DNA of 64,000 nt from Candidatus Hadarchaeales archaeon (GTDB lineage: Archaea; Hadarchaeota; Hadarchaeia; Hadarchaeales; WYZ-LMO6). Made by a program: the position numbers and the translations under genes. Shown here piece after piece: positions 1 through 64,000 of this stretch (within the stretch, counting starts at the first letter, position 1; each line of letters opens with the position of its first letter). The notes under the pieces were generated by a model. It had not been told where the DNA came from. It searched no databases and saw only the letters and a program-made list of their open reading frames with translations. Location: the NCBI GenBank assembly GCA_038736355.1, contig JAVYML010000001.1, positions 186,001 through 250,000 of the forward strand, read 5' to 3'.

Positions 1-2
1 TC

Positions 3-320
3 TACATGGTGGGCTCGGCCATCTGGAACTGGGCTAGGAGGGAAGGAAAGCTGCGTCCGGACCAGTTCGTGGCCACCGCTCCCGAGCTGGGTCTCACCCC
101 CTACTCGAAGGAGGAACTTCAGGAACTCTGCAACCGTTGCGCCGATTTCTCCAAGAGGGAGGGATGGAAGAGCGCCTTCAGGAAAATCCTGAGAAGGAAG
201 GAGTTCGGGCTGATATGGATGGGTCTGAAGAAGTACGTGGGGGACTATCTGAAGATCAGGAAGGTCAGGAGGGAAATCTACGGGTATGGGTACGGAAAGA
301 GATATACCACCAGGATATGA
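3..320 (+). CDS. C-terminal part of an unidentified protein, possibly radical SAM/B12-type
   Basis: The reading frame is already open at the left edge and continues upstream, so the first ATG at 6 is probably internal. About 105 residues remain, rich in Lys, Arg and aromatic residues, with a CNRC pair near the middle and a basic tail ending in YTTRI. No catalytic motif is visible. The helical, basic layout resembles the C-terminal end of long radical SAM or B12-binding proteins, but this is a weak impression. It ends 9 bp before the Trm112-like gene on the same strand, so the two may be co-transcribed. Confidence 0.45.
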   Translation, partial: YMVGSAIWNWARREGKLRPDQFVATAPELGLTPYSKEELQELCNRCADFSKREGWKSAFRKILRRKEFGLIWMGLKKYVGDYLKIRKVRREIYGYGYGKRYTTRI

Positions 321-329
321 GGGGAAAGG

Positions 330-524
330 GTGCCGATCAGCAGGGAACTCTTGAAGATCCTGGCCTGTCCCCTCTGCAAGGGAGAACTGAAGCTGAAGGG
401 GGAGGAGCTGGTATGCAAAAAGTGTTCCCAGAGGTACCCCATCGTGGACGACATTCCCTACCTCCTTCCCCCGGAACTCATGCCCAGGAAGTTCAAGAGA
501 TCTAAAACTCCACCTCGATCGTGA
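330..524 (+). CDS. Trm112-like zinc-ribbon protein
   Basis: A 64-residue protein with a GTG start. It begins with the typical LLKILACPLCKGEL segment and has a second CxxC (CKKC) about 15 residues later, followed by YPIVDDIPYLLP. This is the signature of the Trm112/YcaR (UPF0434) family. Trm112 proteins are small zinc-binding activators that hold S-adenosylmethionine methyltransferases acting on tRNA, rRNA or release factor. The partner is not identifiable here. The last 23 bp overlap the convergent DUF371 gene. Confidence 0.75.
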   Translation: MPISRELLKILACPLCKGELKLKGEELVCKKCSQRYPIVDDIPYLLPPELMPRKFKRSKTPPRS

Positions 525-921
525 TTTCCAGGGGAAGGGCCTTCCTGAGGAGGTTTACGAACTCCCTCGAGAGGTGAAGGGCGGCCCTATCCGCCCTCAC
601 CGCCAAAGTCCTCCCGCAGAGGAAGGAGCTCCTCCTCACCACCATGTCCGTCGGATGATCCAGGGAGAGGGAGGGATGTCCCCAGGCATGGACCTCCTCC
701 ACCCATCCCTCCACCTCCATCCTCACCACCACCCTCCCTCCCCTCCTTATTCCCTCCTTCACCCCCTCGCTCAAATCCCGGACGGACTTGTCCGCTCCCA
801 CGGCCACGATGCAGTCCCCCCTTGGCCCCACCTCCTCCTCCCTCGTGATCATCAGGGTGGTGGGATGGAGGGCGGTGAGGAGCGGGTGTCCCCTCGCCCT
901 AACCCTCTCCCTTTTTTTCAT
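502..921 (-). CDS. DUF371 family archaeal protein
   Basis: A 139-residue protein recognised as DUF371 from the N-terminal RARGHPLLTALHPTTL stretch, the GPRGDCIVAVGADKS segment and the later HPTDMVVRRS segment. The family is almost entirely archaeal and has no established function. The two regularly spaced GHP motifs suggest a duplicated fold. It is convergent with, and overlaps, the Trm112-like gene, and is divergent from pcm across a gap of about 57 bp that should hold both promoters. The assignment is by family resemblance only. Confidence 0.75.
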   Translation of the reverse strand: MKKRERVRARGHPLLTALHPTTLMITREEEVGPRGDCIVAVGADKSVRDLSEGVKEGIRRGGRVVVRMEVEGWVEEVHAWGHPSLSLDHPTDMVVRRSSFLCGRTLAVRADRAALHLSREFVNLLRKALPLEITIEVEF

Positions 922-978
922 TTCCCTCCCTCATTTCTTGGGGGGATATTTCTGGATTTCGAGAAGGAAAGGGAGAGG

Positions 979-1605
979 ATGGTGGAAGAGCTGATCAGAT
1001 GGGGTTACCTCCGCACCCCTTCCATCATAGAGGCTTTCAGAAAGGTTCCGAGGGAGGAGTTCGTTCCTCCCTCCTTCAGGAAGCACGCCTACGAGGACCA
1101 TCCCCTTTCGATAGGTTATGGACAGACCATCTCCGCTCCCAGCATGATAGCCCTGATGCTCGAGTCCCTGAAGGTGGAAAGGGGACAAAGGGTGCTGGAG
1201 GTAGGAACGGGCTCCGGATACAACGCCGCCCTGCTCGCGGAACTGGTGGGGAGGGAGGGGAAGGTGGTTTCGATCGAGCGCATCCCCGCCCTCGCCTCCT
1301 TCGGGAGGGAGAACCTCAGGAAGACGGGATACGAGTGGGTGGAGGTGGTGGTGGGGGATGGCACCTGCGGCTATCCTCCCGGAGCCCCCTGGGACCGGAT
1401 CCTCATCACGGCCTGTTCCCCAGGCTTCCCTCCCCCCCTCCTAGAACAGCTGAAGGTGGGTGGAAGGATGGGGGCGCCCGTGGGGCATTTCTATGCCAGC
1501 CAGGTGTGGAAGGTGGCGGAGAAGACGGAGAGGGGAATAGAGGTGGAGAATTATTCACCCTGTTCCTTCGTCCCCCTGCTGGGGAAGTATGGATGGAAGG
1601 AGTAA
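979..1605 (+). CDS. pcm: Protein-L-isoaspartate O-methyltransferase
   Basis: About 208 residues. The enzyme uses S-adenosylmethionine to methylate isoaspartyl residues in aged proteins and so starts their repair. Visible family marks are the N-terminal VPREEFVP segment, GQTISAPSM, the SAM-binding motif LEVGTGSGYNAALLAEL, the acidic ribose-binding IERIP segment, and DRILITAC. The frame stays open well upstream, but family proteins start just before VEELIRWGY, so ATG 979 with the purine-rich GGGAGAGG before it is preferred. A somewhat earlier non-ATG start is possible. Cytoplasmic. Confidence 0.88.
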   Translation: MVEELIRWGYLRTPSIIEAFRKVPREEFVPPSFRKHAYEDHPLSIGYGQTISAPSMIALMLESLKVERGQRVLEVGTGSGYNAALLAELVGREGKVVSIERIPALASFGRENLRKTGYEWVEVVVGDGTCGYPPGAPWDRILITACSPGFPPPLLEQLKVGGRMGAPVGHFYASQVWKVAEKTERGIEVENYSPCSFVPLLGKYGWKE

Positions 1606-1744
1606 AGGTCTTGGATCGAAGGAAGGAGACCCCCCAGATGATGAGATTCGGTTGTGGAAGCAGCCCCCCCATCACTTAGGGGCTGGAAGAACCCGAACGG
1701 AGGGGTAAGGGGGAATGGCTTCGAAGAAAAAGCGGGGAAATGGA

Positions 1745-2752
1745 CTAAAACCACTTCTCCAGGGAGCTCTGCCTTCCCTCCCTCCCCCTCAGGAGCTTCT
1801 GAATGCCCGACTGGACCCTGTCCTCGGAGAAATCATGTTCCTCGCAGAGGAACTCCTTTATCCCTTCCACATCGGGTTGGCCCCACTCTATCCTGTAGGT
1901 ATCCGAAACTTCTGGCTCAAGGAAAATCTTTCTGATCTCCTCGAAGTCCTCCACCCTCACCTCCTCCATCCCCTCCAAAGAACCGTACTTCTTCACGAGT
2001 TCCAGCGCCCTCTTGGGTCCTATCCCCTTCACCCCCTCGTTGAAATCCGTGCCCACCAGGATCCCCACATCCACCAACTGCTCCCTCGTGATCCCCAGTT
2101 CGGATAAAACCCTCTTAAGTTCCACCACCTCTGGCTTCACCTCGACATAGACGTCCTTGCCCGGAAGCTTCCTCCTCCCCGTGATGGCCAGATTCCTGAC
2201 CAGAACGGGGGAACCGAAGAGGAGGCTGTCGAAGTCCTGACTCGCCACCGCCCAGGCATCCCCCCTCCTCACCAAATGGGCAGCTTGGGCCTCTCCCTCG
2301 GCGGGAGCCTGGACGAAGGGAACCCCCATCAATCTCAGCAGGTGCTTGGCATCCTCCACCACCTGCTCCTCCACCGTCGCCGCTTGGGCCGCATACCTTC
2401 TGGCCTCCTCCAGCCTTCCCTCCTTCAGGGCTCTCTCCCATTCCTCTGCAGCCTTTTCCCTCAACAACCTCCTTTCCTCCAGCGTCCTCCTCTTCAACTC
2501 GGGGGGCTTCCCATCGAAAACGTAAATGGGGTAGATCTCGGTCTCCAAAAGGTTGGCAGTACGGTAAAAGAGTCCCGAGAGATGGGAGGTGATCCTCCCC
2601 TTGGAATCCCTGAGGGGTTCTCCATCCCTCTGCCTGATGATGGCCAAAAACTGGTAGAGGAAGTTCAGGGCATCCACCGCCACCCTTTTCCCCCTGAGCT
2701 CCTCCAGCTCCACTTCCGCTTTGGGGATGATGGGCCCAAGCTGAACTCCCAT
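1745..2752 (-). CDS. fen: Flap endonuclease 1 (FEN1/XPG family)
   Basis: 335 residues, the normal archaeal FEN1 length. The structure-specific 5' nuclease removes flaps during Okazaki fragment maturation and repair. The metal-binding acidic residues are present in order: VDALNFLYQ, VFDGKPPE, PAEGEAQAA, SQDFDSLLFG and the helix-hairpin-helix region GTDFNEGVKGIGPKRA. The C-terminus ends in QSSLEKWF, a canonical PIP box for binding PCNA. It is divergent from the gene at 2801 with only 48 bp between the starts, so the two promoters must lie close together or overlap. About 140 bp downstream (1606-1744) contain no recognisable gene. Confidence 0.96.
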   Translation of the reverse strand: MGVQLGPIIPKAEVELEELRGKRVAVDALNFLYQFLAIIRQRDGEPLRDSKGRITSHLSGLFYRTANLLETEIYPIYVFDGKPPELKRRTLEERRLLREKAAEEWERALKEGRLEEARRYAAQAATVEEQVVEDAKHLLRLMGVPFVQAPAEGEAQAAHLVRRGDAWAVASQDFDSLLFGSPVLVRNLAITGRRKLPGKDVYVEVKPEVVELKRVLSELGITREQLVDVGILVGTDFNEGVKGIGPKRALELVKKYGSLEGMEEVRVEDFEEIRKIFLEPEVSDTYRIEWGQPDVEGIKEFLCEEHDFSEDRVQSGIQKLLRGREGRQSSLEKWF

Positions 2753-2800
2753 CTCCGAAGATTCGGAGGGTGGAGTTAAAAGCCAAGAGGGCTAGAGACG

Positions 2801-3361
2801 GTGATGGAAAGGATCAAACTGGAGGAAGTGGCAGAAGAAGAGGAAAGGGAAGACCTGGTGGTGGAACACGAGCTGAAGGGTGTGGAGCCTGAAATGATCG
2901 ATTGGTTCTGGATCTACCTAACGGAGGGGGCCATGCAGGGCAGGGAGGAAGCGACTAGGAGATACAAGCTGTGGCATCCCAGGGACCATCTTTCCTTCGA
3001 GGGGGAAGAAGGGTGGATGATCCACAGGGTGGTGGAGAGGATCGGGGAAACCCTTCCCGTGGAGATGAGGATGAGGGTGGAGAATCCGGACGAAACACCC
3101 ATTCCCCGCTCCACTTCCTATACACATGCCGTGGCCAGTTGTATTCTGGGAAAGAACGACAGACCCATAGGATGGGTCCTCCACGAATACGATCGAATGC
3201 CGGGAGGAACCAAAATGCGCTCCACCTTCAGACTTCCCAGAACCCTCCTTTCCATGGTCGGGGAAAACCTGCGGCGCCATTGTCTGGAGGAGATGGGGGA
3301 GTTCACGCATTTTCTTCCCAAACTCTACGGGGAAAGAAGGGAGTCAGGATTCCCCGGGTAG
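2801..3361 (+). CDS. DAPG hydrolase (PhlG)-like protein
   Basis: About 186 residues, starting at GTG 2801 or, one codon later, ATG 2804. The segment MIDWFWIYL followed by [13 protein letters not shown] resembles the PhlG fold. PhlG is a zinc enzyme that cleaves the carbon-carbon bond of 2,4-diacetylphloroglucinol in pseudomonads. His residues in HPRDH and later YTHAVAS and VLHEYD, plus nearby Glu residues, could supply metal ligands. No secondary-metabolite genes are nearby, so the substrate is unknown. The last 18 bp overlap the convergent rpoK. The family call is from motif resemblance and is moderately uncertain. Confidence 0.5.
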
Positions 3362-3574
3362 TTCCCTGAGTACGGTGATGGGACAAACACCCTTCTCGAA
3401 CTCGTAGAGGGCTATTTCTACCGAGCTTTTGAGGTGCTTGGGAACTTCCACCAGTACGGGTGCCCCCATGGAAATCTGGAGGGCACGGGCCCCTATGATC
3501 CTCGCCTTTTCAAACTTGGTATATTTTCTTACGGTGAAAATGCCCAACCCCCCCTTCAAACCAACGGTTTGCAT
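3344..3574 (-). CDS. rpoK: DNA-directed RNA polymerase subunit K (Rpb6/omega homologue)
   Basis: 76 residues containing the near-invariant [20 protein letters not shown] block and APVLVEVP. This subunit clamps and stabilises the largest RNA polymerase subunit. The ATG abuts the thermosome stop codon with no spacer, so rpoK is probably translated from the thermosome transcript. The end overlaps the convergent PhlG-like gene by 18 bp. The protein carries a longer N-terminus than the shortest archaeal K subunits, so an internal start closer to the YTKFEKA block is possible. Confidence 0.93.
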
Positions 3575-5236
3575 TCAGAATTCAGGGGAGGGGGGGGAGC
3601 TCTCTCCCTTCTTCTCCTTTCCTTCCTTCTCCTTCTCCTCCGTCTTCACGGCCGCGATAACGTCGTCAATCCTCAAAATCATTTCCGCGGCTTCGCTTGC
3701 AGACTTAATGGCCTGGAGCTTAACCCTGAGCGGCTCCACCACTCCCTTTTCCATCATGTCCATGATCTGCCCACTCACCACCTCTATTCCCTTATACTTC
3801 CCATCGGGTTTCTCATGCTCTGCACGGAGTTTCACCAAGATGTCGATGGGATCGAGACCGGCATTCTCCGCCAACGTCCTTGGGATGATTTCCAAGGCCT
3901 CGGCGAAGGCGTTTACGGCCAGGGCTTCCCTTCCGCCCAGCTCCTTGGAGTAGTCACGGAGTTCCTTCGCCAGCTCCATCTCACAGGCCCCTCCTCCTGG
4001 CAGGATCCTCCCATCCTCGAGGGCCACACAGGCCACAGAAACACCATCGTGTACGGCTCTCTCCAGCTCATCCACCACGTGCTCCGTGCCTCCCCTCACG
4101 AGAATGGTCACGGCCTTCGGGTCCTTGCATCCCTCCACGAACACCATTTCCTCCCCAGCCACCTTCCTTTCCTCCACCAACTCCGCCGAACCCAAATCGG
4201 AGGGACTCAGGTCCTTGAGGCTCATCACCACCCTTCCACCGGTGGCCTCCGCCAGCTTCTGCATGTCGGATTCCTTAACCCTCCTCACGGCCAAGATACC
4301 AGCCTTGGCCAGATAGTGCTGGGCCACATCGTCTATACCCTTCTGGCAGAGGACCACGTTGGCGCCCACCCTCTTCACCTGTTCCACCATATCGGCGAGC
4401 ATCTTCCTCTCCTCATCCAAGAAGCTCTTCAGCTGCTCGGGGTCGGTGATGTTGATCTTCGCATCCGTCTCCGTCTTCTCCACCTCGAAGGCGCTGGCGA
4501 TGAGGGCTATCTTGGCATTCTTCACCCTCTTGGGCATGCCCGGATGGACCACCTCCTTGTCAAGCACTATACCCTTCACCAGCTGGGAGTCGGAGGAAGA
4601 ACCACCTATCTTCTTCTCCAGCTTGATCTTGTCCCTATCCGCCTTGATCTTTCCGTTCTCCTCACGGGCTATCTGCCTAGCCGCTTCCACGATGAGGTTC
4701 ACCAGCTTGTCCCCTTTGATCTCGGATCCCTTGCTACTTATGGAAGTGGCCACGATCTTCTTCAGCGTCTCCACATCATCCTTGGAAATCGGGCGGGCGA
4801 TTTTCTGCAGGACCTCCTGAGCCTTGGCCGCGGCCTTCCTATAACCGCTGGCAATGACCGTGGCATGGATATCCTGATCCAGGAGTTCCTCCGCCTTCTT
4901 CAGTAGTTCCCCCGCCAACACCACGGCCGTGGTGGTCCCATCCCCCGCCTCATCCTCCTGGGTTTTCGCGATCTCCACCATCATCTTGGCGGCGGGGTGC
5001 TCCACATCCATCTCCTTCAGGATGGTAACACCATCGTTGGTGATCGTGATGTCCCCCAGACTGTCCACCAACATCTTGTCCATCCCCCGCGGACCTAGGG
5101 TGGTGCGAATGGCCTCAGCTATTACCCTGGCTGCCATGATGTTCATGTGCTGGGCATCACGCCCCAAGTACCTGATGGCCTTCTCTGGAAGGACCAGTAC
5201 GGGAGTACCACCTAGTTGGGCCACCGGCGCTGCCAT
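3575..5236 (-). CDS. ths: Thermosome subunit (group II chaperonin)
   Basis: 553 residues, full length for an archaeal chaperonin subunit. It forms a double-ring cage in the cytoplasm and folds proteins using ATP. Visible motifs are [38 protein letters not shown] and the GGG near residue 415 ([12 protein letters not shown]), all in the nucleotide site. The tail is Lys/Glu-rich rather than the usual Gly-Met repeat. The start has the strong ribosome site GAGGTGG. A TATA element lies about 50 bp upstream. Transcription likely continues into rpoK. Confidence 0.97.
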
Positions 5237-5285
5237 CTCACCACCTCACAAATTCTTAGAATCAATTAGTGTAGTTAGGGTTTCC

Positions 5286-5295
5286 CTATAAAAGA
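5286..5295. promoter_or_regulatory. Shared TATA element between thermosome and rubredoxin operon
   Basis: The sequence CCTATAAAAG reads as a TATA box on the + strand and as CTTTTATAGG on the - strand. Adding about 25 bp in each direction gives leaders of roughly 30 nt for both the thermosome (start 5236) and the rubredoxin-flavin reductase (start 5349). Each leader then contains its visible ribosome binding site (GAGGTGG and GGGAGG). A second AT-rich box at 5322-5329 lies too close to the + strand start to serve as well. Confidence 0.45.
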
Positions 5296-5348
5296 TTTTC
5301 CCCTCGCCCAACCCCTTTCTATTTAAATTTCGGGAGGAAAGATGAAAC

Positions 5349-6035
5349 GTGGACCTCCAAGCCCTCAAAAAGCTTAGCTACGGGTTATATGTACTGACTT
5401 CGAAAGACGGGGAAAAGCTCAACGGACAGATCGCTAACACCGTTTTCCAAGTTACCTCCGAGCCCCCACAGGTAGTGGTCTCCGTGAACAAGAAAAACCT
5501 CACCCACGAGTTCATCAAGAAAAGCAGGATTTTCGCCGTCTCCATCCTCTCCAAGGAAACCCCTCTGAAGTTCATAGGGCACTTCGGCTTCAAGTCCGGA
5601 AGGGAGAAAGACAAGTTCGCCGAGGTGAGGTACAAGATGGGGAAAACGGGGGCACCTCTCATACTAGACCACGCCCTTGCCCACATAGAGGCGGAGGTGG
5701 TGGGGGAGATGGATGCGGGCACCCACACCCTCTTCGTGGGGAAGGTGGTGGAGGCGGAAGTGGTGAGGGAGGGAGAACCCATGACCTACGCCCACTACCA
5801 AGAGGTGAAGGGTGGGACCACCCCCAAGACCGCGCCATCCTACGTGGAGAAACCGCCCGAGGTGAAGAAGATGGACAAGTACCGGTGCTCCGTCTGCGGG
5901 TACCTGTACGATCCGGAGAAGGGAGATCCCGAGGGTGGTATACCACCTGGCACACCTTTCGAGATGTTACCTGAAGGATGGGTCTGCCCCGTATGTGGGG
6001 CGGATAAGTCCCTCTTCAGGAAGGTGGAGGTTTGA
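5349..6035 (+). CDS. hrb: Flavin reductase-rubredoxin fusion (high molecular weight rubredoxin)
   Basis: 228 residues with a GTG start behind GGGAGG. Residues 1 to about 165 form a flavin reductase-like FMN domain ([20 protein letters not shown] at the N-terminus). The C-terminal 50 residues are a complete rubredoxin with CSVCGY and CPVCGA metal sites. In this architecture electrons from NAD(P)H pass through FMN and the rubredoxin iron to a flavodiiron protein that reduces O2 or NO. That partner is the next gene, and the two overlap by 4 bp, so the physiological pairing is well supported. Confidence 0.92.
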
Positions 6036-7222
6036 TTCCCAGGGAGATAGCCCCTGGCGTCTACGCCGTGGGGGCAGTGGACTGGGAAAGGAGGCTGTTC
6101 GACGGCCTCATTCCCCTGCCACAAGGAACGAGCTACAACTCCTACCTGGTGAGGGGAAAAGGTGGAACGGTACTCCTGGACACGGTGGACCCTTCCAAGC
6201 GGGAGGTGCTGCTGGAGAACCTCCGGGAGCTTGAGGTGAAGGAGTTGAACTATGTAGTGGTCCATCACGCCGAGCAGGACCACTCGGGTTCCCTACCGGC
6301 GGTGCTCGAGGAGTATCCCGAAGCCAAAGTGCTGGCCCACCCCAAGGGCAAGGAACTATTGCAGCTCCTCCTCCATGTCCCCGGTGAGAGGGTGAGGGAG
6401 GTGGGGGACGGGGAAATCCTATCGCTGGGAGACAAGACCTTGCAGTTCTTCCACGCCCCCTGGGTCCACTGGCCCGACACCATGTTCACTTACCTGAAGG
6501 AGGAGAGGATCCTCTTCACATGTGACTTCCTTGGCTCCCACCTAGCCACCTCCGCGCTCCAGGCCGATGAAGTAGAGGTTTACCCGGCGGCCAAGAGGTA
6601 CTACGCCGAAATCATGATGCCCTTCAGGAGCCAGGTGAGGAAGAACCTGGAGAGGGTCAGAGAGCTGGAGGTGAGGCTCATCGCCCCCAGCCATGGGCCC
6701 CTACATTTCAACCCGGAGTTCATCCTCAGGGCCTACGAGGACTGGAGCTCCGACGCCTTGAAGAATGAGGTGGTCCTCCCTTACCTTTCCATGCACGGGA
6801 GCGTGAAGAGAATGGTGAAACACCTGACGGAAGCTCTGGTGAGGAGAGGAATCACCGTGAAGCCCTTCGACCTCACCGTCACGGATGTGGGTGAGCTGGC
6901 CATGGCGCTGGTGGACGCGACCACGCTCCTCGTGGGTTGCCCCACCGTTCTGGGTGGTCCCCATCCCGTGGTCCTTTACGCCGCCCAGCTGGTGGCCGCC
7001 CTACGCCCCAAGCTCAGGTTCTTCGGGGTGGTGGGCTCCTACGGGTGGGGAGGCAGGACGTTAGAGGTGCTCTCGGAGGTTCTCTCCAGAACGGGGGCGG
7101 AAGCCCTTCCACCCGTCATGATCAAGGGGTATCCCTCGGAAAAGGACCTGAAGGCCTTGGAGGAGCTGGCTGAGCTCGTCGCCAGCAGGCACCGCGGACT
7201 GGGGCTGGAGGTGAGCCGATGA
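6032..7222 (+). CDS. fprA: Flavodiiron protein (O2/NO reductase, FprA/ROO type)
   Basis: 396 residues, starting with TTG that overlaps the previous stop (TTGA). The N-terminal metallo-beta-lactamase domain carries the diiron motif HxExDH at residues 79-84. Further ligands are likely in [17 protein letters not shown] and SHGP. The C-terminal flavodoxin-like domain (from about 255) binds [14 protein letters not shown] and GSYGWGG are visible. The enzyme reduces O2 to water or NO to N2O, protecting an anaerobe. Its electron donor is the fused rubredoxin encoded just upstream. Soluble cytoplasmic. Confidence 0.94.
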
Positions 7223-7686
7223 ACCTGGAGGAGTTCATGAGGGAGATGGTGAGGAGGGAAGAGGAAATCGTGATCTCCCTCAGGGAGAGCCTGGGAAAGA
7301 TTTCCCACCCTGCCGTGAAGGGGGTGCTGGAGGGGATTTCCCTGGACTCCGTGAAGCATGGGCGCATGTACGAGGCCGCCCTGAAGCTCCTGCATGGGAT
7401 GAGGGAAGAGGTGAAGGAGGAACAGCTCAGGGAGCAGGAGGAGCTCCTGAGGAAGCACCTGAGATGGGAGGAGGAGCTGTTGGAAAAAATAGATTCCATG
7501 CTGCCAGAGGTAAAGGATGAAAAGGTGAGGATGCTCCTGCAGGCCATCCGCGAGGACGAGAGGAGGCATCACCTCCTCCTGAAAAGGGTGATGGAACTCC
7601 TCGTGAGGAGGGAAACCGTAACTAGCGAAGATCTCTGGGATCTCCTCTGGAAGAACGTTCCCTTCCACGGTACCCCAGGAGGATGA
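7219..7686 (+). CDS. Ferritin-like four-helix protein
   Basis: 155 residues, almost all helical, with Glu/His pairs typical of a ferritin-like or rubrerythrin-like diiron bundle: [41 protein letters not shown] and [14 protein letters not shown]. There is no rubredoxin domain. It sits inside an operon with 4-bp overlaps at both ends, between the flavodiiron protein and a metal-pumping ATPase. A role in peroxide removal or metal binding is inferred from that position. It does not match a characterised rubrerythrin closely enough to name. Confidence 0.65.
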
Positions 7687-9809
7687 CTCCCCTGAGGGGA
7701 AGCCACGCACACCACGGTGCGGGACACGCACACCATCCCGGTGACTTCAAGCGCAGGCTGCTGGTCTCCGTTGCCCTGACCCTACCCGTCCTCCTCCTCT
7801 CGGAGATGATCCAGGAATGGGCTGGCTTCAGCCTGAGGATACCCCTGCACGAGGGCGTCATGCTGGTGCTCTCCGGTGTCATCTACTTCTACGGGGGCTG
7901 GCCCTTCCTGAAGGGACTGGCGGAAGAGGTGAGGGGGAGAAGACCGGGGATGATGACGCTGGTGGGGACTGCCCTCTCCGTGGCCTTCTTCTATTCTTCC
8001 CTCACCCTCCTCAGAGGGGGGGAGGACTTTTTCTGGGAGCTCGCCACGCTGGTGGACCTCATGTTGCTGGGGCACTGGATGGAGGCAAAGAGCCTGCTGG
8101 GGGCCTCGAGGGCCCTGGAGAAGCTCGCCAAACTGATGCCCGTCCAGGCCCACCTCCTCGTAGGGGAGGAAATCAGGGAGGTAGCCGTCTCAGAGCTCAA
8201 GAAGGGAGACCTGGTACTGGTCAGACCTGGGGAAAAGGTGCCTTCGGATGGAAGGGTGGTGGATGGACTTTCTTCCGTGAACGAGGCCCTTCTCACCGGG
8301 GAGTCCAGGCCGGTGCCCAAGCGACCCGGAGACAGGGTAATAGGGGGATCCCTCAACCTGGAGGGCGCCCTGAAGGTGGAGATCGAGAAAACTGGGGAGG
8401 AGAGCTACGTGGGCAGGGTCATGGAGATGGTGAGGAGGGCACAGGAGAGCAAGAGCAGAACGCAGGAGCTGGCGGACAGGGCTGCGGCCCTCCTCTTCTA
8501 CGTCGCCCTAGGAGTGGCCCTGCTCAGCTCCCTCTACTGGTACCTCTCGGGCAGACCCTCCTTCGCTTTCGAGAGAGCGGTGACCGTGATGGTGGTGGCC
8601 TGCCCGCACGCGCTCGGTCTGGCCATCCCCCTGGTGGTCTCCCTCTCCACCTCCCTTACCGCCAGGAGGGGAATCCTGGTGAGGGAGAGGAGGGCCTTCG
8701 AGAACCTAAGGAAGGTGGGGGTGGTGGTCTTCGACAAAACGGGGACCCTCACCTCTGGAACCCTGGAGGTCTCGGATTACCTTTCCCTCCTCCCGGAGGG
8801 AGAACTCCTCTCCCTAACCGCAGGAGTGGAGAAAAATTCCGAGCACCCGATAGCGAAGGCACTCGTGGAGTTCGCCGAGAGGAAAGGAGTGAAGGTGCCG
8901 GAGGCGGAGGACTTCCAGGCCCTGCCAGGAAGAGGGGCAAGGGCCAGAGTGCTGGAGAAGGAAGTGTGGGTGGGAGGAGCTACCCTCCTGAGGGAAAGGG
9001 GGGTGGAGCCCCCGGAGGAGAAGGAGGAATGGAGGGGCAAGACGGTGGTCCACGTGGTGGTGGAGGGAAAGCCTGCTGGATCCTTCGCCCTCTCCGACAG
9101 GGTGAGGGAGGAATCGAAGGAAGCAGTGGAAAGGCTGAAGGAAAAGGGAATGAAGGTCATGATGATCACGGGTGACGGGGAGGAGGCTGCAAGGGAGGTG
9201 GCCAGAGAACTGGGGATAGAGGAGTACCGGGCCCAGGCTTCGCCGGAGGAGAAGGCCGCGTGGATAGAGGAGCTGAGGAAAAGGGGAGAGACCGTCGCCA
9301 TGGTAGGGGACGGGGTGAACGACGCCCCCGCGCTGGTGGCGGCGGATGTGGGCATAGCCATAGGGGCGGGAACGGACGTGGCCGTGGAGAGCGCGGACCT
9401 CGTGCTGGTGAGGAACGACCCGCGAGACGTAGCCTACCTGATGGAGTTCTCCCAAAGGAGCTACTCCAAGATGGTTCAGAACCTCTGGTGGGCGGCAGGG
9501 TACAACGCCCTCACCATCCCCCTCGCCTCCGGTATGTTCCAGGGATGGGGCCTCACCCTCAGCCCGGCCGTGGGTGCGCTTCTGATGTCCCTGAGCACCA
9601 TCGTGGTGGCCTTAAACACCCAAACCCTCAGGAGATACGAGCAGGAGGGGGTGGAAGAGACGTTCGTGGACCCCGTCTGCGGAATGGAGGTGGAGCCCTC
9701 GAGCGCTGCCGGTAAAGTGGAGTACAAGGGCAGGATGTTCTATTTCTGCTCCAAGCGGTGCGAGGAAACCTTCAGGAAGGATCCGGAGAAATACGCGAAG
9801 GGCGGTTAG
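7683..9809 (+). CDS. CopB-type P1B heavy-metal ATPase with C-terminal YHS domain
   Basis: 708 residues. A His-rich N-terminus ([11 protein letters not shown]) precedes eight predicted membrane segments. TGES lies near 205, the metal-pathway motif CPH at 307-309, the phosphorylated DKTGT at 351, and the hinge GDGVNDAP further on. CPH rather than CPC, together with the His-rich N-terminus, points to the CopB class (copper or silver export, perhaps other soft metals). The last 50 residues are a YHS domain (DPVCGMEV, then CSKRC), which in many bacterial pumps is N-terminal or absent. Last gene of the 4-bp-overlap operon. Confidence 0.92.
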
Positions 9810-9811
9810 CT

Positions 9812-9830
9812 GCAACCTAAATTAGGCTGC
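9812..9830. repeat. Imperfect inverted repeat after the ATPase gene
   Basis: GCAACCTAAATTAGGCTGC can pair with itself (8 of 9 positions around a central A). It lies in the 37-bp gap between the ATPase stop and carS. It could be an operator for a small metal-responsive regulator, or part of a transcript end. No T-tract follows, so a terminator is less likely. Confidence 0.3.
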
Positions 9831-9846
9831 GGGAGGAGGAGAGAGG

Positions 9847-10389
9847 ATGACGGTGCTCGGAACCTTCCTCTCCTCCGTCTGGTTCATCCTCCCAGCCTAC
9901 GCCGCCAACATGACACCCGTGGTGGCGGGGGGAGGGAGGCCCATCGACGGGGGGAGGAAGTTCGTGGATGGGAAACCACTGCTGGGCCCGGGCAAGACCG
10001 TTCGGGGGTTCTGCTGGGGTCTTCTCGTGGGGTTCTGCGTGGGACTGGTACAGGCCCTCCTCCATTCCCCTCTCGAAACCCACCTCACCCTCCTCTTCGG
10101 AAGTCCCCTGGAAACGGTGTTGGGGGGTCTCCTGCTCTCCCTCGGCGCCATGGTGGGGGACCTGGCGGGAAGTTTCTTCAAGAGGAGGGCCGGGGTGGAG
10201 AGGGGAGAACCCTTTCCCCTGCTAGACCAGCTGGACTTCGTGATCGGGGCCCTCCTCCTCTCCCTTCCGCTGGTCCTGTCACGCCTCACGTGGGAAATCC
10301 TAGCCGTCCTCTTCCTCCTCACTCCCCCCCTCCACCTCCTCACCAATTACGCCGGGTACAGGATGGGTCTCAAGAACAGACCCTACTGA
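9847..10389 (+). CDS. carS: CDP-archaeol synthase
   Basis: 180 residues. The enzyme transfers CMP from CTP to unsaturated archaetidic acid, making CDP-archaeol for ether-lipid head groups. Family marks are the N-terminal PAYAANMTPVV, the IDGGRKFVDGKPLLGPGKT loop, the GDLAGSFFKRR motif and the PLLDQLDFV segment. The protein has four to five hydrophobic segments and is an integral membrane protein. The start has GGAGGAGAGAGG upstream. Only 37 bp separate it from the metal ATPase, so read-through is possible, although the functions are unrelated. Confidence 0.94.
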   Translation: MTVLGTFLSSVWFILPAYAANMTPVVAGGGRPIDGGRKFVDGKPLLGPGKTVRGFCWGLLVGFCVGLVQALLHSPLETHLTLLFGSPLETVLGGLLLSLGAMVGDLAGSFFKRRAGVERGEPFPLLDQLDFVIGALLLSLPLVLSRLTWEILAVLFLLTPPLHLLTNYAGYRMGLKNRPY

Positions 10390-10420
10390 CATCCTTTTTA
10401 GGGGAAAGGAGAGGTAGGAT

Positions 10421-10996
10421 GTGGAAGGGTTCCTCCATTTGAGTTGGGGGGAAGTCCAGCTCCTTTGTGAAAGACTTTCCAAGAAGATCGTTGAAGCGGG
10501 ATACCGTCCAGACCTCATAGTGGCGGTGAGTAGAGGGGGCTTCCCGGTAGGCAGGATCCTTTGCGACCTGCTGGGAGTGGAGGAGCTGGCCTCAGTACAG
10601 GTGAAGTACTATAGGGGGCCCGGGGAAACGGGGAAGAAACCCGAACTCCTACATCCTCCCAACGTCAAGATGGAAGGGAGGAAGGTGCTGGTGGTGGACG
10701 ACGTGGCGGACACAGGACATTCTTTGGCCTTCATCCGCGACCTCTTCTCGGGAAAGGGTGAGGCGGGGTTCAGGGTAGCCACCCTTCACTACAAGCCCTG
10801 GAGTATCTTCAAACCCGACTTCTACGTGGAAGAGGTGAGGGAATGGGTGGTCTATCCCTGGGAGGTGAGGGAAACCATTCTGAAGCTGGTCCAGAGGCTC
10901 AGGGGGGAAGGAAAGGGGGAAGGGGAGATAATCTCGATCCTGGAGGGATGGGGCTTCGAAAGGGGTGAAGTGGAGGAGGTAGTGAAGGGTATTTAA
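10421..10996 (+). CDS. Phosphoribosyltransferase (purine/xanthine type)
   Basis: 191 residues with a GTG start. The PRPP-binding motif VLVVDDVADTGHSL is clear, and IVAVSRGGFPVGRIL supplies the PPi loop. It resembles archaeal COG2236-type phosphoribosyltransferases related to xanthine/hypoxanthine salvage enzymes, usually about 150-215 residues. The C-terminal 50 residues (GEIISILEGWGFERGEVEEVV) form an added helical segment. The substrate base cannot be told from sequence. It may be co-transcribed with the following zinc-ribbon and Toprim genes. Confidence 0.82.
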   Translation: MEGFLHLSWGEVQLLCERLSKKIVEAGYRPDLIVAVSRGGFPVGRILCDLLGVEELASVQVKYYRGPGETGKKPELLHPPNVKMEGRKVLVVDDVADTGHSLAFIRDLFSGKGEAGFRVATLHYKPWSIFKPDFYVEEVREWVVYPWEVRETILKLVQRLRGEGKGEGEIISILEGWGFERGEVEEVVKGI

Positions 10997-11020
10997 CGGG
11001 GCACTGAACACTTCTCAGGG

Positions 11021-11191
11021 ATGGGGAGGCTAACGGAAACTTGCGAACTCTGCGGGGGCACCACTTCCGAGCTCCGCCGCTGTCGCATCTGTGGCACGGC
11101 GGTATGCCTCAGGTGTTACTCCCCGGAAAGCGGGTTGTGCAAGAAATGCCTCTCCAAGGGATTGTGGGTGGAAAGGGAAGAAGAGGAGTGA
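11021..11191 (+). CDS. Small zinc-ribbon protein with four CxxC motifs
   Basis: A 56-residue ORF with ATG at 11021. Four CxxC pairs at residues 8-11, 21-24, 29-32 and 40-43 could hold two zinc ions. The tail is acidic (EREEEE). It starts 24 bp after the phosphoribosyltransferase and stops 6 bp before the Toprim gene, so it sits inside a probable operon. Such tiny ribbons often bind nucleic acids or act as subunits, but no specific family was recognised. Confidence 0.7.
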   Translation: MGRLTETCELCGGTTSELRRCRICGTAVCLRCYSPESGLCKKCLSKGLWVEREEEE

Positions 11192-11197
11192 GCCGAA

Positions 11198-11587
11198 GTG
11201 AGGGAGGAAACCCTAGAAGAGCTCGAAGAAGTGTTACGGGAGCTCAGGATGGAAATTCGGGATGGAACACCCATACTGGTGGAGGGGAGGAGGGATAGGG
11301 AGGCCCTTCTCTCCCTGGGTATCGAAGGGAGGATTGTACACCTGAACAGGAACGGGAGTTTGTTGGAACGGCTGGAGGGGTTGGGAGGATACGAGAGGGT
11401 GGTGGTGCTCACGGACTTCGACCGAGAGGGGGAGGAACTCGCTCTGAGATGTTCCAAATACCTCAGGTTAATGGGGGTGGAGCCCCTCCTCGAACCTAGG
11501 GAGAAACTGAAGAAACTGCTGAGGAAGGAAGTGAAGGATGTGGAGGGAATGGTCCATCTCCTCCGGTTCCTACGCGAAAAGGGATGA
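11198..11587 (+). CDS. Small Toprim-domain protein (COG1658/UPF0292-like)
   Basis: 129 residues with a GTG start. A single Toprim fold is visible: PILVEGRRDREALLSLG carries the catalytic Glu region, and VVVLTDFDREGEELA carries the DxD motif. Stand-alone Toprim proteins of this size include RNase M5-like nucleases and archaeal UPF0292 members of unknown role. The conserved Glu and both Asp residues are intact, so metal-dependent phosphoryl transfer is plausible. It follows the four-CxxC ribbon protein by 6 bp, which may be a partner. Confidence 0.78.
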   Translation: MREETLEELEEVLRELRMEIRDGTPILVEGRRDREALLSLGIEGRIVHLNRNGSLLERLEGLGGYERVVVLTDFDREGEELALRCSKYLRLMGVEPLLEPREKLKKLLRKEVKDVEGMVHLLRFLREKG

Positions 11588-11590
11588 ACC

Positions 11591-12025
11591 TTGCCCCCCC
11601 TCTGGCTCTTCCCCCTCCTCTCAGCCTTCCCCTTCTTCGAGGGCAGGTACGCCCTTCCCCTCGCCATCCTCTGGGGTCTCTCCCCCCTCACCGCCTACTT
11701 CCTCTGCACCCTTCCCAACCTAGCCGTCATCCCGGCCATCCTGCTTGCCCTGGAGAGGATGGTACCTCCCCTGAGGAGGAGGTGGGAATGGGTGGACAAC
11801 TTCTTCAGGCTGATGGTCAGGAAAAAACTCAGGAAAAAGCACTTCCTCGCCCTCTTCACCTTCGTCTCCCTACCCCTTCCAGGAACCGGGGCCTACACCG
11901 GAACGATCCTAGCCTTCATGCTCGGGATGAGGGGATGGAAACCCGCTCTCACCGTGGCCCTGGGAGTGCTCACTGCCAATGCCCTAACCGCCCTCCCCGC
12001 CACCGGTCTCTCCCTCTGGCTTTAA
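11591..12025 (+). CDS. Small multi-spanning membrane protein (COG2426, small multidrug export family)
   Basis: 144 residues with a TTG start just after the Toprim stop. Four hydrophobic segments and the central FVSLPLPGTGAYTGT motif match the PF06695/COG2426 family, annotated as putative small multidrug exporters, although transport has little experimental support. The last 42 bp overlap the 3' end of the convergent hypD. Confidence 0.72.
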   Translation: MPPLWLFPLLSAFPFFEGRYALPLAILWGLSPLTAYFLCTLPNLAVIPAILLALERMVPPLRRRWEWVDNFFRLMVRKKLRKKHFLALFTFVSLPLPGTGAYTGTILAFMLGMRGWKPALTVALGVLTANALTALPATGLSLWL

Positions 12026-13102
12026 CCTGCCCCTCCCGTACTTGTACTCGATGGCACAGGAACCCTCCGAAGAAACCATGCACGGTCCCACCGGGCTCCT
12101 GGGTGTACAGACCTTCCCGAAGAGGGGACAATCGGGGGGATCGAGGAGACCCCTCAGCACCCTGTCGCACCTGCAGGAGGGATGGGGCTTGAACTCCCTT
12201 CCCTCCAGCTCCTTCAGCTCGTCCTCGTACCTCTTCCTGGCATCATACTCTTCGAATTCCTCCTTGAGGGCCATGCCAGACTTCGGAATCACGGGAAAGC
12301 CCCTCCAGTCCAGATCGAAGGGCTCGAAAACTTCCTCCATTACCCTGAGTGCCTTCACATTGCCCTCCGGTCTCACCGAGCGTGTGTATTCATTTTTGAC
12401 CCCCACTTCCCCCTTTTGGATCATCCTCGCCAGGAGGTAAACCCCCATCAACAGGTCGAGGGGTTCGAAACCCGCCACCACCTGGGGGATTCCGTACTTC
12501 TCCGCTATCTCCTCGTAGGGCTTGGTACCTATCACGGTGGAAACATGCCCCGGTTCTATCAGCCCCTGAATCTTGGTCTCACCCATCTCCAGGAGGGCCT
12601 TGATAGCCGGGGGGATGTAACGATGACAGCAAAGGATGGAGAAGTTAGGGGGAGGTCTTCGGAGGAGGGTGACGGCCGTGGAAGGGGCGGTGGTTTCGAA
12701 ACCTATGGCCAAGAAAACCACCTCCTTCTTCGTTTTCTCCGCAAGTCCCACCGCATCCCTGATGCTGTAAACCACTCTCACCTCTGCCCCCTCTCCCCTG
12801 AGCCCCGCGAGCGAACCACTTTCCCCCGGCACTCCCACCATATCCCCAAAAGTTGCCACCACCTTTCCCTTCCTTGCCAGCAAGAGGGCCTCCTCTATCT
12901 CCCTCTGGGTGGTCACACAAACGGGACATCCTGGTCCCTGCCTTATCTTGATCCCACAGGGTTCCAGAAGGCGATCCAAACCGTACCTCACGAGGGTATC
13001 CTGGTGGGTCCCGCACACGTGCATCAGGAAGAGGTTCAACCCCATCTTCCTGAGTTCCCCCACGATCCTGCTCGCGGTCTCCCTATCCCTGAACCTGAAC
13101 AT
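11984..13102 (-). CDS. hypD: Hydrogenase maturation factor HypD
   Basis: 372 residues. HypD is the iron-sulfur scaffold on which Fe(CN)2CO is built with HypC, HypE and HypF for NiFe hydrogenases. The conserved Cys motifs CGTHQD and GPGCPVCVT are present, together with FGDMVGVPG, the GFETTAP motif and the C-terminal Cys cluster (CRCDRVLRG). It lies 2 bp after hypC in a run with the protease and the hydrogenase structural genes. HypE, HypF, HypA and HypB are not in this window. The C-terminus overlaps the convergent membrane-protein gene by 42 bp. Confidence 0.96.
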   Translation of the reverse strand: MFRFRDRETASRIVGELRKMGLNLFLMHVCGTHQDTLVRYGLDRLLEPCGIKIRQGPGCPVCVTTQREIEEALLLARKGKVVATFGDMVGVPGESGSLAGLRGEGAEVRVVYSIRDAVGLAEKTKKEVVFLAIGFETTAPSTAVTLLRRPPPNFSILCCHRYIPPAIKALLEMGETKIQGLIEPGHVSTVIGTKPYEEIAEKYGIPQVVAGFEPLDLLMGVYLLARMIQKGEVGVKNEYTRSVRPEGNVKALRVMEEVFEPFDLDWRGFPVIPKSGMALKEEFEEYDARKRYEDELKELEGREFKPHPSCRCDRVLRGLLDPPDCPLFGKVCTPRSPVGPCMVSSEGSCAIEYKYGRGRLKPEGETGGGEGG

Positions 13103-13104
13103 GC

Positions 13105-13323
13105 TCAGCCCTGCGAGAGGAGTTCCTGCCAGAGCCTCAGGCTCTCCCTCGCCTCCTCCTCGTCTAAGACTTGGATGGCAAAACCGGCATGGACGATCAC
13201 GTACTGCCCCACCTCCACCTCCACGAGGGAGATGTCCACTTCCCTCAGGGTGCCATCCCCGAAGTCCACCTTGGCGAGCTCACCCTTCTTCTCCACCACC
13301 CTCGCCGGAATGGCCAGACACAT
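13105..13323 (-). CDS. hypC: Hydrogenase maturation chaperone HypC
   Basis: 72 residues starting MCLAIPARV, where the Cys after the initiator Met is the iron-ligand-binding residue. The YVIVHAGFAI segment is also typical. HypC carries the Fe(CN)2CO unit between HypD and the hydrogenase large subunit. Its start abuts the protease stop codon (13324) and hypD follows after 2 bp, so the maturation genes are translationally linked. Confidence 0.96.
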   Translation of the reverse strand: MCLAIPARVVEKKGELAKVDFGDGTLREVDISLVEVEVGQYVIVHAGFAIQVLDEEEARESLRLWQELLSQG

Positions 13324-13824
13324 CTACCTTCCCTCCCCTTCCCCGCATAAATCCCTCAGCACGAGGGAGAGGGTATCGGCCAGCCTCTCGGCCGCCTCCT
13401 CCAGCTCCCTGGTCATTCCTTCCCCGAAATCCGTATCCCCGGGCTGGACACAGAGGAGGGCCACTTTGCATCCCACCACTTCCCTCACGTATTCGCAGAA
13501 GATCCTGAGGGGGAGGAGATGCGTGGAAACGGTTTCTACGGGTAGCTCTTCCGAAGTCAAGAACCTGCTTTCCCCCGGTCTCAGCCCCAAGAGGGCTGCG
13601 TCCACGAGGAGGAGATGGCTGGGCCTGACCCTCTCCACCTCCTCCAAGAAATTCTCCGCCACCGTTTCGCATTCCAGCAATTCCACCCCCTTTCCCACCC
13701 TTCCTTCCATCTTCCTCACAACCTCCAGTCCCACCGCGTCGTCCTTTCTGAGGGGATTACCTATTCCCATCACCATGGCCTTTCTGCAACCCGCAAACCA
13801 TTCCCTGAGCTCCCTCTCCATCAT
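13324..13824 (-). CDS. Hydrogenase maturation endopeptidase (HycI/HyaD/FrcD family)
   Basis: 166 residues. The family motif MGIGNPLRKDDAVG contains the metal-binding Asp, and VDAALLG and STHLLPL carry further ligands. These proteases remove the C-terminal peptide of the NiFe large subunit after nickel insertion. The substrate is most likely the neighbouring large subunit, which still has a 26-residue tail after its last DPCxxCxxH motif. It is 30 bp downstream of that gene and directly upstream of hypC. Confidence 0.9.
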   Translation of the reverse strand: MMERELREWFAGCRKAMVMGIGNPLRKDDAVGLEVVRKMEGRVGKGVELLECETVAENFLEEVERVRPSHLLLVDAALLGLRPGESRFLTSEELPVETVSTHLLPLRIFCEYVREVVGCKVALLCVQPGDTDFGEGMTRELEEAAERLADTLSLVLRDLCGEGEGR

Positions 13825-13854
13825 AGAAGGGGGTAGGAAGGAAGGAAAAGACTT

Positions 13855-15312
13855 TCAGGGTCTCTTGAGGGTGTAAAGGAGGTTGCGGTCCTTATCGTAG
13901 ATCTTTACCTCTAGGGGCATCTTGCCCAGGGCGAAGTGGGTGGCACAGGCGTAGCAGGGATCGTAGGCCCTGAAGGCCATTTCAATCATGTTCAAGATCC
14001 CATCCGTGACCTTCCCTCCAGAAATGAGGGCCTTGGCAGCATCCCTTATGGACATGCAGATGGGAGCCACATTGTTGGTGGTGGCCACGATGAGGTTGGC
14101 CTTCTTGATCAAACCTTCCTCCGTGAGTTGGTAGTGATGGTACAGGGTCCCCCTGGCCGCCTCCACTACCCCCACACCTTCCCCTGGAGTCCCCACCGGA
14201 TTCCTCACTTCCTTGCTGGTGATCTCAGGATCCTGGGCAAGCTCCAGTGCCCTCTCGCAGGCATAGAGGAGCTCTATCAGCCTGGCCCAGTGGAAGGCCA
14301 GGGTGGAGTGTACGGGTTTTCCTCCCAGCGTTTCGTACATCCTCTCGTACTCCTGCTGGGCAAGGGGTGTGGCCATCCCATCGGCGGCATTTAACCTTGC
14401 CAGTGGACCCACTCTGTAAATACCGCTGTCGGGACCGTCCACCAATCCCTTCCACCCCACCTTCTTCAAGTAGGTGAACTTCACGTAAGTCCACTCCTCC
14501 ACGTGCTCCCCTATCACATCCAGGTACTGGGATGGTGCAAACTTTACAAACTCCCTGCCATTGGGATCCACCACCCTGATCTTCCCGTCGTAGAAGTTCA
14601 CGCGGTTCTTCTCATCGACCAATCCCATGTAGTAGGTCCTCAGGGTGTAGGCATCACTCTTTATCAGCTCCACGTATTTCTGGTTCTTCAAAACGACCTG
14701 ATCGAAGATCTGGAGGGCCTTTTGGGCAAAGTCCACGCAGGACCTGGCCATCTTCTCTATTTCCTTCCTCTCTTCCTCGCTCAAGGGTTTGCTCACCCCT
14801 CCGGGCAAGCCGCACACGGGATGGGTGGCCTTTCCACCCAGGATGGCCGTAATCCTCTGACCATAGGCCCTGTGTTTGATCACTTCCTTCCCCACTTCCA
14901 GCCCCACCTTCTTGATCACTCCCAGGATGTTCCTCTCGGCCGGTGGAGCATCCGGACCCACCACGAAGTCTGGTCCCCCTAGATAGAAGAAGTGCAGGGT
15001 GTGGTCGTAGATGTAATAACCCGAATAGATCAGCTCCCTGAGCTTCTTGGCCGCGGGCGGCGGATCCACGTGGAAGGCTGCATCCAGGGCCTTCGTGGAG
15101 GCCATGTGGTGGGCCACCGGACAGACACCACAGATCCTGGAGGTGATTTGTGGCATCAGTTCCGCCCTTCTTCCCTCACAGAAACGCTCGAAGCCCCTCA
15201 GCTCTGGAACCTGGAGGTAAGCGTTTGCCACGTCACCCTTCTCGTCCAAGAAAATCGAGATCTTTCCGTGGCCTTCGAGTCTGGTGATGGGATCTATGGT
15301 GATGACCTTCAT
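13855..15312 (-). CDS. NiFe hydrogenase large (catalytic) subunit, group 3-like
   Basis: 485 residues. The two nickel-binding Cys pairs are present: RICGVCPVAHH (Cys 61 and 64) and DPCYACATH (Cys 453 and 456). A 26-residue tail follows His 459, the expected cleavage point for the maturation protease. The sequence resembles the methyl-viologen-reducing/sulfhydrogenase alpha families (group 3), which are cytoplasmic. The second nickel pair is Cys, not selenocysteine. The start overlaps the small-subunit stop by 4 bp. Confidence 0.94.
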   Translation of the reverse strand: MKVITIDPITRLEGHGKISIFLDEKGDVANAYLQVPELRGFERFCEGRRAELMPQITSRICGVCPVAHHMASTKALDAAFHVDPPPAAKKLRELIYSGYYIYDHTLHFFYLGGPDFVVGPDAPPAERNILGVIKKVGLEVGKEVIKHRAYGQRITAILGGKATHPVCGLPGGVSKPLSEEERKEIEKMARSCVDFAQKALQIFDQVVLKNQKYVELIKSDAYTLRTYYMGLVDEKNRVNFYDGKIRVVDPNGREFVKFAPSQYLDVIGEHVEEWTYVKFTYLKKVGWKGLVDGPDSGIYRVGPLARLNAADGMATPLAQQEYERMYETLGGKPVHSTLAFHWARLIELLYACERALELAQDPEITSKEVRNPVGTPGEGVGVVEAARGTLYHHYQLTEEGLIKKANLIVATTNNVAPICMSIRDAAKALISGGKVTDGILNMIEMAFRAYDPCYACATHFALGKMPLEVKIYDKDRNLLYTLKRP

Positions 15313-16301
15313 TTCTTCTTCACCCTCCTTCCCAGCACGGAAGCCGGTAGGGTATACATGTAGAAGGTTCCCACGGGATCCACTATCTGATCCACCAACT
15401 TCTGGGGATCATACCCTGCCTCTCTTTCCCCCTCCACCCCGAGAATGGAGGAAAGGGCGCTGATCATGGCCGCCCCCTGGTCAACCTCATTGGGGCAGGG
15501 ACCATGGCATCCGGTGCACGGCATGTTGCCGTTTAAGCACCTGGCCTCGCACCCACCCCTAGTAGCCGGACCCATGCAGATGATACCCTGGGCGAGGAAA
15601 CACTTCTCCGGATCCAGCTCTACCTCGTAAGGTCTTTTCACCTGAGAAATCGAGAGTTTCTCGGGCTTCGTCTTGTTCCTAGGACACTCATCACATACAG
15701 ACTTCAGGGGAGCCAGTACCGACCCCCTCGGTGGGAGTTCACCCTTGGCTATGGCCTCCACCGCCTTCAGGATGAGGTTGGGAGGAGGCGGGCAACCGGG
15801 GAGGTAGTAATCTACCTCCACCGTTTGATCCAGGGTTTTGACCGTGTCGTAAAACTCCGGAAGCTTCAGCTCACCCTCCTTTACCCTGGTGGAAGTCTTG
15901 GGGACTATTCGCTGGGGATTCTCGGTGGAGGGGGATTCCAGATAGGCCCTCGCAAAGATCTCCTCCCTGTCCGCCAAGTTGGCGAGACCAGGGACTCCTC
16001 CGGTGTAGGAACAGGCCCCAAAGGCCACCAACACCTTTGACTTTTTCCTGAGGAGCTTCGCCAGGTGCTCCTGCTCTTCCGTCCTCACAGCTCCGTTGAA
16101 GAAGCAAACGTCTATGAAGCCATCGGGCATGGCTTCTACATCCTTGTACTTCACATCGAGGGCCACAGGCCAAAAGACGATGTCGGCCAACTCCACCACA
16201 TCAAGAATTTTTTCATCGATATCCAGAACCCCTATCTCACAACCCCCACAACTGGCCGCCCAGTAGAAGGCAAACTTCAATTTCTGCTTCGGCTTGGCCA
16301 T
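15309..16301 (-). CDS. NiFe hydrogenase small (iron-sulfur) subunit, group 3-like
   Basis: 330 residues. It begins with WAASCGGCEIGVLDID, the proximal-cluster CxxC typical of hydrogenase small subunits, then GACSYTGGVPG and the YYLPGCPPPPN motif. C-terminal Cys clusters (CDECPRN, CEARC, CTGCHGPCP) would hold two more iron-sulfur centres. No twin-arginine signal or membrane anchor is present, so the enzyme is cytoplasmic. The closest look is MvhG-like. No MvhD, HdrABC, F420- or NAD-binding subunit is adjacent, so the electron acceptor is unknown. Confidence 0.92.
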   Translation of the reverse strand: MAKPKQKLKFAFYWAASCGGCEIGVLDIDEKILDVVELADIVFWPVALDVKYKDVEAMPDGFIDVCFFNGAVRTEEQEHLAKLLRKKSKVLVAFGACSYTGGVPGLANLADREEIFARAYLESPSTENPQRIVPKTSTRVKEGELKLPEFYDTVKTLDQTVEVDYYLPGCPPPPNLILKAVEAIAKGELPPRGSVLAPLKSVCDECPRNKTKPEKLSISQVKRPYEVELDPEKCFLAQGIICMGPATRGGCEARCLNGNMPCTGCHGPCPNEVDQGAAMISALSSILGVEGEREAGYDPQKLVDQIVDPVGTFYMYTLPASVLGRRVKKK

Positions 16302-16345
16302 CCCTATCCCCGTCCAATTTTAACGCAAATTTTTGCTAATCCTTC

Positions 16346-16353
16346 TTTTAAAC
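16346..16353 (-). promoter_or_regulatory. TATA box for the hydrogenase operon
   Basis: On the - strand, AGTTTAAAAGAAGG lies about 45-52 bp before the small-subunit ATG. A start about 25 bp downstream leaves a leader of roughly 20 nt. This is the only good AT-rich element between the pilin gene end and the hydrogenase, and it would drive small subunit, large subunit, protease, hypC and hypD. Confidence 0.5.
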
Positions 16354-16364
16354 TTTATGGTAGG

Positions 16365-17360
16365 TCAGGAGATGTCGTTCATGTAAAGCAGCTTGTTCTG
16401 GGGGAGGTAGGTAATGGTCATGGCATCCCCTATCACCAAGGGATCTTTCATCTCGAACTCCAGCACATCCCCAGGGGAGAAGTCGATCCACGTCTCTCCC
16501 CGTACCCACATCCTGAGATTTCTGATCCTGTGCTCGGTGTTATCCCCACCCGCCCTAGCCCCCCAGCCGAAGAGACTCTTTCCCTTCCTGTTGGCCGCCT
16601 TGTAATCAATGTACCTAATCCTGTTATCCAAGCGGTTGTCCAGGTACATCTCTATGACCATTCCATCGAAAACGATCCTGGCTTCGTGCCACCGGTTATC
16701 ATTGATGGAGTGCATGTTGTCCGCCGCCAGTCTTTCCCCTCCATACCAAACCTCCAGCTTATCGCTGTTTTCGTTGTAAGCGAACACGTACCCCCCGGCT
16801 GGGGGCCAATTCTCGTTCTCGGGAGTAACACCACAATAGGCGTAAAACCATGTCGAACCCTCTCCCCGACCTCCCCCTGCCCAGAATTGAAATTCCACCA
16901 CGAAACTGGAGGGGGGTGGGGACAAAGTGTACTCCAGTTGTCCGTTCTCTCTGGCGGAAAGGGTGAGCCTAACCCATCGGTTCTCCGGAAGATAGAGGGC
17001 ACTGCGCTTGAGGACCCCCAAAGGTGGGGAGTCCATGTCCTCGTAAATGAGATACTCAGCCCTTTTGCCATTGAGGCGTGGATAAAGGGCTTCCACTTCC
17101 CTTCCGCTCTTCTTCACCACCAAATCCCCCCAGTAGAAGGCCCCGTCCCTTATGAGGAAGGCGTTCCTTATGATGTCTCCCCCTAAGTGGTGGATGACCA
17201 GTCTTTGGCTTCTCCATTCAAATCCATCCACACCCAGCTTGGCATCTAGAGTCCTCACTGAAAAGCTCACCCCACCCAGAACCACGATGACCGCCGTTGC
17301 GATGGAAAAGACTATGGCGATGAGGATGATCTCCGCGATGAGGGGGGAGACTCCCTTCAC
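16365..17360 (-). CDS. Type IV pilin-like protein with a LamG/concanavalin-like domain
   Basis: 331 residues. The N-terminus MKGVSPLIAEIILIAIVF is an archaeal pilin class III signal: a short basic stretch, a G|VSP processing site and a 22-residue hydrophobic helix. The rest is extracellular. From about residue 120 to 300 beta-rich motifs such as VVEFQFWAGG, WFYAYCGV, NRWHEARIVFDG and IEMYLDNRLDN fit a LamG-like jelly roll used to bind sugars. The gene lies between the hydrogenase and acyl-CoA synthetase with no other pilus genes nearby. Adhesion is inferred, not shown. Confidence 0.72.
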   Translation of the reverse strand: MKGVSPLIAEIILIAIVFSIATAVIVVLGGVSFSVRTLDAKLGVDGFEWRSQRLVIHHLGGDIIRNAFLIRDGAFYWGDLVVKKSGREVEALYPRLNGKRAEYLIYEDMDSPPLGVLKRSALYLPENRWVRLTLSARENGQLEYTLSPPPSSFVVEFQFWAGGGRGEGSTWFYAYCGVTPENENWPPAGGYVFAYNENSDKLEVWYGGERLAADNMHSINDNRWHEARIVFDGMVIEMYLDNRLDNRIRYIDYKAANRKGKSLFGWGARAGGDNTEHRIRNLRMWVRGETWIDFSPGDVLEFEMKDPLVIGDAMTITYLPQNKLLYMNDIS

Positions 17361-17389
17361 ATTTATCCTTTCTCTCGCCCGATTAGAAG

Positions 17390-17398
17390 TTTTTTATA
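17390..17398 (+). promoter_or_regulatory. TATA box for the acyl-CoA synthetase gene
   Basis: TTTTTTATA lies about 25 bp before ATG 17420. No ribosome binding site precedes the ATG (CTATATACAAACG), so transcription starting about 25 bp downstream would give a leaderless mRNA, common in archaea. Confidence 0.45.
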
Positions 17399-17419
17399 GG
17401 GGAAGTCTATATACAAACG

Positions 17420-19135
17420 ATGGTTACCTACAGTGACCGTCCATGGATTAAAATTTATGAGCAAATAGGTCTTCCCTATAAATTCGACTATCCCAAGATA
17501 CCACTTTTCGAACTCATCGATCGGGCGGCTGCGGAGTATCCCGAAAGCAAAGCCATGGTGTACTTCGATAGGGAGTATACCTATGCCCAGTTGAAGTCCT
17601 ACACGGATCGGCTGGCCACGGCCCTTAGCAAGAAGATGGGGATAAAGAAGGGGGATGTGGTGGGAGTACAGCTCTTCAACTCTCCCCAGTTCATCATAGG
17701 AGTCTACGGTTCCTTAAAGGCCGGGGCCATTGTAGCCCTCATGAGCCCCCTCCTCCCCACCCCGGAGTTGGAGTACGAGATCAGCACTTCTGGCGCTAGG
17801 GTGGTCATTACCGACGAGTCCAGAGTGGAGGAAATAAAGGCCATGAAACACCGCACCAAGCTGGAACAAATCATTGTTACCTCCGTGAAGGATTTCTCTC
17901 CCTCGGAAGATCCCGTGCCTCCGAAGGTGGAAGGAGCCATCCAACTGCGCCAACTCCTCTCGGAAACGGAAGCGGACCCGCCCAAGCTGGAAATAGATCC
18001 GGTAGAAGATGTTGCCCTCCTCTTCTTCACCGGGGGTTCCACCGGCATTCCCAAGGGGGTGATGCTCACCCACTACAACCTCACCACCAACATCGTCCAA
18101 ACCTTCGGTCCTACGGCGGCAGGTATGCTGGAACCGAACAAAGGAAACTTTTCGGTGATGGGATGTCTGCCCTTCTTCCACATTTATGGTTTCACTTGCG
18201 CCATGAACGTGGCCCTTTATTGGGCGGGATGCCTCCTGCTCGTTCCCGATGCCAGAGATACGAAGATGATTTACGAGCTACTGGTAAAATACCGTCCCCT
18301 TTTGATGCCCGGGGTTCCTACCCAATTCATGAGGTTGCTCCAAGAAAAGAATGTGGACCTTTCCGAACTGAAGGGATGTGTACCCTATAGCGGTGCTGCT
18401 GCCCTTCCCCCAGAGGTTTCCAAACAATTTGAGGAGAAAGCGGGTGTATTGGTCAGCGAGGGTTATGGGCTTTCGGAAGCCAGTCCCGTCACCCATTCCA
18501 ACTTCGTGGCCATCCTCAAGGGTGCGGGGATCGATCTTGGGTTACCGGTAAAGCTGGGATCCATAGGCATACCCGTGCCCGATACGGATGTTAAAATAGT
18601 GGACATAGAAACGGGGACGAAGGAAATGCCCGTGGGGGAGCCAGGGGAAATGATCATCAAAGGACCACAGATAATGAAGGGTTACTGGCCCACCCCGGGC
18701 AGTGGTTTAAGGGATGGATGGCTGTATACGGGGGATGTGGCGAAGATGGACGAAGATGGCTACTTCTACATCGTCGACCGCACGAAAGACATGATCAACG
18801 TCTCGGGTTTGAAGGTCTATGGAAGGGTGGTGGACGATGTTCTCTACGAACATCCGGCTGTGGCCAAGGCAGCTGCTGTGGGCATACCCGATCCCGAGCG
18901 CCCCGGAAGCGAAAGGGTGAAGGCCTTCATCGAACTAAAGGAAGGATACGAACCCAGCGAGGAGCTGAAGGAGGATATTCTCAGACATTGTAGGGAGAGG
19001 CTTCCGCCCTACGCCGTCCCCAAATTCATAGAATTCAGGAAGGAACTTCCCCTTACCGTTACAGAGAAGGTTTTCAAACGGAAGCTCAGGGAAGAAGAAA
19101 TAGAGAAGATGAAGAAGGCTGGGCTCCTTAAGTAA
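17420..19135 (+). CDS. Acyl-CoA synthetase (AMP-forming, long-chain type)
   Basis: 571 residues. It activates a carboxylic acid to acyl-CoA through an acyl-adenylate. Motifs in order: the P-loop-like FTGGSTGIPKGVMLTHYNL, SEGYGLSEASPVTH, GEMIIKGPQIMKGYW, DGWLYTGDVAKMDEDGYF and DRTKDMINVSG. The catalytic Lys lies in LTVTEKVFKRKL near the C-terminus. The chain-length preference cannot be read reliably. It is convergent with three SCP2-type genes and lies beside AOR and a FadH-like reductase, suggesting a shared acyl or lipid role. Confidence 0.93.
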   Translation: MVTYSDRPWIKIYEQIGLPYKFDYPKIPLFELIDRAAAEYPESKAMVYFDREYTYAQLKSYTDRLATALSKKMGIKKGDVVGVQLFNSPQFIIGVYGSLKAGAIVALMSPLLPTPELEYEISTSGARVVITDESRVEEIKAMKHRTKLEQIIVTSVKDFSPSEDPVPPKVEGAIQLRQLLSETEADPPKLEIDPVEDVALLFFTGGSTGIPKGVMLTHYNLTTNIVQTFGPTAAGMLEPNKGNFSVMGCLPFFHIYGFTCAMNVALYWAGCLLLVPDARDTKMIYELLVKYRPLLMPGVPTQFMRLLQEKNVDLSELKGCVPYSGAAALPPEVSKQFEEKAGVLVSEGYGLSEASPVTHSNFVAILKGAGIDLGLPVKLGSIGIPVPDTDVKIVDIETGTKEMPVGEPGEMIIKGPQIMKGYWPTPGSGLRDGWLYTGDVAKMDEDGYFYIVDRTKDMINVSGLKVYGRVVDDVLYEHPAVAKAAAVGIPDPERPGSERVKAFIELKEGYEPSEELKEDILRHCRERLPPYAVPKFIEFRKELPLTVTEKVFKRKLREEEIEKMKKAGLLK

Positions 19136-19153
19136 AAAAAGAAAGAAAAAAGT
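19136..19153 (-). terminator. T-rich terminator after SCP2 gene a
   Basis: On the - strand the sequence immediately after the stop codon at 19154 is a run of T tracts (TTTTTTCTTTCTTTTTTT), the usual signal for archaeal RNA polymerase release. It also separates this gene from the convergent acyl-CoA synthetase. Confidence 0.6.
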
Positions 19154-19717
19154 TCAAACGTATTCGTCCACGAAGATCGTTGGCACTTGTGAAGCGATCT
19201 TTCCCATCTGTTGCGTCGCCTTGATGTACCTCATCACCTTGCTCATGTCTCCCTGGAGTTTCATCTTGCCAGTGAGCACCAGCTTGGTGGCATCGCTCTC
19301 GGCCTTCGCCAGCTTCTTCCAAGAATCGTAAGAACCTATCAGTTTGAAGCCCACCTGCACCTCGTTGGGATCCTTCAGCAGGCGCATACCCGTGCACTTC
19401 CCATCCTTGAGCCCGACGTACACATAGATGGTCTTCCCTTTCAGGTATTCCTTCATGACGGCCTTGAATTCCTCCTGGATTTTCTTGGCCTCCTCAAAGG
19501 TAATTCCTGCCTTTTCCGCGAGCTGCTTGATTTCCGCATCAGACATCGTTTCCGCCTTCTGCAACTTTTCCACGGGGACCTCGTCTATCTGGAAGATGAA
19601 ATCTCCGTTCCATCCCACGCCCCATCCCTTGCCAGCCTCGGCCATTACCGGATCGCTGTTAAGTCTTTTGACATATTCCTCGTTCCAAGCTTGGGTTCCA
19701 AAAGCCAACTTTGTCAT
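19154..19717 (-). CDS. SCP2 sterol-carrier-like protein a
   Basis: 187 residues. A single SCP2-type lipid-binding domain is suggested by GWNGDFIFQIDEVP, a central helical insert, the KDGKCTGMRLLKDPNEVQVGF strand region and DATKLVLTGKMKLQGDMSKVM near the C-terminus. SCP2 domains bind fatty acyl chains, acyl-CoA or other lipids in a hydrophobic tunnel. ATG 19717 is used; an in-frame ATG two codons earlier is equally possible. The C-terminal half is closely matched by the next gene. A likely TATA (plus-strand CCATAAATAC) lies near 19748-19757. Confidence 0.75.
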   Translation of the reverse strand: MTKLAFGTQAWNEEYVKRLNSDPVMAEAGKGWGVGWNGDFIFQIDEVPVEKLQKAETMSDAEIKQLAEKAGITFEEAKKIQEEFKAVMKEYLKGKTIYVYVGLKDGKCTGMRLLKDPNEVQVGFKLIGSYDSWKKLAKAESDATKLVLTGKMKLQGDMSKVMRYIKATQQMGKIASQVPTIFVDEYV

Positions 19718-19788
19718 TCTCATCCCCCTTTTAGGCTTCCTACACCTCCATAAATACCCTTCGGGACTCCCCTCTGGAACTTCAAGGG

Positions 19789-19809
19789 AAAAAAGAAAAA
19801 AGGGAAAAA
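19789..19809 (-). terminator. T-rich terminator after SCP2 gene b
   Basis: The - strand reads GTTTTTCCCTTTTTTCTTTTTTCC just beyond the stop at 19816, an archaeal-style T-tract terminator. It separates the two SCP2 genes, so each probably has its own transcript. Confidence 0.55.
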
Positions 19810-19815
19810 CTATGT

Positions 19816-20313
19816 TTAGACCATCTCGTCCAAGAATTCCGTCGGAATCTGTGAAGCGATCTTTCCCATGAGCTGCGTCGCCTTGATGTACCTCATCACC
19901 TTGCTCATGTCTCCCTGGAGTTTCATCTTGCCAGTGAGCACCAGCTTGGTGGCGTCTGCTTCTCCCTTCGCCAGCTTCTTCCAAGATTCATAGTCTCCTA
20001 TTAGCTTGAAACCGGCTTGCACTTCGTTGGGATTCTTAATGACCTTCGCACCCGTACACTTCCCATCCTTCAGACCTATCCAAGTATATACCGTGGTACC
20101 AGAGACATACTTCTCCATCATTTCCTTCATGTACTTCTTCAGATCCCCTTCGGGCAGTTGCTCTATTTTCTCCACTGGCACCTTGTCTATCTGGAAGATG
20201 AAATCTCCGTTCCATCCCACGCCCCATCCCTTGCCTGCTTCTTCCAGTTCTTTGCTCTCATTCAGTTTCTTGACATATTCCTCGAGCCATTCAGGTGTCG
20301 GAAAAGGTACCAT
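19816..20313 (-). CDS. SCP2 sterol-carrier-like protein b
   Basis: 165 residues, the tandem paralogue of the gene at 19154-19717. Both share GKGWGVGWNGDFIFQID and the block from LVLTGKMKLQGDMSKVM to the C-terminus. It lacks part of the central helical insert, so it is 22 residues shorter. It has its own promoter, ribosome site (GAGGTGG) and T-tract end. An 80-nt stretch is identical in the two genes, including silent positions. It likely binds a lipid or acyl ligand in the cytoplasm; no catalytic residues are expected. Confidence 0.76.
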   Translation of the reverse strand: MVPFPTPEWLEEYVKKLNESKELEEAGKGWGVGWNGDFIFQIDKVPVEKIEQLPEGDLKKYMKEMMEKYVSGTTVYTWIGLKDGKCTGAKVIKNPNEVQAGFKLIGDYESWKKLAKGEADATKLVLTGKMKLQGDMSKVMRYIKATQLMGKIASQIPTEFLDEMV

Positions 20314-20360
20314 TCGTCCACCTCTTTTTTTGGTTTACACTTTTCTTTCAGTCCATCCTC

Positions 20361-20370
20361 TATAAAACCT
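20361..20370 (-). promoter_or_regulatory. TATA box for SCP2 gene b
   Basis: On the - strand GGTTTTATAGAGG lies about 50 bp before ATG 20313. A start about 25 bp downstream leaves a leader containing the GAGGTGG ribosome site. Confidence 0.5.
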
Positions 20371-20376
20371 TTCCCT

Positions 20377-20985
20377 TCAAACTTTCTCTTTAACCAAAAG
20401 TTTGGGAAGGAGTTTCATGAGGGGCGCAAGCCTCATCGCGTCTGCTACCTTACCTTCCACCTTGTATCTACCCATTAAAGCACCCCAGATGGGATCCACC
20501 TTTCCCGTCAGGAGCCCCATCAAATCCGCGGTAGAGGCAAAGACGGTGAGATCTGCCATCATCGCTCCCCTTCCACCCCCAGACAGTTTTCCCTCACTCA
20601 CCTTGAAGTGACCAACCATGGGAGAATCCGTTGCTTTGAAGTTCACAATGAGAGTTTTCATTTCCTCTAGCTTTTTCCTGATCTCGGGATCCTCCTCAGC
20701 CAAAACCCCCAATCCTTCCCAAAGCACATCCAGAAATCTGGAGGAGGCTTGAGGTACTTCCCTCACAAAGCTCGCCAAATCCAGCGTTTCCATCTTCTCC
20801 ACCATCTTGGAGAGGAGATCGGGAACGGCCCTCAGGAATTCCCTCACCCCTACGCTCTGAATGGTATCCATCAAAAAGGAAAGACTAGACTTCAGTTCTT
20901 CCTCTGATAGAGTTAGGGCCCCTTCCACCACCGATCTGAGGTCCTCCCCCACTCTCTCCGATAGGATTAATTGGCGCCTCCTCAT
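20377..20985 (-). CDS. SCP2-like lipid-binding protein c
   Basis: 202 residues. The first half is helical (residues 1-110, with many Leu and Glu). The second half resembles an SCP2 domain: GHFKVSEGKLSGG, DLTVFASTADLMGLLTGKVDPIWGALMGRYKVEGK, DAMRLAPLM. The Leu-Thr-Gly-Lys plus small-residue pattern near the end is the part shared with the other two SCP2 proteins. It is divergent from an MFS transporter with about 40 bp between starts. The gene is more distant from genes a and b than they are from each other. Confidence 0.68.
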   Translation of the reverse strand: MRRRQLILSERVGEDLRSVVEGALTLSEEELKSSLSFLMDTIQSVGVREFLRAVPDLLSKMVEKMETLDLASFVREVPQASSRFLDVLWEGLGVLAEEDPEIRKKLEEMKTLIVNFKATDSPMVGHFKVSEGKLSGGGRGAMMADLTVFASTADLMGLLTGKVDPIWGALMGRYKVEGKVADAMRLAPLMKLLPKLLVKEKV

Positions 20986-21024
20986 TTTATCGTTGTGGAA
21001 AAAGGTAGATTGGGAGCCTCGCTG

Positions 21025-22209
21025 ATGTATGCTGCCATCTTTGCCGGAGGGGGAATCATAGGTTCGCTTGCCTCCTCCTTTTTCCTCATGATGGAAGACC
21101 TAGGAACCAATCCACTGGGAATGGGCTTTCTAGCCATCGCCCCCCTTTTGGGTCTTTCCCTGCTCGGTCTCTCCCTGATGCTCTGGTGGAAAAGACTCGT
21201 CACGAAAGAAGGTTTTGGAAGGATGGTGGCCTTGCTCATGGCTGGCACCGCCCTAGCTGGTCTCTCCTGCCCTCTAAAGAATTTCTGGCTCCTAGGAGCC
21301 TCCAGAATCCTTCTCGGAACCTGCTCTATGGGACTCGTCCTCCTCCTCCTGGTGCTGAGCCTAGAGTGGTTCATGGAAAGACTCAACCTCATGGTACTCA
21401 TGGGCATCCTCTCCCTGCTCCTCGGCACACTCTTCTCATCCTTCTTTGGTTCCCTTATCACCCATCTGCTTGGAGGCTGGGAGAAACTCCCCCTCTTTTT
21501 GGGATTGCTCGCAGGGGGATGTTTTCTCCTCTGGCTCCTCCTCGGACCCTTCCTCCCTCCCCTCCCAGATGGGGGCCATACAACAACCGAAACCTTTCAA
21601 ACCCTCAAGAATCCTTCCCTTTTCTATTCTTCCCTTATGCTCTACACCCTTCTGGCCTACCTGGGAGTCTTCTCCTTCATCTTCGTGAAACTTCCAGGGA
21701 GCTGGGAACTGGCCCTTTTGAGTAAGGAGATGATCTTTTCCCTTCCCTTCTATTTGGCAGCGGCAGCCCACTCCCTTCTGGTGGTCCTCGCCTCTCCCCT
21801 CTTCCTCTCCCTCGCCTCCGAAAAGAAGAGGAGAAGATCCATGTGTCTGATCTCGGGCTTACTCTCACCCCTTTTCGGTCTCCTAACCTTCAACCTACCC
21901 TTTTCAGATGGCTGGATGATCCTCATCCTAGAAAGCATAACGCTGGCCCTCCTCCAACTCTCCATCCTTCTCCCCCTCTGGATTCTCCTGTTGCAGGAAC
22001 TGCCCGGCGTGAGTCTAGAAAACTTCATCCCCTCCATGGGCGGCATCCTTTTCCTTTCTGGAGCCATGGGGGGCTCAGCCACCCTAATCCTGGGATGGGC
22101 TCTTTTCCAAAGCTGGTCAACCTTTCGGATGGTGATCAACCTACTCGTCCTGAGCTGGGGGGCCAGCGCCCTAGGCGGATATTTCCTCACTAGGGAAGGA
22201 ATAGAGTAA
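21025..22209 (+). CDS. MFS-type transporter (divergent)
   Basis: About 394 residues with roughly twelve hydrophobic segments and a charged middle loop (SEKKRRRS around residue 270). Loop residues such as WWKRLVTKEGFGRM after TM2 resemble the MFS A motif only loosely. ATG 21025 is preferred because GGGAG lies 8 nt upstream and the first membrane helix follows at once. In-frame GTG 20995 and TTG 20971 are alternatives; TTG would overlap SCP2 gene c. The neighbours suggest a fatty or aromatic acid, or a lipid, as substrate, but this is inference. Confidence 0.68.
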   Translation: MYAAIFAGGGIIGSLASSFFLMMEDLGTNPLGMGFLAIAPLLGLSLLGLSLMLWWKRLVTKEGFGRMVALLMAGTALAGLSCPLKNFWLLGASRILLGTCSMGLVLLLLVLSLEWFMERLNLMVLMGILSLLLGTLFSSFFGSLITHLLGGWEKLPLFLGLLAGGCFLLWLLLGPFLPPLPDGGHTTTETFQTLKNPSLFYSSLMLYTLLAYLGVFSFIFVKLPGSWELALLSKEMIFSLPFYLAAAAHSLLVVLASPLFLSLASEKKRRRSMCLISGLLSPLFGLLTFNLPFSDGWMILILESITLALLQLSILLPLWILLLQELPGVSLENFIPSMGGILFLSGAMGGSATLILGWALFQSWSTFRMVINLLVLSWGASALGGYFLTREGIE

Positions 22210-22211
22210 AC

Positions 22212-22219
22212 TTTTTTTT
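22212..22219 (+). terminator. T-tract terminator after MFS gene
   Basis: Eight consecutive T follow the stop codon of the transporter within 3 bp, in a 32-bp gap before the AOR start. Read-through into AOR remains possible. Confidence 0.4.
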
Positions 22220-22241
22220 ATCCCACCGCAAAGAAACTACG

Positions 22242-24098
22242 TTGCCCGGATATATGGGGAAGCTCCTGAGGGTGGATCTCTCCCACGGAAAGATAGTGGA
22301 AGAAGAGGTCAAAGAAACTGAAGTGAGAAAGTTTTTGGGTTGCAGGGGTCTGGGGGCCCGCTATCTCTTCGAAGTCAGAAAGGGAGCAGATCCCCTGGGA
22401 CCCGAGAACAAACTCATTTTCATGACAGGTCTTCTCACGGGAACAGGCTTTCCTACCGCTGGAAGATACGATGTGGTTTCCAAATCTCCTCAGACGGGTT
22501 TTTACGGTCATGCCAACTCCGCCGGTTTTTGGGGAGTGGACTTCAAGCGCACGGGTTTCGATGGCATCATCTTTGAGGGGATTTCTCCTAACCCCGTCTA
22601 CCTGTTCGTGGAGGACGGGAGGGCTGAACTGAGGGATGCCAAGCATCTTTGGGGCAAGGGTGTGCATGAAACCACCAGAATGTTGAAGGAGGAGCTGGGT
22701 GAGAGGGTCAACGTGGCAGCCATAGGGCCTGCGGGGGAGAACTTGGTCAGGTATGCTTCCATCCTCAACGATTACAACAGGGCCGCGGGGAGATGCGGCA
22801 TGGGGACAGTGATGGGCTCCAAAAAGCTCAAGGCCGTTGCCGTGAGGGGAACGAAAAAAGTGGAAGTGGCAGACCCAGACAGGTTGAAGGAGCTGACCAA
22901 GGAAGTCATAGAGTTGGCCGGTCAAAACATGTTGAAGACCAGTCTGGAAACCTTTGGAACCAACTCGGGCTTCGATTTGGTAAACGCCATGGGTGGAATG
23001 CCCACGAGGAACTGGCAGGAAGGAGTCTTCCCCGCTGGGGAAAAGATCAACGGACCTGCCCTTTCCGACAAGGTCTTGGTGGGAACCAAAGGATGTTATG
23101 TCTGCCCCATCCATTGCGCCAGACTCTCGGAGGTGAAAAGTGGACCCTACGCCTGCAAGACGGAGGGACCGGAGTACGAATCGGTTGGGGCCTTGGGATC
23201 CATGTGCGGGGTGGATAGCATGGAAGCCATCACCTATGCCCACCACCTGTGCAACGATTATGGGATGGACACGATAAGCACGGGAAGCACGATCGCCTTC
23301 GCCATGGAATGTTTTGAGAAGGGCATCCTGACGAAGGAGGATACTGGCGGTTTGGAGCTGAGGTTCGGTGATGCCGATACCATGGTAAAACTGGTACACC
23401 TGATAGCCCGCAGGGAAGGAATAGGGAACCTTCTAGCCGAAGGAACGAAGAGGATGTCGGAGAAACTGGGGAAGGGATCGGAGAGGTTCGCCATGCACTC
23501 GAAGGGACTGGAGTTCGCGGCCTATGATCCAAGGGCGGCCAAAATCGTGGGGCTCGCCTATGCCACCTCCAACAGGGGAGGATGCCACATCAATGCCTAC
23601 GTCCAGCTTCAAGCCTTCATAGGAGCCCCACAGCCCCTGCTTCCCGAAGACATAAGAGAACCCTTCTTCGATCCCCTCTCGGAAGACCCCATTTTGGGAA
23701 GGGTGGTGAAGGAAACTGAGGATGCCTATGCCTTCGTGGAGGCACTTGGGATGTGCAAGTTTCTGGGCTGGATGATAACCGCCGACAAGGTGGTGGAAGC
23801 CGTGGTGGCTGCTACGGGATGGAAGGATTTCGATGAAAGGGAACTGAGGAGATGTGGGGAAAGGATCTACAACTTGGAGAGGATGTTCAACGTGAGGGAA
23901 GGTTTGAACCGTTCCCACGATTCCCTACCCAAGCGGCTACTGGAAGAACCCCACCCCTCCGGACCGGCCGCTGGACAGGTGGTACATCTGGAGCCCATGC
24001 TCGATGCCTATTATCAATACCGTGGATGGGACAGGAACGGCATACCCACCAAGGAAAAGCTGGCGGAGCTCGACCTCCTAGACCTTCCGATGGCCTGA
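22242..24098 (+). CDS. aor: Aldehyde:ferredoxin oxidoreductase (AOR family)
   Basis: 618 residues, full length, starting with TTG (family proteins begin at this PGYMGKLLRVDLS). AOR enzymes carry a tungsten bis-pterin and a [4Fe-4S] cluster and interconvert aldehydes and carboxylic acids with ferredoxin. The cluster Cys motif CYVCPIHCARL and the distal Cys in GMCKF are present. Other marks are GRYDVVSKSPQTG, CGMGTVMGSKKLKA and EGPEYESVGALG. It lies 9 bp upstream of a FadH-like enoate reductase. The substrate class (aliphatic or aromatic) is not determinable. Confidence 0.93.
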   Translation: MPGYMGKLLRVDLSHGKIVEEEVKETEVRKFLGCRGLGARYLFEVRKGADPLGPENKLIFMTGLLTGTGFPTAGRYDVVSKSPQTGFYGHANSAGFWGVDFKRTGFDGIIFEGISPNPVYLFVEDGRAELRDAKHLWGKGVHETTRMLKEELGERVNVAAIGPAGENLVRYASILNDYNRAAGRCGMGTVMGSKKLKAVAVRGTKKVEVADPDRLKELTKEVIELAGQNMLKTSLETFGTNSGFDLVNAMGGMPTRNWQEGVFPAGEKINGPALSDKVLVGTKGCYVCPIHCARLSEVKSGPYACKTEGPEYESVGALGSMCGVDSMEAITYAHHLCNDYGMDTISTGSTIAFAMECFEKGILTKEDTGGLELRFGDADTMVKLVHLIARREGIGNLLAEGTKRMSEKLGKGSERFAMHSKGLEFAAYDPRAAKIVGLAYATSNRGGCHINAYVQLQAFIGAPQPLLPEDIREPFFDPLSEDPILGRVVKETEDAYAFVEALGMCKFLGWMITADKVVEAVVAATGWKDFDERELRRCGERIYNLERMFNVREGLNRSHDSLPKRLLEEPHPSGPAAGQVVHLEPMLDAYYQYRGWDRNGIPTKEKLAELDLLDLPMA

Positions 24099-24107
24099 GG
24101 GAAGAGG

Positions 24108-26024
24108 ATGAATCCCTTTCCCGTTCTCTTTTCCCCTATTTCCATAGGTAGGATGGTGGTGAGGAATCGCATCGTGATGCCCGCCCTCACCACCGGCTAT
24201 GCCTTTGGGGAGGTCACGGACCAGCTCAAGCACTATTTCGAGGCCAGGGCAAAGGGAGGAGCAGGTCTCATCGTGGTGGGAATAGCCGCCGTGGAAAAGG
24301 GAACGGAATACGTGATCTCTGCCTCCGACGACTCCTACATCCCCGGTCTGAGGGAACTGGCGGAGACCATCCACGCCCACGGGGCCAAGACCGCCCTCCA
24401 GCTTTGGCATCCAGGAAGGTATGAGTTCGTGGAGATCACGGGGAGGGAACCCGTCTCTGCCTCCGACGTCCCTCCCCCCATCTTCAGTAGGGTGAAGCCC
24501 AGGGCCCTCACCGTTCCGGAAATCAAGAGGATAGAGGAGGAGTTCGCACAGGCGGCGGGGAGGGCGAAGGAAGCTGGCTTCGATGCGGTGGAATTCATAG
24601 GTTCAGCAGGCTATTTGATAAGCCAGTTCCTCTCCCCCGTCACCAACAGACGCACCGACGAATACGGTGGATCCTTGGAAAACAGGATGAGGTTCCTCCT
24701 CGAAATCGTGGAGCTGACCAAGGAAGTGGTGGGAAAGGACTTCCCGCTGATGTGCCGCCTCTCCGGGGACGAACTCATCCCGGGAGGGAATACGCTTTCC
24801 GAGATGAAAATAGTGGCCAGGAAGCTGGCGGAAGTGGGCATTTCCGCCATCAACGTTACCGCGGGATGGCATGAATCGAGGGTTCCCATGATCACCATGG
24901 AGGTCCCGAGGGGAGGATACGTGTACCTGGCGGAGGGTATCAAAGAAGCCCTGAAGGGAACGGAGGTGAGGGTGGCGGCCAGTAACCGCATCAACGAGCC
25001 CTTCCTAGCCGAAAGGATCCTGAGGGAGGGAAAGGCGGATTTGATCTCCATGGGAAGGGCACTGGTAGCCGATCCCGAGTTCCCCAGGAAGGCACAAGAG
25101 GGAAGGGTGGAGGACATCGTCACCTGCGTGGCCTGCTGTCAGGGTTGTTTCGACAGGCTCTTCGAGGGAAGGCCCCTAACGTGCATGGTCAACCCTGGTG
25201 TGGGAAGGGAGGCCGAAGTGAAGGTGGAACCGGCGGTCAAGAAGAAAAGGGTGCTGGTCGTGGGGGGAGGACCGGGAGGACTGAAGGTGGCGGAAATGGC
25301 CGCCCTCAGAGGCCATCAAGTCATCCTCTGCGAGGAAGATGGGGAGCTGGGAGGACAGCTCAACTTGGCTTCCATCACACCAGGAAGGGAGGAACTGGGA
25401 ACGGTGGTAAGGGAACTGGCCCTCCATGCCAAGAAGGCTGGAGTGGAAATAAGGCTGAGAACGAAGGTGGATGCCGACATGGTGGAGGAAATAGAACCGG
25501 ATGCCGTGGTATTGGCCACCGGTGCTCTGCCCATCGTTCCTTCTTTCCCCGGCGTTGACCTTCCCCACGTAGTACAGGCTTGGGAGGTTTTGAAGGGGAG
25601 GGAAGTGGGAAAGAGGGTGGTGGTAGTGGGAGGAGGAGGGGTGGGATGCTATACTGCCCATTACCTCTCTTCCAGGGGAAGGGAAGTGACTCTTCTGGAA
25701 ATGCTGGAGAAAGTGGCTGGTGATGTTGGTATCACCACCCGTTGGATCCTGAGGGAGAACCTGAAGAAGGGAGGCGTGAGGATCTTCACTTCCACCAAAG
25801 TGAAGGAAATCCGCCCCGAAGGGGTGGTGGCCACGAGAGGGGAGGTGGAAGAGGTTTTCCCAGCGGACTCGGTGGTGCTGGCCGTGGGGTCCAGACCCAA
25901 CTCGGGTTTGGTCGAGGAACTGAGGGACAAAGTGGAGGAACTTTACCTAGTGGGGGACTGCCTCCAACCCAGAAAGGCCTTGGATGCCATTCGCGAAGGG
26001 TGGGAGGTGGGTCTCAAGCTCTAG
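24108..26024 (+). CDS. FadH/enoate reductase-type flavo-iron-sulfur oxidoreductase
   Basis: 638 residues. The N-terminal TIM-barrel FMN domain spans about 1-340; its active-site segment FIGSAGYLISQFLSP resembles E. coli FadH (Tyr in GYL). A [4Fe-4S] motif follows, CVACCQGCFDRLFEG with a further Cys in LTCMVNPG. Then comes an FAD domain (VLVVGGGPGGLKVAEMAALR) and an NAD(P)H domain (VVVVGGGGVGCYTAHYL). Such enzymes reduce dienoyl-CoA or 2-enoates. Being 9 bp after AOR, the two probably share a transcript and perhaps a substrate chain. The last 11 bp overlap the convergent MFS gene. Confidence 0.92.
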   Translation: MNPFPVLFSPISIGRMVVRNRIVMPALTTGYAFGEVTDQLKHYFEARAKGGAGLIVVGIAAVEKGTEYVISASDDSYIPGLRELAETIHAHGAKTALQLWHPGRYEFVEITGREPVSASDVPPPIFSRVKPRALTVPEIKRIEEEFAQAAGRAKEAGFDAVEFIGSAGYLISQFLSPVTNRRTDEYGGSLENRMRFLLEIVELTKEVVGKDFPLMCRLSGDELIPGGNTLSEMKIVARKLAEVGISAINVTAGWHESRVPMITMEVPRGGYVYLAEGIKEALKGTEVRVAASNRINEPFLAERILREGKADLISMGRALVADPEFPRKAQEGRVEDIVTCVACCQGCFDRLFEGRPLTCMVNPGVGREAEVKVEPAVKKKRVLVVGGGPGGLKVAEMAALRGHQVILCEEDGELGGQLNLASITPGREELGTVVRELALHAKKAGVEIRLRTKVDADMVEEIEPDAVVLATGALPIVPSFPGVDLPHVVQAWEVLKGREVGKRVVVVGGGGVGCYTAHYLSSRGREVTLLEMLEKVAGDVGITTRWILRENLKKGGVRIFTSTKVKEIRPEGVVATRGEVEEVFPADSVVLAVGSRPNSGLVEELRDKVEELYLVGDCLQPRKALDAIREGWEVGLKL

Positions 26025-27192
26025 CCCTCCCCACCTTCGAAAGAGCAGCGGAGAAAAGGGAAATCGCGCAGAAAATGGCTCCCAAGAAGAGGAAGGCTGG
26101 ATCGTAACCTCGCTTGGAAAGGGGACTGAAAAGGGCCACGGTGATCACGAGGCCTCCGAGGTTGCCCGAGGTGAGGATCACACCCGAAGCACCACCACTG
26201 TATTTGGGTCCTATCTCCGGCAGGAGGGGAGGATAGGCCAACAGGAGGGGAGGAACACCTCCCGCCATCACACCTCCCACGAACACCAGCAACCAAGTGG
26301 AAAAACCATAGGCCTCAAGCCAAGCCAAGAAGAGGAGGGGGCCGGAGAGGAGGGAACAGAGAATGAGGAAGGCCCTGAACTTTCCCGTTCGGTCCGCCAG
26401 GGGAGGCCATATCAGGTTTCCCACCACCATTCCCACCACGGCAAGGGCGGAAAGGGCTCCTGCCTCCCCGGCCCCTACCCCAAAAACTTCCTGAACGGCG
26501 TGGGTCAAACCACCCGTGTAGGAAACGAAGGCTCCGAGGAAAAGGAACTGGGAAAAAGCGAGCAACCAGACGTTGCGACTCCTCATGGCGTGGGATAGGC
26601 TTTCCTTTAAAGGTACACCCCTATGCCCACCCGTGGGTGGTTCTCTCGCGAAGAAAAACCAGAAAAGGGAGGAGAAGAACATTCCCATTCCCGTACAGAA
26701 GAAGGCCCATCTCCAAGAGGGAAAGAGGGCACCCGTGAAGAGTCCCGCGGAGATTCCTAGCCCCATCGAACTCACGTATATTCCTGAGGCCGATCCCGTT
26801 TCCCCTTCGGGGAACCATTCCCCCACCATCTTGGGAAGGTTGGGTACCACCAAACCCATCGAAGCACCTACCAGAAAAGTTAGGAACCAGAGGAGGAGGA
26901 AACTCTGGGAAAGGGCCCTAGCCGTTGCCACCACCGAGCCCAGCAGGATGCCCGCGAGAACCGTTCTCCTCACCCCGAGCTTATCCCCCACTGCCCCTCC
27001 CGGTATGCTGCTCAAGGCTGCTGCCAGCGTAGGGGCGGTGAGGAGGAGGTAAAGGTGATCCGTGGAAAGGCCTAAGGAAGAGGAAAGCTCTTCCTCCAAG
27101 GGAGGAAGGATGTACCAGCTGTAGTTTACGAAGAAGATCAAAAGCCATGCCAGCGTTAGGATGACCCATCTGTATGGAGAGGCTTTCAACAT
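26014..27192 (-). CDS. MFS transporter (12 TM, organic-acid/nitrate type)
   Basis: 392 residues with twelve membrane helices. The A motif GGAVGDKLGVRRTVLAG follows TM2, and the second-half copy is PPLADRTGKFRAFL. GLVVPNLPKMVGEWFPEGE resembles nitrate/nitrite and organic-anion MFS members. It is convergent with the FadH-like gene, overlapping by 11 bp, and divergent from pth2. With the transporter at 21025 it brackets the AOR/FadH genes, so it may import their substrate. The substrate is not proven. Confidence 0.88.
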   Translation of the reverse strand: MLKASPYRWVILTLAWLLIFFVNYSWYILPPLEEELSSSLGLSTDHLYLLLTAPTLAAALSSIPGGAVGDKLGVRRTVLAGILLGSVVATARALSQSFLLLWFLTFLVGASMGLVVPNLPKMVGEWFPEGETGSASGIYVSSMGLGISAGLFTGALFPSWRWAFFCTGMGMFFSSLFWFFFAREPPTGGHRGVPLKESLSHAMRSRNVWLLAFSQFLFLGAFVSYTGGLTHAVQEVFGVGAGEAGALSALAVVGMVVGNLIWPPLADRTGKFRAFLILCSLLSGPLLFLAWLEAYGFSTWLLVFVGGVMAGGVPPLLLAYPPLLPEIGPKYSGGASGVILTSGNLGGLVITVALFSPLSKRGYDPAFLFLGAIFCAISLFSAALSKVGRARA

Positions 27193-27242
27193 TATCCGTG
27201 GATCTACCTCCTTTTATCCCATGCCCCCGGAAGTAGTTGGGG

Positions 27243-27608
27243 ATGAAATCCTTCAGGTACAAGCAAGTAATGGTCGTAAGGGAAGATCTGTCCATGAGTA
27301 GGGGAAAGCTTGCCGCCCAAGTAGCACATGGGGCCGTGCTTGGAGCGGAGGAATGTAGGAAAAAGAAGGAGGAATGGTTCAGGGGATGGATGGAGGAAGG
27401 ACAGAAAAAGGTGGTGGTTTCGGTTCCTGGGGAAAACGAGTTGAGGGAACTCTTCAGGGAGGCAAAGGAGCTCGGATTGCCCGCGGGACTGGTGGAGGAT
27501 GCCGGACTTACCGAACTTCCTCCTGGAACGGTCACAGTGCTGGCCGTCGGACCGGCACCCTCCGAGTTGGTGGACAGGGTCACGGGAAAACTGCCCCTCT
27601 TGAGGTGA
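27243..27608 (+). CDS. pth2: Peptidyl-tRNA hydrolase, archaeal type (Pth2)
   Basis: About 121 residues. It frees tRNA from stalled peptidyl-tRNA. The family core KQVMVVREDLSMSRGKLAAQVAHGA is fully conserved, followed by GLPAGLVEDAGLTELPPGTVTVLAVGPAP with the catalytic Asp/Thr region. ATG 27243 is chosen because KSFRYKQV follows as in relatives; a TTG two codons earlier is also in frame. It ends 3 bp before thiL, so they are likely co-transcribed. Divergent from the MFS gene. Confidence 0.96.
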   Translation: MKSFRYKQVMVVREDLSMSRGKLAAQVAHGAVLGAEECRKKKEEWFRGWMEEGQKKVVVSVPGENELRELFREAKELGLPAGLVEDAGLTELPPGTVTVLAVGPAPSELVDRVTGKLPLLR

Positions 27609-27611
27609 AGG

Positions 27612-28559
27612 ATGAAGCTGAGCGAAGTGGGGGAAAGGGAACTCCTCAAAGAGGTGAGGAGGCTCTTTCCCCAAGCCCCCTGGGTGGAGGTGGGGATAGG
27701 GGACGATGGAGCCGTCCTCAAACCCATGAAGGAGAAACTGGTGGTCTGTTCCGACATGCTCACTTCCAGCAGTGACCTCCCCAAGGGGATCGACCTCTTC
27801 TATCTGGGCTGGAAGGCGGTGATTTCCAATCTCAGCGATTTGGCTGGCATGGGGGCTAGACCCATCGCCCTCCTCTTCTCCCTCGGTTTCCCCTCCGAGT
27901 TGGAAAGGAGGGAGGCGGAGAGGGTGCTGAGGGGAATAAAAGAGGCCTCTTCCCTTTACGGGGTACCCGTAGTGGGGGGGGATTTCAGTGGGTGCGAAGA
28001 GGTGGTGGTGAGTGGGACGGGAATAGGCGCCGTGAAAAGGGCCCTGCTGAGGAAGGGGGCTTCACCCGGTGACCTCCTCGCCCTAACGGGGGAGGTGGGA
28101 AAGGCGGCTGCCGGCCTGGAGATCCTACGAAAGCGGAAAAGGGGATATACCGAACTCGTGAGAAGCTTCCTCCAACCCAGGGCAAGGGTAAAGGAGGGGA
28201 GGGTGCTGGCAGAAGGAGGGGCGACCTCGGCCATCGATCTCTCGGATGGTCTGGCCCAAGCCCTCTGGAGGCTGGAGGAAGAGAGCAGGGTGAGGCTGGT
28301 GGTGGACTCCCTCCCCCTCTCTCCCCTCCTGAAGGAATTCTGTGAGGAAGAAGGCCTTTCCCCCCTGGATTTCGCCCTCTATGGTGGAGAGGATTTCGAG
28401 CTCCTCTTCACCCTTCCCCCCGTGCGCTGGAGATCCGTGAGGAGGATGCTCGAAGGGATGGGGTGCCAGGCCCATCTACTCGGAAGGGTGGAAAGGGGGA
28501 GGGGGGTCTTCTTGGGAAAGGAAAAACTTCCCGACAGGGGATACGAGCACTACCGCTAA
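27612..28559 (+). CDS. thiL: Thiamine-monophosphate kinase
   Basis: 315 residues. It phosphorylates thiamine phosphate to thiamine diphosphate. The ATP/Mg motifs IGDDGAVL, SDLAGMGARPIALLFSLG, GGDFSGCEEVVVSGTGIG and AIDLSDGLA are present, with YGGEDFELLFT near the C-terminus. The length is normal. It begins 3 bp after pth2. The stop codon shares the four bases CTAA with the stop of the convergent HAD gene. No other thiamine genes are in the window. Confidence 0.95.
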   Translation: MKLSEVGERELLKEVRRLFPQAPWVEVGIGDDGAVLKPMKEKLVVCSDMLTSSSDLPKGIDLFYLGWKAVISNLSDLAGMGARPIALLFSLGFPSELERREAERVLRGIKEASSLYGVPVVGGDFSGCEEVVVSGTGIGAVKRALLRKGASPGDLLALTGEVGKAAAGLEILRKRKRGYTELVRSFLQPRARVKEGRVLAEGGATSAIDLSDGLAQALWRLEEESRVRLVVDSLPLSPLLKEFCEEEGLSPLDFALYGGEDFELLFTLPPVRWRSVRRMLEGMGCQAHLLGRVERGRGVFLGKEKLPDRGYEHYR

Positions 28560-29446
28560 AAGACCCGACGCCAGCTTTTCCTATAGACCGCCCTGTACTT
28601 TCCGTGCTTTCTGGGTCTGCCGCGAGGAGGGGTGAAGCCCCTCCTGCAATCCGGACAGAGGAGGATGGGTCCGTCCTCGAACTCGTAGAGGGAAATGAAG
28701 GGGGAAGAACATATGAAACACTCCCTTCCCAAGGAATCGAGCTCCTCCTGGAGCATCTTCAAAGCCCCAGGAACCTCACGGATGGAGGGAACCACCGCGT
28801 CCGCTTCCGCCTGTTTGGGGGTGTGTGGGCTCAGGAGGACGAAGCGCATTCCCACTCCCTTGGCCCCCTTTCCATCTATTTCTGGACGATCCCCCACATG
28901 CACGGCCCTTTCCGGAGGAACTTCTAGTTCCCTGAGGGCCCTGAGGAAGATCTCCGGATGGGGCTTGCGATAACCTACCTCACCCGAAACCAGGATGGTC
29001 CTGAAGTATTTTCCCAGGCCCCTTTCCACCAAGAACTCCTTCGGAGCGGGACTCATGGAGTTGGAAATGGCTCCCAACCTGTAGGAGTTTGCCAGCTCCT
29101 CCACCACCCTCTTCGCTCCCCTCTTCAGCCGACGGGGGAAGGAAGAGAGGTAGAGGGAAAGCATCCTTTCCAGCAACTCCTCCTCCGGTTTCACCCCCAC
29201 CGCGAAGAGCTGGAGGGAGGAAAACTCTTGAAAGGACATCTCCAGGCCCTTCTCCCTCCTGAGCCTCAACTGGAGGAGGGCCTGGGAGGTGGCCCTTTTC
29301 CATTCCTCCTCCCTTACCGCGAAACCAAGGGAGGAGAGATGGGAAAGAACCCTCTTGGCATAAAGTCCGTGATCGGGTTTTCCTTCCGCCAGCGTTCCTC
29401 CCACGTCGAAGGTAATGGCCTCTATACCCCCTTCAGCCTTTTCCAT
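28556..29446 (-). CDS. HAD-superfamily hydrolase with C-terminal zinc ribbon
   Basis: About 296 residues. HAD motifs: AITFDVGGTLAEG (I; nucleophile Asp present, with Gly where the second catalytic Asp usually is), GAISNSMSP (II), GYRKPHPEIF (III) and VHVGDRPEIDGKGA (IV). From about residue 245 an added tail carries CFICSS and CPDC, followed by a basic segment (RGRPRKHGKYRAVYRKSWRR), a possible nucleic-acid-binding ribbon. The frame extends to 29638, but ATG 29446 fits HAD starts and still overlaps the upstream gene by 25 bp. Substrate unknown; the altered motif I may change the chemistry. Confidence 0.8.
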   Translation of the reverse strand: MEKAEGGIEAITFDVGGTLAEGKPDHGLYAKRVLSHLSSLGFAVREEEWKRATSQALLQLRLRREKGLEMSFQEFSSLQLFAVGVKPEEELLERMLSLYLSSFPRRLKRGAKRVVEELANSYRLGAISNSMSPAPKEFLVERGLGKYFRTILVSGEVGYRKPHPEIFLRALRELEVPPERAVHVGDRPEIDGKGAKGVGMRFVLLSPHTPKQAEADAVVPSIREVPGALKMLQEELDSLGRECFICSSPFISLYEFEDGPILLCPDCRRGFTPPRGRPRKHGKYRAVYRKSWRRVF

Positions 29447-30153
29447 AGCTCGTAGGCCCTCTCGTATCCCTTTTCGAGCACGAGGTCGACGAACCTCAGA
29501 TGCTCCCTCACCAGTTCCCTCACTTCTTCCTCCTCCAGCTTTCTTCCCCCAAACATCTCCTCCCTCATCCTCCCCAGGAGGAGATCCAGGGGCCTGCAGG
29601 GGGGATCCACCGTTCTCACCTCGGTTTCGAACCCCCATTCCGAAAGGAGGCGGACGAGTTCGGGGGTAGCATCCAGGCAGGCGTTCTCTTCTCCAGCCTT
29701 CGAGGCTATGAAATCGGCCTCGAGTTCAGCCACCTGAAGCCTGTTTTGTATTTCCCTCCTGAGCACCTCCTTCCATTCGGTCGTCGCTATCCTCCCCAGT
29801 TTCGCTCTGATGGTCAGACGCAGGAGGGCCAAGGCCGTTTCCCTTGAAAGCCTGTAGGAGGAGAGGTCCCTGTAACCGAAGACCTTGATCTTCCTTCCCC
29901 TCAAGACCCCCAGCAACCCCTCAAGGGCCCTCAGTTCCTGGAGATCCTCGGGTATCATCACTTTTCCTCTCCTCTCCATTTCCTCCACCACCTTTTCAGG
30001 ATCCTCCCCCCCGATCATCCTGCCCACGTACTCCGTGTGGTCCATCGGGAGATCGAGGAAGAGGCACTCGCAGGAAGGGGGGAGCATGAGCCCTGCCCTC
30101 CCCTTCGAGGAGCGCGTCTCGGCCGTTACCAGGACTTCCATCCTCCTGGCCAA
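29422..30153 (-). CDS. Conserved hypothetical protein in the AmmeMemoRadiSam-linked operon
   Basis: 243 residues with a TTG start behind GGGGAG; ATG 30141, which gives MEVLVTAETRSSKGRAG, is an alternative. The N-terminal strand with TAETRSSKG and LPPSCECLFLDLP looks like an enzyme fold, followed by mostly helical, acidic sequence. No catalytic motif or known family was recognised. It is 19 bp after the radical SAM gene, and its end overlaps the HAD start, so the three are likely one operon. Membership of an archaeal family of unknown function is likely. Confidence 0.7.
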   Translation of the reverse strand: MARRMEVLVTAETRSSKGRAGLMLPPSCECLFLDLPMDHTEYVGRMIGGEDPEKVVEEMERRGKVMIPEDLQELRALEGLLGVLRGRKIKVFGYRDLSSYRLSRETALALLRLTIRAKLGRIATTEWKEVLRREIQNRLQVAELEADFIASKAGEENACLDATPELVRLLSEWGFETEVRTVDPPCRPLDLLLGRMREEMFGGRKLEEEEVRELVREHLRFVDLVLEKGYERAYELWKRLKGV

Positions 30154-30172
30154 GTTCTCCCCAATTTTTCTC

Positions 30173-31219
30173 TCACTTCCTTCCCAAAAAGGTTGGAAGC
30201 TTCCCCACCAGGGGGATCTCCCTCCCGCAGCGCGGACACCTCCTTCCCTTCAGCCTGCATTCCTTCAGGGAAAGACCGAAACGCCTGAGGAGGAGCTCCC
30301 CGCAGGAAGGACAGTAGGTATTTTCGTACCTGTGTCCGGGAACGTTTCCCACATATACAAAATCCACCCCCTCCCTCACCGCCAGCTCCCGTGCCCTTTC
30401 CAGGGTGGAGACGGGTGTGGGTGGAACGGTGAACCTGAAGGAGGGATAGTAGGCGGTGAAATGCAGGGGTGTCTCCGGTCCTGCCTCCTTCAGGTGGCGA
30501 CGGATTAAGGAAAGCAACTGGTCCTCCCCATCGTTCAGTCCCGGAATGATGAGGTTCACGACCTCCACGTGTAGGCCCAACCTCCTGGCCAAGCCCACAT
30601 TCCTCCAGACCTTTTCCACATCCGCTCCGCAGTACTTTCTCACGACCTCTCCATCCCCCTTTACGTCTATGTTGATGGCGTCCAGTCCCGCATCCGCCAA
30701 GGCCCTCAGGGCCTCTTCGGTCATGTATCCGTTGCTCACAAAGGTGTTGTACAGTCCCCTTTTCCTCGCCAGCGGAAAGACCTCCAGGGCCCATTCGAAG
30801 AGGAGGGTAGGTTCGTTGAAGGAGAGGGAGGTTCCCTCGCATCCCTCCCTCAGGGTGAGTTCTACGAACTCCTCCGGACTCAGGTAGTTGGCCCTTTCAG
30901 GCTTGGGTTTACTCTTGGAAAGGGTCCAGTTCTGACACCATCCGCAGGTGAAGTTGCATCCCCAAGTTCCCACCGTGAGGGCCACGGACCCCGGCCAGAA
31001 GTGGTAGAAGGGTTTCTTCTCTATGGGATTGGCCGAAAGGGAAGAAATATCACCGTAGACGAGCGTCCTGAGTTCTCCATCCATGTTCTTCCTCGTCCCG
31101 CAAAAGCCCTCCTTTCCCTCCCCTATCTCGCACCTCCTCTCGCAAAGCCCGCACCTTACCCTGTTCCCTTCAAGCTTTTCCCAAAGGAGGGCCCTTCTTA
31201 CGGTGGGAAGGGACTCCAT
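30173..31219 (-). CDS. amrS: AmmeMemoRadiSam system radical SAM enzyme
   Basis: About 348 residues. N-terminal Cys pairs (GLCERRCEIGEGKEGFCG) precede the radical SAM motif CNFTCGWCQNW. Later features are SFNEPTLLFEW, YNTFVSNGYM and a C-terminal zinc ribbon (YCPSCGELLL and CPRCGRE). This arrangement matches the radical SAM member of the AmmeMemoRadiSam set, whose usual partners are Memo and AMMECR1; neither is here. The function is not settled in archaea. The frame continues upstream into tRNA-Asp, so ATG 31219 is chosen. It follows the tRNA by about 30 bp. Confidence 0.88.
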   Translation of the reverse strand: MESLPTVRRALLWEKLEGNRVRCGLCERRCEIGEGKEGFCGTRKNMDGELRTLVYGDISSLSANPIEKKPFYHFWPGSVALTVGTWGCNFTCGWCQNWTLSKSKPKPERANYLSPEEFVELTLREGCEGTSLSFNEPTLLFEWALEVFPLARKRGLYNTFVSNGYMTEEALRALADAGLDAINIDVKGDGEVVRKYCGADVEKVWRNVGLARRLGLHVEVVNLIIPGLNDGEDQLLSLIRRHLKEAGPETPLHFTAYYPSFRFTVPPTPVSTLERARELAVREGVDFVYVGNVPGHRYENTYCPSCGELLLRRFGLSLKECRLKGRRCPRCGREIPLVGKLPTFLGRK

Positions 31220-31249
31220 CCCCTTACTTGGAGGATGGAGTATAAGCAG

Positions 31250-31355
31250 TGGCGCCCTGGCCGGGATTTGAACCCGGGGCACAGGCTCGACAGGCCTGTA
31301 TGTTTGGTCTCGGGAACTCCTCGCCCCCGATTAGACCGGGCTACACCACCAGGGC
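31250..31355 (-). tRNA. tRNA-Asp (GUC) with a 27-nt intron in the D-arm
   Basis: Acceptor GCCCTGG pairs with CCAGGGC, discriminator G, and CCA is encoded (31250-31252). The anticodon stem CAGGC/GCCTG encloses CTGTCGA, giving anticodon GUC (31289-31291). The T-arm is CCGGG-TTCAAAT-CCCGG. Removing 27 nt leaves a D-stem GTGT/ACAT and a sequence close to other archaeal tRNA-Asp. The insert lies on the 3' side of the D-loop. It is downstream of 5S rRNA on the same strand and may share its transcript. Confidence 0.92.
31304..31330 (-). other. Non-canonical tRNA intron (D-arm) of tRNA-Asp
   Basis: The boundary is uncertain by one base (alternative 31303-31329). GGTCT (exon 1 end) pairs with AGACC (intron end). 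A 3-nt AAT bulge follows on the 5' side, then CGGG pairs with CCCG, and AAA forms a second bulge. Cutting between the second and third base of both bulges gives exactly this 27-nt intron and restores a fully paired D-stem. The outer helix is weak, so it is a relaxed bulge-helix-bulge element. Confidence 0.75.
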
Positions 31356-31422
31356 GCCAAACTTCCTTCCTCCACGCGATTAAAGAAATTTTCCCGCCCG
31401 GGATTGGCCTTTGGCCAAAGGT

Positions 31423-31544
31423 GGTTGGCGGCGTCCTGGAGTTCCCGTCCGCTTCCGCAGGACAGTACAGTCCAGATCGCTGGCGGGCTTAACTTCCGGG
31501 ATCGAACGAGACCGGGTGTTTCCCCGCCGCTATGGCCGCCAACC
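31423..31544 (-). rRNA. rrf: 5S ribosomal RNA
   Basis: About 122 nt on the - strand. The ends GGTTGGCGGC and GCCGCCAACC pair perfectly as helix I. The loop B/C region GGAAGTTAAGCCCGCCAGCG and ACACCCGGTCTC match archaeal 5S rRNA. It stands apart from 16S and 23S genes in this window. A TATA box lies about 25 bp upstream, and tRNA-Asp begins about 67 bp downstream on the same strand. Confidence 0.95.
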
Positions 31545-31563
31545 AAAAGGAAATGGGGGGAGA

Positions 31564-31573
31564 GTTATTTTAG
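31564..31573 (-). promoter_or_regulatory. TATA box for 5S rRNA
   Basis: On the - strand GCTAAAATAACTC is centred about 25 bp before the 5S rRNA 5' end (31544), the expected archaeal spacing. Confidence 0.6.
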
Positions 31574-31578
31574 CTTTG

Positions 31579-31830
31579 CTAAGGCTCCATCTCCACCTTC
31601 ACGAGTTCCCTCAGCTTTTCCGGATGGTTGGAGCTGAGATGTCTTAGGGCGATGGAGAAGAGAACCAGATCCTTGGCGAAGGAGGGATCCTGCCAGCTCA
31701 CCTCCCTGAGTAGCCCCAGTGCTTCCGAGAGTTGCCTTTTCACTTCCTCAGGCAACTCTTGGATCCAGGAAAGCTGGGAACCCCTGAAAAGCACCTCACC
31801 ACAAATCCCACACTTCACGACCACTTCCAT
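31579..31830 (-). CDS. Small conserved-looking protein with one CxxC
   Basis: 83 residues: N-terminal VVVKCGICGEVLFRGSQ with one CGIC, then a helical, Leu-rich region (LPEEVKRQLSEALGLLREV) and an acidic tail. Two further Cys would be needed for a zinc site, so a dimer or no metal is possible. It is divergent from the TRAM methyltransferase (49-bp gap) and ends just before the 5S rRNA promoter. No family was recognised. Codon pattern and position support a real gene. Confidence 0.55.
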   Translation of the reverse strand: MEVVVKCGICGEVLFRGSQLSWIQELPEEVKRQLSEALGLLREVSWQDPSFAKDLVLFSIALRHLSSNHPEKLRELVKVEMEP

Positions 31831-31878
31831 TCCTTTACCTTAGTTGACCCTCCTTTAATTACCCAGCTCAAACCATCG

Positions 31879-32994
31879 ATGTTGGTGAGACTCAAAATAA
31901 CGAAAATGGGGGAAGAAGGGGAAGGACTGGCGGAATGGGAGGGAAGGGAGATAAGGGTGCTCAACGCCCTCCCAGGAGAGGAGGTGGAGGCGGAGTTCCT
32001 CACGAGGGGGAAGACCCCCATAGCCGTGGCAAAGGAAATCCTCTCCCCCTCCCCCGATAGGAGAGAACCTCCCTGTCCCCTTTTTCCCCGTTGTGGGGGA
32101 TGCCAGTTCCAGCACCTCAAGTATCCCAAACAACTCGAGCTCAAGAGGAGAAGGATCGAAAAAGTCCTGGGGGAAAGGGTGGAACCACCCATAAGCAGGG
32201 GTGAACTGGGCTACAGAAACCATGCCAGACTAACGGCTAGAAGGGGGGAAGTGGGCTTCGTGAACAAGTTCACCCACGAGTTCGTAAGGGTGGACCGCTG
32301 TCTCCTCATGTCCCCTCTCATAAACGAGTTGCTTTCCAAAGTGCAGGGGAGGTGCTTCAGCACCATGGCTTCCATCAGGGTAGGAATAAGGACGGGAGAA
32401 TACCTCATCCAGCCCGACCTCTTCTTACAGGATCTGCCCACCGGACAGTCCTTTTATCACGAGATCCTGCTGGGAAGGAGGTTCAGGATTTCGGCTTCTT
32501 CCTTTTTCCAGACCAACACTGAAGGTGCGGAGGAGATGGTGAGGATGGTGAGGGAATGGGTGGGAAGCGCCGGAAAAGTGGTGGATGCTTATGCCGGGGT
32601 CGGGGTTTTCGCCGCCCTCCTTTCGGACCTCGCCTCGGAGGTCTTGGCAATAGAGGTCTCATCCTCCGCCGAAAAGGATGCGCTGCACAACCTAGGAGGA
32701 TTACCCAATGTGAAGTTCGTGAAGGGAAGAGTGGAGGAGATACTTCCGCTGGAAAACGTGGATGTTCTCCTTTTGGACCCTCCCAGGGAGGGATGCTCCG
32801 GGAGGGTCATAGAAGCCATCAACCTCTCTCCCCCCAGGAGAATCGTTTACGTCTCCTGTAACCCCACGACCCTGGGGAGGGATCTGGCCAAATTGAAGGG
32901 CTTCATCCTCGAGAAGGTCCAGCCCATAGACCTCTTTGCCCAGACCAAACATGTGGAATGCTTGGCCCTCTTGAGGAGGGAGGACCTACCCTAG
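31879..32994 (+). CDS. TRAM-domain RNA m5U methyltransferase (RlmD/TrmA family)
   Basis: About 371 residues. An N-terminal TRAM beta-barrel (KITKMGEEGEGLAEWEGRE) is followed by an iron-sulfur motif CPLFPRCGGCQFQHL, then the SAM domain: VDAYAGVGVFAALLSD, LLLDPPREGCSG and the catalytic VSCNPTTLGRDL. Archaeal members methylate uridine 54 in tRNA or a uridine in 23S rRNA; which one this does cannot be told here. The frame is open further upstream, but ATG 31879 gives MLVRLKITKMG, the normal TRAM start. Adjacent RNA genes on the opposite strand are tRNA-Tyr and 5S rRNA. Confidence 0.9.
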   Translation: MLVRLKITKMGEEGEGLAEWEGREIRVLNALPGEEVEAEFLTRGKTPIAVAKEILSPSPDRREPPCPLFPRCGGCQFQHLKYPKQLELKRRRIEKVLGERVEPPISRGELGYRNHARLTARRGEVGFVNKFTHEFVRVDRCLLMSPLINELLSKVQGRCFSTMASIRVGIRTGEYLIQPDLFLQDLPTGQSFYHEILLGRRFRISASSFFQTNTEGAEEMVRMVREWVGSAGKVVDAYAGVGVFAALLSDLASEVLAIEVSSSAEKDALHNLGGLPNVKFVKGRVEEILPLENVDVLLLDPPREGCSGRVIEAINLSPPRRIVYVSCNPTTLGRDLAKLKGFILEKVQPIDLFAQTKHVECLALLRREDLP

Positions 32995-33076
32995 CGGATC
33001 GGCTACTCCTCCCAAGACCAGACTAGAAAATGGCTTTGGGAGAAGGACCTTTCCATCTGGCTCCGAAACCTTTGAT

Positions 33077-33167
33077 TGGTCCCGCGGGGGAGATTTGAAC
33101 TCCCGACTTGCCGGTCTCGGCCTTGGGTCTACAGCCGGCCGCTCTAACCAGGCTGAGCTACCGCGGG
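33077..33167 (-). tRNA. tRNA-Tyr (GUA) with a 13-nt intron
   Basis: Acceptor CCCGCGG/CCGCGGG gives C1-G72, the archaeal tyrosine identity pair; discriminator A and CCA are encoded (33077-33079). The D-arm is GCTC-AGCCTGGTTA-GAGC and the T-arm GGGAG-TTCAAAT-CTCCC. The anticodon stem is GCCGG/CCGGC with loop CTGTAG(intron)A, so anticodon GUA at 33130-33132. The 13-nt insertion follows position 37, the canonical place. Confidence 0.94.
33116..33128 (-). other. Canonical anticodon-loop intron of tRNA-Tyr
   Basis: Thirteen bases (- strand ACCCAAGGCCGAG, exact register uncertain by one) separate position 37 from position 38. This is the standard archaeal site and would be cut by EndA, encoded at 48067-48600. 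Confidence 0.8.
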
Positions 33168-33190
33168 ACCTATTTTTCCTTGGACCTTTC

Positions 33191-33198
33191 CAGATAAA
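33191..33198 (-). promoter_or_regulatory. TATA box for tRNA-Tyr
   Basis: On the - strand GGGATTTATCTGG is centred about 28 bp before the tRNA 5' end (33167), between the DUF763 stop and the tRNA. Confidence 0.5.
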
Positions 33199-33201
33199 TC
33201 C

Positions 33202-34308
33202 CTAACCCACCAAACCCGCCAATCTCCTGAGGGCCTTCAACTTTTCCTCCCTGTCCACCTTGGCCTCTTGGAGGGTGAGCTGCAGGAACTCCACCACCTC
33301 ATCGTAATGCTTTCTGTTGATGGGATAGGGCACACCATCCTTTCCACCCACGGTAAAGGAATACCTCACGGGATCCTTCCAGGAGGGTGGTTTACCATAA
33401 ATGAGGGTGGAAAGGAGGGCCAAGGCCCTGACGGTCTTAGGTCCCACTCCCCTGATGGCTACCAGTTCTTCGTAATCCTTGGGATCCACCTCCCTAACCC
33501 TCCTCAGCACGGAGAGGGTCTCCCTCGTAAGCCTCGAGATGCCATGTTCTCGGGGCATGATGAGCCTCGCCCTTTGGGGAAGACCGAGGTATTCGTCCAG
33601 GGAAGACTGTTCCGCTTCCCTGCTCAGGGCGAGGAGATCCTGGGGATCCTGTTTTGCCAGCTCCAAACTCCCTTTCCTTGCCCCCTCGCTCTCCCTCGCC
33701 GTCATGTCGAGTACCACCTCCTCCCTCTTCTCCCCCGCTATTCCCGAGTGGGGTTCCTCCACGAAGCTCTTCACCACCTCCGAGACCCAGTGGTACCTAC
33801 GGGCCCATCTCTCCCTCATCCCCTGCTGGACCACCGCCCAGTCTCCGTCCTCCGTGAGGATGAAGCTGTGATGGTAGAGCTGATAGCCATCCTGCACGCA
33901 GGCGTTGTCCACTTTAGCCGCCATCTTACTGGCGTACTTGAGTCTTTGGACTCGGTCCGAACTCAAAGAGAAGAGTTCGGAAGCCCTTTCGATCTCCTCT
34001 GGTGTTTTGCGAGAAACTTTGCCCTTCCCCCCACAGACCAGGATACCAAGCTCCCCCGTTTTCAGGGCCTCTTTCAGCGCCCCTGTGAGGGTGGTAGTCA
34101 GACCGGAGGAGTGGTAGTCGAATCCCACCGCACAACCGAAGGATTGGAAGAAAAAAGGATCGGCCATCCTCCTCAAGAACTCCCTCTTCCCGTACTCCAT
34201 CAGGATGACTTCCGTCACCGCCCTGGAGAGTTTGACCATCCTTTTGAAAAGCCAAGCTGGACACTCTCCGGAATGTAGGGGCAACTCGGTGATTCCAACC
34301 CTTTTCAT
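33202..34308 (-). CDS. DUF763 family protein
   Basis: 368 residues. The start MKRVGITELPLHSGECPAWLF, followed by MVKLSRAVTEVILMEYG and QSFGCAVGFDYHSSG, is characteristic of DUF763, found in archaea and some thermophilic bacteria. A helix-hairpin-helix segment (YEELVAIRGVGPKTVRALALL, residues about 270-295) suggests DNA or RNA binding. The function is unknown. It is transcribed towards tRNA-Tyr, whose TATA box begins just before its stop codon. The upstream gap (34309-34412) contains an A/T-rich tract probably used as its promoter. Confidence 0.85.
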   Translation of the reverse strand: MKRVGITELPLHSGECPAWLFKRMVKLSRAVTEVILMEYGKREFLRRMADPFFFQSFGCAVGFDYHSSGLTTTLTGALKEALKTGELGILVCGGKGKVSRKTPEEIERASELFSLSSDRVQRLKYASKMAAKVDNACVQDGYQLYHHSFILTEDGDWAVVQQGMRERWARRYHWVSEVVKSFVEEPHSGIAGEKREEVVLDMTARESEGARKGSLELAKQDPQDLLALSREAEQSSLDEYLGLPQRARLIMPREHGISRLTRETLSVLRRVREVDPKDYEELVAIRGVGPKTVRALALLSTLIYGKPPSWKDPVRYSFTVGGKDGVPYPINRKHYDEVVEFLQLTLQEAKVDREEKLKALRRLAGLVG

Positions 34309-34412
34309 CCCATGAGGTTTCGGGCTCTTTCCTTATTATGGTACCATCTTTAAAAAAATAAAAACAGGAACCGCTAACCCAGCAGGAAGAAAAGCCTCCT
34401 TTCCCGGAGCCT

Positions 34413-34628
34413 TCACTTGAGTAGGTAATACCCGGCGGCCTTCTCCCTCGCCACCCTCTTGGCATATCCCTTGTTCACGAGCTCCATCAGGGAATTGTTA
34501 ACCATCCCCTTCGGAAGCTTCGCCGCTCTCATCACGTCGTCGGCAGTCTTCAGGGTGTTGGGAGAAGTGGCGCCGAGTTTTTTGAGCGCCTCATACACCT
34601 TCTGGGCATTCGCTGACAGTCCCTCCAA
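34413..34628 (-). CDS. Small winged-helix DNA-binding protein
   Basis: 71 residues with a TTG start. The sequence ANAQKVYEALKKLGATSPNTLKTADDVMRAAKLPKGMVNNSLMELVNKGYAKRVAREKAAGYYLL forms one winged-helix domain of the small archaeal regulator type. No ligand domain or Cys is visible. It may be a transcription factor or nucleoid protein. It lies between DUF763 and nadC on the same strand, about 40 bp after nadC and about 104 bp before DUF763. Confidence 0.72.
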   Translation of the reverse strand: MEGLSANAQKVYEALKKLGATSPNTLKTADDVMRAAKLPKGMVNNSLMELVNKGYAKRVAREKAAGYYLLK

Positions 34629-34668
34629 ATTTTCACCCTTTTAGGATGTTCACCCTTTCCTTTTTAAC

Positions 34669-35544
34669 CTATCGTTCTATCTCCAGACTCATGTCCACGG
34701 CCAGCGCCCTAAAGGTCATGTAGCTGGAGGAAAGAACATCCACCCCCGTTCTGGCATATTCCTGCAGGTTTTCGGGGGTAATTCCACCCGAAACCTCCAC
34801 GATAACCCTTTCCCTCAACCCGGCCTTCTTCAACTCCTCCACCGCCCTCTTCACCTCGGAGGGGGAAACGTTGTCCAACATCACGATGTCCGCTCCCGCC
34901 TTGGCCGCTTCCAGGGCCTGCTCCGCCGTCGTGACCTCCACTTCTACTTTTTTCGTAAAGCTCGCCCCTTCCCTAACCTTCCTTACCGCCTCCGTTATGG
35001 AATCCACTAACTGGAGGTGGTCCTTCTTCACCAGCACCCCATCGTCCAGTCTCCACCTATGGGGGTCCCCACCACCCACCACCACTGCCCTCTTGTCGAA
35101 ATAAGTGAGGAGGGGAAGGGTTTTCCTGGTGGCTGCTACCCTCACCTTTGGTGCCACCCGCCTTGCCAGCTCTACCATTTTCCTGGCCGCAGTGGCCACC
35201 CCACTCATGCGCATGAGGAGGTTGAGGGCGATTCTCTCGGCCTTCAGCACCCCTTGGGCCGGGCCCTCCACTTCCATCACCACATCTCCCGGTTCCAGTT
35301 CCTCACCATCTTCCTTCGACTTCAGCGTCCTCACCCCCATTTCCTCGAAGGCTATCCTCGCCTCCTGAACCCCTGCCAAGATCCCCTTCTCCTTACATAC
35401 TATCCTTGCCCTGATCACCTTCTTCGGGTCAACCAAGATTTCGGTGGTGAGATCCCCAAAGCTCAGGTCCTCCGCCAGCATCTGTCTGATCTTTTCCCTC
35501 ACGTACGGATTGAGACCCGAACCCTTTGGAAGGGCGTTCAACAC
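34669..35544 (-). CDS. nadC: Nicotinate-nucleotide pyrophosphorylase (quinolinate phosphoribosyltransferase)
   Basis: 291 residues, normal length. It converts quinolinate and PRPP to nicotinate mononucleotide in NAD synthesis. Motifs: LAEDLSFGDLTTEILV, LMRMSGVATAARKMVE, ATRKTLPLLTYFDKRAVVVGGGDPHRWRLDDGVLVKKDHLQ, VEVEVTTAEQALEA and IVEVSGGITPENLQEYARTGVDVLS. NadX (37993-38826) is nearby, so two of the three enzymes from aspartate to NaMN lie within 5 kb; quinolinate synthase NadA is not in the window. Preceded upstream by UPF0280. Confidence 0.95.
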   Translation of the reverse strand: MLNALPKGSGLNPYVREKIRQMLAEDLSFGDLTTEILVDPKKVIRARIVCKEKGILAGVQEARIAFEEMGVRTLKSKEDGEELEPGDVVMEVEGPAQGVLKAERIALNLLMRMSGVATAARKMVELARRVAPKVRVAATRKTLPLLTYFDKRAVVVGGGDPHRWRLDDGVLVKKDHLQLVDSITEAVRKVREGASFTKKVEVEVTTAEQALEAAKAGADIVMLDNVSPSEVKRAVEELKKAGLRERVIVEVSGGITPENLQEYARTGVDVLSSSYMTFRALAVDMSLEIER

Positions 35545-35571
35545 CCGCTTTTCTTCCCTCTGGATTTAATT

Positions 35572-36336
35572 TTACCGTTGTTCCTCCAGCCACTCCTCTA
35601 TGGGGGAGGGCCAAGGGGAAGGAGAGGGCAGCCTCTTCCCCTCCAGCAGTTGGAGGGGGGGAAGCCTTCCCATTGCCCCCACCTTCCCACCGTAAAGGAT
35701 CAGGCAGCCCCTTATCCCCTCTATTTCCTTCGCCTTCTCCAGTCCCTTCCCTATTCCTTCCTCCGCTTCCCCCTTCACCTCGTTACAAATGGAGGTGGCT
35801 GCTGCATCCGAAAGGGAGGCTTCATCCGAAACCACCGTTACCGCTTCCGCCCATCCCAAACTGAGGGAAGGTCCCACCTTCCCCGAACTCGTGCAAACAC
35901 CAGCTGGAAGCTCCCCGGGACCCAGGGCAAGGGCTATCCTGCCCGAGAGGGGATGCCCCCCTGCGAAAATCCCCACCAGGAACCTCCTCCTCCCGTCGAG
36001 CGCTATATCCCCTCCGTTTTCCACCACCACGTTGATCCCTCCCGCTTCCTTCGCCCCCTCCAAAGCCAGCTGGGCTATTGCCCCCGCCACCGAGGCGAAA
36101 GGACCAACACCCGCCGCTTCTCCCGCCCTCACCATCAACTCCACCACCCTTGGCAGCTTCTCACCCGGGAAGGAAAGGGGCTCAAGGGAATACCTGAACT
36201 CGGGATGAGTTATCATGAACCTCTCTATGTCCCTCCTCGCCCTGAAGGCGGCGTGCACGGCGGCCTTGGCCACCTCGTGGGTATCGGCCTTCACCAGAAG
36301 CCTAGTTTCCTTATAGGACCAAGTGAGGGAAATCAT
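35572..36336 (-). CDS. UPF0280 family protein (COG2122, ApbE-like)
   Basis: 254 residues. Family signs are ERFMITHPEFRYSLEPL, GVGPFASVAGAIAQLA, VVVENGGDIAL and ASLSDAAATSICNEV; these resemble the flavin-transferase ApbE fold without its full active site. COG2122 proteins often lie next to NIL-ferredoxin and COG1900 genes linked to homocysteine synthesis from aspartate semialdehyde in methanogens. Here its start overlaps the NIL-ferredoxin stop by 4 bp, matching that pairing. The exact reaction is unknown, and COG1900 is not seen in this window. Confidence 0.85.
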   Translation of the reverse strand: MISLTWSYKETRLLVKADTHEVAKAAVHAAFRARRDIERFMITHPEFRYSLEPLSFPGEKLPRVVELMVRAGEAAGVGPFASVAGAIAQLALEGAKEAGGINVVVENGGDIALDGRRRFLVGIFAGGHPLSGRIALALGPGELPAGVCTSSGKVGPSLSLGWAEAVTVVSDEASLSDAAATSICNEVKGEAEEGIGKGLEKAKEIEGIRGCLILYGGKVGAMGRLPPLQLLEGKRLPSPSPWPSPIEEWLEEQR

Positions 36337-36737
36337 TCGAAGCTCCTTACCGTGATAGCCCTCACCGGACAGGCAGGAACGCAGACCTCACAGCAAACAC
36401 ACTTCTCCTCTTCCACCTGAAGGGAGTAGTCCTTTCCCAACCTGAGGGCCTGCGTAGGACAGAGGGAAATGCAGGCCCCACAGTCAAAACATTTTTCCCT
36501 ATCCACCCTGATCGCCTTCCTCACCTCCACCGCTTCCACTCCCTTCTTCCTGAAGAGGGCCATCATCCTCTCCACCTGCTCCGGAGGAGCATCCACCCCT
36601 ATGAGGATCTCCCCTCCCCTCGCCCCTATGCTGGAGTAAAGGATGTTGGCCAGAATCCCCGTCTCCAGAAGAACGGAGGCGAAGACGGGCTCCTCCGCCA
36701 TCTCCGCTGGGTACCTCAAAAGGATCTTTTTCTTCAT
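36333..36737 (-). CDS. NIL-domain ferredoxin (2[4Fe-4S])
   Basis: About 134 residues. An N-terminal NIL domain (ILLRYPAEMAEEPVFASVLLE, residues 1-75), known from methionine-transport ATPases and linked to sulfur amino-acid binding, is fused to a ferredoxin with two clusters (CFDCGACISLCP and CVCCEVCVPACP). Such proteins function with COG1900 in making homocysteine from aspartate semialdehyde and sulfide in methanogens. ATG 36737 is chosen; two GTG codons just upstream are alternatives. It overlaps UPF0280 and is divergent from SepCysS by about 50 bp, a grouping around sulfur assimilation. Confidence 0.88.
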   Translation of the reverse strand: MKKKILLRYPAEMAEEPVFASVLLETGILANILYSSIGARGGEILIGVDAPPEQVERMMALFRKKGVEAVEVRKAIRVDREKCFDCGACISLCPTQALRLGKDYSLQVEEEKCVCCEVCVPACPVRAITVRSFE

Positions 36738-36787
36738 CACCACACTCTTTCCCTCTGGTTAAATATTTCCCCCTCCCGAGTAGGGGG

Positions 36788-37996
36788 ATGGGAGCCCCTG
36801 CTCCGGAGCGTCTCTCCCGATACAGGAAGCTCGAAAGGGAGTTCGGGAGGGAGGGAATCATCAACCTGAACCCCATTCAGAGGGGAGGCATCCTCACCCC
36901 CGAAGCCAGAAGGGCCTTGATGGAGTTCGGTGACGGATACTCTGTCTGCGACTGGTGCCCACCCAAGACCCCAAGGCTGGATCGAATCGAAAAACCACCC
37001 ATTGCAGACTTCCTCGAGGACCTGGCGGAGTTTCTCCACTTGAAGGTGGCAAGGGTGGTTACGAGGTGCAGGGAAGGAAAATTCATCGCCTTTTCCTCCC
37101 TGGCCTCACCGGGGGACTGGGTGGTGGTGGACAGTCTTGCCCACTACTCCACTTACCTCGCCGCCGAACTCGCCCATCTGAAGGTGAGGGAGGTTCCCCA
37201 TTCGGGCCCTCCGGAGTTCAGGATTTCCCCCGAAGCCTACGGGGAGACAATAGAGAGGATAAAAAGGGAAACGGGAAAGCCCCCCGCCCTCGTCCTCCTC
37301 ACCCATGTGGATTCCTTCTATGGCAACCTAGCACCGGCGGAAGAGGTGGGAAAGCTCTGCCAAGAACAGGGTATCCCCTTTCTCCTGAATGCCGCCTACA
37401 CCGCAGGGGTGATGCCCGTGGATGGGGAGAAGTTGGGGGCGGATGTCCTGGTGAGTAGTGGACACAAAAGTTGGGCTGCCAGCGCACCCACGGGTATCCT
37501 GGCCCTAGGGGAAGGAGTAGCGGAGAGGGTCCTTCGAAGATCCGAGATCAAGGGGGACTGGAGCGGCAGGTCCTTCCCGGAGAAGGAGCTGGCCCTTTTG
37601 GGATGTACGGTAATGGGAGCACCCCTCGTTACTCTCATGGCCTCTTTTCCCCATGTGGTGGAAAGGGTGAGGGGCTGGGAGGAGGAGGTGAAGAAGGCAA
37701 GGTATCTCGTGGGGGAGCTGGAAAGGATAGAGGGAACAAGACAACTGGGAGAAAGACCCAAGAGGCACACACTGGTACAAATGGAATCTGAGGGTTTCTA
37801 CAAAGTTTCCCAGAAGCATCGCAGAAGGGGTTTCTTCCTCTACGAGGAGCTGAGGGAAAGGGGAATCGTGGGAATCCAACCGGGGCTCACGAGGCACTTC
37901 AAGCTCAACACGTACGGGCTCAAATGGGAAGAGGTGAAGTTCGTGGCGGAAAGCTTCTTGGAAATAGCCAAAAAATATGGCCTTGCCATCACCTAA
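36788..37996 (+). CDS. pscS: O-phospho-L-seryl-tRNA:Cys-tRNA synthase
   Basis: 402 residues. This PLP enzyme converts phosphoseryl-tRNA(Cys) to cysteinyl-tRNA(Cys). The diagnostic INLNPIQRGGILTPEARRAL and GDGYSVCDWCPP motifs (Cys 54 and 57) are present, as is a third Cys in LALLGCTVMGAP. The Schiff-base Lys is in SSGHKSWAAS, preceded by NAAYTAGVMP. SepRS is not in this window. Its stop shares CTAA with the convergent nadX stop. Neighbours handle sulfur (NIL-ferredoxin) and aspartate/NAD. Cysteine can probably be made on tRNA in this organism. Confidence 0.94.
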   Translation: MGAPAPERLSRYRKLEREFGREGIINLNPIQRGGILTPEARRALMEFGDGYSVCDWCPPKTPRLDRIEKPPIADFLEDLAEFLHLKVARVVTRCREGKFIAFSSLASPGDWVVVDSLAHYSTYLAAELAHLKVREVPHSGPPEFRISPEAYGETIERIKRETGKPPALVLLTHVDSFYGNLAPAEEVGKLCQEQGIPFLLNAAYTAGVMPVDGEKLGADVLVSSGHKSWAASAPTGILALGEGVAERVLRRSEIKGDWSGRSFPEKELALLGCTVMGAPLVTLMASFPHVVERVRGWEEEVKKARYLVGELERIEGTRQLGERPKRHTLVQMESEGFYKVSQKHRRRGFFLYEELRERGIVGIQPGLTRHFKLNTYGLKWEEVKFVAESFLEIAKKYGLAIT

Positions 37997-38826
37997 GTGC
38001 CCACGAGGAGGATTTCTACAAGGTCCCTGAGCCTCATGATGGCGGAAAGGGCGGCGAGATAGCTCGTCTTCGGGTTGCCGGGGGAGGGGATGTTCCTCGC
38101 TATCGTTATCATTTCTCCTGCCTCCCCCACCACCCTCAACTCGTGCACGTTCTTGTCCAAAGAGGGATCCGCTATGATCTTCACCTTCAATTTGTCGAAG
38201 CCTATTCCTGCCAAAGCCAGGGTGGCGGCGATGTTCACGCTTTCCGGAAAGGCCTTGACTGCCTCCCTCGCCGTCCCCTCGAAGACCACCGTTGGTTCCC
38301 TCACCCTCGAGAGATCCATTCCCCTTTCCCTCAGATAGGGACTGTAGGAGAGGGCAACGGGTGGTTTCCTCGTGATGAGCTGTGCCTCCTTAATACCCAC
38401 GAGCTGTGCGGCCTTAACCCCATCCACCCCCAAGATGGATCCGGAAGGAAGATGGATCCTGCTTCCCCCCTTCCTCGCTGCTTCCAGTAGTCTTTTGAGC
38501 AACCCCTCATCGGCAAGGGCACCCACGCTCATCACCATTAAATCCTTTCCCGCTTCTAGGATGCGCTCTCCGTATTCAGCCACGGCGGCTTGGGAGGCTG
38601 CTTCCACTACCACGTTGGTCCCGGGATCGGAAAGGATCTCCTGCAGGTCTCCCGCCACCCTGAACCCCAGCTCTGAAGCCAACTTCCTGCTTTTCTCCCC
38701 ATCCCTGTCGAAAAGGAATCTCAATTCCACCCTTCCCGCCCTTCCTTCCTTGATTGCCCTAGCCAAGACACTCCCTATTTCCCCACATCCTATGAGGGAA
38801 ACTCCAAGGTACTTAGAAGAGACCAA
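37993..38826 (-). CDS. nadX: L-aspartate dehydrogenase
   Basis: 277 residues with a TTG start. It oxidises aspartate to iminoaspartate with NAD(P)+, the first step towards quinolinate in many archaea. Rossmann motif LGVSLIGCGEIGSVLARAI; other marks are VVVEAASQAAVAEYG, SGSILGVDGVKAAQLV and ESVNIAATLALAGIGFDKLKV, with the conserved catalytic His near NVHEL. It replaces NadB, as expected in an anaerobe. NadC is at 34669-35544. It overlaps the SepCysS stop by 4 bp. Confidence 0.93.
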   Translation of the reverse strand: MVSSKYLGVSLIGCGEIGSVLARAIKEGRAGRVELRFLFDRDGEKSRKLASELGFRVAGDLQEILSDPGTNVVVEAASQAAVAEYGERILEAGKDLMVMSVGALADEGLLKRLLEAARKGGSRIHLPSGSILGVDGVKAAQLVGIKEAQLITRKPPVALSYSPYLRERGMDLSRVREPTVVFEGTAREAVKAFPESVNIAATLALAGIGFDKLKVKIIADPSLDKNVHELRVVGEAGEMITIARNIPSPGNPKTSYLAALSAIMRLRDLVEILLVGT

Positions 38827-38964
38827 AGCCCCTCACCTTCATCCTTCTATCTATCCTTCTTTAATCCTACCGTTTTGAAGGAAACGGGCTTTTCTAGGAA
38901 AAAGCGCCGAGAGAGCAGGGGTAAGGAAGGGATCCTCTTGCACCCCAGTACCACAAAACCCGAC

Positions 38965-39360
38965 ATGGACGAAACCGGAGAATATAAGGGCAATCTTCAG
39001 GATAGCCGAAACCTTCTAAGATTTCTGGCGAGAAGGATTGAGCCCCTTCTCCAACCGGAGTTTTCTTCGGTGGACTCCAAAGGGATCCCGACGAACTCCT
39101 ACGGCAGGAAGAGGAGGGTCCTGGGGTAGAGAGGAAGAAGGTTTTCAAGCTCTGCGCTCGTCGGCTGCTCTCTTGAAGAGCCCTTTTCATCAAGCCTCTG
39201 TAACGGGAGAAAGTTGGCAAGACCTCACGCAGGTCGGATGCTGCTCGAAGCGACGGAAGACCACTTCTTGCGGACTCCACTTACGATCATCTCTCTCCCA
39301 GGCTTGCCAAGGACCGCGCGGGCTTGGGGATGGTTGGAAGCTTAGACCTGAACTTATAGA
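38965..39360 (+). pseudogene. Possible decayed transposase remnant
   Basis: In about 680 bp (38827-39554) no intact gene is seen. One frame gives RRIEPLLQPEFSSVDSKGIPTNSYGRKRRVLG before a stop at 39129; an Asp-Ser-x-Gly-x-x-x-x-x-Tyr-Gly pattern like this occurs at the first Asp of IS5-like DDE transposases. Other frames continue with ERKKVFKLCARR and a basic segment, as expected after frameshifts. No terminal inverted repeats were found. The evidence is thin; the region could instead hold an unrecognised RNA. Confidence 0.25.
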
Positions 39361-39526
39361 CTGAAAAAGGTTGCGGAGGGGCTTTGCAACCAGATACCTT
39401 CCAAGGATAAGATACCAGGCTCCTCACGCTCAGGAGTGCTCCATTCTCCTGATGGCCGTTGGGGGCTGCCAAGAACAAAATTAGAGGCTTGCTCAAACTA
39501 GCCCTAAACTAATTTTTCGACAGACC

Positions 39527-39540
39527 TTTAAATTTAAATA
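39527..39540 (+). promoter_or_regulatory. TATA box for the surface protein gene
   Basis: TTTAAATTTAAATA lies about 20 bp before TTG 39555 and 26 bp before the in-frame GTG 39561. With the usual 25-bp spacing the transcript would start at the translation start, implying a leaderless mRNA and making the GTG a strong alternative start. Confidence 0.5.
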
Positions 39541-39554
39541 CCCCTGAAAGAGTT

Positions 39555-42500
39555 TTGTTTGTGCAAGCAAGAATTAAAAATGATAAGCTGAGCATCCTTT
39601 TTGCATTACTTTTAATATCGCTTCTCTCCCTCTCTTCTCTGTTCTTGACTCTGTCCTCTGTGAGAACGGTTTCCGCATCTCCGGACCCACATGCTCCGAT
39701 ATACATAGAGGGGGATGGAAATTTCAAACCGGCAAACGGCGTTCGCAGTGGTTCTGGAACCAAAACCGATCCCTACATCATCGAGAACTGGGAAATCGAT
39801 GCTTCCAACGCCCACGGGATCCACATTAAAAACACCACCGCGTATTTCGTGATCAGAAATGTGCTGGTTGAGAACGGGAAGACTACTTACCATGGGATTT
39901 TTCTGGAAAATGTGGTCAACGGCAGGATCGAAAACGTGGTGAGCCGGAAAAACTCTAGAGGCATCTTTCTCTCTTACTCCAACAACATCCGCCTCTCAAC
40001 CAACACCGTGGAGAACAACAAATACGGCATCTATCTCTACTGCTCCTCCAGAAACGAACTCTGGAACAATATCGTGAGGTACAACGAAAATGGCAACATC
40101 TATCTCCTCTCCTCCAACAACAACACCTTCTTCTCCCCCAACACCGCGGGAAACGGCAGATACGGCATCTACCTCCACTCCTCCGACAACAACACCTTCC
40201 TCGGCAGCACCGTGGAGAACAACAGATACGGCATCTATCTCTACCACTCCTCCAGAAACGAACTCTTGAACAATATCGTGAGGTACAACGAAAATGGCAA
40301 CATCTACCTCATCTCCTCCAACAACAACACCTTCTCCCACAACACGGTGAGGAATGGCGGGAGCATTTATCTCGACTTCTCCGACAACAACACCTTCTCA
40401 ACCAATACCGTGGAGAACACCTTCATAGGTATCCACCTCCACTCCTCCGACAACAACACCTTCTCAACCAATACCGTGGAGAACAACACCTACGGCATCT
40501 ATCTAGACAATTCCGGCAACAACACCCTCGCTAATAACACCGTGAAAAACAACCGGGGACATGGCATCCGTCTCGACTCCTCCGACAACAACATCCTCAC
40601 CAACAACACCGTGGAGAACAGCGAGGAGGGCATCTACTTCCGCTCCTCCGACAACAACACCCTCACCAACAACACCATGAAAAACAACTGGTCGGAGGGC
40701 ATCTATCTATACAACTCCGACAACAACACCCTCACCAACAACACCGTGGGAAACAACGGGTCGAAGGGAATCTATCTCAACTCCTCCGACAACAACACCT
40801 TCTCAACCAATACCGTGGAGAACAACGCCCGTGGCATTTATCTCTATTACTCCTACAGAAACACCCTCTCAAACAACAAGGTGGAGAATAACTCTACAGG
40901 TATCTATCTCGACTCCTCTGACAACAACACCCTCACCAACAACACCGTGGGAAACAACGGATCGGAGGGCATCTACCTCCGCTCCTCCGACAACAATACC
41001 CTCACCAACAACAGGGTGGAGAACAACTTTATGGGTGTCTACCTCGTAGGCTCCTCTAATATCACAATGGACAACAACGTAATGAGGTCCAATCGCTGTA
41101 ACTTCCTGGTATTCGGTGATAAGCTCTCGCACTTCATCCACGACATCGACAATACTAACACCGTGAACGGGAAGCCAGTCCTCTACTTAACCGGGACCGA
41201 GAACAACCTCGTGATAAATCAGGATAACCGGGTAGGCTGGCTGGGTGTGGTAAATTCCAACAACATACAGGTGGAGAACCTCGTGGTCGAGACTGTTATG
41301 CTTGCGTTCACGCACAACACCAGGGTAGAGAATGTGATCGTCGAGAACTCATTAGTTGGCATCTATCTCTTCTCCTCCTCCAACAACTTCCTCTTAAATA
41401 ACACCGTGGGGAACAACATGGAGGAAGGCATCCATCTCCACTCCTCCCACAACAACATCCTCTCAAACAACATCGTGAGGAACAACCAGTTGGGAATTGG
41501 AGTTGAGAATGGCAATCTGTTGGTTATTTCCCACAACGTTATTGAGAACAACTTGATCCGGGATATCGAATTTGATGGAAAAAATTCGGTTTTTGAGGCC
41601 AACGTCTATACAACAGCAAGAGGCATTCCCCATATACATTCAGTTTGTGTTACAGACATCACGCAGACATCCGCAACGATAACCTGGGCTACCGATAAGA
41701 ACTCAACAAGTGTTGTCGAATACGGCCCAACAGCGGCATACGGATACACGGCCACGGACGGTGTGACGACCAACCATCGGGTGGACCTCTCCAACCTTTC
41801 ACCCGGAACCTATCACTTCCGCGTCCTTTCAACCGACAGCGAAAACAACCTCGAGATATCGGGGGACTTCACCTTCACGACGATTTCCCTACCAACATCC
41901 ATAACGCTCGAACCATCCTCCTTCTCCCTGGTCTCAGGAGGTTCCAGGGAGATAACGGCCATCCTGAGGGACAACGGGGGAAACCCACTTTCCGGAAAGA
42001 CGATATCGTGGAGCACAACCGCTGGAACAATAACCCAGACAAGCATGACGGACAATCTTGGGAGGGCAACCGCAACCTTCACGGCTCCCGTCGTCACGCA
42101 AATGGAGAATGTGACGATTACGGCAACCTTCGCGGGGGATGCCGGCTACGGGGGGAGTCAGGAAAATGCCTTATGTACGGTCTCTCCCGTTCCCTCCACC
42201 CCAACAACCTTGACGGTTTCACCGTCAAGTTTCACCGTCAGAGTTGGCGGAAGGATAACCCTAACCGCAATCCTCTTGGATAACGCTGGAAATCCGCTCC
42301 CAGGAAAGCAGATAGTTTGGAGCACGACTTCCGGTTCGATTGAACCTATGATAGGTCTCACGGACAACCACGGGAGGATGGAGGTAACGTTTTTCGCACC
42401 ATCGGTCAGCGGGTCCGTTGAAATCGGAGTTATTTTCCAGGGAGATTCAGTGCATGCCAGAAGCCAGGCGATAGGTGTGGGTACCGTGTCCCAGCCTCGA

Positions 42501-42587
42501 CCGGGGACCAGGCCATGGATTCCGGTAGCTGTGATCGTCATCATAGTCCTCCCCACTGTTTTCTTTTTCCTCAGGAGAAAGAGGTAA
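39555..42587 (+). CDS. Large beta-helix surface protein with FN3 and Ig-like domains
   Basis: 1010 residues. A basic N-terminus and hydrophobic stretch (residues about 12-34) form a signal peptide ending near SASP. Residues about 45-690 are right-handed beta-helix coils of the NosD/PbH1 kind with many NNT sequons. Then a fibronectin type III domain (TSATITWATD, SNLSPGTYHFRVLS), two Big-1-like Ig domains (each with ITAILRDNGGNPL or LTAILLDNAGNPL), and a C-terminal membrane helix with RRKR. The protein is likely exposed at the cell surface, possibly binding or cutting polysaccharide. Asn- and Ser-rich and more A-rich than neighbours; possibly acquired by transfer. Confidence 0.85.
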   Translation: MFVQARIKNDKLSILFALLLISLLSLSSLFLTLSSVRTVSASPDPHAPIYIEGDGNFKPANGVRSGSGTKTDPYIIENWEIDASNAHGIHIKNTTAYFVIRNVLVENGKTTYHGIFLENVVNGRIENVVSRKNSRGIFLSYSNNIRLSTNTVENNKYGIYLYCSSRNELWNNIVRYNENGNIYLLSSNNNTFFSPNTAGNGRYGIYLHSSDNNTFLGSTVENNRYGIYLYHSSRNELLNNIVRYNENGNIYLISSNNNTFSHNTVRNGGSIYLDFSDNNTFSTNTVENTFIGIHLHSSDNNTFSTNTVENNTYGIYLDNSGNNTLANNTVKNNRGHGIRLDSSDNNILTNNTVENSEEGIYFRSSDNNTLTNNTMKNNWSEGIYLYNSDNNTLTNNTVGNNGSKGIYLNSSDNNTFSTNTVENNARGIYLYYSYRNTLSNNKVENNSTGIYLDSSDNNTLTNNTVGNNGSEGIYLRSSDNNTLTNNRVENNFMGVYLVGSSNITMDNNVMRSNRCNFLVFGDKLSHFIHDIDNTNTVNGKPVLYLTGTENNLVINQDNRVGWLGVVNSNNIQVENLVVETVMLAFTHNTRVENVIVENSLVGIYLFSSSNNFLLNNTVGNNMEEGIHLHSSHNNILSNNIVRNNQLGIGVENGNLLVISHNVIENNLIRDIEFDGKNSVFEANVYTTARGIPHIHSVCVTDITQTSATITWATDKNSTSVVEYGPTAAYGYTATDGVTTNHRVDLSNLSPGTYHFRVLSTDSENNLEISGDFTFTTISLPTSITLEPSSFSLVSGGSREITAILRDNGGNPLSGKTISWSTTAGTITQTSMTDNLGRATATFTAPVVTQMENVTITATFAGDAGYGGSQENALCTVSPVPSTPTTLTVSPSSFTVRVGGRITLTAILLDNAGNPLPGKQIVWSTTSGSIEPMIGLTDNHGRMEVTFFAPSVSGSVEIGVIFQGDSVHARSQAIGVGTVSQPRPGTRPWIPVAVIVIIVLPTVFFFLRRKR
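39970..41080 (+). repeat. Tandem beta-helix coil repeats inside the surface protein gene
   Basis: The DNA contains degenerate tandem repeats with a period of about 69-72 bp, visible as recurring TCCGACAACAACACC and AACACCGTGGAGAACAAC. Each repeat encodes one coil of about 23 residues of the form SSDNNTLTNNTVENN..GIYL. At least thirteen coils are seen. This is protein repeat architecture, not a CRISPR array. Recombination between the copies could change coil number. Confidence 0.8.
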
Positions 42588-43093
42588 GGATGAAAATTGA
42601 AAGACCTCAAAAACAGTTTTTAACACTGACTGGATGATGGACTGAAGAGAATTACACGAAAAGGGAAATGATAAAAACACATTCGAGTCTGGCGTGACGA
42701 TTTTTTACGAAATTCATTTTGACAAAATCCGAAGAGGCTGAAGCTTTTATAAGGGCGATACCCCTCGATACAGAAGCGGAGCTTGAAAGGAGGTCTATTT
42801 TGAGGTACCGTTTCGGGTAGCTTTTGAAAATTTAGACGAAAGGGTGAATTGGGTGATGTTGCTAGGCTGTATACTAAAATCCAAGGGAGGGACCGTGGGC
42901 TCAAAAGGGGGAAGTGGGACTCAACCTGAGGATCTGTGCTGAGATTGATGGCAGGGCAGGATACGGGAGCGAGTTAGCCGTTCTACCTCTCAAAATACGT
43001 CCTTTTTTCCTGAGAATCGAGGCGGAAAGTCTGAGCTCGAAGGAAACGAATAAAAAAAGCTGATTCAAAATAGGAAGGGTACAGAGGGAAAAG
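42588..43093 (+). other. Gene-poor interval with a strong TATA box upstream of ppsA
   Basis: No intact ORF with a recognisable product was found. At 42745-42752 GCTTTTATAAGGG is a good TATA box, about 345 bp before the ppsA ATG. Downstream of it is GGAGGT with only a six-codon ORF (TTG 42799). Another short frame ends in a fragment reading LRIEAESLSSKE. It may be a long ppsA leader, a small RNA or a decayed gene. A nearer AT-rich stretch (43049-43070) could also be the ppsA promoter. Confidence 0.35.
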
Positions 43094-45409
43094 ATGGGTC
43101 TGTACATCCAAAGGCTGGAGGAACTGGGAAAGGAAGACTTGCCCAAAGTAGGGGGAAAGGCCGCCAACCTGGGGGAAATGTATAACGCGGGACTACCCGT
43201 TCCCTACGCCTTCGTGATAAACACCAGGGCCTACCAGGAGTTCGTGGAGAAAAACGGCCTCTGGAAGAAGATCAGGGAAATCCTCACGAATACGGACGTG
43301 GACAATCCCTCGGAACTGGAGAAGAACACCGAAAGGCTCCGTTCCATGATAGAGAGTTCGCCCATTCCTCCCGAGATAAAGGAGGAAATCCTTGAGGAGT
43401 ACAGAGAACTCTCGAAGAGGTTCGGGAAGGAAGAAGAATACGTGGCGGTGAGGAGCTCCGCCACGGCTGAGGATGTCCCAGATGCCTCCTTTGCCGGGCA
43501 GCAACTTACCCTCCTCAACATCAAAGGGGAAGAGGAACTGCTGGAAGCCGTGAAGAAGTGTTGGGCTTCCCTCTTCACCTCCCGAGCAACCTTCTATAGG
43601 GCCAAGAAGGGTTTCGAACACGAAAAGGTGCTCATCGCCCTCGTGGTGCAAAAACAGCTGGGGATGCTGCGGGAAGAGGAATACCTACAGGGAAAGTACA
43701 AGGCCGGAGTGGGTTTCACCCTCCACCCCTCGACTGGGGATAGGAACAAAATCGTGGTGGAGGCCTCTTGGGGTCAGGGAGAAGCCGTGGTTTCAGGATT
43801 GGTGACACCCGATACCTACGTTTTGGATAAAAAAACGGGGAAGGTGGTGGAGAAGCACATCTCCTTCAAATCCAGAATGGCCGTGGTCTCCCCCGATGGT
43901 GGCCTGAGGAAGAGGGAGGTACCGGAGGGGATGGCCGAAGGGGAATGTCTGACTGAGGAGGAACTCAAGCAACTCTGGGAACTCGCCCTAAAGTTGGAGA
44001 ACCACTATCGCACCCCCCAGGACTTCGAATGGGCGAGTGAGAACGGCAGGGTTTTCCTGCTCCAAACCAGGCCCGTGACCGTCTTCTACGAGGAGAGGGC
44101 GATGGAGGTGGAAGTAAAGCATCCTCCCCTCCTGAAGGGCCTTCCCGCTTCACCCGGGGCGGCCATAGGAACCGTGAGGATCGTGAGGAGTCCGAGGGAG
44201 GCCTCCGAGAAACTCAAGAGGGGAGAAATCTTGGTCACGGAAATGACTTCTCCGGACTGGGTACCTTACATGAAGATAGCCTCCGGCATCATCACCTCCG
44301 AGGGAGGGATTACCTCCCATGCCGCCATCGTCTCGAGGGAACTGGGGATCCCATGCATCGTGGGGGCAAAGGATGCCCTGAAGGTCCTCTCCGATGGAAT
44401 GGTGATCACGCTCGATTCCAGGAAGGGGCTAGTCTATGCGGGTGAAATCCCCGAACTGATCGCGAGGGAAAAGGCCCTAGAAGTATCACCGGAGGAAGTG
44501 AGGGGACTCAAGACCAAGACCAAGATCCTGATGAACTTGGGCGAACCGGACGAGATAGGGAGGTACAAGGACCTCCCCTTCGAAGGCATAGGACTGATGA
44601 GGGTAGAGTTCATCATAGCCAGCTGGGTGGGAAAACATCCCAATTATCTGTTGGAAGAGGGTAAGGGGGAGGTCTACACCGAAAAGCTGGCCGAGGGAAT
44701 AGCGAGGGTGGCGGAGGCCATCTATCCCAGGTTCGTGGTGGTCAGGTTCTCCGATTTCAAAACCAACGAATACAGGGAACTGGAGGGTGGGGAGAAGTAC
44801 GAACCCATGGAGGCCAACCCCATGCTCGGCTGGAGGGGGGTTTCCCGCTACATCAGTCCCCAGTTCGAACAGTCCTTCAGGCTGGAGTGCAGGGCCATCA
44901 AGAAAGTGAGGGAAAGGGGACTGGACAACGTTTGGGTAATGCTTCCCTTCGTGCGCACCGTTTGGGAAGTGGAGAGGTGTTTGCAAATCATGAGGGAGGA
45001 AGGACTGGAAAGGGGGGAGAACTTCAAGGTCTGGTTGATGGCGGAGGTTCCAAGCATCGTCTTCCTGGCGGAGGAATTCTCCAAGTTGTGTGATGGCTTC
45101 AGCATAGGGAGCAACGATCTAACCCAGCTGGTCTTGGGTGTGGATAGGGACTCCGGGATCTTGGCCAACATGGGATATTTCGACGAGAGGAACGAGGCCG
45201 TGAAGAGGGCGATCGAGGAACTGATAAGGAAGGCCCATGCAAATGGGGTGACGGTCTCCATCTGTGGTCAGGCCCCCAGTGTTTATCCGGAGTTCACGGA
45301 ATTCCTGGTGAGGTGTGGAATAGACAGCATTTCCGTCAACCCAGATACCGTGGCCAAAACCAAGCTCCTGGTATATCAGGTGGAAGAGAAGTTGAAGTCC
45401 GAAAAATGA
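43094..45409 (+). CDS. ppsA: Phosphoenolpyruvate synthase
   Basis: 771 residues. It converts pyruvate and ATP to PEP, AMP and phosphate, opening gluconeogenesis. The N-terminal ATP-grasp region begins LGKEDLPKVGGKAANLGEMYNAGLPVP and carries VRSSATAEDVPDASFAGQQ. The swivelling His domain is GGITSHAAIVSRELGIPCIVG, with the phosphorylated His. The C-terminal PEP/pyruvate domain has GLMRVEFI, IGSNDLTQLVLGVDRDSG and SICGQAPSVYPEF. Length is normal. The stop overlaps the speB start (ATGA), so both share a transcript. Confidence 0.95.
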   Translation: MGLYIQRLEELGKEDLPKVGGKAANLGEMYNAGLPVPYAFVINTRAYQEFVEKNGLWKKIREILTNTDVDNPSELEKNTERLRSMIESSPIPPEIKEEILEEYRELSKRFGKEEEYVAVRSSATAEDVPDASFAGQQLTLLNIKGEEELLEAVKKCWASLFTSRATFYRAKKGFEHEKVLIALVVQKQLGMLREEEYLQGKYKAGVGFTLHPSTGDRNKIVVEASWGQGEAVVSGLVTPDTYVLDKKTGKVVEKHISFKSRMAVVSPDGGLRKREVPEGMAEGECLTEEELKQLWELALKLENHYRTPQDFEWASENGRVFLLQTRPVTVFYEERAMEVEVKHPPLLKGLPASPGAAIGTVRIVRSPREASEKLKRGEILVTEMTSPDWVPYMKIASGIITSEGGITSHAAIVSRELGIPCIVGAKDALKVLSDGMVITLDSRKGLVYAGEIPELIAREKALEVSPEEVRGLKTKTKILMNLGEPDEIGRYKDLPFEGIGLMRVEFIIASWVGKHPNYLLEEGKGEVYTEKLAEGIARVAEAIYPRFVVVRFSDFKTNEYRELEGGEKYEPMEANPMLGWRGVSRYISPQFEQSFRLECRAIKKVRERGLDNVWVMLPFVRTVWEVERCLQIMREEGLERGENFKVWLMAEVPSIVFLAEEFSKLCDGFSIGSNDLTQLVLGVDRDSGILANMGYFDERNEAVKRAIEELIRKAHANGVTVSICGQAPSVYPEFTEFLVRCGIDSISVNPDTVAKTKLLVYQVEEKLKSEK

Positions 45410-46269
45410 GCCCGGAATACCTCAGCGTAAAACCAGGCTTCGGGGGCTTAGAGGGGACCTATGAGGAGGCTAAGGTCGTCTTCCTCGGTATTCCCCTCGA
45501 TTCCACCTCTTCCTATAGGAGCGGAGCCCGTTTTGGACCTTCGAGGATAAGGGAGGCCTCCCTCAACCTGGAGACCCATTTGATGTCCTTGGGGGTGGAG
45601 CTGGCCGAAAAGGGGGGGATAGCCGATCTGGGGGACCTCCTCCTCTCCTCCGAACTCCAAGAGGACGGGAAAAGGATAAAGGAAGCCGTGGAAGAGCTGG
45701 TGGAGGAGGGAAAAATACCCGCCCTCCTAGGAGGGGAACATACCCTCACCCTCTTTTCCCTGCAGGCCTTTGGGGACGTGTACGTCCTGCAGCTGGACGC
45801 CCACCGCGACCTCAGGGAAGAGTACCTGGGCAGCAGGATCAACCATGCCACGGTGATGAGGAGGGTACTGGATCATCTTAGTCCCAAGAAGTTGATCCAG
45901 CTGGGAGTGAGGTCCTCCTCCTCGGAGGAGGCGGAATTCGGGAAAAGGGAAGGAATAAGGTATTACACTTCCGAAAGGCTCATGGAGGGGGGCAGGGAGG
46001 TCCTGGAGGAGGTGAGGAAAGAGGTTGGATCTTCCCCCGTTTATCTAACCCTCGATATGGATGTTCTCGATCCTGCCTTCGCCCCCGCCGTCTCCACACC
46101 CGAACCGGGAGGCTTGACCACCATCGACCTCCTGAGGATCCTCAGGGGGCTGAAGGGATTGGACATAAGGGGTTTCGACGTGGTGGAGGTAGTCCCACCC
46201 TTCGACTCCGGTCAGACGGCCTTTGCGGCCGCCAGGGCCATCTACGAGCTGCTCGGAATCCTCCTCTAG
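45406..46269 (+). CDS. speB: Agmatinase (arginase/SpeB family)
   Basis: 287 residues. It hydrolyses agmatine to putrescine and urea using two manganese ions. Ligand motifs: [21 protein letters not shown], and [32 protein letters not shown] replaces the usual SHGT segment, so substrate preference (agmatine or related guanidino compound) is likely but not certain. The ATG overlaps the ppsA stop. Its own stop shares CTAG with the stop of the convergent L10e gene. Confidence 0.88.
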
Positions 46270-46772
46270 CCCGTCTTCTCAACCACCATTCTCCACCTGA
46301 GGGGGAGCTTGCTCTTGGCCCTCTCGAGGGCCTCCTTGGCCAGGGGAAGGAACTGTTCCGGGACCCTAACCGTCATCAACTTCTGCTCCGGTTTGACCCT
46401 AGCTGCCGTACCTATCGGCCTTCCGAAGGCCAGGCGCATGCCCTCGGAGACCCTGTCCGCCCCCGCCCCCAAAGCCATCGGATGATCCCTCAGGATCTGG
46501 TGGGGGTAGAGGCGGATCTTGAAATGATAGTTGTTCCTTCCCACCTTCGTTTCCAGTAGACGGTTGGCGGCCATCCTGGCCGCCTCCAAGGCATTGTGCC
46601 TGATTTGCCCCTGTTCCTGGGCCACCAACGAGACCTCCACGGGGAAGTTACCGTTCGGATTCCCCATGTCGAAGAAGGTGATACGTGAGCCCGGTACGCC
46701 GTCCACGAACTCTCTCCTCGTGTAGGCCGGACCGCTAAAGTACCTGTAGCACTTTCCAGGCTTGAGGGGCAT
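46266..46772 (-). CDS. rpl10e: 50S ribosomal protein L10e (uL16)
   Basis: 168 residues. Family marks are [55 protein letters not shown] and [27 protein letters not shown]. It sits near the peptidyl-transferase centre and tRNA sites. The tail [13 protein letters not shown] is typical. It lies 35 bp after the L41e gene on the same strand and overlaps the convergent speB stop by 4 bp. Confidence 0.96.
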
Positions 46773-46807
46773 GTTCTCTCCTCACTTTTCTCCGAATCGC
46801 TTAAAGC

Positions 46808-46921
46808 TTATCCCCCGATCTTCCTCTGCCTGAGTCTCCTGAGCTTCCTCCTCATGCGCTTCCTTACCCATTTCCAGCGCATTCTTCCCTTTTTCTTCCA
46901 CTTCCTGGGTCTTTTCCCCAT
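46808..46921 (-). CDS. rpl41e: 50S ribosomal protein L41e
   Basis: A 37-residue, extremely basic peptide starting [19 protein letters not shown] and ending RLRQRKIGG. More than half its residues are Lys or Arg, and the [16 protein letters not shown] segment matches L41e, the shortest ribosomal protein. It is overlooked by size cut-offs. It is between trpS (30 bp upstream) and L10e (35 bp downstream), suggesting a trpS-L41e-L10e transcript. Confidence 0.9.
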
Positions 46922-46951
46922 GGAGATCCTCCCCTTTTTCTCCTTCAGAAA

Positions 46952-48067
46952 TTAAAAAGTAGGATAAATCTCATGCAGGAGTCTCTCCACCTTGGACCTT
47001 ACCTCCTTCCTCCTTTCCTCCAGCTCCCTCAAAAAGTCCTTGGCCCTCTCCACCATTCCCTCCTTGCATTCTCCACAGATGATTTCCCCCTTCTCGCACC
47101 TTTCCTTCAACTCCAAGAGCTCCTTGTCCTCAGGCATGAAGTGGTACATACAGAGCTCGTATACCAGACACTTGGAAGGTTCCCCCCCCTTCTCCCTCTG
47201 CTCCCTGGCGGTCGGTCTTCCCCCCGTAAGGGCATCCCAAATCTTTCTCTCCCAAACCTCTGGGGGATCGGTGAGGAAAAGGGCCGAGTCCGGCCTACTG
47301 CTGGACATCTTTCCCCCGAAGAGATCCCTCATCAACCTATGATAGGTGGAGGAAGGGGGAAGGAAACCATATTCTTCGGAAAATTTGGCCGCCACATCCC
47401 TCGCCAATCTCAGATGCGGATCCTGATCCACACCCACGGGAACCACCGTGGGTCTGGGACCCCCAAACTTCTCCAGCTGGGGATGGAGGATGTCCGCCAC
47501 ATCTATCATGGGATAGTAGAGATGGGAGAGATGTGTCTCTCCAGAAAAGCCGTAGATGGCCCTCACTTCGCTGAAGTTCACCTTCCTGGCCAGGCTGTAG
47601 GCCAAACCCTGCACTTCCTGGCTCCTGGACTGGAAGTACACCCTGCACCTCTCCAATTCTAGGCCCAAAGCCTCGCAGTTCAACAAATATTCCTCAAACG
47701 CTATCTCCCTACCCTTCTCGTACGGGATGCCCCTAGCGGAGAAGGCCTCCATATCCGCTATGCAAAGGAAGATCTCCCCTCCCTTCCTTTGATACCAGAC
47801 GAGCTGATCCACCACCATCTTGTGCCCCAGATGCATCTTTCCACTCGGCATGAGCCCCGTCATGACCGCATACCTTCCGTTTCCAATCATCCTCTCGAGG
47901 ACCCTTTCGAAGTCCCGATGTCCGAAGATTACTCCCCTCCTCATCAGGTGGAGGGGATCGGGGATTCTAGGGAGGAGTTCCTCCAAGGGTCTTATCCCGA
48001 ATTCCTGCATGAGTCTGGAGTAGTCTTCGGGTAATCCCGTTCCCCAAGGATCCAGTTTCTCTGGCAT
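46952..48067 (-). CDS. trpS: Tryptophanyl-tRNA synthetase
   Basis: 371 residues. Class I signature motifs are PSGKMHLGHKMVVDQ (HIGH-like) and GGKMSSSRPDSALFL (KMSSS). The archaeal/eukaryal form is marked by DPWGTG near the N-terminus, FLCIADMEAFSARG, and YYPMIDVADILHP and VPVGVDQDPH in the tryptophan pocket. It overlaps the endA stop by one base, so endA, trpS and the two ribosomal genes may be one unit. Confidence 0.96.
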   Translation of the reverse strand: MPEKLDPWGTGLPEDYSRLMQEFGIRPLEELLPRIPDPLHLMRRGVIFGHRDFERVLERMIGNGRYAVMTGLMPSGKMHLGHKMVVDQLVWYQRKGGEIFLCIADMEAFSARGIPYEKGREIAFEEYLLNCEALGLELERCRVYFQSRSQEVQGLAYSLARKVNFSEVRAIYGFSGETHLSHLYYPMIDVADILHPQLEKFGGPRPTVVPVGVDQDPHLRLARDVAAKFSEEYGFLPPSSTYHRLMRDLFGGKMSSSRPDSALFLTDPPEVWERKIWDALTGGRPTAREQREKGGEPSKCLVYELCMYHFMPEDKELLELKERCEKGEIICGECKEGMVERAKDFLRELEERRKEVRSKVERLLHEIYPTF

Positions 48068-48600
48068 TACGGTTTTTCCCTCCTGAGGGAGTAATAGGTC
48101 ACATCCCCCTCATCGTCCACCACTGCAAAGAGCATGGTCTTCCTAACGGAGTGGGCCAGCCTCACCGCCCTCGCCAGCTCCGGGGGGGAGAGTCTTATTC
48201 CTTCCTTAATGGCATGCACCAAATACTTCGAATGGGCTTCCCCAGGTCTCTCCCCCCTATCGTAAACCCTGAAGTGGGCCCCAAACTTGAGCCCCGTTTT
48301 TACCACGTATCCCCTCGAGCGCAGGTCGGAATAAACGGCATACTTCAGCACCAGTTCCGGATCCAGTTTCGAGAACCTCTTACAAAGCTCCTCCCAGCCC
48401 AGCGGTTTCCCCGACTTTCCATCCACCGCTTCCGCCTTTCCATTCTCCACCAGATAGAGGACTTCCAGAGGGGAGAGCTGTAACTTGCCTCCGCTCAGGG
48501 GCTTTCCAAAGGCCCCCTTTTGGTAAAGCTGGTTGGCCTGGGCTTCCTCGAACACCATCCCCCTATCCCTGTATATTTTTACCTTCACCGGGGGCTCCAT
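48067..48600 (-). CDS. endA: tRNA-splicing endonuclease
   Basis: 177 residues, the size of the homotetramer-forming (alpha4) archaeal type. It cuts bulge-helix-bulge elements at tRNA introns. The catalytic triad is Tyr113 (FRVYDRG), His123 (EAHSKYLVHAI) and Lys154 (SVRKTM), equivalent to Tyr115/His125/Lys156 of the M. jannaschii enzyme. The N-terminal domain lacks extra copies, so no fused two-unit form. Two intron-containing tRNA genes lie in this window, one at a non-canonical place. It is upstream of trpS, overlapping by one base. Confidence 0.95.
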   Translation of the reverse strand: MEPPVKVKIYRDRGMVFEEAQANQLYQKGAFGKPLSGGKLQLSPLEVLYLVENGKAEAVDGKSGKPLGWEELCKRFSKLDPELVLKYAVYSDLRSRGYVVKTGLKFGAHFRVYDRGERPGEAHSKYLVHAIKEGIRLSPPELARAVRLAHSVRKTMLFAVVDDEGDVTYYSLRREKP

Positions 48601-48641
48601 CCCATCCCACCTGGAGCCTCATCTAAAAAAAAGGAGGATGC

Positions 48642-50834
48642 TCAATCCATGAATTCCTCCGGTTTAGGCACCTCCAGCTTCAGACCCTTCCTCTTCCTAG
48701 TATTGGCTATAACCTGGGCCTGGAGTTCTGGGGATAACCTTTCAAAGCGCTCGAATTCCGTAGCCCAAATCGCCCTTCCCTCCGTCTCCGAACGCATCTC
48801 GGCCGCCAGACCAAAGGAATTGGCCACGGGAAGGAGGGCCCTTATGACGGTTACCGCTTCCCCTTCCGGCTCCATGGCGATGATCCTCCCCCTCCTCCCC
48901 TGGATCACCTTGATCGCCCCTCCCATGAACTCCGTTGGAACGCGCACCTCCAGCCTGAAGAGGGGTTCAAGGATCACGGGATTCGCCATGAGGATGCAGG
49001 CTTGGATGGGTCGCCTCACCGCGGGTATGATCTGGGCTGGACCCCTATGTACGGAGTCCTCGTGGAGCATGGCATCGTTCACTATCACCTTGACCCCTCT
49101 CAGGGGTTCCCTCATGACTGGACCCTCGTTACAAACCTGCGTGAAGGCCTCCCTGATGTAGTCCTCCACCTCCCCCATGTACTGGACCCCTTTCGTCATG
49201 TCCACGAGGATGTTCCCCCCAACGACCGCCATTACCCCCTTGGCCGCATCGGCGCTCCATCCCAGCTTCCTGAGGATGGAAGCCCTCTCCTTCGGATCCT
49301 GCTTGTCCGTGACCTTCTTCTCGTCTATGGCCTTCAGTACCTCCGGCTCCAAGGGTTCCACACTGATTTGGAACCTGTTGTGCTTGTTGGGCGACTTCCC
49401 CTCCACCGGTCCTGCCTTCCCCGTGATGGTTTCCCTGTAAACTACCAGGGGCTCTGAGGTCTTGACCTCCAAGCCTGCCTCCTTCAACTTGTACTGGACG
49501 ATTTCCAAGTGTACCTCCCCCATTCCCGAGATGAGGTATTCACCCGTCTCCTCGTTGATCTTGACCCTCACGTTGGGATCTTCCCTAGCTATCTTGTTGA
49601 GTTGGTTGACCAGCTTGGGAAGATCCTGGAAGTTCTTGGGTTCAATGGCCAAGGTAACCACGGGCTCGCTTATGTATCTAAGTTCCTCAAAACCCGCTGC
49701 CCCCTCCGCCCCCGTCTCCACGAGGGTCTCACCCACTACTGCCTCCTTCATCCCTATCACGGCCGCTATGTTTCCAGCCGGCACCTTTTCCACAATTTCC
49801 CTCTTCGGACCGATGTAGATCCCCACCTGTTGGATGCGCGCCTCCTGCTTAGCACCCACCAGCCTCACGGTCTTACCCTTCTCCACCGTCCCGGAAAAGA
49901 CCCTTCCCGTGGAGATCACGCCTGCCTGTTCATCCACGATGATGTCGGTGATGACCATGCAGATCTTTCCATTGGGATCGCAAGAGAGCATGGCCCTTCC
50001 CAACTCGCTGTTCAAATCCCCTTTCCAAAGGATGGGGATGCGGAGCTTCTGAGCCTCGATGGGATTGGGAAGGTGCCTCACCACCATGTCCAAAACCACC
50101 TCATAAACGGGTGTGCGCTTGGCAAGCTCCTCCCTCTTGCCCTCCTTCGAGGCCTCCAACACATCCTTGAAGGTGATGTTCTTCTTCTTCATCTGGGGAA
50201 CGGAGAGAGCCCATTTCTCCTTTGCCGAACCAAAGGCCACCGACCCCTCCTCCACCCTCACCTGCCATTTTTCGGCAAGCTCCTTTGGGGCATACTTCCT
50301 TATGAGCTCGTTGAACTGGGCGATGAGTTTTGCCAGTCTAGCCTGGATGGCCTCTGGAGGTAGTTTGAGCTCGTCTATCAGCCTGTCCACTTTGTTTATG
50401 AAGAGAACGGGTTTGGTGTACTCCTGCAGGGCCTGCCTGACCACCGTCTCCGTCTGGGGCATGATTCCCTCCACCGCGTCCATTACCACGATCACACCAT
50501 CGATGGCCCTGAGGGCCCTGGTAACGTCGCCCGTGAAGTCCACATGACCGGGGGTATCCAAGAGGTTGATCAGGTATTCCCCATCCTCCAGCTCATGTAC
50601 CAAGCTCACGGCAGAGGTTTGTACGGTGATACCCCTCTGCTGCTCTATTTCCAAGAAATCGGTGAAGAGCTGCTCCCCTGCCAGTTCGAAGCTTATGATA
50701 CCCGAAGCCGCCACCAGGGAATCGGTAAGGGTGGTTTTTCCGTGATCGACATGAGCCACTATCCCAATGTTCCTCACCCTGGTGGTTTCCCACATGAGCT
50801 TTTCCACTTCTGAGACGTGCTTGTACCTGTGCAT
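48642..50834 (-). CDS. fusA: Translation elongation factor 2
   Basis: 730 residues. GTPase motifs are AHVDHGKTTLTDSLV, DTPGHVDF and NKVD; the switch region has EIEQQRGITVQTSAV. The C-terminal diphthamide site is in LHEDSVHRGPAQ, where His is modified. It drives translocation on the ribosome. It follows the DUF1512 gene on the same strand after about 24 bp. Length and motif order are normal. Diphthamide synthesis genes are not in the window. Confidence 0.97.
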   Translation of the reverse strand: MHRYKHVSEVEKLMWETTRVRNIGIVAHVDHGKTTLTDSLVAASGIISFELAGEQLFTDFLEIEQQRGITVQTSAVSLVHELEDGEYLINLLDTPGHVDFTGDVTRALRAIDGVIVVMDAVEGIMPQTETVVRQALQEYTKPVLFINKVDRLIDELKLPPEAIQARLAKLIAQFNELIRKYAPKELAEKWQVRVEEGSVAFGSAKEKWALSVPQMKKKNITFKDVLEASKEGKREELAKRTPVYEVVLDMVVRHLPNPIEAQKLRIPILWKGDLNSELGRAMLSCDPNGKICMVITDIIVDEQAGVISTGRVFSGTVEKGKTVRLVGAKQEARIQQVGIYIGPKREIVEKVPAGNIAAVIGMKEAVVGETLVETGAEGAAGFEELRYISEPVVTLAIEPKNFQDLPKLVNQLNKIAREDPNVRVKINEETGEYLISGMGEVHLEIVQYKLKEAGLEVKTSEPLVVYRETITGKAGPVEGKSPNKHNRFQISVEPLEPEVLKAIDEKKVTDKQDPKERASILRKLGWSADAAKGVMAVVGGNILVDMTKGVQYMGEVEDYIREAFTQVCNEGPVMREPLRGVKVIVNDAMLHEDSVHRGPAQIIPAVRRPIQACILMANPVILEPLFRLEVRVPTEFMGGAIKVIQGRRGRIIAMEPEGEAVTVIRALLPVANSFGLAAEMRSETEGRAIWATEFERFERLSPELQAQVIANTRKRKGLKLEVPKPEEFMD

Positions 50835-50858
50835 GTTTCCACCTTTGCAACCTTACCC

Positions 50859-52040
50859 CTAGACGGGAATAAATAACTTGTTTGACTCTATTTCCTCCTC
50901 CTTTGTGGGGGGAGGGAAGTCCTTGGGAAGGTCCTTTCCCTGCCCTATCCCTATCGTGTTGCCTATTCCGGCCACTATCACCCAATCCCCAGGCTTGGTC
51001 CTCTCCCTCACGGCCCTCTTCACCCTCTCCACCGTCTCATCCGCGGCCTTGGCAATCCTGCTGTTCATCTGGGTGATGGCCTCCCTGAAGGATTCCTTGA
51101 TCACGATCGCATCCAGCGGGATGCGGTGCTTCACGGCCACCTGTTCTATCTTGTACTTTTCGGTGGGAGGTCCCCCTATGGCTGCACCCACCCCCTCGAT
51201 CACCTCCCCGCTCTTCTCCCCCTCTAGCTTCAGAGCAGCATCCACCATGATGATCCTAGCTATCTTCCTCTTCTTGACCAGCTTGCTTATGAGCTCCCCG
51301 GGCTTACCCACCCTCCCACCGGGTCCTTTGGCCTTCACCACCAATAGCTTTCTTCCCTCGAACTCCACCTCACCCACCACCGTATCCTCCACCAGCTCCT
51401 TCACCTTGGCCCCATCGAAGAGTTTGGCCGCCACCAGGGCTCCCACCCCGTCCCCGATGGGCTTTCCCTCGGAAAACACCTTGGTGGCATCCCTGTAGGC
51501 CTTCGCGTACTCCTTGAAGATGGGCATATACATCTGGATGGCCATCGCCAACTGATAGCTCCTCGTCTTTTCGGCAAGGAGGAGGAAGTGCCTGACTATC
51601 CTGTAGAGGTAGTGGGTGGCCATCGCCCCCTCTATCACCATCTCCAGCGTGGCCGCCTCCTCGGGATCGGCCTTGGGAGCGAAACGGGCCACCGCATCCT
51701 CGAACCTTTTCTTCCTAACATCCAAGATGTGATCGAGTCTCTGGATGACCCCCACGGGATCCTCGGATACGGGCTCTATCGCGAAGAACTCCAGGAAGTT
51801 TCCCAGTTCCTCCTCCAAATCCCTCTTGGTCCTTCCATGCTTCTGGAGGGAAAGAAGGGCTATCCTCTTGGTCTCCTTTGCCCACTCCTCCAGCTCCTTC
51901 ACCGATTTCCTCACCTTGGAGAGGAGGAGGCTGGATTGCATGGACATGAGCTGGGGAGTCAGATAGCTCCACAGGACCCCGAAGATGAAGAACATCAACA
52001 TCCAGAGCAGCAGGCTATCCACTCCCGCATCCCAAGGCAT
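50859..52040 (-). CDS. DUF1512 family membrane-anchored archaeal protein
   Basis: About 393 residues. An N-terminal hydrophobic segment (SLLLWMLMFFIFGVLWSYL, residues 8-26) anchors it. A helical stretch with VRKSVKELEEWAKETKRIALLSLQ follows. The C-terminal half has GDGVGALVAAKLFDG, VVKAKGPGGRVGKPGELI, EGVGAAIGGP and GDWVIVAGIGNTIGIG. These match DUF1512, a family confined mostly to archaea with no proven role. The frame extends into nrdJ, but ATG 52040 with GGAAGGAG upstream is the sensible start. It precedes EF-2 on the same strand. Confidence 0.85.
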   Translation of the reverse strand: MPWDAGVDSLLLWMLMFFIFGVLWSYLTPQLMSMQSSLLLSKVRKSVKELEEWAKETKRIALLSLQKHGRTKRDLEEELGNFLEFFAIEPVSEDPVGVIQRLDHILDVRKKRFEDAVARFAPKADPEEAATLEMVIEGAMATHYLYRIVRHFLLLAEKTRSYQLAMAIQMYMPIFKEYAKAYRDATKVFSEGKPIGDGVGALVAAKLFDGAKVKELVEDTVVGEVEFEGRKLLVVKAKGPGGRVGKPGELISKLVKKRKIARIIMVDAALKLEGEKSGEVIEGVGAAIGGPPTEKYKIEQVAVKHRIPLDAIVIKESFREAITQMNSRIAKAADETVERVKRAVRERTKPGDWVIVAGIGNTIGIGQGKDLPKDFPPPTKEEEIESNKLFIPV

Positions 52041-52074
52041 CTTCTCTTTTTCTCCTTCCACCCCTAAAACCTTG

Positions 52075-55000
52075 CTAGCCGGGGAAAGGACAGGTCCTCG
52101 TGGGGCATCCCCCCGCATACTCCGCTTCGGCCGCCACGAACTTCGCCTCCCTTCCTATGTAAAGCACCTGCTCCGGTTTGCTCCCATAGCGGAAAATCGT
52201 TACCCCCTTGCACTTGAGTCTCCAAGCTAGCTCGTAAACCCTTTCCACCTCCTCCACGGTGGCTTCAGAAGGAAGGTTGACGGTCTTCGAAACAGCGTTG
52301 TCGGTGTATTTCTGGAAGGCGGCCTGCATCCTCACATGCCACTCGGGGGGGATGTCCAAGGCAGTGACAAAGATCCTCCTGAGGTCCTCCGGAACCCCTT
52401 CCACCCCGCGGAGGGATCCGGTCTTGGCTATTTCTTCGAGAAGCTTCGCACTGTAAAAACCCCTTTCCTTGGCCATGAGCTCGAAGAGGGGATGGATTTC
52501 GAAGAGCTTCCTTCCCCCCAGCACCTTCCTAATGAAAGAGAGGGCGAAGATGGGTTCTATCCCGGAAGAACATCCGGCGATGATGCTTATGCTCCCCGTC
52601 GGGGCTATGGTGGTCACGGTGGCGTTCCGCATGGCCCCATACCTATCCTTCCAGATGCTCCTTTCGAAGTTGGGGAAGGAACCGCGCTTTTCGGCCAATT
52701 CCACCGACTTCTTGCGTGCTTCTTCCGAGATGAAGCGCATCAATTTCTCCGCCAGCCTCAGTGCCTCCTCCGAATTGTAGGGGATACCCAATTTGATCAG
52801 CATATCGGCAAAACCCATGACCCCCAATCCTATCTTCCTGTTGGCCTTGGTGATTTCCTCTATCTCCCTGAGCGGGTACCTGTTGGCATCTATGACGTTG
52901 TCCAGGAAGTGAACGGCGCTTCTCACCGTCTTTCCCAGTTTCTCCCAGTTCACTTCTTTCCCCTCCACCATCCTCGAAAGGTTGATGGAGCCCAGGTTGC
53001 AGGATTCGTAGGGCAGGAGGGGCTGTTCCCCACAGTTATGCACACAGAAGCCGTTGGCATCGAAGAGGTTCACACCCGGGACCCTAACATCGAAGACCTC
53101 TTCTCGACCCTTGAAGACAAGGCTTTCTACGGTGGCCAGGAAGCGTCCCCCCTCCATCCCCCCCTTGTAAAGGCTGAGAAGACGTTCCAAGCGTTCCCTT
53201 TTCTTCGGGTCTCCAAAGCCTATTTTCCGGGCGAAAACGAGGAGATCTTCCCCGGAAATAACCAGCTCGCGCACCCTTCCTTTGCGGATTTTCGAATATA
53301 TCCCGAACCTGAGGAGAATGCGCTGTACTGCCCTCAAAATCTCCAAGTTGCTCTGCACCAATCTCACACTAACACCCTTCCGTTTACTTCCCCGAACCGA
53401 ACCATTGACATCGAACAGTCCCCTAACCAAGCCCCTACAGAAGGCCGAAGAGGCCTTTTCCATCGGAACGGTGATCCTCCTTTCTCCTGGCCTCAGCCCC
53501 ATTTCCCTCGCAAGTTTCTCCAAGGAATCTGATCCGTTGGGCAGTTTCTTCATACGGGCGTGGGTAAGGTCCTCCACCCTTCCCTCCTTCCCGTCGCCCA
53601 AGAAGAGACCCACCAAATAGCCTTCCTCGAAGGTGAATTTTCCCTCCCAAGAAGTCACAACCCGGTTGCGGTTCAAAAGTACCTTATCCCCCCTCTCCAG
53701 TTTTCCCGCCGGTACCCACTCCATTTCCCTCGCGCATCCCGTCCTTCCCTTGACCCTGAGAACGGGATGATCCCATGTAAGACAAACCTCGAACCCTTCC
53801 CTCGTAATCAGCCTGTAAACCGGCCTCACTCCAGTCCTGAAGAATCCCTCCTCCGTAGTTTCCCACTTCCCCCCATTCGCCACGACCACGAACTTTTTCC
53901 CGATGAGGTCCCTTACCTGTCTAGGTCCCTCTTCTGTCATGACCCAAGTGTAGACGGGCACACATGGGTTGGTAGCCTCTATCCTACCCACTCCAGGCGT
54001 GGGGTTGTGGCGGTTGATTTCGTCTATGAAGATCACTCCGGGATCTCCGCTCGCCCAGGCGGACTCTGCCATCAACTTCCAAACGCTCCTAGCCCTCAGT
54101 TTCTCCACCCTCTCCCCGTTCCTGGGATTGATGAGCCAGTATTCCCCGTCCTCTTCCACCTTTTCCATGAACTCGTCCGTGACGGAGACGGAGAGGTTGA
54201 AGTTCTGTAGAAAGGTGTAATCCCTCTTACAGGTGATGAACTCCAGGATATCTGGATGGTCCACCCTAAGAATCCCCATCATGGCACCCCTTCTCCTCCC
54301 TCCCGCCTTGATGACCTCAGTTGTGATGTCGAAGATCCTCATGAAGCTTACCGGTCCCGAGGCCACACCCATCGTCGATTTCACCAGGTCCCCTTTGGGT
54401 CTGAGCCTGGAGAAGTCGAACCCCACACCCCCACCGCTCTTCTCTATGATGGCCATGTTCCTCACGGCCGTGAGAATACTTTCGAGGGAGTCTTCCACAG
54501 GAAGGACGAAACAGGCGGAGAGCTGCCCCATTTCTGTCCCTGCGTTGAAGAGGGTAGGGGAATTGGGAAGGAACTCCAAACGCGCCATCATTCCGTAAAA
54601 GATTCGCTCGCTCTCCTCAGGATCCTCACCGTAGTTTCTATCTACCCCAGCTACGGCCTTCGCCACCCTTGAAAACATCTGCTGGGGTGTCTCGACGACT
54701 CTTCCCGTCTCATCCCTCAAAAGGTATCTACTGCGGAGGACCTCCAGGGCATTGACCGTAAGCTTGGGCTCGGGAATCCCGAGGCTCTGTCTCAACCTCC
54801 TTATCTCCTCTTTCTTCTCCCTGTACGATTGATATTCCTCCGCCACCCTTTCATAACCCCTCCTCCTCAGAACCTCCACAACCGCATCTTGGGCATCCTC
54901 CACGGAGGGTATCCTTTCCCTGAACCTCTCCTCCAGCATCCTTACCACCTCCCTGGTAACCTCCTCTGCTTTTTCCCCATCCTCCTGCTCCACGGCTATG

Positions 55001-55098
55001 AAGGCCCTATGAACGGCGTCCCTGATTTTGCTGGGATCGAAATCTACCAGCCTTCCGTCCCTCTTTTTTATCTTCTGAATTGGCATATCCAAAATCAT
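52075..55098 (-). CDS. nrdJ: Adenosylcobalamin-dependent ribonucleotide reductase with intein
   Basis: 1007 residues including a 310-residue intein; the mature enzyme is about 697 residues. An N-terminal ATP-cone ([19 protein letters not shown]) precedes the class II reductase barrel: [41 protein letters not shown] and, after splicing, [20 protein letters not shown]. Conserved Cys are at 196 and at the +1 extein (Cys689), likely the thiyl-radical residue. [20 protein letters not shown] follows, and the C-terminus has the redox pair CPTRTC. It makes deoxynucleotides without O2 and uses B12 rather than a tyrosyl radical. Divergent from cobA. Confidence 0.94.
53035..53964 (-). mobile_element. 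NrdJ intein with degenerate LAGLIDADG endonuclease
   Basis: Residues 379-688 of the precursor. It starts with Cys (CVPVYTWV), has a B-block TWDHPVL near 441-447, and ends VHN before Cys689. Two dodecapeptides appear in the centre: [12 protein letters not shown] (near 495-506) and [13 protein letters not shown] (near 558-570). In the second, Asn occupies the usual catalytic Asp, so DNA cutting may be lost while splicing residues remain. It is inserted in the active-site loop between NP and CGEQP, a common intein site in ribonucleotide reductases. Confidence 0.9.
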
Positions 55099-55154
55099 TC
55101 GTTCAGGTAACCCTAAAAACTGATGTACAGCTTTTTTTTTGTCCCCCTTCCAGG

Positions 55155-55676
55155 TTGAAAGGGTTGGGAAAGGTTTACCTCTTCACGGGAACGGGGCCGG
55201 GGAAAACCACGAGTGCCCTGGGGCTGGCCCTGAGGGCGGTAGGCCAGGGGAAGAAGGTCGTGATCGTCCAGTTCCTCAAATGGTGGAAGAACACAGGGGA
55301 GTATAAGATAAGGGAGAGGCTTTCCCCCCACTATGAGATCTACCAATTCGGAAGGAAAGGTTGGATGAAGAAGGAAGAGCTTGGTGAAGAGGACAGAGAA
55401 CTTGTGAGGAAGGGACTGGAGTTCGCAGAAAGAATCGCCAAGGAAAAAAAGCCCGATCTCCTCATCCTCGATGAGCTGAACTTAGTGGCTGGATGGAAAC
55501 TGGTGGGGATGGAAGAAATACTCAAGCTCCTGGATAACCTGCCCAAGAAAACGGATGTGGTCCTCACGGGAAGGTACGCACCCAAAGGGCTGAGGGAGAA
55601 GGCGGATGTGGTGGTGGAAATAAGGGAAATCAAAATCCCCGAGCCCTTCCAAGCAAAGAAGGGTATCCAGTACTGA
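55155..55676 (+). CDS. cobA: Cob(I)yrinic acid a,c-diamide adenosyltransferase (CobA/BtuR)
   Basis: About 173 residues starting with TTG. It transfers adenosyl from ATP to cob(I)alamin. The P-loop GTGPGKTTSALGLALRAVGQGKKV is the N-terminal hallmark, then VVIVQFLKWWKNTGEYK, PDLLILDELNLV and TDVVLTGRYAPKGLREKADVVVEI. It supplies adenosylcobalamin, which NrdJ (divergent neighbour, starts 56 bp apart) needs. The frame is open further upstream; TTG 55155 or 55164 fits family starts. The gene ends 8 bp before the convergent small protein gene. Confidence 0.9.
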   Translation: MKGLGKVYLFTGTGPGKTTSALGLALRAVGQGKKVVIVQFLKWWKNTGEYKIRERLSPHYEIYQFGRKGWMKKEELGEEDRELVRKGLEFAERIAKEKKPDLLILDELNLVAGWKLVGMEEILKLLDNLPKKTDVVLTGRYAPKGLREKADVVVEIREIKIPEPFQAKKGIQY

Positions 55677-55684
55677 AAGGCTGG

Positions 55685-55894
55685 TTACTTCAACAGGCCC
55701 AATTCCTTCAACTGCTTTACCAATAAGTAGAGAACGCAGGTATTGGTCTTGACCTCCGAGTTCCTAGCCAATTCCTCCAGAAGTTCCTTTATGGTGGGAG
55801 GAAGGTACACCACCAGTTTTTGGTTCTTGGGCTCTAGAAAAACCTCTTCGATCGAAACGGGCTGACGTTTAGAGGGTTTCTTGAACCTCATCAC
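55685..55894 (-). CDS. Small ribbon-helix-helix-like DNA-binding protein
   Basis: 69 residues. After a basic N-terminus (MMRFKKPSKRQPVSIE) come a strand (QKLVVYLPPT) and two helices (IKELLEELARNSEVKTNTCVLYLLVKQLKELGLL), the order of a ribbon-helix-helix repressor. A dimer would be needed to bind DNA. It is convergent with cobA and divergent from the beta-propeller gene (110-bp gap). Targets are unknown; regulating cobA or nrdJ is only speculation. Confidence 0.5.
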   Translation of the reverse strand: MMRFKKPSKRQPVSIEEVFLEPKNQKLVVYLPPTIKELLEELARNSEVKTNTCVLYLLVKQLKELGLLK

Positions 55895-56004
55895 TTAGAC
55901 TGGAGTTCCCCTCATAAAACATTCTTCCAACCAACAACGGATACGTTTTCGACTATATCTTCGTTCCAGGATGGTATTTTACCAACTAAAAGGGGAAGAA
56001 AGAT

Positions 56005-57867
56005 GTGGCCGAGGATTACCGAAGATGGGAAAGAAGGGTGAAGGGCAAATTTGGACCCATCAAGACCGGCGCCGTTTTAATCCTCTTTATCCTCCTCACA
56101 ATCTCCTCGGGTTGGCTCTGGCTTCGCAGTCCTGGAAGGGAGGTACCCGCTCAGGGATTGATTAAGTTTTCCTCCGAAGCTGAATTTTTCCAGTACCTCT
56201 CCAAGTCACAGGAATGGCTCAGCGGCTACTGGAGGATGGGGGGGTATCTCTTGGGGAAAACTCCTCTCTCACCCATCAGGGTCCTCGAAGGTAGTGGGGA
56301 GAGGGAGGAGGCCTCCAGAATCTCCGAAACCACGATACAAGTGAAGGGCATAGACGAGCCCGACATCGTGAAGACCAACGGTAGACACCTCTACTTCTCT
56401 GGCTACTGGAGCACGAAAATCATAAGGGCCTTTCCTCCCTCTGAACTTTCGGTGGTCTCCAGACTGGAGAGGAATGGAGAACTGCTCCTTCTGGAGAACC
56501 TGTTGATCCTCCTCTCCCACGAGGGAATCACCGGCTACGACGTGTCCGATCCCTCCTCCCCAAGAGAACTCTGGAACGTGGAATTGAAAGCTGACCTAGT
56601 CTCAGCACGTCTTTACCGGGGTAGGATTTATCTAGTCACCAGTACTCCGCTGGGAAGTCCAGTGTCCCTTCCCCTGCAGCCCCTTAAAGCCAAAGATACC
56701 GAGGTGCTGGTGAAAGCCACCGACATCTACCATCCACCCATTCCCATACCCGTGGACTCAGTCTACACGGCCTTTATCTTGAATCCGAGGGAGGGTAGAG
56801 TGGAGAAGAGCGTGAGCTTTGTGGGATACTCAGGCGCCTCGGTGGTCTACATGTCAAGGACTTCCCTCTACCTCGCCTACACTTCCTCTGCCTCGCTCGT
56901 CGAGACGTACTATCACTTCCTCTCCGGATGCCCAGACCTTGTTCCCGCGAACCTCATGAGGAAGGTGGAAAGGCTCATGGGTTACGATCTCAGCGATGCT
57001 GCCAAGATGGTGGAGCTCGAGGTCCTGCTCTCCTCAGTAGACCTTCCCTGGGAAGAGCTGTGGAAAAGATGGGAAGGATATGTGGCTGAGAGGAAGAGGG
57101 AGCTCGAGACCACCCACATAGTGAAGATAGCGCTGGAAAACTTTGAAATCGTGGCCCAGGCCGAAGTTCCTGGAAGGCTGCTCAACCAGTTCTCTCTGGA
57201 CGAGGAGGGCGGGTACCTGCGCCTCGCCACCACCGTGGAACCCTGGATGTTCCGATGGAAGGGGGAAAGCACCAACGACGTGTATGTCTTAGACCATGAA
57301 CTGAAGGTGGTTGGCTCCCTTACGGATCTAGGTTCGGGGGAAGAAATCTATGCCGTGAGGTTCATAGGGGATAAGGGATACGTAGTAACCTTTAGGGAAA
57401 CTGATCCCCTGCATGTGATCGACCTCTCCCATCCCTCCAAACCGGAAGTGGTGGGTGAGCTGAAGGTGCCTGGCTATTCTTCTTATCTACACCCCATAAA
57501 CGATAACCTCCTACTGGGAATAGGAAGGGAAAACTGGAAGGTGAAGGTCTCCCTCTTCGACCTCTCCTCCCCCTCCCAACCCATAGAGCTAGACAAGCTC
57601 CTCTTGGAGGAGTACTGGTCAGAGATCCTTGAAACGCACCACGCCTTCCTCCTAGACCCCGACCATGAGGTCTTCTTTCTACCGGCCTTTGGAAAGGGGT
57701 ATGTGATTTCCTATGGAGAAAAAGATTTGGAAGTGGTGAGGGTGGTGGAAAACCGTGCCGTGAGGAGAGCCGTCTATCTAGAGGACTACCTTTACGTGAT
57801 TTCCGAAGAGAACCTAACCGTACTCAACGAGAGGACCTGGGAAATCGTGAACGAAATCGAGCTCTGA
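56005..57867 (+). CDS. Secreted/membrane-anchored beta-propeller protein (PF09826-like)
   Basis: 620 residues with a GTG start. One N-terminal membrane helix (TGAVLILFILLTISSGWLWL, residues 21-40) anchors it outside. The segment TTIQVKGIDEPDIVKTNGRHLYF is the family mark of the archaeal/bacterial beta-propeller domain (COG4880). Later repeats have the form YDVSDPSSPRELW, VIDLSHPSKPEVVGELKVPG and LFDLSSPSQPIEL, each one blade. No catalytic residue is seen. It may bind polymers or proteins at the cell surface; its function is unknown. Confidence 0.85.
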   Translation: MAEDYRRWERRVKGKFGPIKTGAVLILFILLTISSGWLWLRSPGREVPAQGLIKFSSEAEFFQYLSKSQEWLSGYWRMGGYLLGKTPLSPIRVLEGSGEREEASRISETTIQVKGIDEPDIVKTNGRHLYFSGYWSTKIIRAFPPSELSVVSRLERNGELLLLENLLILLSHEGITGYDVSDPSSPRELWNVELKADLVSARLYRGRIYLVTSTPLGSPVSLPLQPLKAKDTEVLVKATDIYHPPIPIPVDSVYTAFILNPREGRVEKSVSFVGYSGASVVYMSRTSLYLAYTSSASLVETYYHFLSGCPDLVPANLMRKVERLMGYDLSDAAKMVELEVLLSSVDLPWEELWKRWEGYVAERKRELETTHIVKIALENFEIVAQAEVPGRLLNQFSLDEEGGYLRLATTVEPWMFRWKGESTNDVYVLDHELKVVGSLTDLGSGEEIYAVRFIGDKGYVVTFRETDPLHVIDLSHPSKPEVVGELKVPGYSSYLHPINDNLLLGIGRENWKVKVSLFDLSSPSQPIELDKLLLEEYWSEILETHHAFLLDPDHEVFFLPAFGKGYVISYGEKDLEVVRVVENRAVRRAVYLEDYLYVISEENLTVLNERTWEIVNEIEL

Positions 57868-57873
57868 TTCGAA

Positions 57874-58725
57874 CTACTCGAAGACGATGGTCTTGTTCTC
57901 GTAAACCAGCAGTCTCCTCTCACAGTAAAGCCTCACCGCCTCGCTCAGGAGAATCTTCTCCAAGTTCTCGCTCTTCCTCACCAAGTCGGAAAGGGAATCC
58001 TTGTGGGAAATCCTGACCACATCCTGCTGAATGATGGGGCCCTCGTCCACTTCTTCGTTCACGAAATGAACCGTGGCACCTATGAGCTTCACCCCCCGTT
58101 TATAGGCCTGGGTGAAGGGATCCTTTCCAGGAAAGGCGGGAAGGAAGGAGGGATGCACGCTTATGATCTTGTTCCTGAATTCCTGTACGAAAAGAGGGGA
58201 AAGGATTTTTCCATAGCGAGCCAGCACTACCAGCTCCACTCCCTTTTCTTTGAGGAGGGCTATCTGCTTCCTTTCCCCTTCCTCCCTCTTGTTCAAATCG
58301 ACAGGAATGTACTGGAAGGGAACACCGAACATCCTAGCCACTTCCTCTCCATCTGGTTTGTCCCCTATGACGATGGGGATATCGCACTTCAACCTTCCCT
58401 CCTTCCACCTCGCCAGCAGGTCGTAGAGACAATGCAGGTATCGGGAGACCATGATCCCCACCCTCGGCCTCTCCGAGCTGAAATGGACCTCCCATTCTGC
58501 TTTCAGCTCCGAAGCCAGTGGATGGAGGGCTTCCCTTATCTTCTCCTTGGGAAGGGCGAAATCCTCGAGCGTCCACTCCACCCTGGCGAAATACCTCCCG
58601 AATCCCTCATCCACATGCTGATCGAAATGAACGATGTTTCCACCGTTCTTCCAGATGAAGGTGGAAATCTTGGCGTCTATCCCCTTGGCATCCGGACAGG
58701 AGAGGAGGAGGATGGCAGTTTCCAT
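57874..58725 (-). CDS. purU: Formyltetrahydrofolate deformylase (PurU family)
   Basis: About 283 residues; ATG 58725, with an in-frame GTG one codon earlier. An N-terminal ACT-like domain (ETAILLLSCPDAKGIDAKISTFIWKNGGNIV) is followed by a formyltransferase-like domain: SERPRVGIMVSRYLHCL, LARYGKILSPLF, SVHPSFLPAFPGKDPFTQAY and GATVHFVNEEVDEGPIIQQD. The catalytic Asn, His and Asp equivalents appear as IISVHPSF and VDEGP; an expected Asn (LARYGK) is not the usual LARYMQ form. PurU yields formate and THF. It follows a gap of about 110 bp after the GH57 gene with no gene seen. Confidence 0.87.
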   Translation of the reverse strand: METAILLLSCPDAKGIDAKISTFIWKNGGNIVHFDQHVDEGFGRYFARVEWTLEDFALPKEKIREALHPLASELKAEWEVHFSSERPRVGIMVSRYLHCLYDLLARWKEGRLKCDIPIVIGDKPDGEEVARMFGVPFQYIPVDLNKREEGERKQIALLKEKGVELVVLARYGKILSPLFVQEFRNKIISVHPSFLPAFPGKDPFTQAYKRGVKLIGATVHFVNEEVDEGPIIQQDVVRISHKDSLSDLVRKSENLEKILLSEAVRLYCERRLLVYENKTIVFE

Positions 58726-58837
58726 CACCCTAACTGAGGACCCACGATTAAACCCCTTTCGGTTTCAGAACTCAGTTCATCCCGTCAATCTACCATGTGA
58801 TAACTCCGTGATTGAAAGGCTCTATGACTTTGTCCTC

Positions 58838-61183
58838 TTAGGAGGGCTTTAGATTCAAAAGCTTTCCAACCCTTTCGAACTCCTCCAACACCCTTTTATC
58901 CCCCCTCTTCTCGTATTCACCCATTAACCTGTAACACCTCACCAGGATCCTCCAAAGGTTCGGCTTCAAGGGCAAGGAAATGCCCCTTGCCATTTCCCTA
59001 AGGATTTTCACATCCCCCTCCTCTCCCTTAAGCTTCTCTGCCAGCTCGGAGAGCTTCCTGGAGAGGATAAAGGAGAGGCGGGGCTCGTCGATCCTGAGCG
59101 AAAGTTCCTTCATCTCCTCCATTGTTTCCGCCACCTTCCCGAAGTTTCCCTCTTCCATTTCTCTCCTGAGTTCTAAGTTCAACCATAATTCCAGCAGGGG
59201 GGAGAATTCTGCAGGAAGGCCCCTCTCACCCTTTTTGGGAGAGGGAAGAAGGCCCACCGCCTCCTCCAGTAAGAAGACGAGAGCGCCCAACCTCTCCTCC
59301 ACCATCCTCTCCAGTACTTCCCTTTTCGAGTCCTCGAGCAAATGACGCACGGAGAATTGGAAGGGAAAATGTTTTTCTATCTCTCTCATCACTTCACCCA
59401 TTCCCTCCCTGAAGGCCTTCGCTATACTCTCCACCAGCTTGGAAGGAAGCTCCCCCCTTCCCTCCCTCAAAAAAGCTAAAGGAAAGCCCCAGGGGGAGAG
59501 GAGAGCACAGAATTGGAAGGAGGAACTCTCCCACGTGAGCTTGGAGGAAAGTTCGAGCCATCCCATCCTCAACCTTCCCTCCCCCTCTTCCCCGTGCTGG
59601 AAACCTCCCCTCACCTCGAAGGAATGAAAGCGGGAAGGAAGGGAGGAACGGAAGAGGGAGAGAATCACCAGCGTGGAGGCCACTCTGAGGACGGTGTAGG
59701 CGGAAGGTCTAACCAACTTCTCGTAAACCCCTGCTCCCGTTCCGAATTCGGGAAGGTTGCTTGGGGCCCTTTCCAGTTTCCTGAGGAATTCTTGCTCCAA
59801 ATCCAAACCCGTGACTTCCTTTGCCAGCTGGAGGGCCCTTGCCGCATGCCTCAGGATGATCACCGTTTCCAGTCCCGAGAGCTCATCGAAGAACCAACCG
59901 CAGCTCGCATACATGAGCAGGGCATGTCTCTGCATCTCCATGAGCTTCAGGATCTTAACCTTCTCTTCCTCGGGCAATCTCCCTGCCCCCTGTCTTTCCA
60001 AGAAGCCCTCCACTACCTCCCTGGAGCGATCGAGGACGACCTTCACGTATTCATTCCTAGCCCTCCACGGATCCACCAACCATTTCTTTGCCTCACGTTC
60101 GTAGAGGGTGGCGAGGGTATCCCTGAGCCAGTTCAGTGCATCTCTGAGAGGTTCCCTCCACCTCTGATGCCAATCGGGCTTGAATCCGAGCCTGCATCCG
60201 CAGTCCTTTCTCCACCTTTCTACCCCATGTGCACAGCTCCAAGAGGTGTTCTCAAAAATCTGTACCTCGTGGGTGGGTGGATATCTCTCCAAGTATTCCC
60301 CATAGACAGTGAGCTTGGCTCCTCCTTCCCTTTCCAAGTACCTGAGACAATAGGCCAAAGCCATATCACCGAATTTGTGATGGTGGCCATAGGTTTCTCC
60401 ATCGGTGGCTATGTGGGCGAGTTGGGGTTCGGGTCTGGATGAGAAAATGCCCAACAATCTCTTCGCAAGCTGCTCCCCGCTGTGGAGGAGGCCTCCAAAA
60501 GCCACATCGAAAGCCACACCGCCGTGATAGAAGAAAAGGGAGAGAGAGCGGCCAGAAGGAAGCCTACAGAGATAGGGCATGGTCACATCCACCTTCCCCC
60601 CCGAGACATCCACCCATTTCCTCTCACCCAGCGGTCTCACCTTGGCGGCCTGATGGGGTGCGAGGATGGTGAACTTTATGCCAACCCTAGCGAGGAAGTC
60701 AAGGGTTTCCAGATCCACCGCCGTTTCAGGAAGCCACATCCCCTCCGGCTTCCTACCGAACCTCCTCTGAAAGTCCCTCACTCCCCAGAGGATTTGGGTA
60801 CACTTGTCCCTCCGGTTGTCCAAAGGGAGGATGGAATGGGAATAGGGATGGGCGAGGGCAGAACCATGTCCAGAAAACTTCTCCCTACTCTCCCTGTCCG
60901 CCTCTAAGATGGCCCTGTAAACTTCCTTCTCTTTCTTCTCCAACCAAGAGAGGAGGGTGGGACCAAAGTCGAAGCTTATCCTCGAATAGTTGTTTACCAG
61001 CTCCTTCACCCTGCCCCTTTCATCCAAAAGGGGGGAGGCAGTGTTGGGGGCATAGCATTCTTCCGTGATCCTTTCATTCCAATCGTGGTAGGGATAAGCC
61101 CCCTCCTCCACCTCCACCTCCCCGAGCCAGGGATTCTCCCTAGGAGGTTGATAGAAATGGGCATGGATACAAACATACTTCAT
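58838..61183 (-). CDS. GH57-family glycosidase with DUF3536-type C-terminus
   Basis: 781 residues. The N-terminal GH57 barrel starts KYVCIHAHFYQPPRENPWLG. Other marks are GHGSALAHPYSHSILPL, GMWLPETAVDLETLDFL (candidate nucleophile Glu153) and IATDGETYGHHHKFGD (acid/base region). The C-terminal half (about 330-781) is helical and resembles DUF3536, which appears with GH57 amylase-like enzymes. Substrate specificity is unproven; amylase or related glucan activity is likely given its position 1 bp after glgB in one operon. No signal peptide, so intracellular. Confidence 0.87.
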   Translation of the reverse strand: MKYVCIHAHFYQPPRENPWLGEVEVEEGAYPYHDWNERITEECYAPNTASPLLDERGRVKELVNNYSRISFDFGPTLLSWLEKKEKEVYRAILEADRESREKFSGHGSALAHPYSHSILPLDNRRDKCTQILWGVRDFQRRFGRKPEGMWLPETAVDLETLDFLARVGIKFTILAPHQAAKVRPLGERKWVDVSGGKVDVTMPYLCRLPSGRSLSLFFYHGGVAFDVAFGGLLHSGEQLAKRLLGIFSSRPEPQLAHIATDGETYGHHHKFGDMALAYCLRYLEREGGAKLTVYGEYLERYPPTHEVQIFENTSWSCAHGVERWRKDCGCRLGFKPDWHQRWREPLRDALNWLRDTLATLYEREAKKWLVDPWRARNEYVKVVLDRSREVVEGFLERQGAGRLPEEEKVKILKLMEMQRHALLMYASCGWFFDELSGLETVIILRHAARALQLAKEVTGLDLEQEFLRKLERAPSNLPEFGTGAGVYEKLVRPSAYTVLRVASTLVILSLFRSSLPSRFHSFEVRGGFQHGEEGEGRLRMGWLELSSKLTWESSSFQFCALLSPWGFPLAFLREGRGELPSKLVESIAKAFREGMGEVMREIEKHFPFQFSVRHLLEDSKREVLERMVEERLGALVFLLEEAVGLLPSPKKGERGLPAEFSPLLELWLNLELRREMEEGNFGKVAETMEEMKELSLRIDEPRLSFILSRKLSELAEKLKGEEGDVKILREMARGISLPLKPNLWRILVRCYRLMGEYEKRGDKRVLEEFERVGKLLNLKPS

Positions 61184-61184
61184 C

Positions 61185-63068
61185 TCATCCCTCCGGCTTC
61201 AGGTAGAGACACCCCAAAGGTGGGAGGGTAAGGGGAAGAGAATAAGGGCGACCATGCCAAGGAACGGGATCCGCCCAAACTCCTCCAAGGTTTCCCAATC
61301 CGCTTCCCCCGTATTCTCTAGCATCGCTGTTCAGCACTTCCCTCCAGAAACCCCCCTGGGGCACCCCTATCCTGTATCCGTACCTGGGAACGGGGGTGAA
61401 ATTGCAGACCACCAAGATGGGTGGGCTGTTCCTTCCCTTCCTCAGGAAGGAAATAACGCTCTGCTCGACATCCTTGAAATCCACCCATTCGTAGCCTTCA
61501 GGTTCGAAATCCAGCTCGTGGAGGGAAGGTTCCCTCCTGTAAAGATGGTTGAGGTCCCTCACCCACCGCTGGAGTCCCCTGTGATCCTCGTACTCGAGGG
61601 CATGCCATTCCAAGCTTTCATCGTGAACCCATTCCCTCCACTGCCCGAATTCCCCACCCATGAAAAGGAGTTTTTTACCGGGATGGCCGTACATGTAACC
61701 AAAGAGGAGCCTGAGGTTGGCGAACTTCTGCCAAACATCCCCCGGCATCTTCCCGAAGAGGGAACCCTTCCCGTACGTAACCTCGTCATGGGAGAGGGGA
61801 AGGATGAAGTTCTCGGAATAGGCGTACCACATGCTGAAGGTGATCAGATCATGATGATACTTTCTGTAGATGGGGTCCATCGAGAAATAGCGGAGGGTAT
61901 CATGCATCCATCCCATCTTCCACTTCAGGCCAAAACCCAAACCACCCACGTAGGTGGGTCTGGTGACCAAGGGCCAAGCGGTGGATTCCTCGGCTATCAT
62001 CTGTACGTCAGGATATTCACCGTAGACCACCTCGTTCAGTCGACGCAGGAAGTGGATGGCTTCCAGATTTTCCTTCCCCCCATACTCGTTGGGTATCCAC
62101 TCCCCTTCCCTTCTTCCATAGTCGAGGTAAAGCATGGAAGCGACGGCGTCTATCCTAAGACCGTCCGCATGATATTTGTCCAGCCAAAAGAGGGCACTGC
62201 TTATCAAGAAGGCCCTAACTTCATGGCGACCATAGTTGAAAATACAGCTTCCCCATTCGGGATGGATACCTTTCCTCGGATCGGCGTGCTCGTACAGGTG
62301 GGTGCCATCGAAAAAGACCAAACCATGTCCATCTGAGGGGAAGTGGGATGGAACCCAGTCGAGGATCACTCCTATTCCCCTCCTGTGGAGGGCGTCCACC
62401 AGCTCCATGAACTGCTGTGGAGTTCCGTATCTGCTCGTAGGGGCAAAATAACCCGTAATCTGATATCCCCATGAGCGATAGAAGGGATGCTCCATCACCG
62501 GAAGAAACTCCACGTGGGTGAAGCCCATTTCCTCCACGTATTCCGGAAGCAACTTGGCCAGCTCGGAATAGGTGAGAAAGCGATTCCCCTCCTCTGGTAC
62601 CCTCCTCCAAGAACCAAGATGGACCTCGTAAATCGACATGGGGGAGGAAAGGGAGTTCCTTTCCTTCCTCGAACGCATCCATTCCGCATCCTTCCAATCG
62701 TAATCCAAATCCCAAACCACCGAGGCCGTGGCGGGAGGAACCTCGTTGAAAAAGGCGAAGGGATCTGCCTTGTCCGCCGCATATCCCCCATACCTCGAGA
62801 GGATGCGGTACTTGTAGAGATCACCCTTTCTCACCCCCTCCACAAAACCCTCCCAGATGCCCGAACCGTCCTCTCTGGGCCTGAGGGGGTTGGCCCCGGG
62901 GTCCCAGTCGTTGAAGCTCCCTATCACCGAGACATAGGAAGCATTTGGGGCCCAGACGGCGAAGTGGGCACCCCCATCCACTAAATGGGCGCCGAGCTTC
63001 CGGTAGAGGCGGAAATGTTCTCCCTTCCTGAAGAGATATATATCGTAATCAGTGAGTGGGCTCCACAT
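61185..63068 (-). CDS. glgB: 1,4-alpha-glucan branching enzyme (GH13 type)
   Basis: 627 residues. An N-terminal CBM48 region ([21 protein letters not shown]) precedes the GH13 barrel. Catalytic marks are [18 protein letters not shown] (nucleophile Asp), [10 protein letters not shown] (acid/base Glu) and [20 protein letters not shown]. The C-terminal beta domain ends YLKPEG. This is the bacterial GlgB form with one CBM48, while most archaeal branching enzymes are GH57; transfer from bacteria is plausible. A TATA (plus TGCTTATATT) near 63101-63110 fits its promoter. Followed after 1 bp by the GH57 gene. Confidence 0.95.
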
Positions 63069-63100
63069 CTCTTGCCTCCTGGAAAAGAAGGCTTCTCATC

Positions 63101-63110
63101 TGCTTATATT
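63101..63110 (-). promoter_or_regulatory. TATA box for the glgB-GH57 operon
   Basis: On the - strand AATATAAGCAG is about 35-40 bp before the glgB ATG (63068), giving a short leader. It lies in the 73-bp gap shared with the divergent topA gene. Confidence 0.45.
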
Positions 63111-63141
63111 CCATCCCCCAGCAAAAAGATTGCCGGAAGAC

Positions 63142-64000
63142 ATGGAGAAAATCTTCATCCTCTGCGAAAAACCCGATGCCGCCGCCAAGATCGCCTCCGC
63201 CTTGGGAAAAGCCAGGAGGGAGGAAAGGAGGGGGGTGCCTTATTACGAGTTGGAGCTCGATGGTAAGAAGGCGGTGGTGGTTCCGTCGCTGGGACACCTC
63301 TTCACCCTCAAAAATACCAAACCCTTGAAGGACTATCCTGTCTTCGAGGTGGAATGGGTTCCCTCTTATCAAGTGGATCGAAAGGCTTCGAGAACAAAAG
63401 TCTTCTTGGAAACCATCAGGGAACTGGCGCAGGGCAGCTCGGAATACGTGGTTGCCACCGACTTCGACGTGGAGGGGAGTGTGATAGGCTGGACGGTTCT
63501 GAAATTTCTCTGTGGGGAAGAAGCGGTGAGAAAAGCTAAGCGCATGAAGTTTTCTACCCTCACCGCCCAGGAACTCAGGGAGGCCTACAGGAACCTTTTA
63601 CCAAGGCTAGATTTTGAGCAGGTAAACGCCGGAATCGCCAGACATGTGCTGGACTGGTATTGGGGAATGAACGTGAGCAGAGCACTGAGCTCTTCCGTGG
63701 AGAGGGTGATGGGTTCCTTCGCAAAGCTCTCGGCTGGTAGGGTACAAACGCCCACCCTGAAAATCCTCGCGGAAAGGGAGGAGGAGATCAGGAAGTTCGT
63801 GCCCAGACCCTTCTGGACTCTGAAGCTGGTGGTAGAAGTGGATGGAAAGGAGCTGGTGGCCGAACATGAAGTGGAGCGCTTCTGGGAGGAAAACGAAGCC
63901 AAGAAAGCGGTGGGAAAGTGTGGGGGGGAAGCCGTGGTCAAAAGGGTGGAGATAAGATTATACCACCGCCATCCTCCCACCCCTTTCGATCTCGGAACCC
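63142..64000 (+). CDS. topA: DNA topoisomerase I (type IA), N-terminal part
   Basis: The frame runs to the right edge, 286 codons without a stop, so the gene is cut by the window. The Toprim domain begins MEKIFILCEKPDAAAKIASAL and includes VVPSLGHLF and VVATDFDVEGSVIGW. Then HVLDWYWGMNVSRALSSS and SAGRVQTPTLKILAEREEEI match the type IA core; the catalytic Tyr and any C-terminal zinc domains are beyond 64000. It relaxes negatively supercoiled DNA. No helicase domain precedes it, so it is not reverse gyrase. Confidence 0.95.
   Translation, partial: MEKIFILCEKPDAAAKIASALGKARREERRGVPYYELELDGKKAVVVPSLGHLFTLKNTKPLKDYPVFEVEWVPSYQVDRKASRTKVFLETIRELAQGSSEYVVATDFDVEGSVIGWTVLKFLCGEEAVRKAKRMKFSTLTAQELREAYRNLLPRLDFEQVNAGIARHVLDWYWGMNVSRALSSSVERVMGSFAKLSAGRVQTPTLKILAEREEEIRKFVPRPFWTLKLVVEVDGKELVAEHEVERFWEENEAKKAVGKCGGEAVVKRVEIRLYHRHPPTPFDLGT

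Follow-up and report, generated by a model that had tools for sequence, protein, structure and literature searches.

Gene content of the locus

The window analyzed here is a 64,000-nucleotide stretch of the 1.27-Mb genome of an uncultured, heat-loving archaeon, which is a member of the Hadarchaeota family Ca. Cerberiarchaeaceae (GTDB family WYZ-LMO6). Within it, the block at positions 17420-27192 had been described in a first-pass annotation as holding an acyl-CoA synthetase (ACS), three SCP2 proteins, two MFS proteins, an aldehyde:ferredoxin oxidoreductase (AOR) and a FadH-like reductase. Pfam searches confirmed this content and the positions of all eight genes, with one MFS-like protein just under the cut-off. 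At the protein level all eight are conserved in relatives, with 50-92% identity, and are therefore regarded as genes and not chance open reading frames. The block and its upstream neighbor comprise the following features:

16365..17360, minus strand: pilin-like surface protein with a laminin-G-like domain (Pilin_N and Laminin_G_3, both slightly under Pfam cut-offs)
17420..19135, plus strand: AMP-forming acyl-CoA synthetase, long-chain FadD-like (PF00501, 298 bits, E 1e-88)
19154..19723, minus strand: SCP2a, a tandem paralogue of SCP2b (PF02036, E 1.4e-9)
19816..20313, minus strand: SCP2b (PF02036, E 1e-10), of a subfamily that adjoins iron-containing alcohol dehydrogenase (Fe-ADH), AOR and ACS in other archaea
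20377..20952, minus strand: SCP2c, with a ~90-residue helical N-terminal extension (PF02036, E 2e-9)
20971..22209, plus strand: MFS-like membrane protein, MFS1 (MFS_1, 32.8 bits against a cut-off of 33.4)
22242..24098, plus strand: tungsten-type AOR (AFOR_N, E 1e-79; AFOR_C, E 1e-145)
24108..26024, plus strand: FadH/BaiCD-type FMN-FAD-4Fe4S enoate/dienoyl-CoA reductase-like enzyme (PF00724, Oxidored_FMN, E 1e-73; PF07992, Pyr_redox_2, E 1e-36)
26014..27192, minus strand: MFS transporter related to organic-acid carriers, MFS2 (MFS_1, 151 bits, E 6e-44)

Because genes lie on both strands (ACS plus; SCP2a, SCP2b and SCP2c minus; MFS1-AOR-FadH plus; MFS2 minus), the module is not a single operon. 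Upstream, the pilin-like gene adjoins it in all three relatives as a neighbor outside the cassette, and is followed by a Vhu-type hydrogenase with its maturation genes. Downstream lie Pth2 and ThiL, the latter read from the sequence itself without a profile scan.

The ACS falls within the PF00501 superfamily, and its top NCBIfam matches were all long-chain-fatty-acid--CoA ligases, every one under its equivalog cut-off; the substrate class is not readable from sequence. Compared with the AMP-forming long-chain synthetases (FadD, NF005220), it matches over its full length but lies far below the cut-off (434 bits against the best long-chain FadD equivalog, cut-off 1116) and forms an archaeal clade of its own. 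Orthologues within the family are 81-92% identical. Among solved structures, its nearest matches comprise feruloyl- and coumarate-CoA ligases as well as FadD. A role in aromatic-acid degradation is nevertheless unlikely because no other gene in the neighborhood is aromatic-specific and the highest NCBIfam scores of the ACS are to long-chain ligases, those to benzoate types being lower.

All three SCP2 proteins exceeded the PF02036 cut-off of 21.3 bits (38.1-42.2 bits). Comparison with relatives and inspection of codons indicated that the N terminus of the SCP2a open reading frame (19154-19984) is spurious and that the real start is an ATG at about 19723; SCP2c probably starts with GTG at 20952. 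SCP2a and SCP2b share 70% identity, and the profile of their subfamily matches the Thermus SCP2 structures 1wfr and 2cx7 (E about 4e-22), so that fold support comes from a sequence profile for this pair and from a predicted model for SCP2c. The AF2 model of SCP2c (pLDDT 87) places an SCP2 fold behind the helical extension, and Foldseek matched it to UbiJ-SCP2, AF1534 and rabbit SCP2 with E below 1e-4. Its closest solved relatives include SdsA1 (with decanesulfonate or dodecanol) and mosquito SCP2 (with a C16 acid), these ligands being those of the whole entry, irrespective of the site that they occupy. The proteins thus match the PF02036 family (Thermus 2cx7/1wfr, Archaeoglobus AF1534, the SdsA1 C-terminal domain and eukaryotic SCP-2) in profile and fold but differ from it, SCP2c in its ~90-residue extension and SCP2a/b in an extra insertion and a motif common to ADH/AOR-linked archaeal proteins.

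The AOR carries both AFOR_N and AFOR_C. It matches the tungsten enzymes 1aor (Pyrococcus furiosus AOR) and 9mqx over its full length, and its CxxCxxxC..C, EGPEYE and RGGCH motifs align with those of 9mqx. They supply four cluster cysteines and an active-site Glu and His, which we take from established AOR knowledge to be the functional residues. In a maximum-likelihood tree, from which 1aor and 9mqx were left out, the enzyme grouped with an AOR linked to acrBG in Ca. Bathyarchaeota BA2 and with the AOR of G119, an unrelated archaeon (support 100/100).

The FadH-like enzyme matched E. coli-type FadH (1ps9) with E 2e-122; the GYL tyrosine, the GWHE histidine and four cluster cysteines aligned. 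It shares domain order, FMN/FAD/4Fe-4S motifs and the catalytic Tyr and His with FadH, BaiCD and NCR (6qkg), but lies under every NCBIfam equivalog cut-off tried, which argues against its assignment as BaiCD (564 bits, cut-off 825), mycofactocin OYE (561 bits, cut-off 793) or bilirubin reductase BilR (482 bits, cut-off 750). For MFS1, which is 50-76% identical in three relatives, the start at 20971 overlaps the SCP2c gene and the real start is probably about 20 bases downstream. MFS2 matched the oxalate/formate, lactate and aromatic-acid MFS subfamilies of NCBIfam, all under cut-off.

Conservation in the family and recurrence in other archaea

Three family mates were compared (records WYZ-LMO6, S1_Bin_METABAT__384_1 and S4B3_HD70). 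Assembly breaks aside, gene order is retained in all three, in agreement with the cohesion that the first-pass annotation had asked of related genomes. The order pilin-ACS-SCP2-SCP2-SCP2-MFS-AOR-FadH-MFS-Pth2-ThiL is kept in the same-genus relative G001 and is found in pieces in G002. The third genome, G003 (record S4B3_HD70), can almost certainly be equated with the Ca. Cerberiarchaeum oleivorans MAG of PMC10811742. Here the first half, with one SCP2 of the a/b type as compared with two in the window, is cut off by the end of a contig behind the MFS gene, and another contig opens with the orthologous AOR (81%), followed by an acyl-CoA dehydrogenase, FadH (79%) and MFS2 (62%). Contiguity of the module in G003 is presumed, because the contig break lies between the halves. 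An acyl-CoA dehydrogenase is thus placed between AOR and FadH in Ca. C. oleivorans, and a relative of SCP2c (L067) lies between two acyl-CoA dehydrogenase genes. Relatives of SCP2c also adjoin acrA and AOR.

SCP2 is a minority trait among archaea, being present in 50 of 394 sampled genomes, and had rightly been called uncommon. In the phylum of the window it was found in the four family genomes and one other; the ACS and SCP2 proteins of the module are confined to the family that carries alkyl-coenzyme M reductase (Acr), the single SCP2 elsewhere in Hadarchaeota being unrelated.

Outside the family, the best match to the window AOR among 322 archaeal genomes was in G119 (59%), the next being 51% or less. 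In G119, adjacent genes on a single strand encode AOR, ACS and an a/b-subfamily SCP2, and both its AOR and its ACS fall in supported clades with those of the window (100/100 and 100/99, the ACS as sister, with a bootstrap that had not fully settled). SCP2b is 36-46% identical to the SCP2 proteins of G119 (L176, beside ACS/AOR), G128 (L117) and G279 (L201), the last two beside Fe-ADH; in G279 the genes form an SCP2-ADH-AOR run. Such recurrence of AOR, ACS and SCP2 types is in keeping with the earlier description of an acyl/lipid module. The SCP2-ADH-AOR and AOR-ACS-SCP2 runs, judged from sequence, would fit conversion of an alcohol through aldehyde and acid to acyl-CoA, and lend no support to the aromatic or unsaturated acid originally suggested as a possible substrate.

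No McrA was detected in G119, so that the AOR-ACS-SCP2 trio is no specific mark of alkane oxidation and an exclusive link of the trio to Acr is ruled out. An exclusive SCP2-Acr link is likewise ruled out, since many archaea without detected McrA carry SCP2.

Association with alkyl-coenzyme M reductase

Ca. Cerberiarchaeaceae were described in 2024 as Acr-based oxidizers of long-chain alkanes, with use of fatty acids and alcohols also suggested (PMC10811742). In the Ca. C. oleivorans culture, hexadecyl-CoM was detected, Aor was proposed for the following step toward acyl-CoA, and FadD was encoded (PMC10811742). The window genome belongs to the same family, also carries Acr and acyl-CoA dehydrogenase genes, and shares its module type with G003. 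The statement in the first-pass annotation that no archaeal pathway with this gene set had been described therefore holds in part: Acr-based alkane oxidation with Aor and FadD had been proposed for the family, but SCP2 (searched as “sterol”), the AOR/ACS/SCP2 clustering and the Acr-adjacent protein family described below go unmentioned in the main text of PMC10811742. In the literature within reach, which left out most subscription journals, nothing relevant was found on SCP2 in connection with Acr or with alkane oxidation by archaea.

McrA domains were found in the window genome at C1:55388-56749 and on C4, their assignment to Acr and not methanogenic Mcr resting on PMC10811742. McrB/McrG domains were confirmed in G002 and BA2 and were seen by similarity on C4. 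Among eight Hadarchaeota tested, McrA domains were restricted to the family of the window, none being present in the four outside it. Acyl-CoA dehydrogenase matches numbered 4-10 within the family and 0-2 outside, where three genomes had none and one had two. The window genome itself has six, together with a 3-hydroxyacyl-CoA dehydrogenase.

A second cluster in the window genome combines an AOR paralogue, an SCP2c paralogue (L062), a ~490-residue protein, an NDP-forming acyl-CoA ligase (domains demonstrated on the G003 copy) and AcrA. The acrA gene of BA2 lies between two SCP2 genes recognized by Pfam, one of them 43-44% identical to SCP2c of the window. On the same contig, about 8-12 kb past acrA, acrB and acrG are succeeded by AOR genes of the window clade. 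As this region holds several AOR pieces, some of which look broken, one containing a stop, assembly error or decay is possible.

Proposed role of the module

The module probably oxidizes long-chain aldehydes (or alcohols) to acyl-CoA with the help of SCP2 and so feeds β-oxidation, possibly downstream of Acr. Alcohols, or the alkyl-CoM that Acr produces, would be the source of the fatty aldehydes. The AOR, with ferredoxin, would oxidize the long-chain aldehyde to the acid, the AMP-forming synthetase would convert the acid to acyl-CoA, and this product would enter β-oxidation. SCP2 proteins would pass intermediates of low solubility (chains of about C12-C16 or more) from one enzyme to the next, FadH would handle double bonds, and the MFS proteins would import or export the acid. 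We infer the substrates, the direction and the carrier role, the last of which had already been suggested and is likely. Transcripts of putative sterol carrier proteins in Archaeoglobus fulgidus, induced with fatty-acid oxidation genes (PMC3949148), are compatible with such a role without proving it. The module may also serve the Acr pathway, in place of or besides the Acr-linked AOR paralogue.

Oxidation to acyl-CoA, in which the substrates may be Acr products or scavenged lipids, is the reading judged probable; general scavenging without any tie to Acr, in which long-chain acids, aldehydes or alcohols are taken up and enter β-oxidation after activation, appears rather unlikely. Under scavenging, Acr intermediates would go through the other AOR/SCP2/NDP-ligase set beside acrA, and the existence of that separate cluster in the window genome counts in its favor, as do the trio in G119 without detected McrA, the run in G279, the flanking MFS proteins and the fatty acid and alcohol use suggested in PMC10811742. 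Against it, the AOR that follows acrBG in BA2 is of the window-type clade, and within Hadarchaeota the ACS and SCP2 proteins of the module keep to the Acr family, one unrelated SCP2 apart.

The reductive processing envisaged by the first-pass annotation, in which AOR and FadH would reduce imported acids to products such as aldehydes or saturated compounds, is very unlikely. Because AOR is reversible, the module could run in this direction; FadH can also do so and reduces C=C bonds, and the Fe-ADH partners in other archaea are likewise able to reduce, as is established for these families. However, the genome encodes Acr together with acyl-CoA dehydrogenases, one of which is inserted in the Ca. 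C. oleivorans module, the acyl-CoA ligase spends ATP on activating the acid, and ferredoxin-driven reduction of acids is, by established AOR thermodynamics, unfavorable unless the product is removed. Slightly more improbable still is a loose neighborhood of unrelated genes merely kept together in four close genomes. Mixed strands, and a full arrangement restricted to genomes of one family, would suit it, but these gene types are found together again in other lineages, with AOR and ACS clades in agreement, and two of the three AOR genes in the window genome are no more than 2 kb away from an SCP2 locus, a proximity expected with a probability of 0.0008 under random placement (the 2-kb limit having been set after the data were seen).

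We know of no established role for archaeal SCP2 proteins, and the module would suggest one; since carriers similar to those of the module also flank acrA in a second phylum, SCP2 proteins may have been overlooked as participants in oil degradation by archaea. In anaerobic oil degradation, the step by which archaea convert alkyl-CoM to acyl-CoA is, to our knowledge, still to be settled. The AOR-ACS-SCP2 cassette, the acrA-flanking SCP2 proteins and the ~490-residue family offer concrete, testable candidates for it. The bolder proposal that AOR, acyl-CoA ligase, SCP2 and this family together form the missing route in long-chain alkane-oxidizing archaea is unlikely; under it, the ~490-residue enzyme would release or oxidize the alkyl group and AOR and ligase would complete the conversion, with SCP2 as the putative carrier of the hydrophobic chain.

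The ~490-residue family is encoded beside Acr, outside the window, and any role for it is suggested by gene position. Sequence relatives were absent from Pfam, NCBIfam and PDB, and fold searches, made with a poor AF2 model (pLDDT 62), yielded no convincing match (highest Z 3.7, for LytR-CpsA-Psr proteins). There are about four matches per Cerberiarchaeaceae genome and none in 390 other sampled archaea. Across 84,980 species of bacteria and archaea, a scan that relied on two short motifs, which divergent members could escape, added only BA2, so that the family has so far been seen only in Cerberiarchaeaceae and BA2. The BA2 relative (68%) adjoins the acrA-flanking SCP2 genes. Some copies lie inside acr operons, as in G002 (acrA-x-acrB-acrG-490-acrA), and others are found beside SCP2, ACS or AOR.

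A protein family encoded near alkyl-coenzyme M reductase

A conserved family of ∼490-525-residue proteins is encoded within the alkyl-coenzyme M reductase (Acr) operons or adjoining them, in the following loci:

L062:8988-10460 (own genome, G000:C1:50990-52459), family member
L167:3701-5278 (own genome, G000:C4), family member
L137:9986-11458 (Bathyarchaeon BA2), family member
L165:4009-5583, family member

No Pfam, NCBIfam or PDB relatives of these proteins were detected, and in the searches made the family was limited to Cerberiarchaeaceae and BA2. It is a candidate for the step from alkyl-coenzyme M to acyl-CoA. Downstream of acrBG on BA2 contig LIHK01000056, three aldehyde:ferredoxin oxidoreductase copies or pieces lie in a row (L160:8239-12336), at least one of which is interrupted, reflecting either assembly error or gene decay.

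Further acyl-CoA synthetase and SCP2 loci

Elsewhere in the window's own genome, a further acyl-CoA synthetase adjoins ABC-transporter genes (L063:2251-8820, contig C3), a neighborhood shared with genomes G293 and G242 (L197 and L198). Judged by eye, the transporters look like the branched-chain amino-acid type, and the arrangement suggests activation coupled to acid uptake. Short SCP2 genes also form another tandem pair (L061:9970-10768, G000:C1:365008-365713), which is kept across the family and is flanked by transcription initiation factor-like and Sir2-type deacetylase-like genes (by eye), with no acyl genes among its direct neighbors.

Genes beside the module and elsewhere in the window

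Adjoining the module are the following hydrogenase genes:

11984-16301, HypD, HycI-type protease, Vhu-like NiFe hydrogenase large subunit (VhuU match at its C terminus) and VhuG

These genes bear on the question of the Cerberiarchaeaceae electron sink. In all relatives, the module is also adjoined by a gene (window 16365-17360) encoding a laminin-G/ConA-like domain fused to a pilin-like N terminus; this surface protein might serve in adhesion to oil or to partner cells. At 5349-7222, a flavin reductase-rubredoxin fusion is followed by an ODP-type beta-lactamase-fold protein, likely an oxygen-detoxification pair. A 1010-residue beta-helix protein with bacterial Ig-like/invasin-like domains is encoded at 39555-42587, in a GC-poor part of the window.
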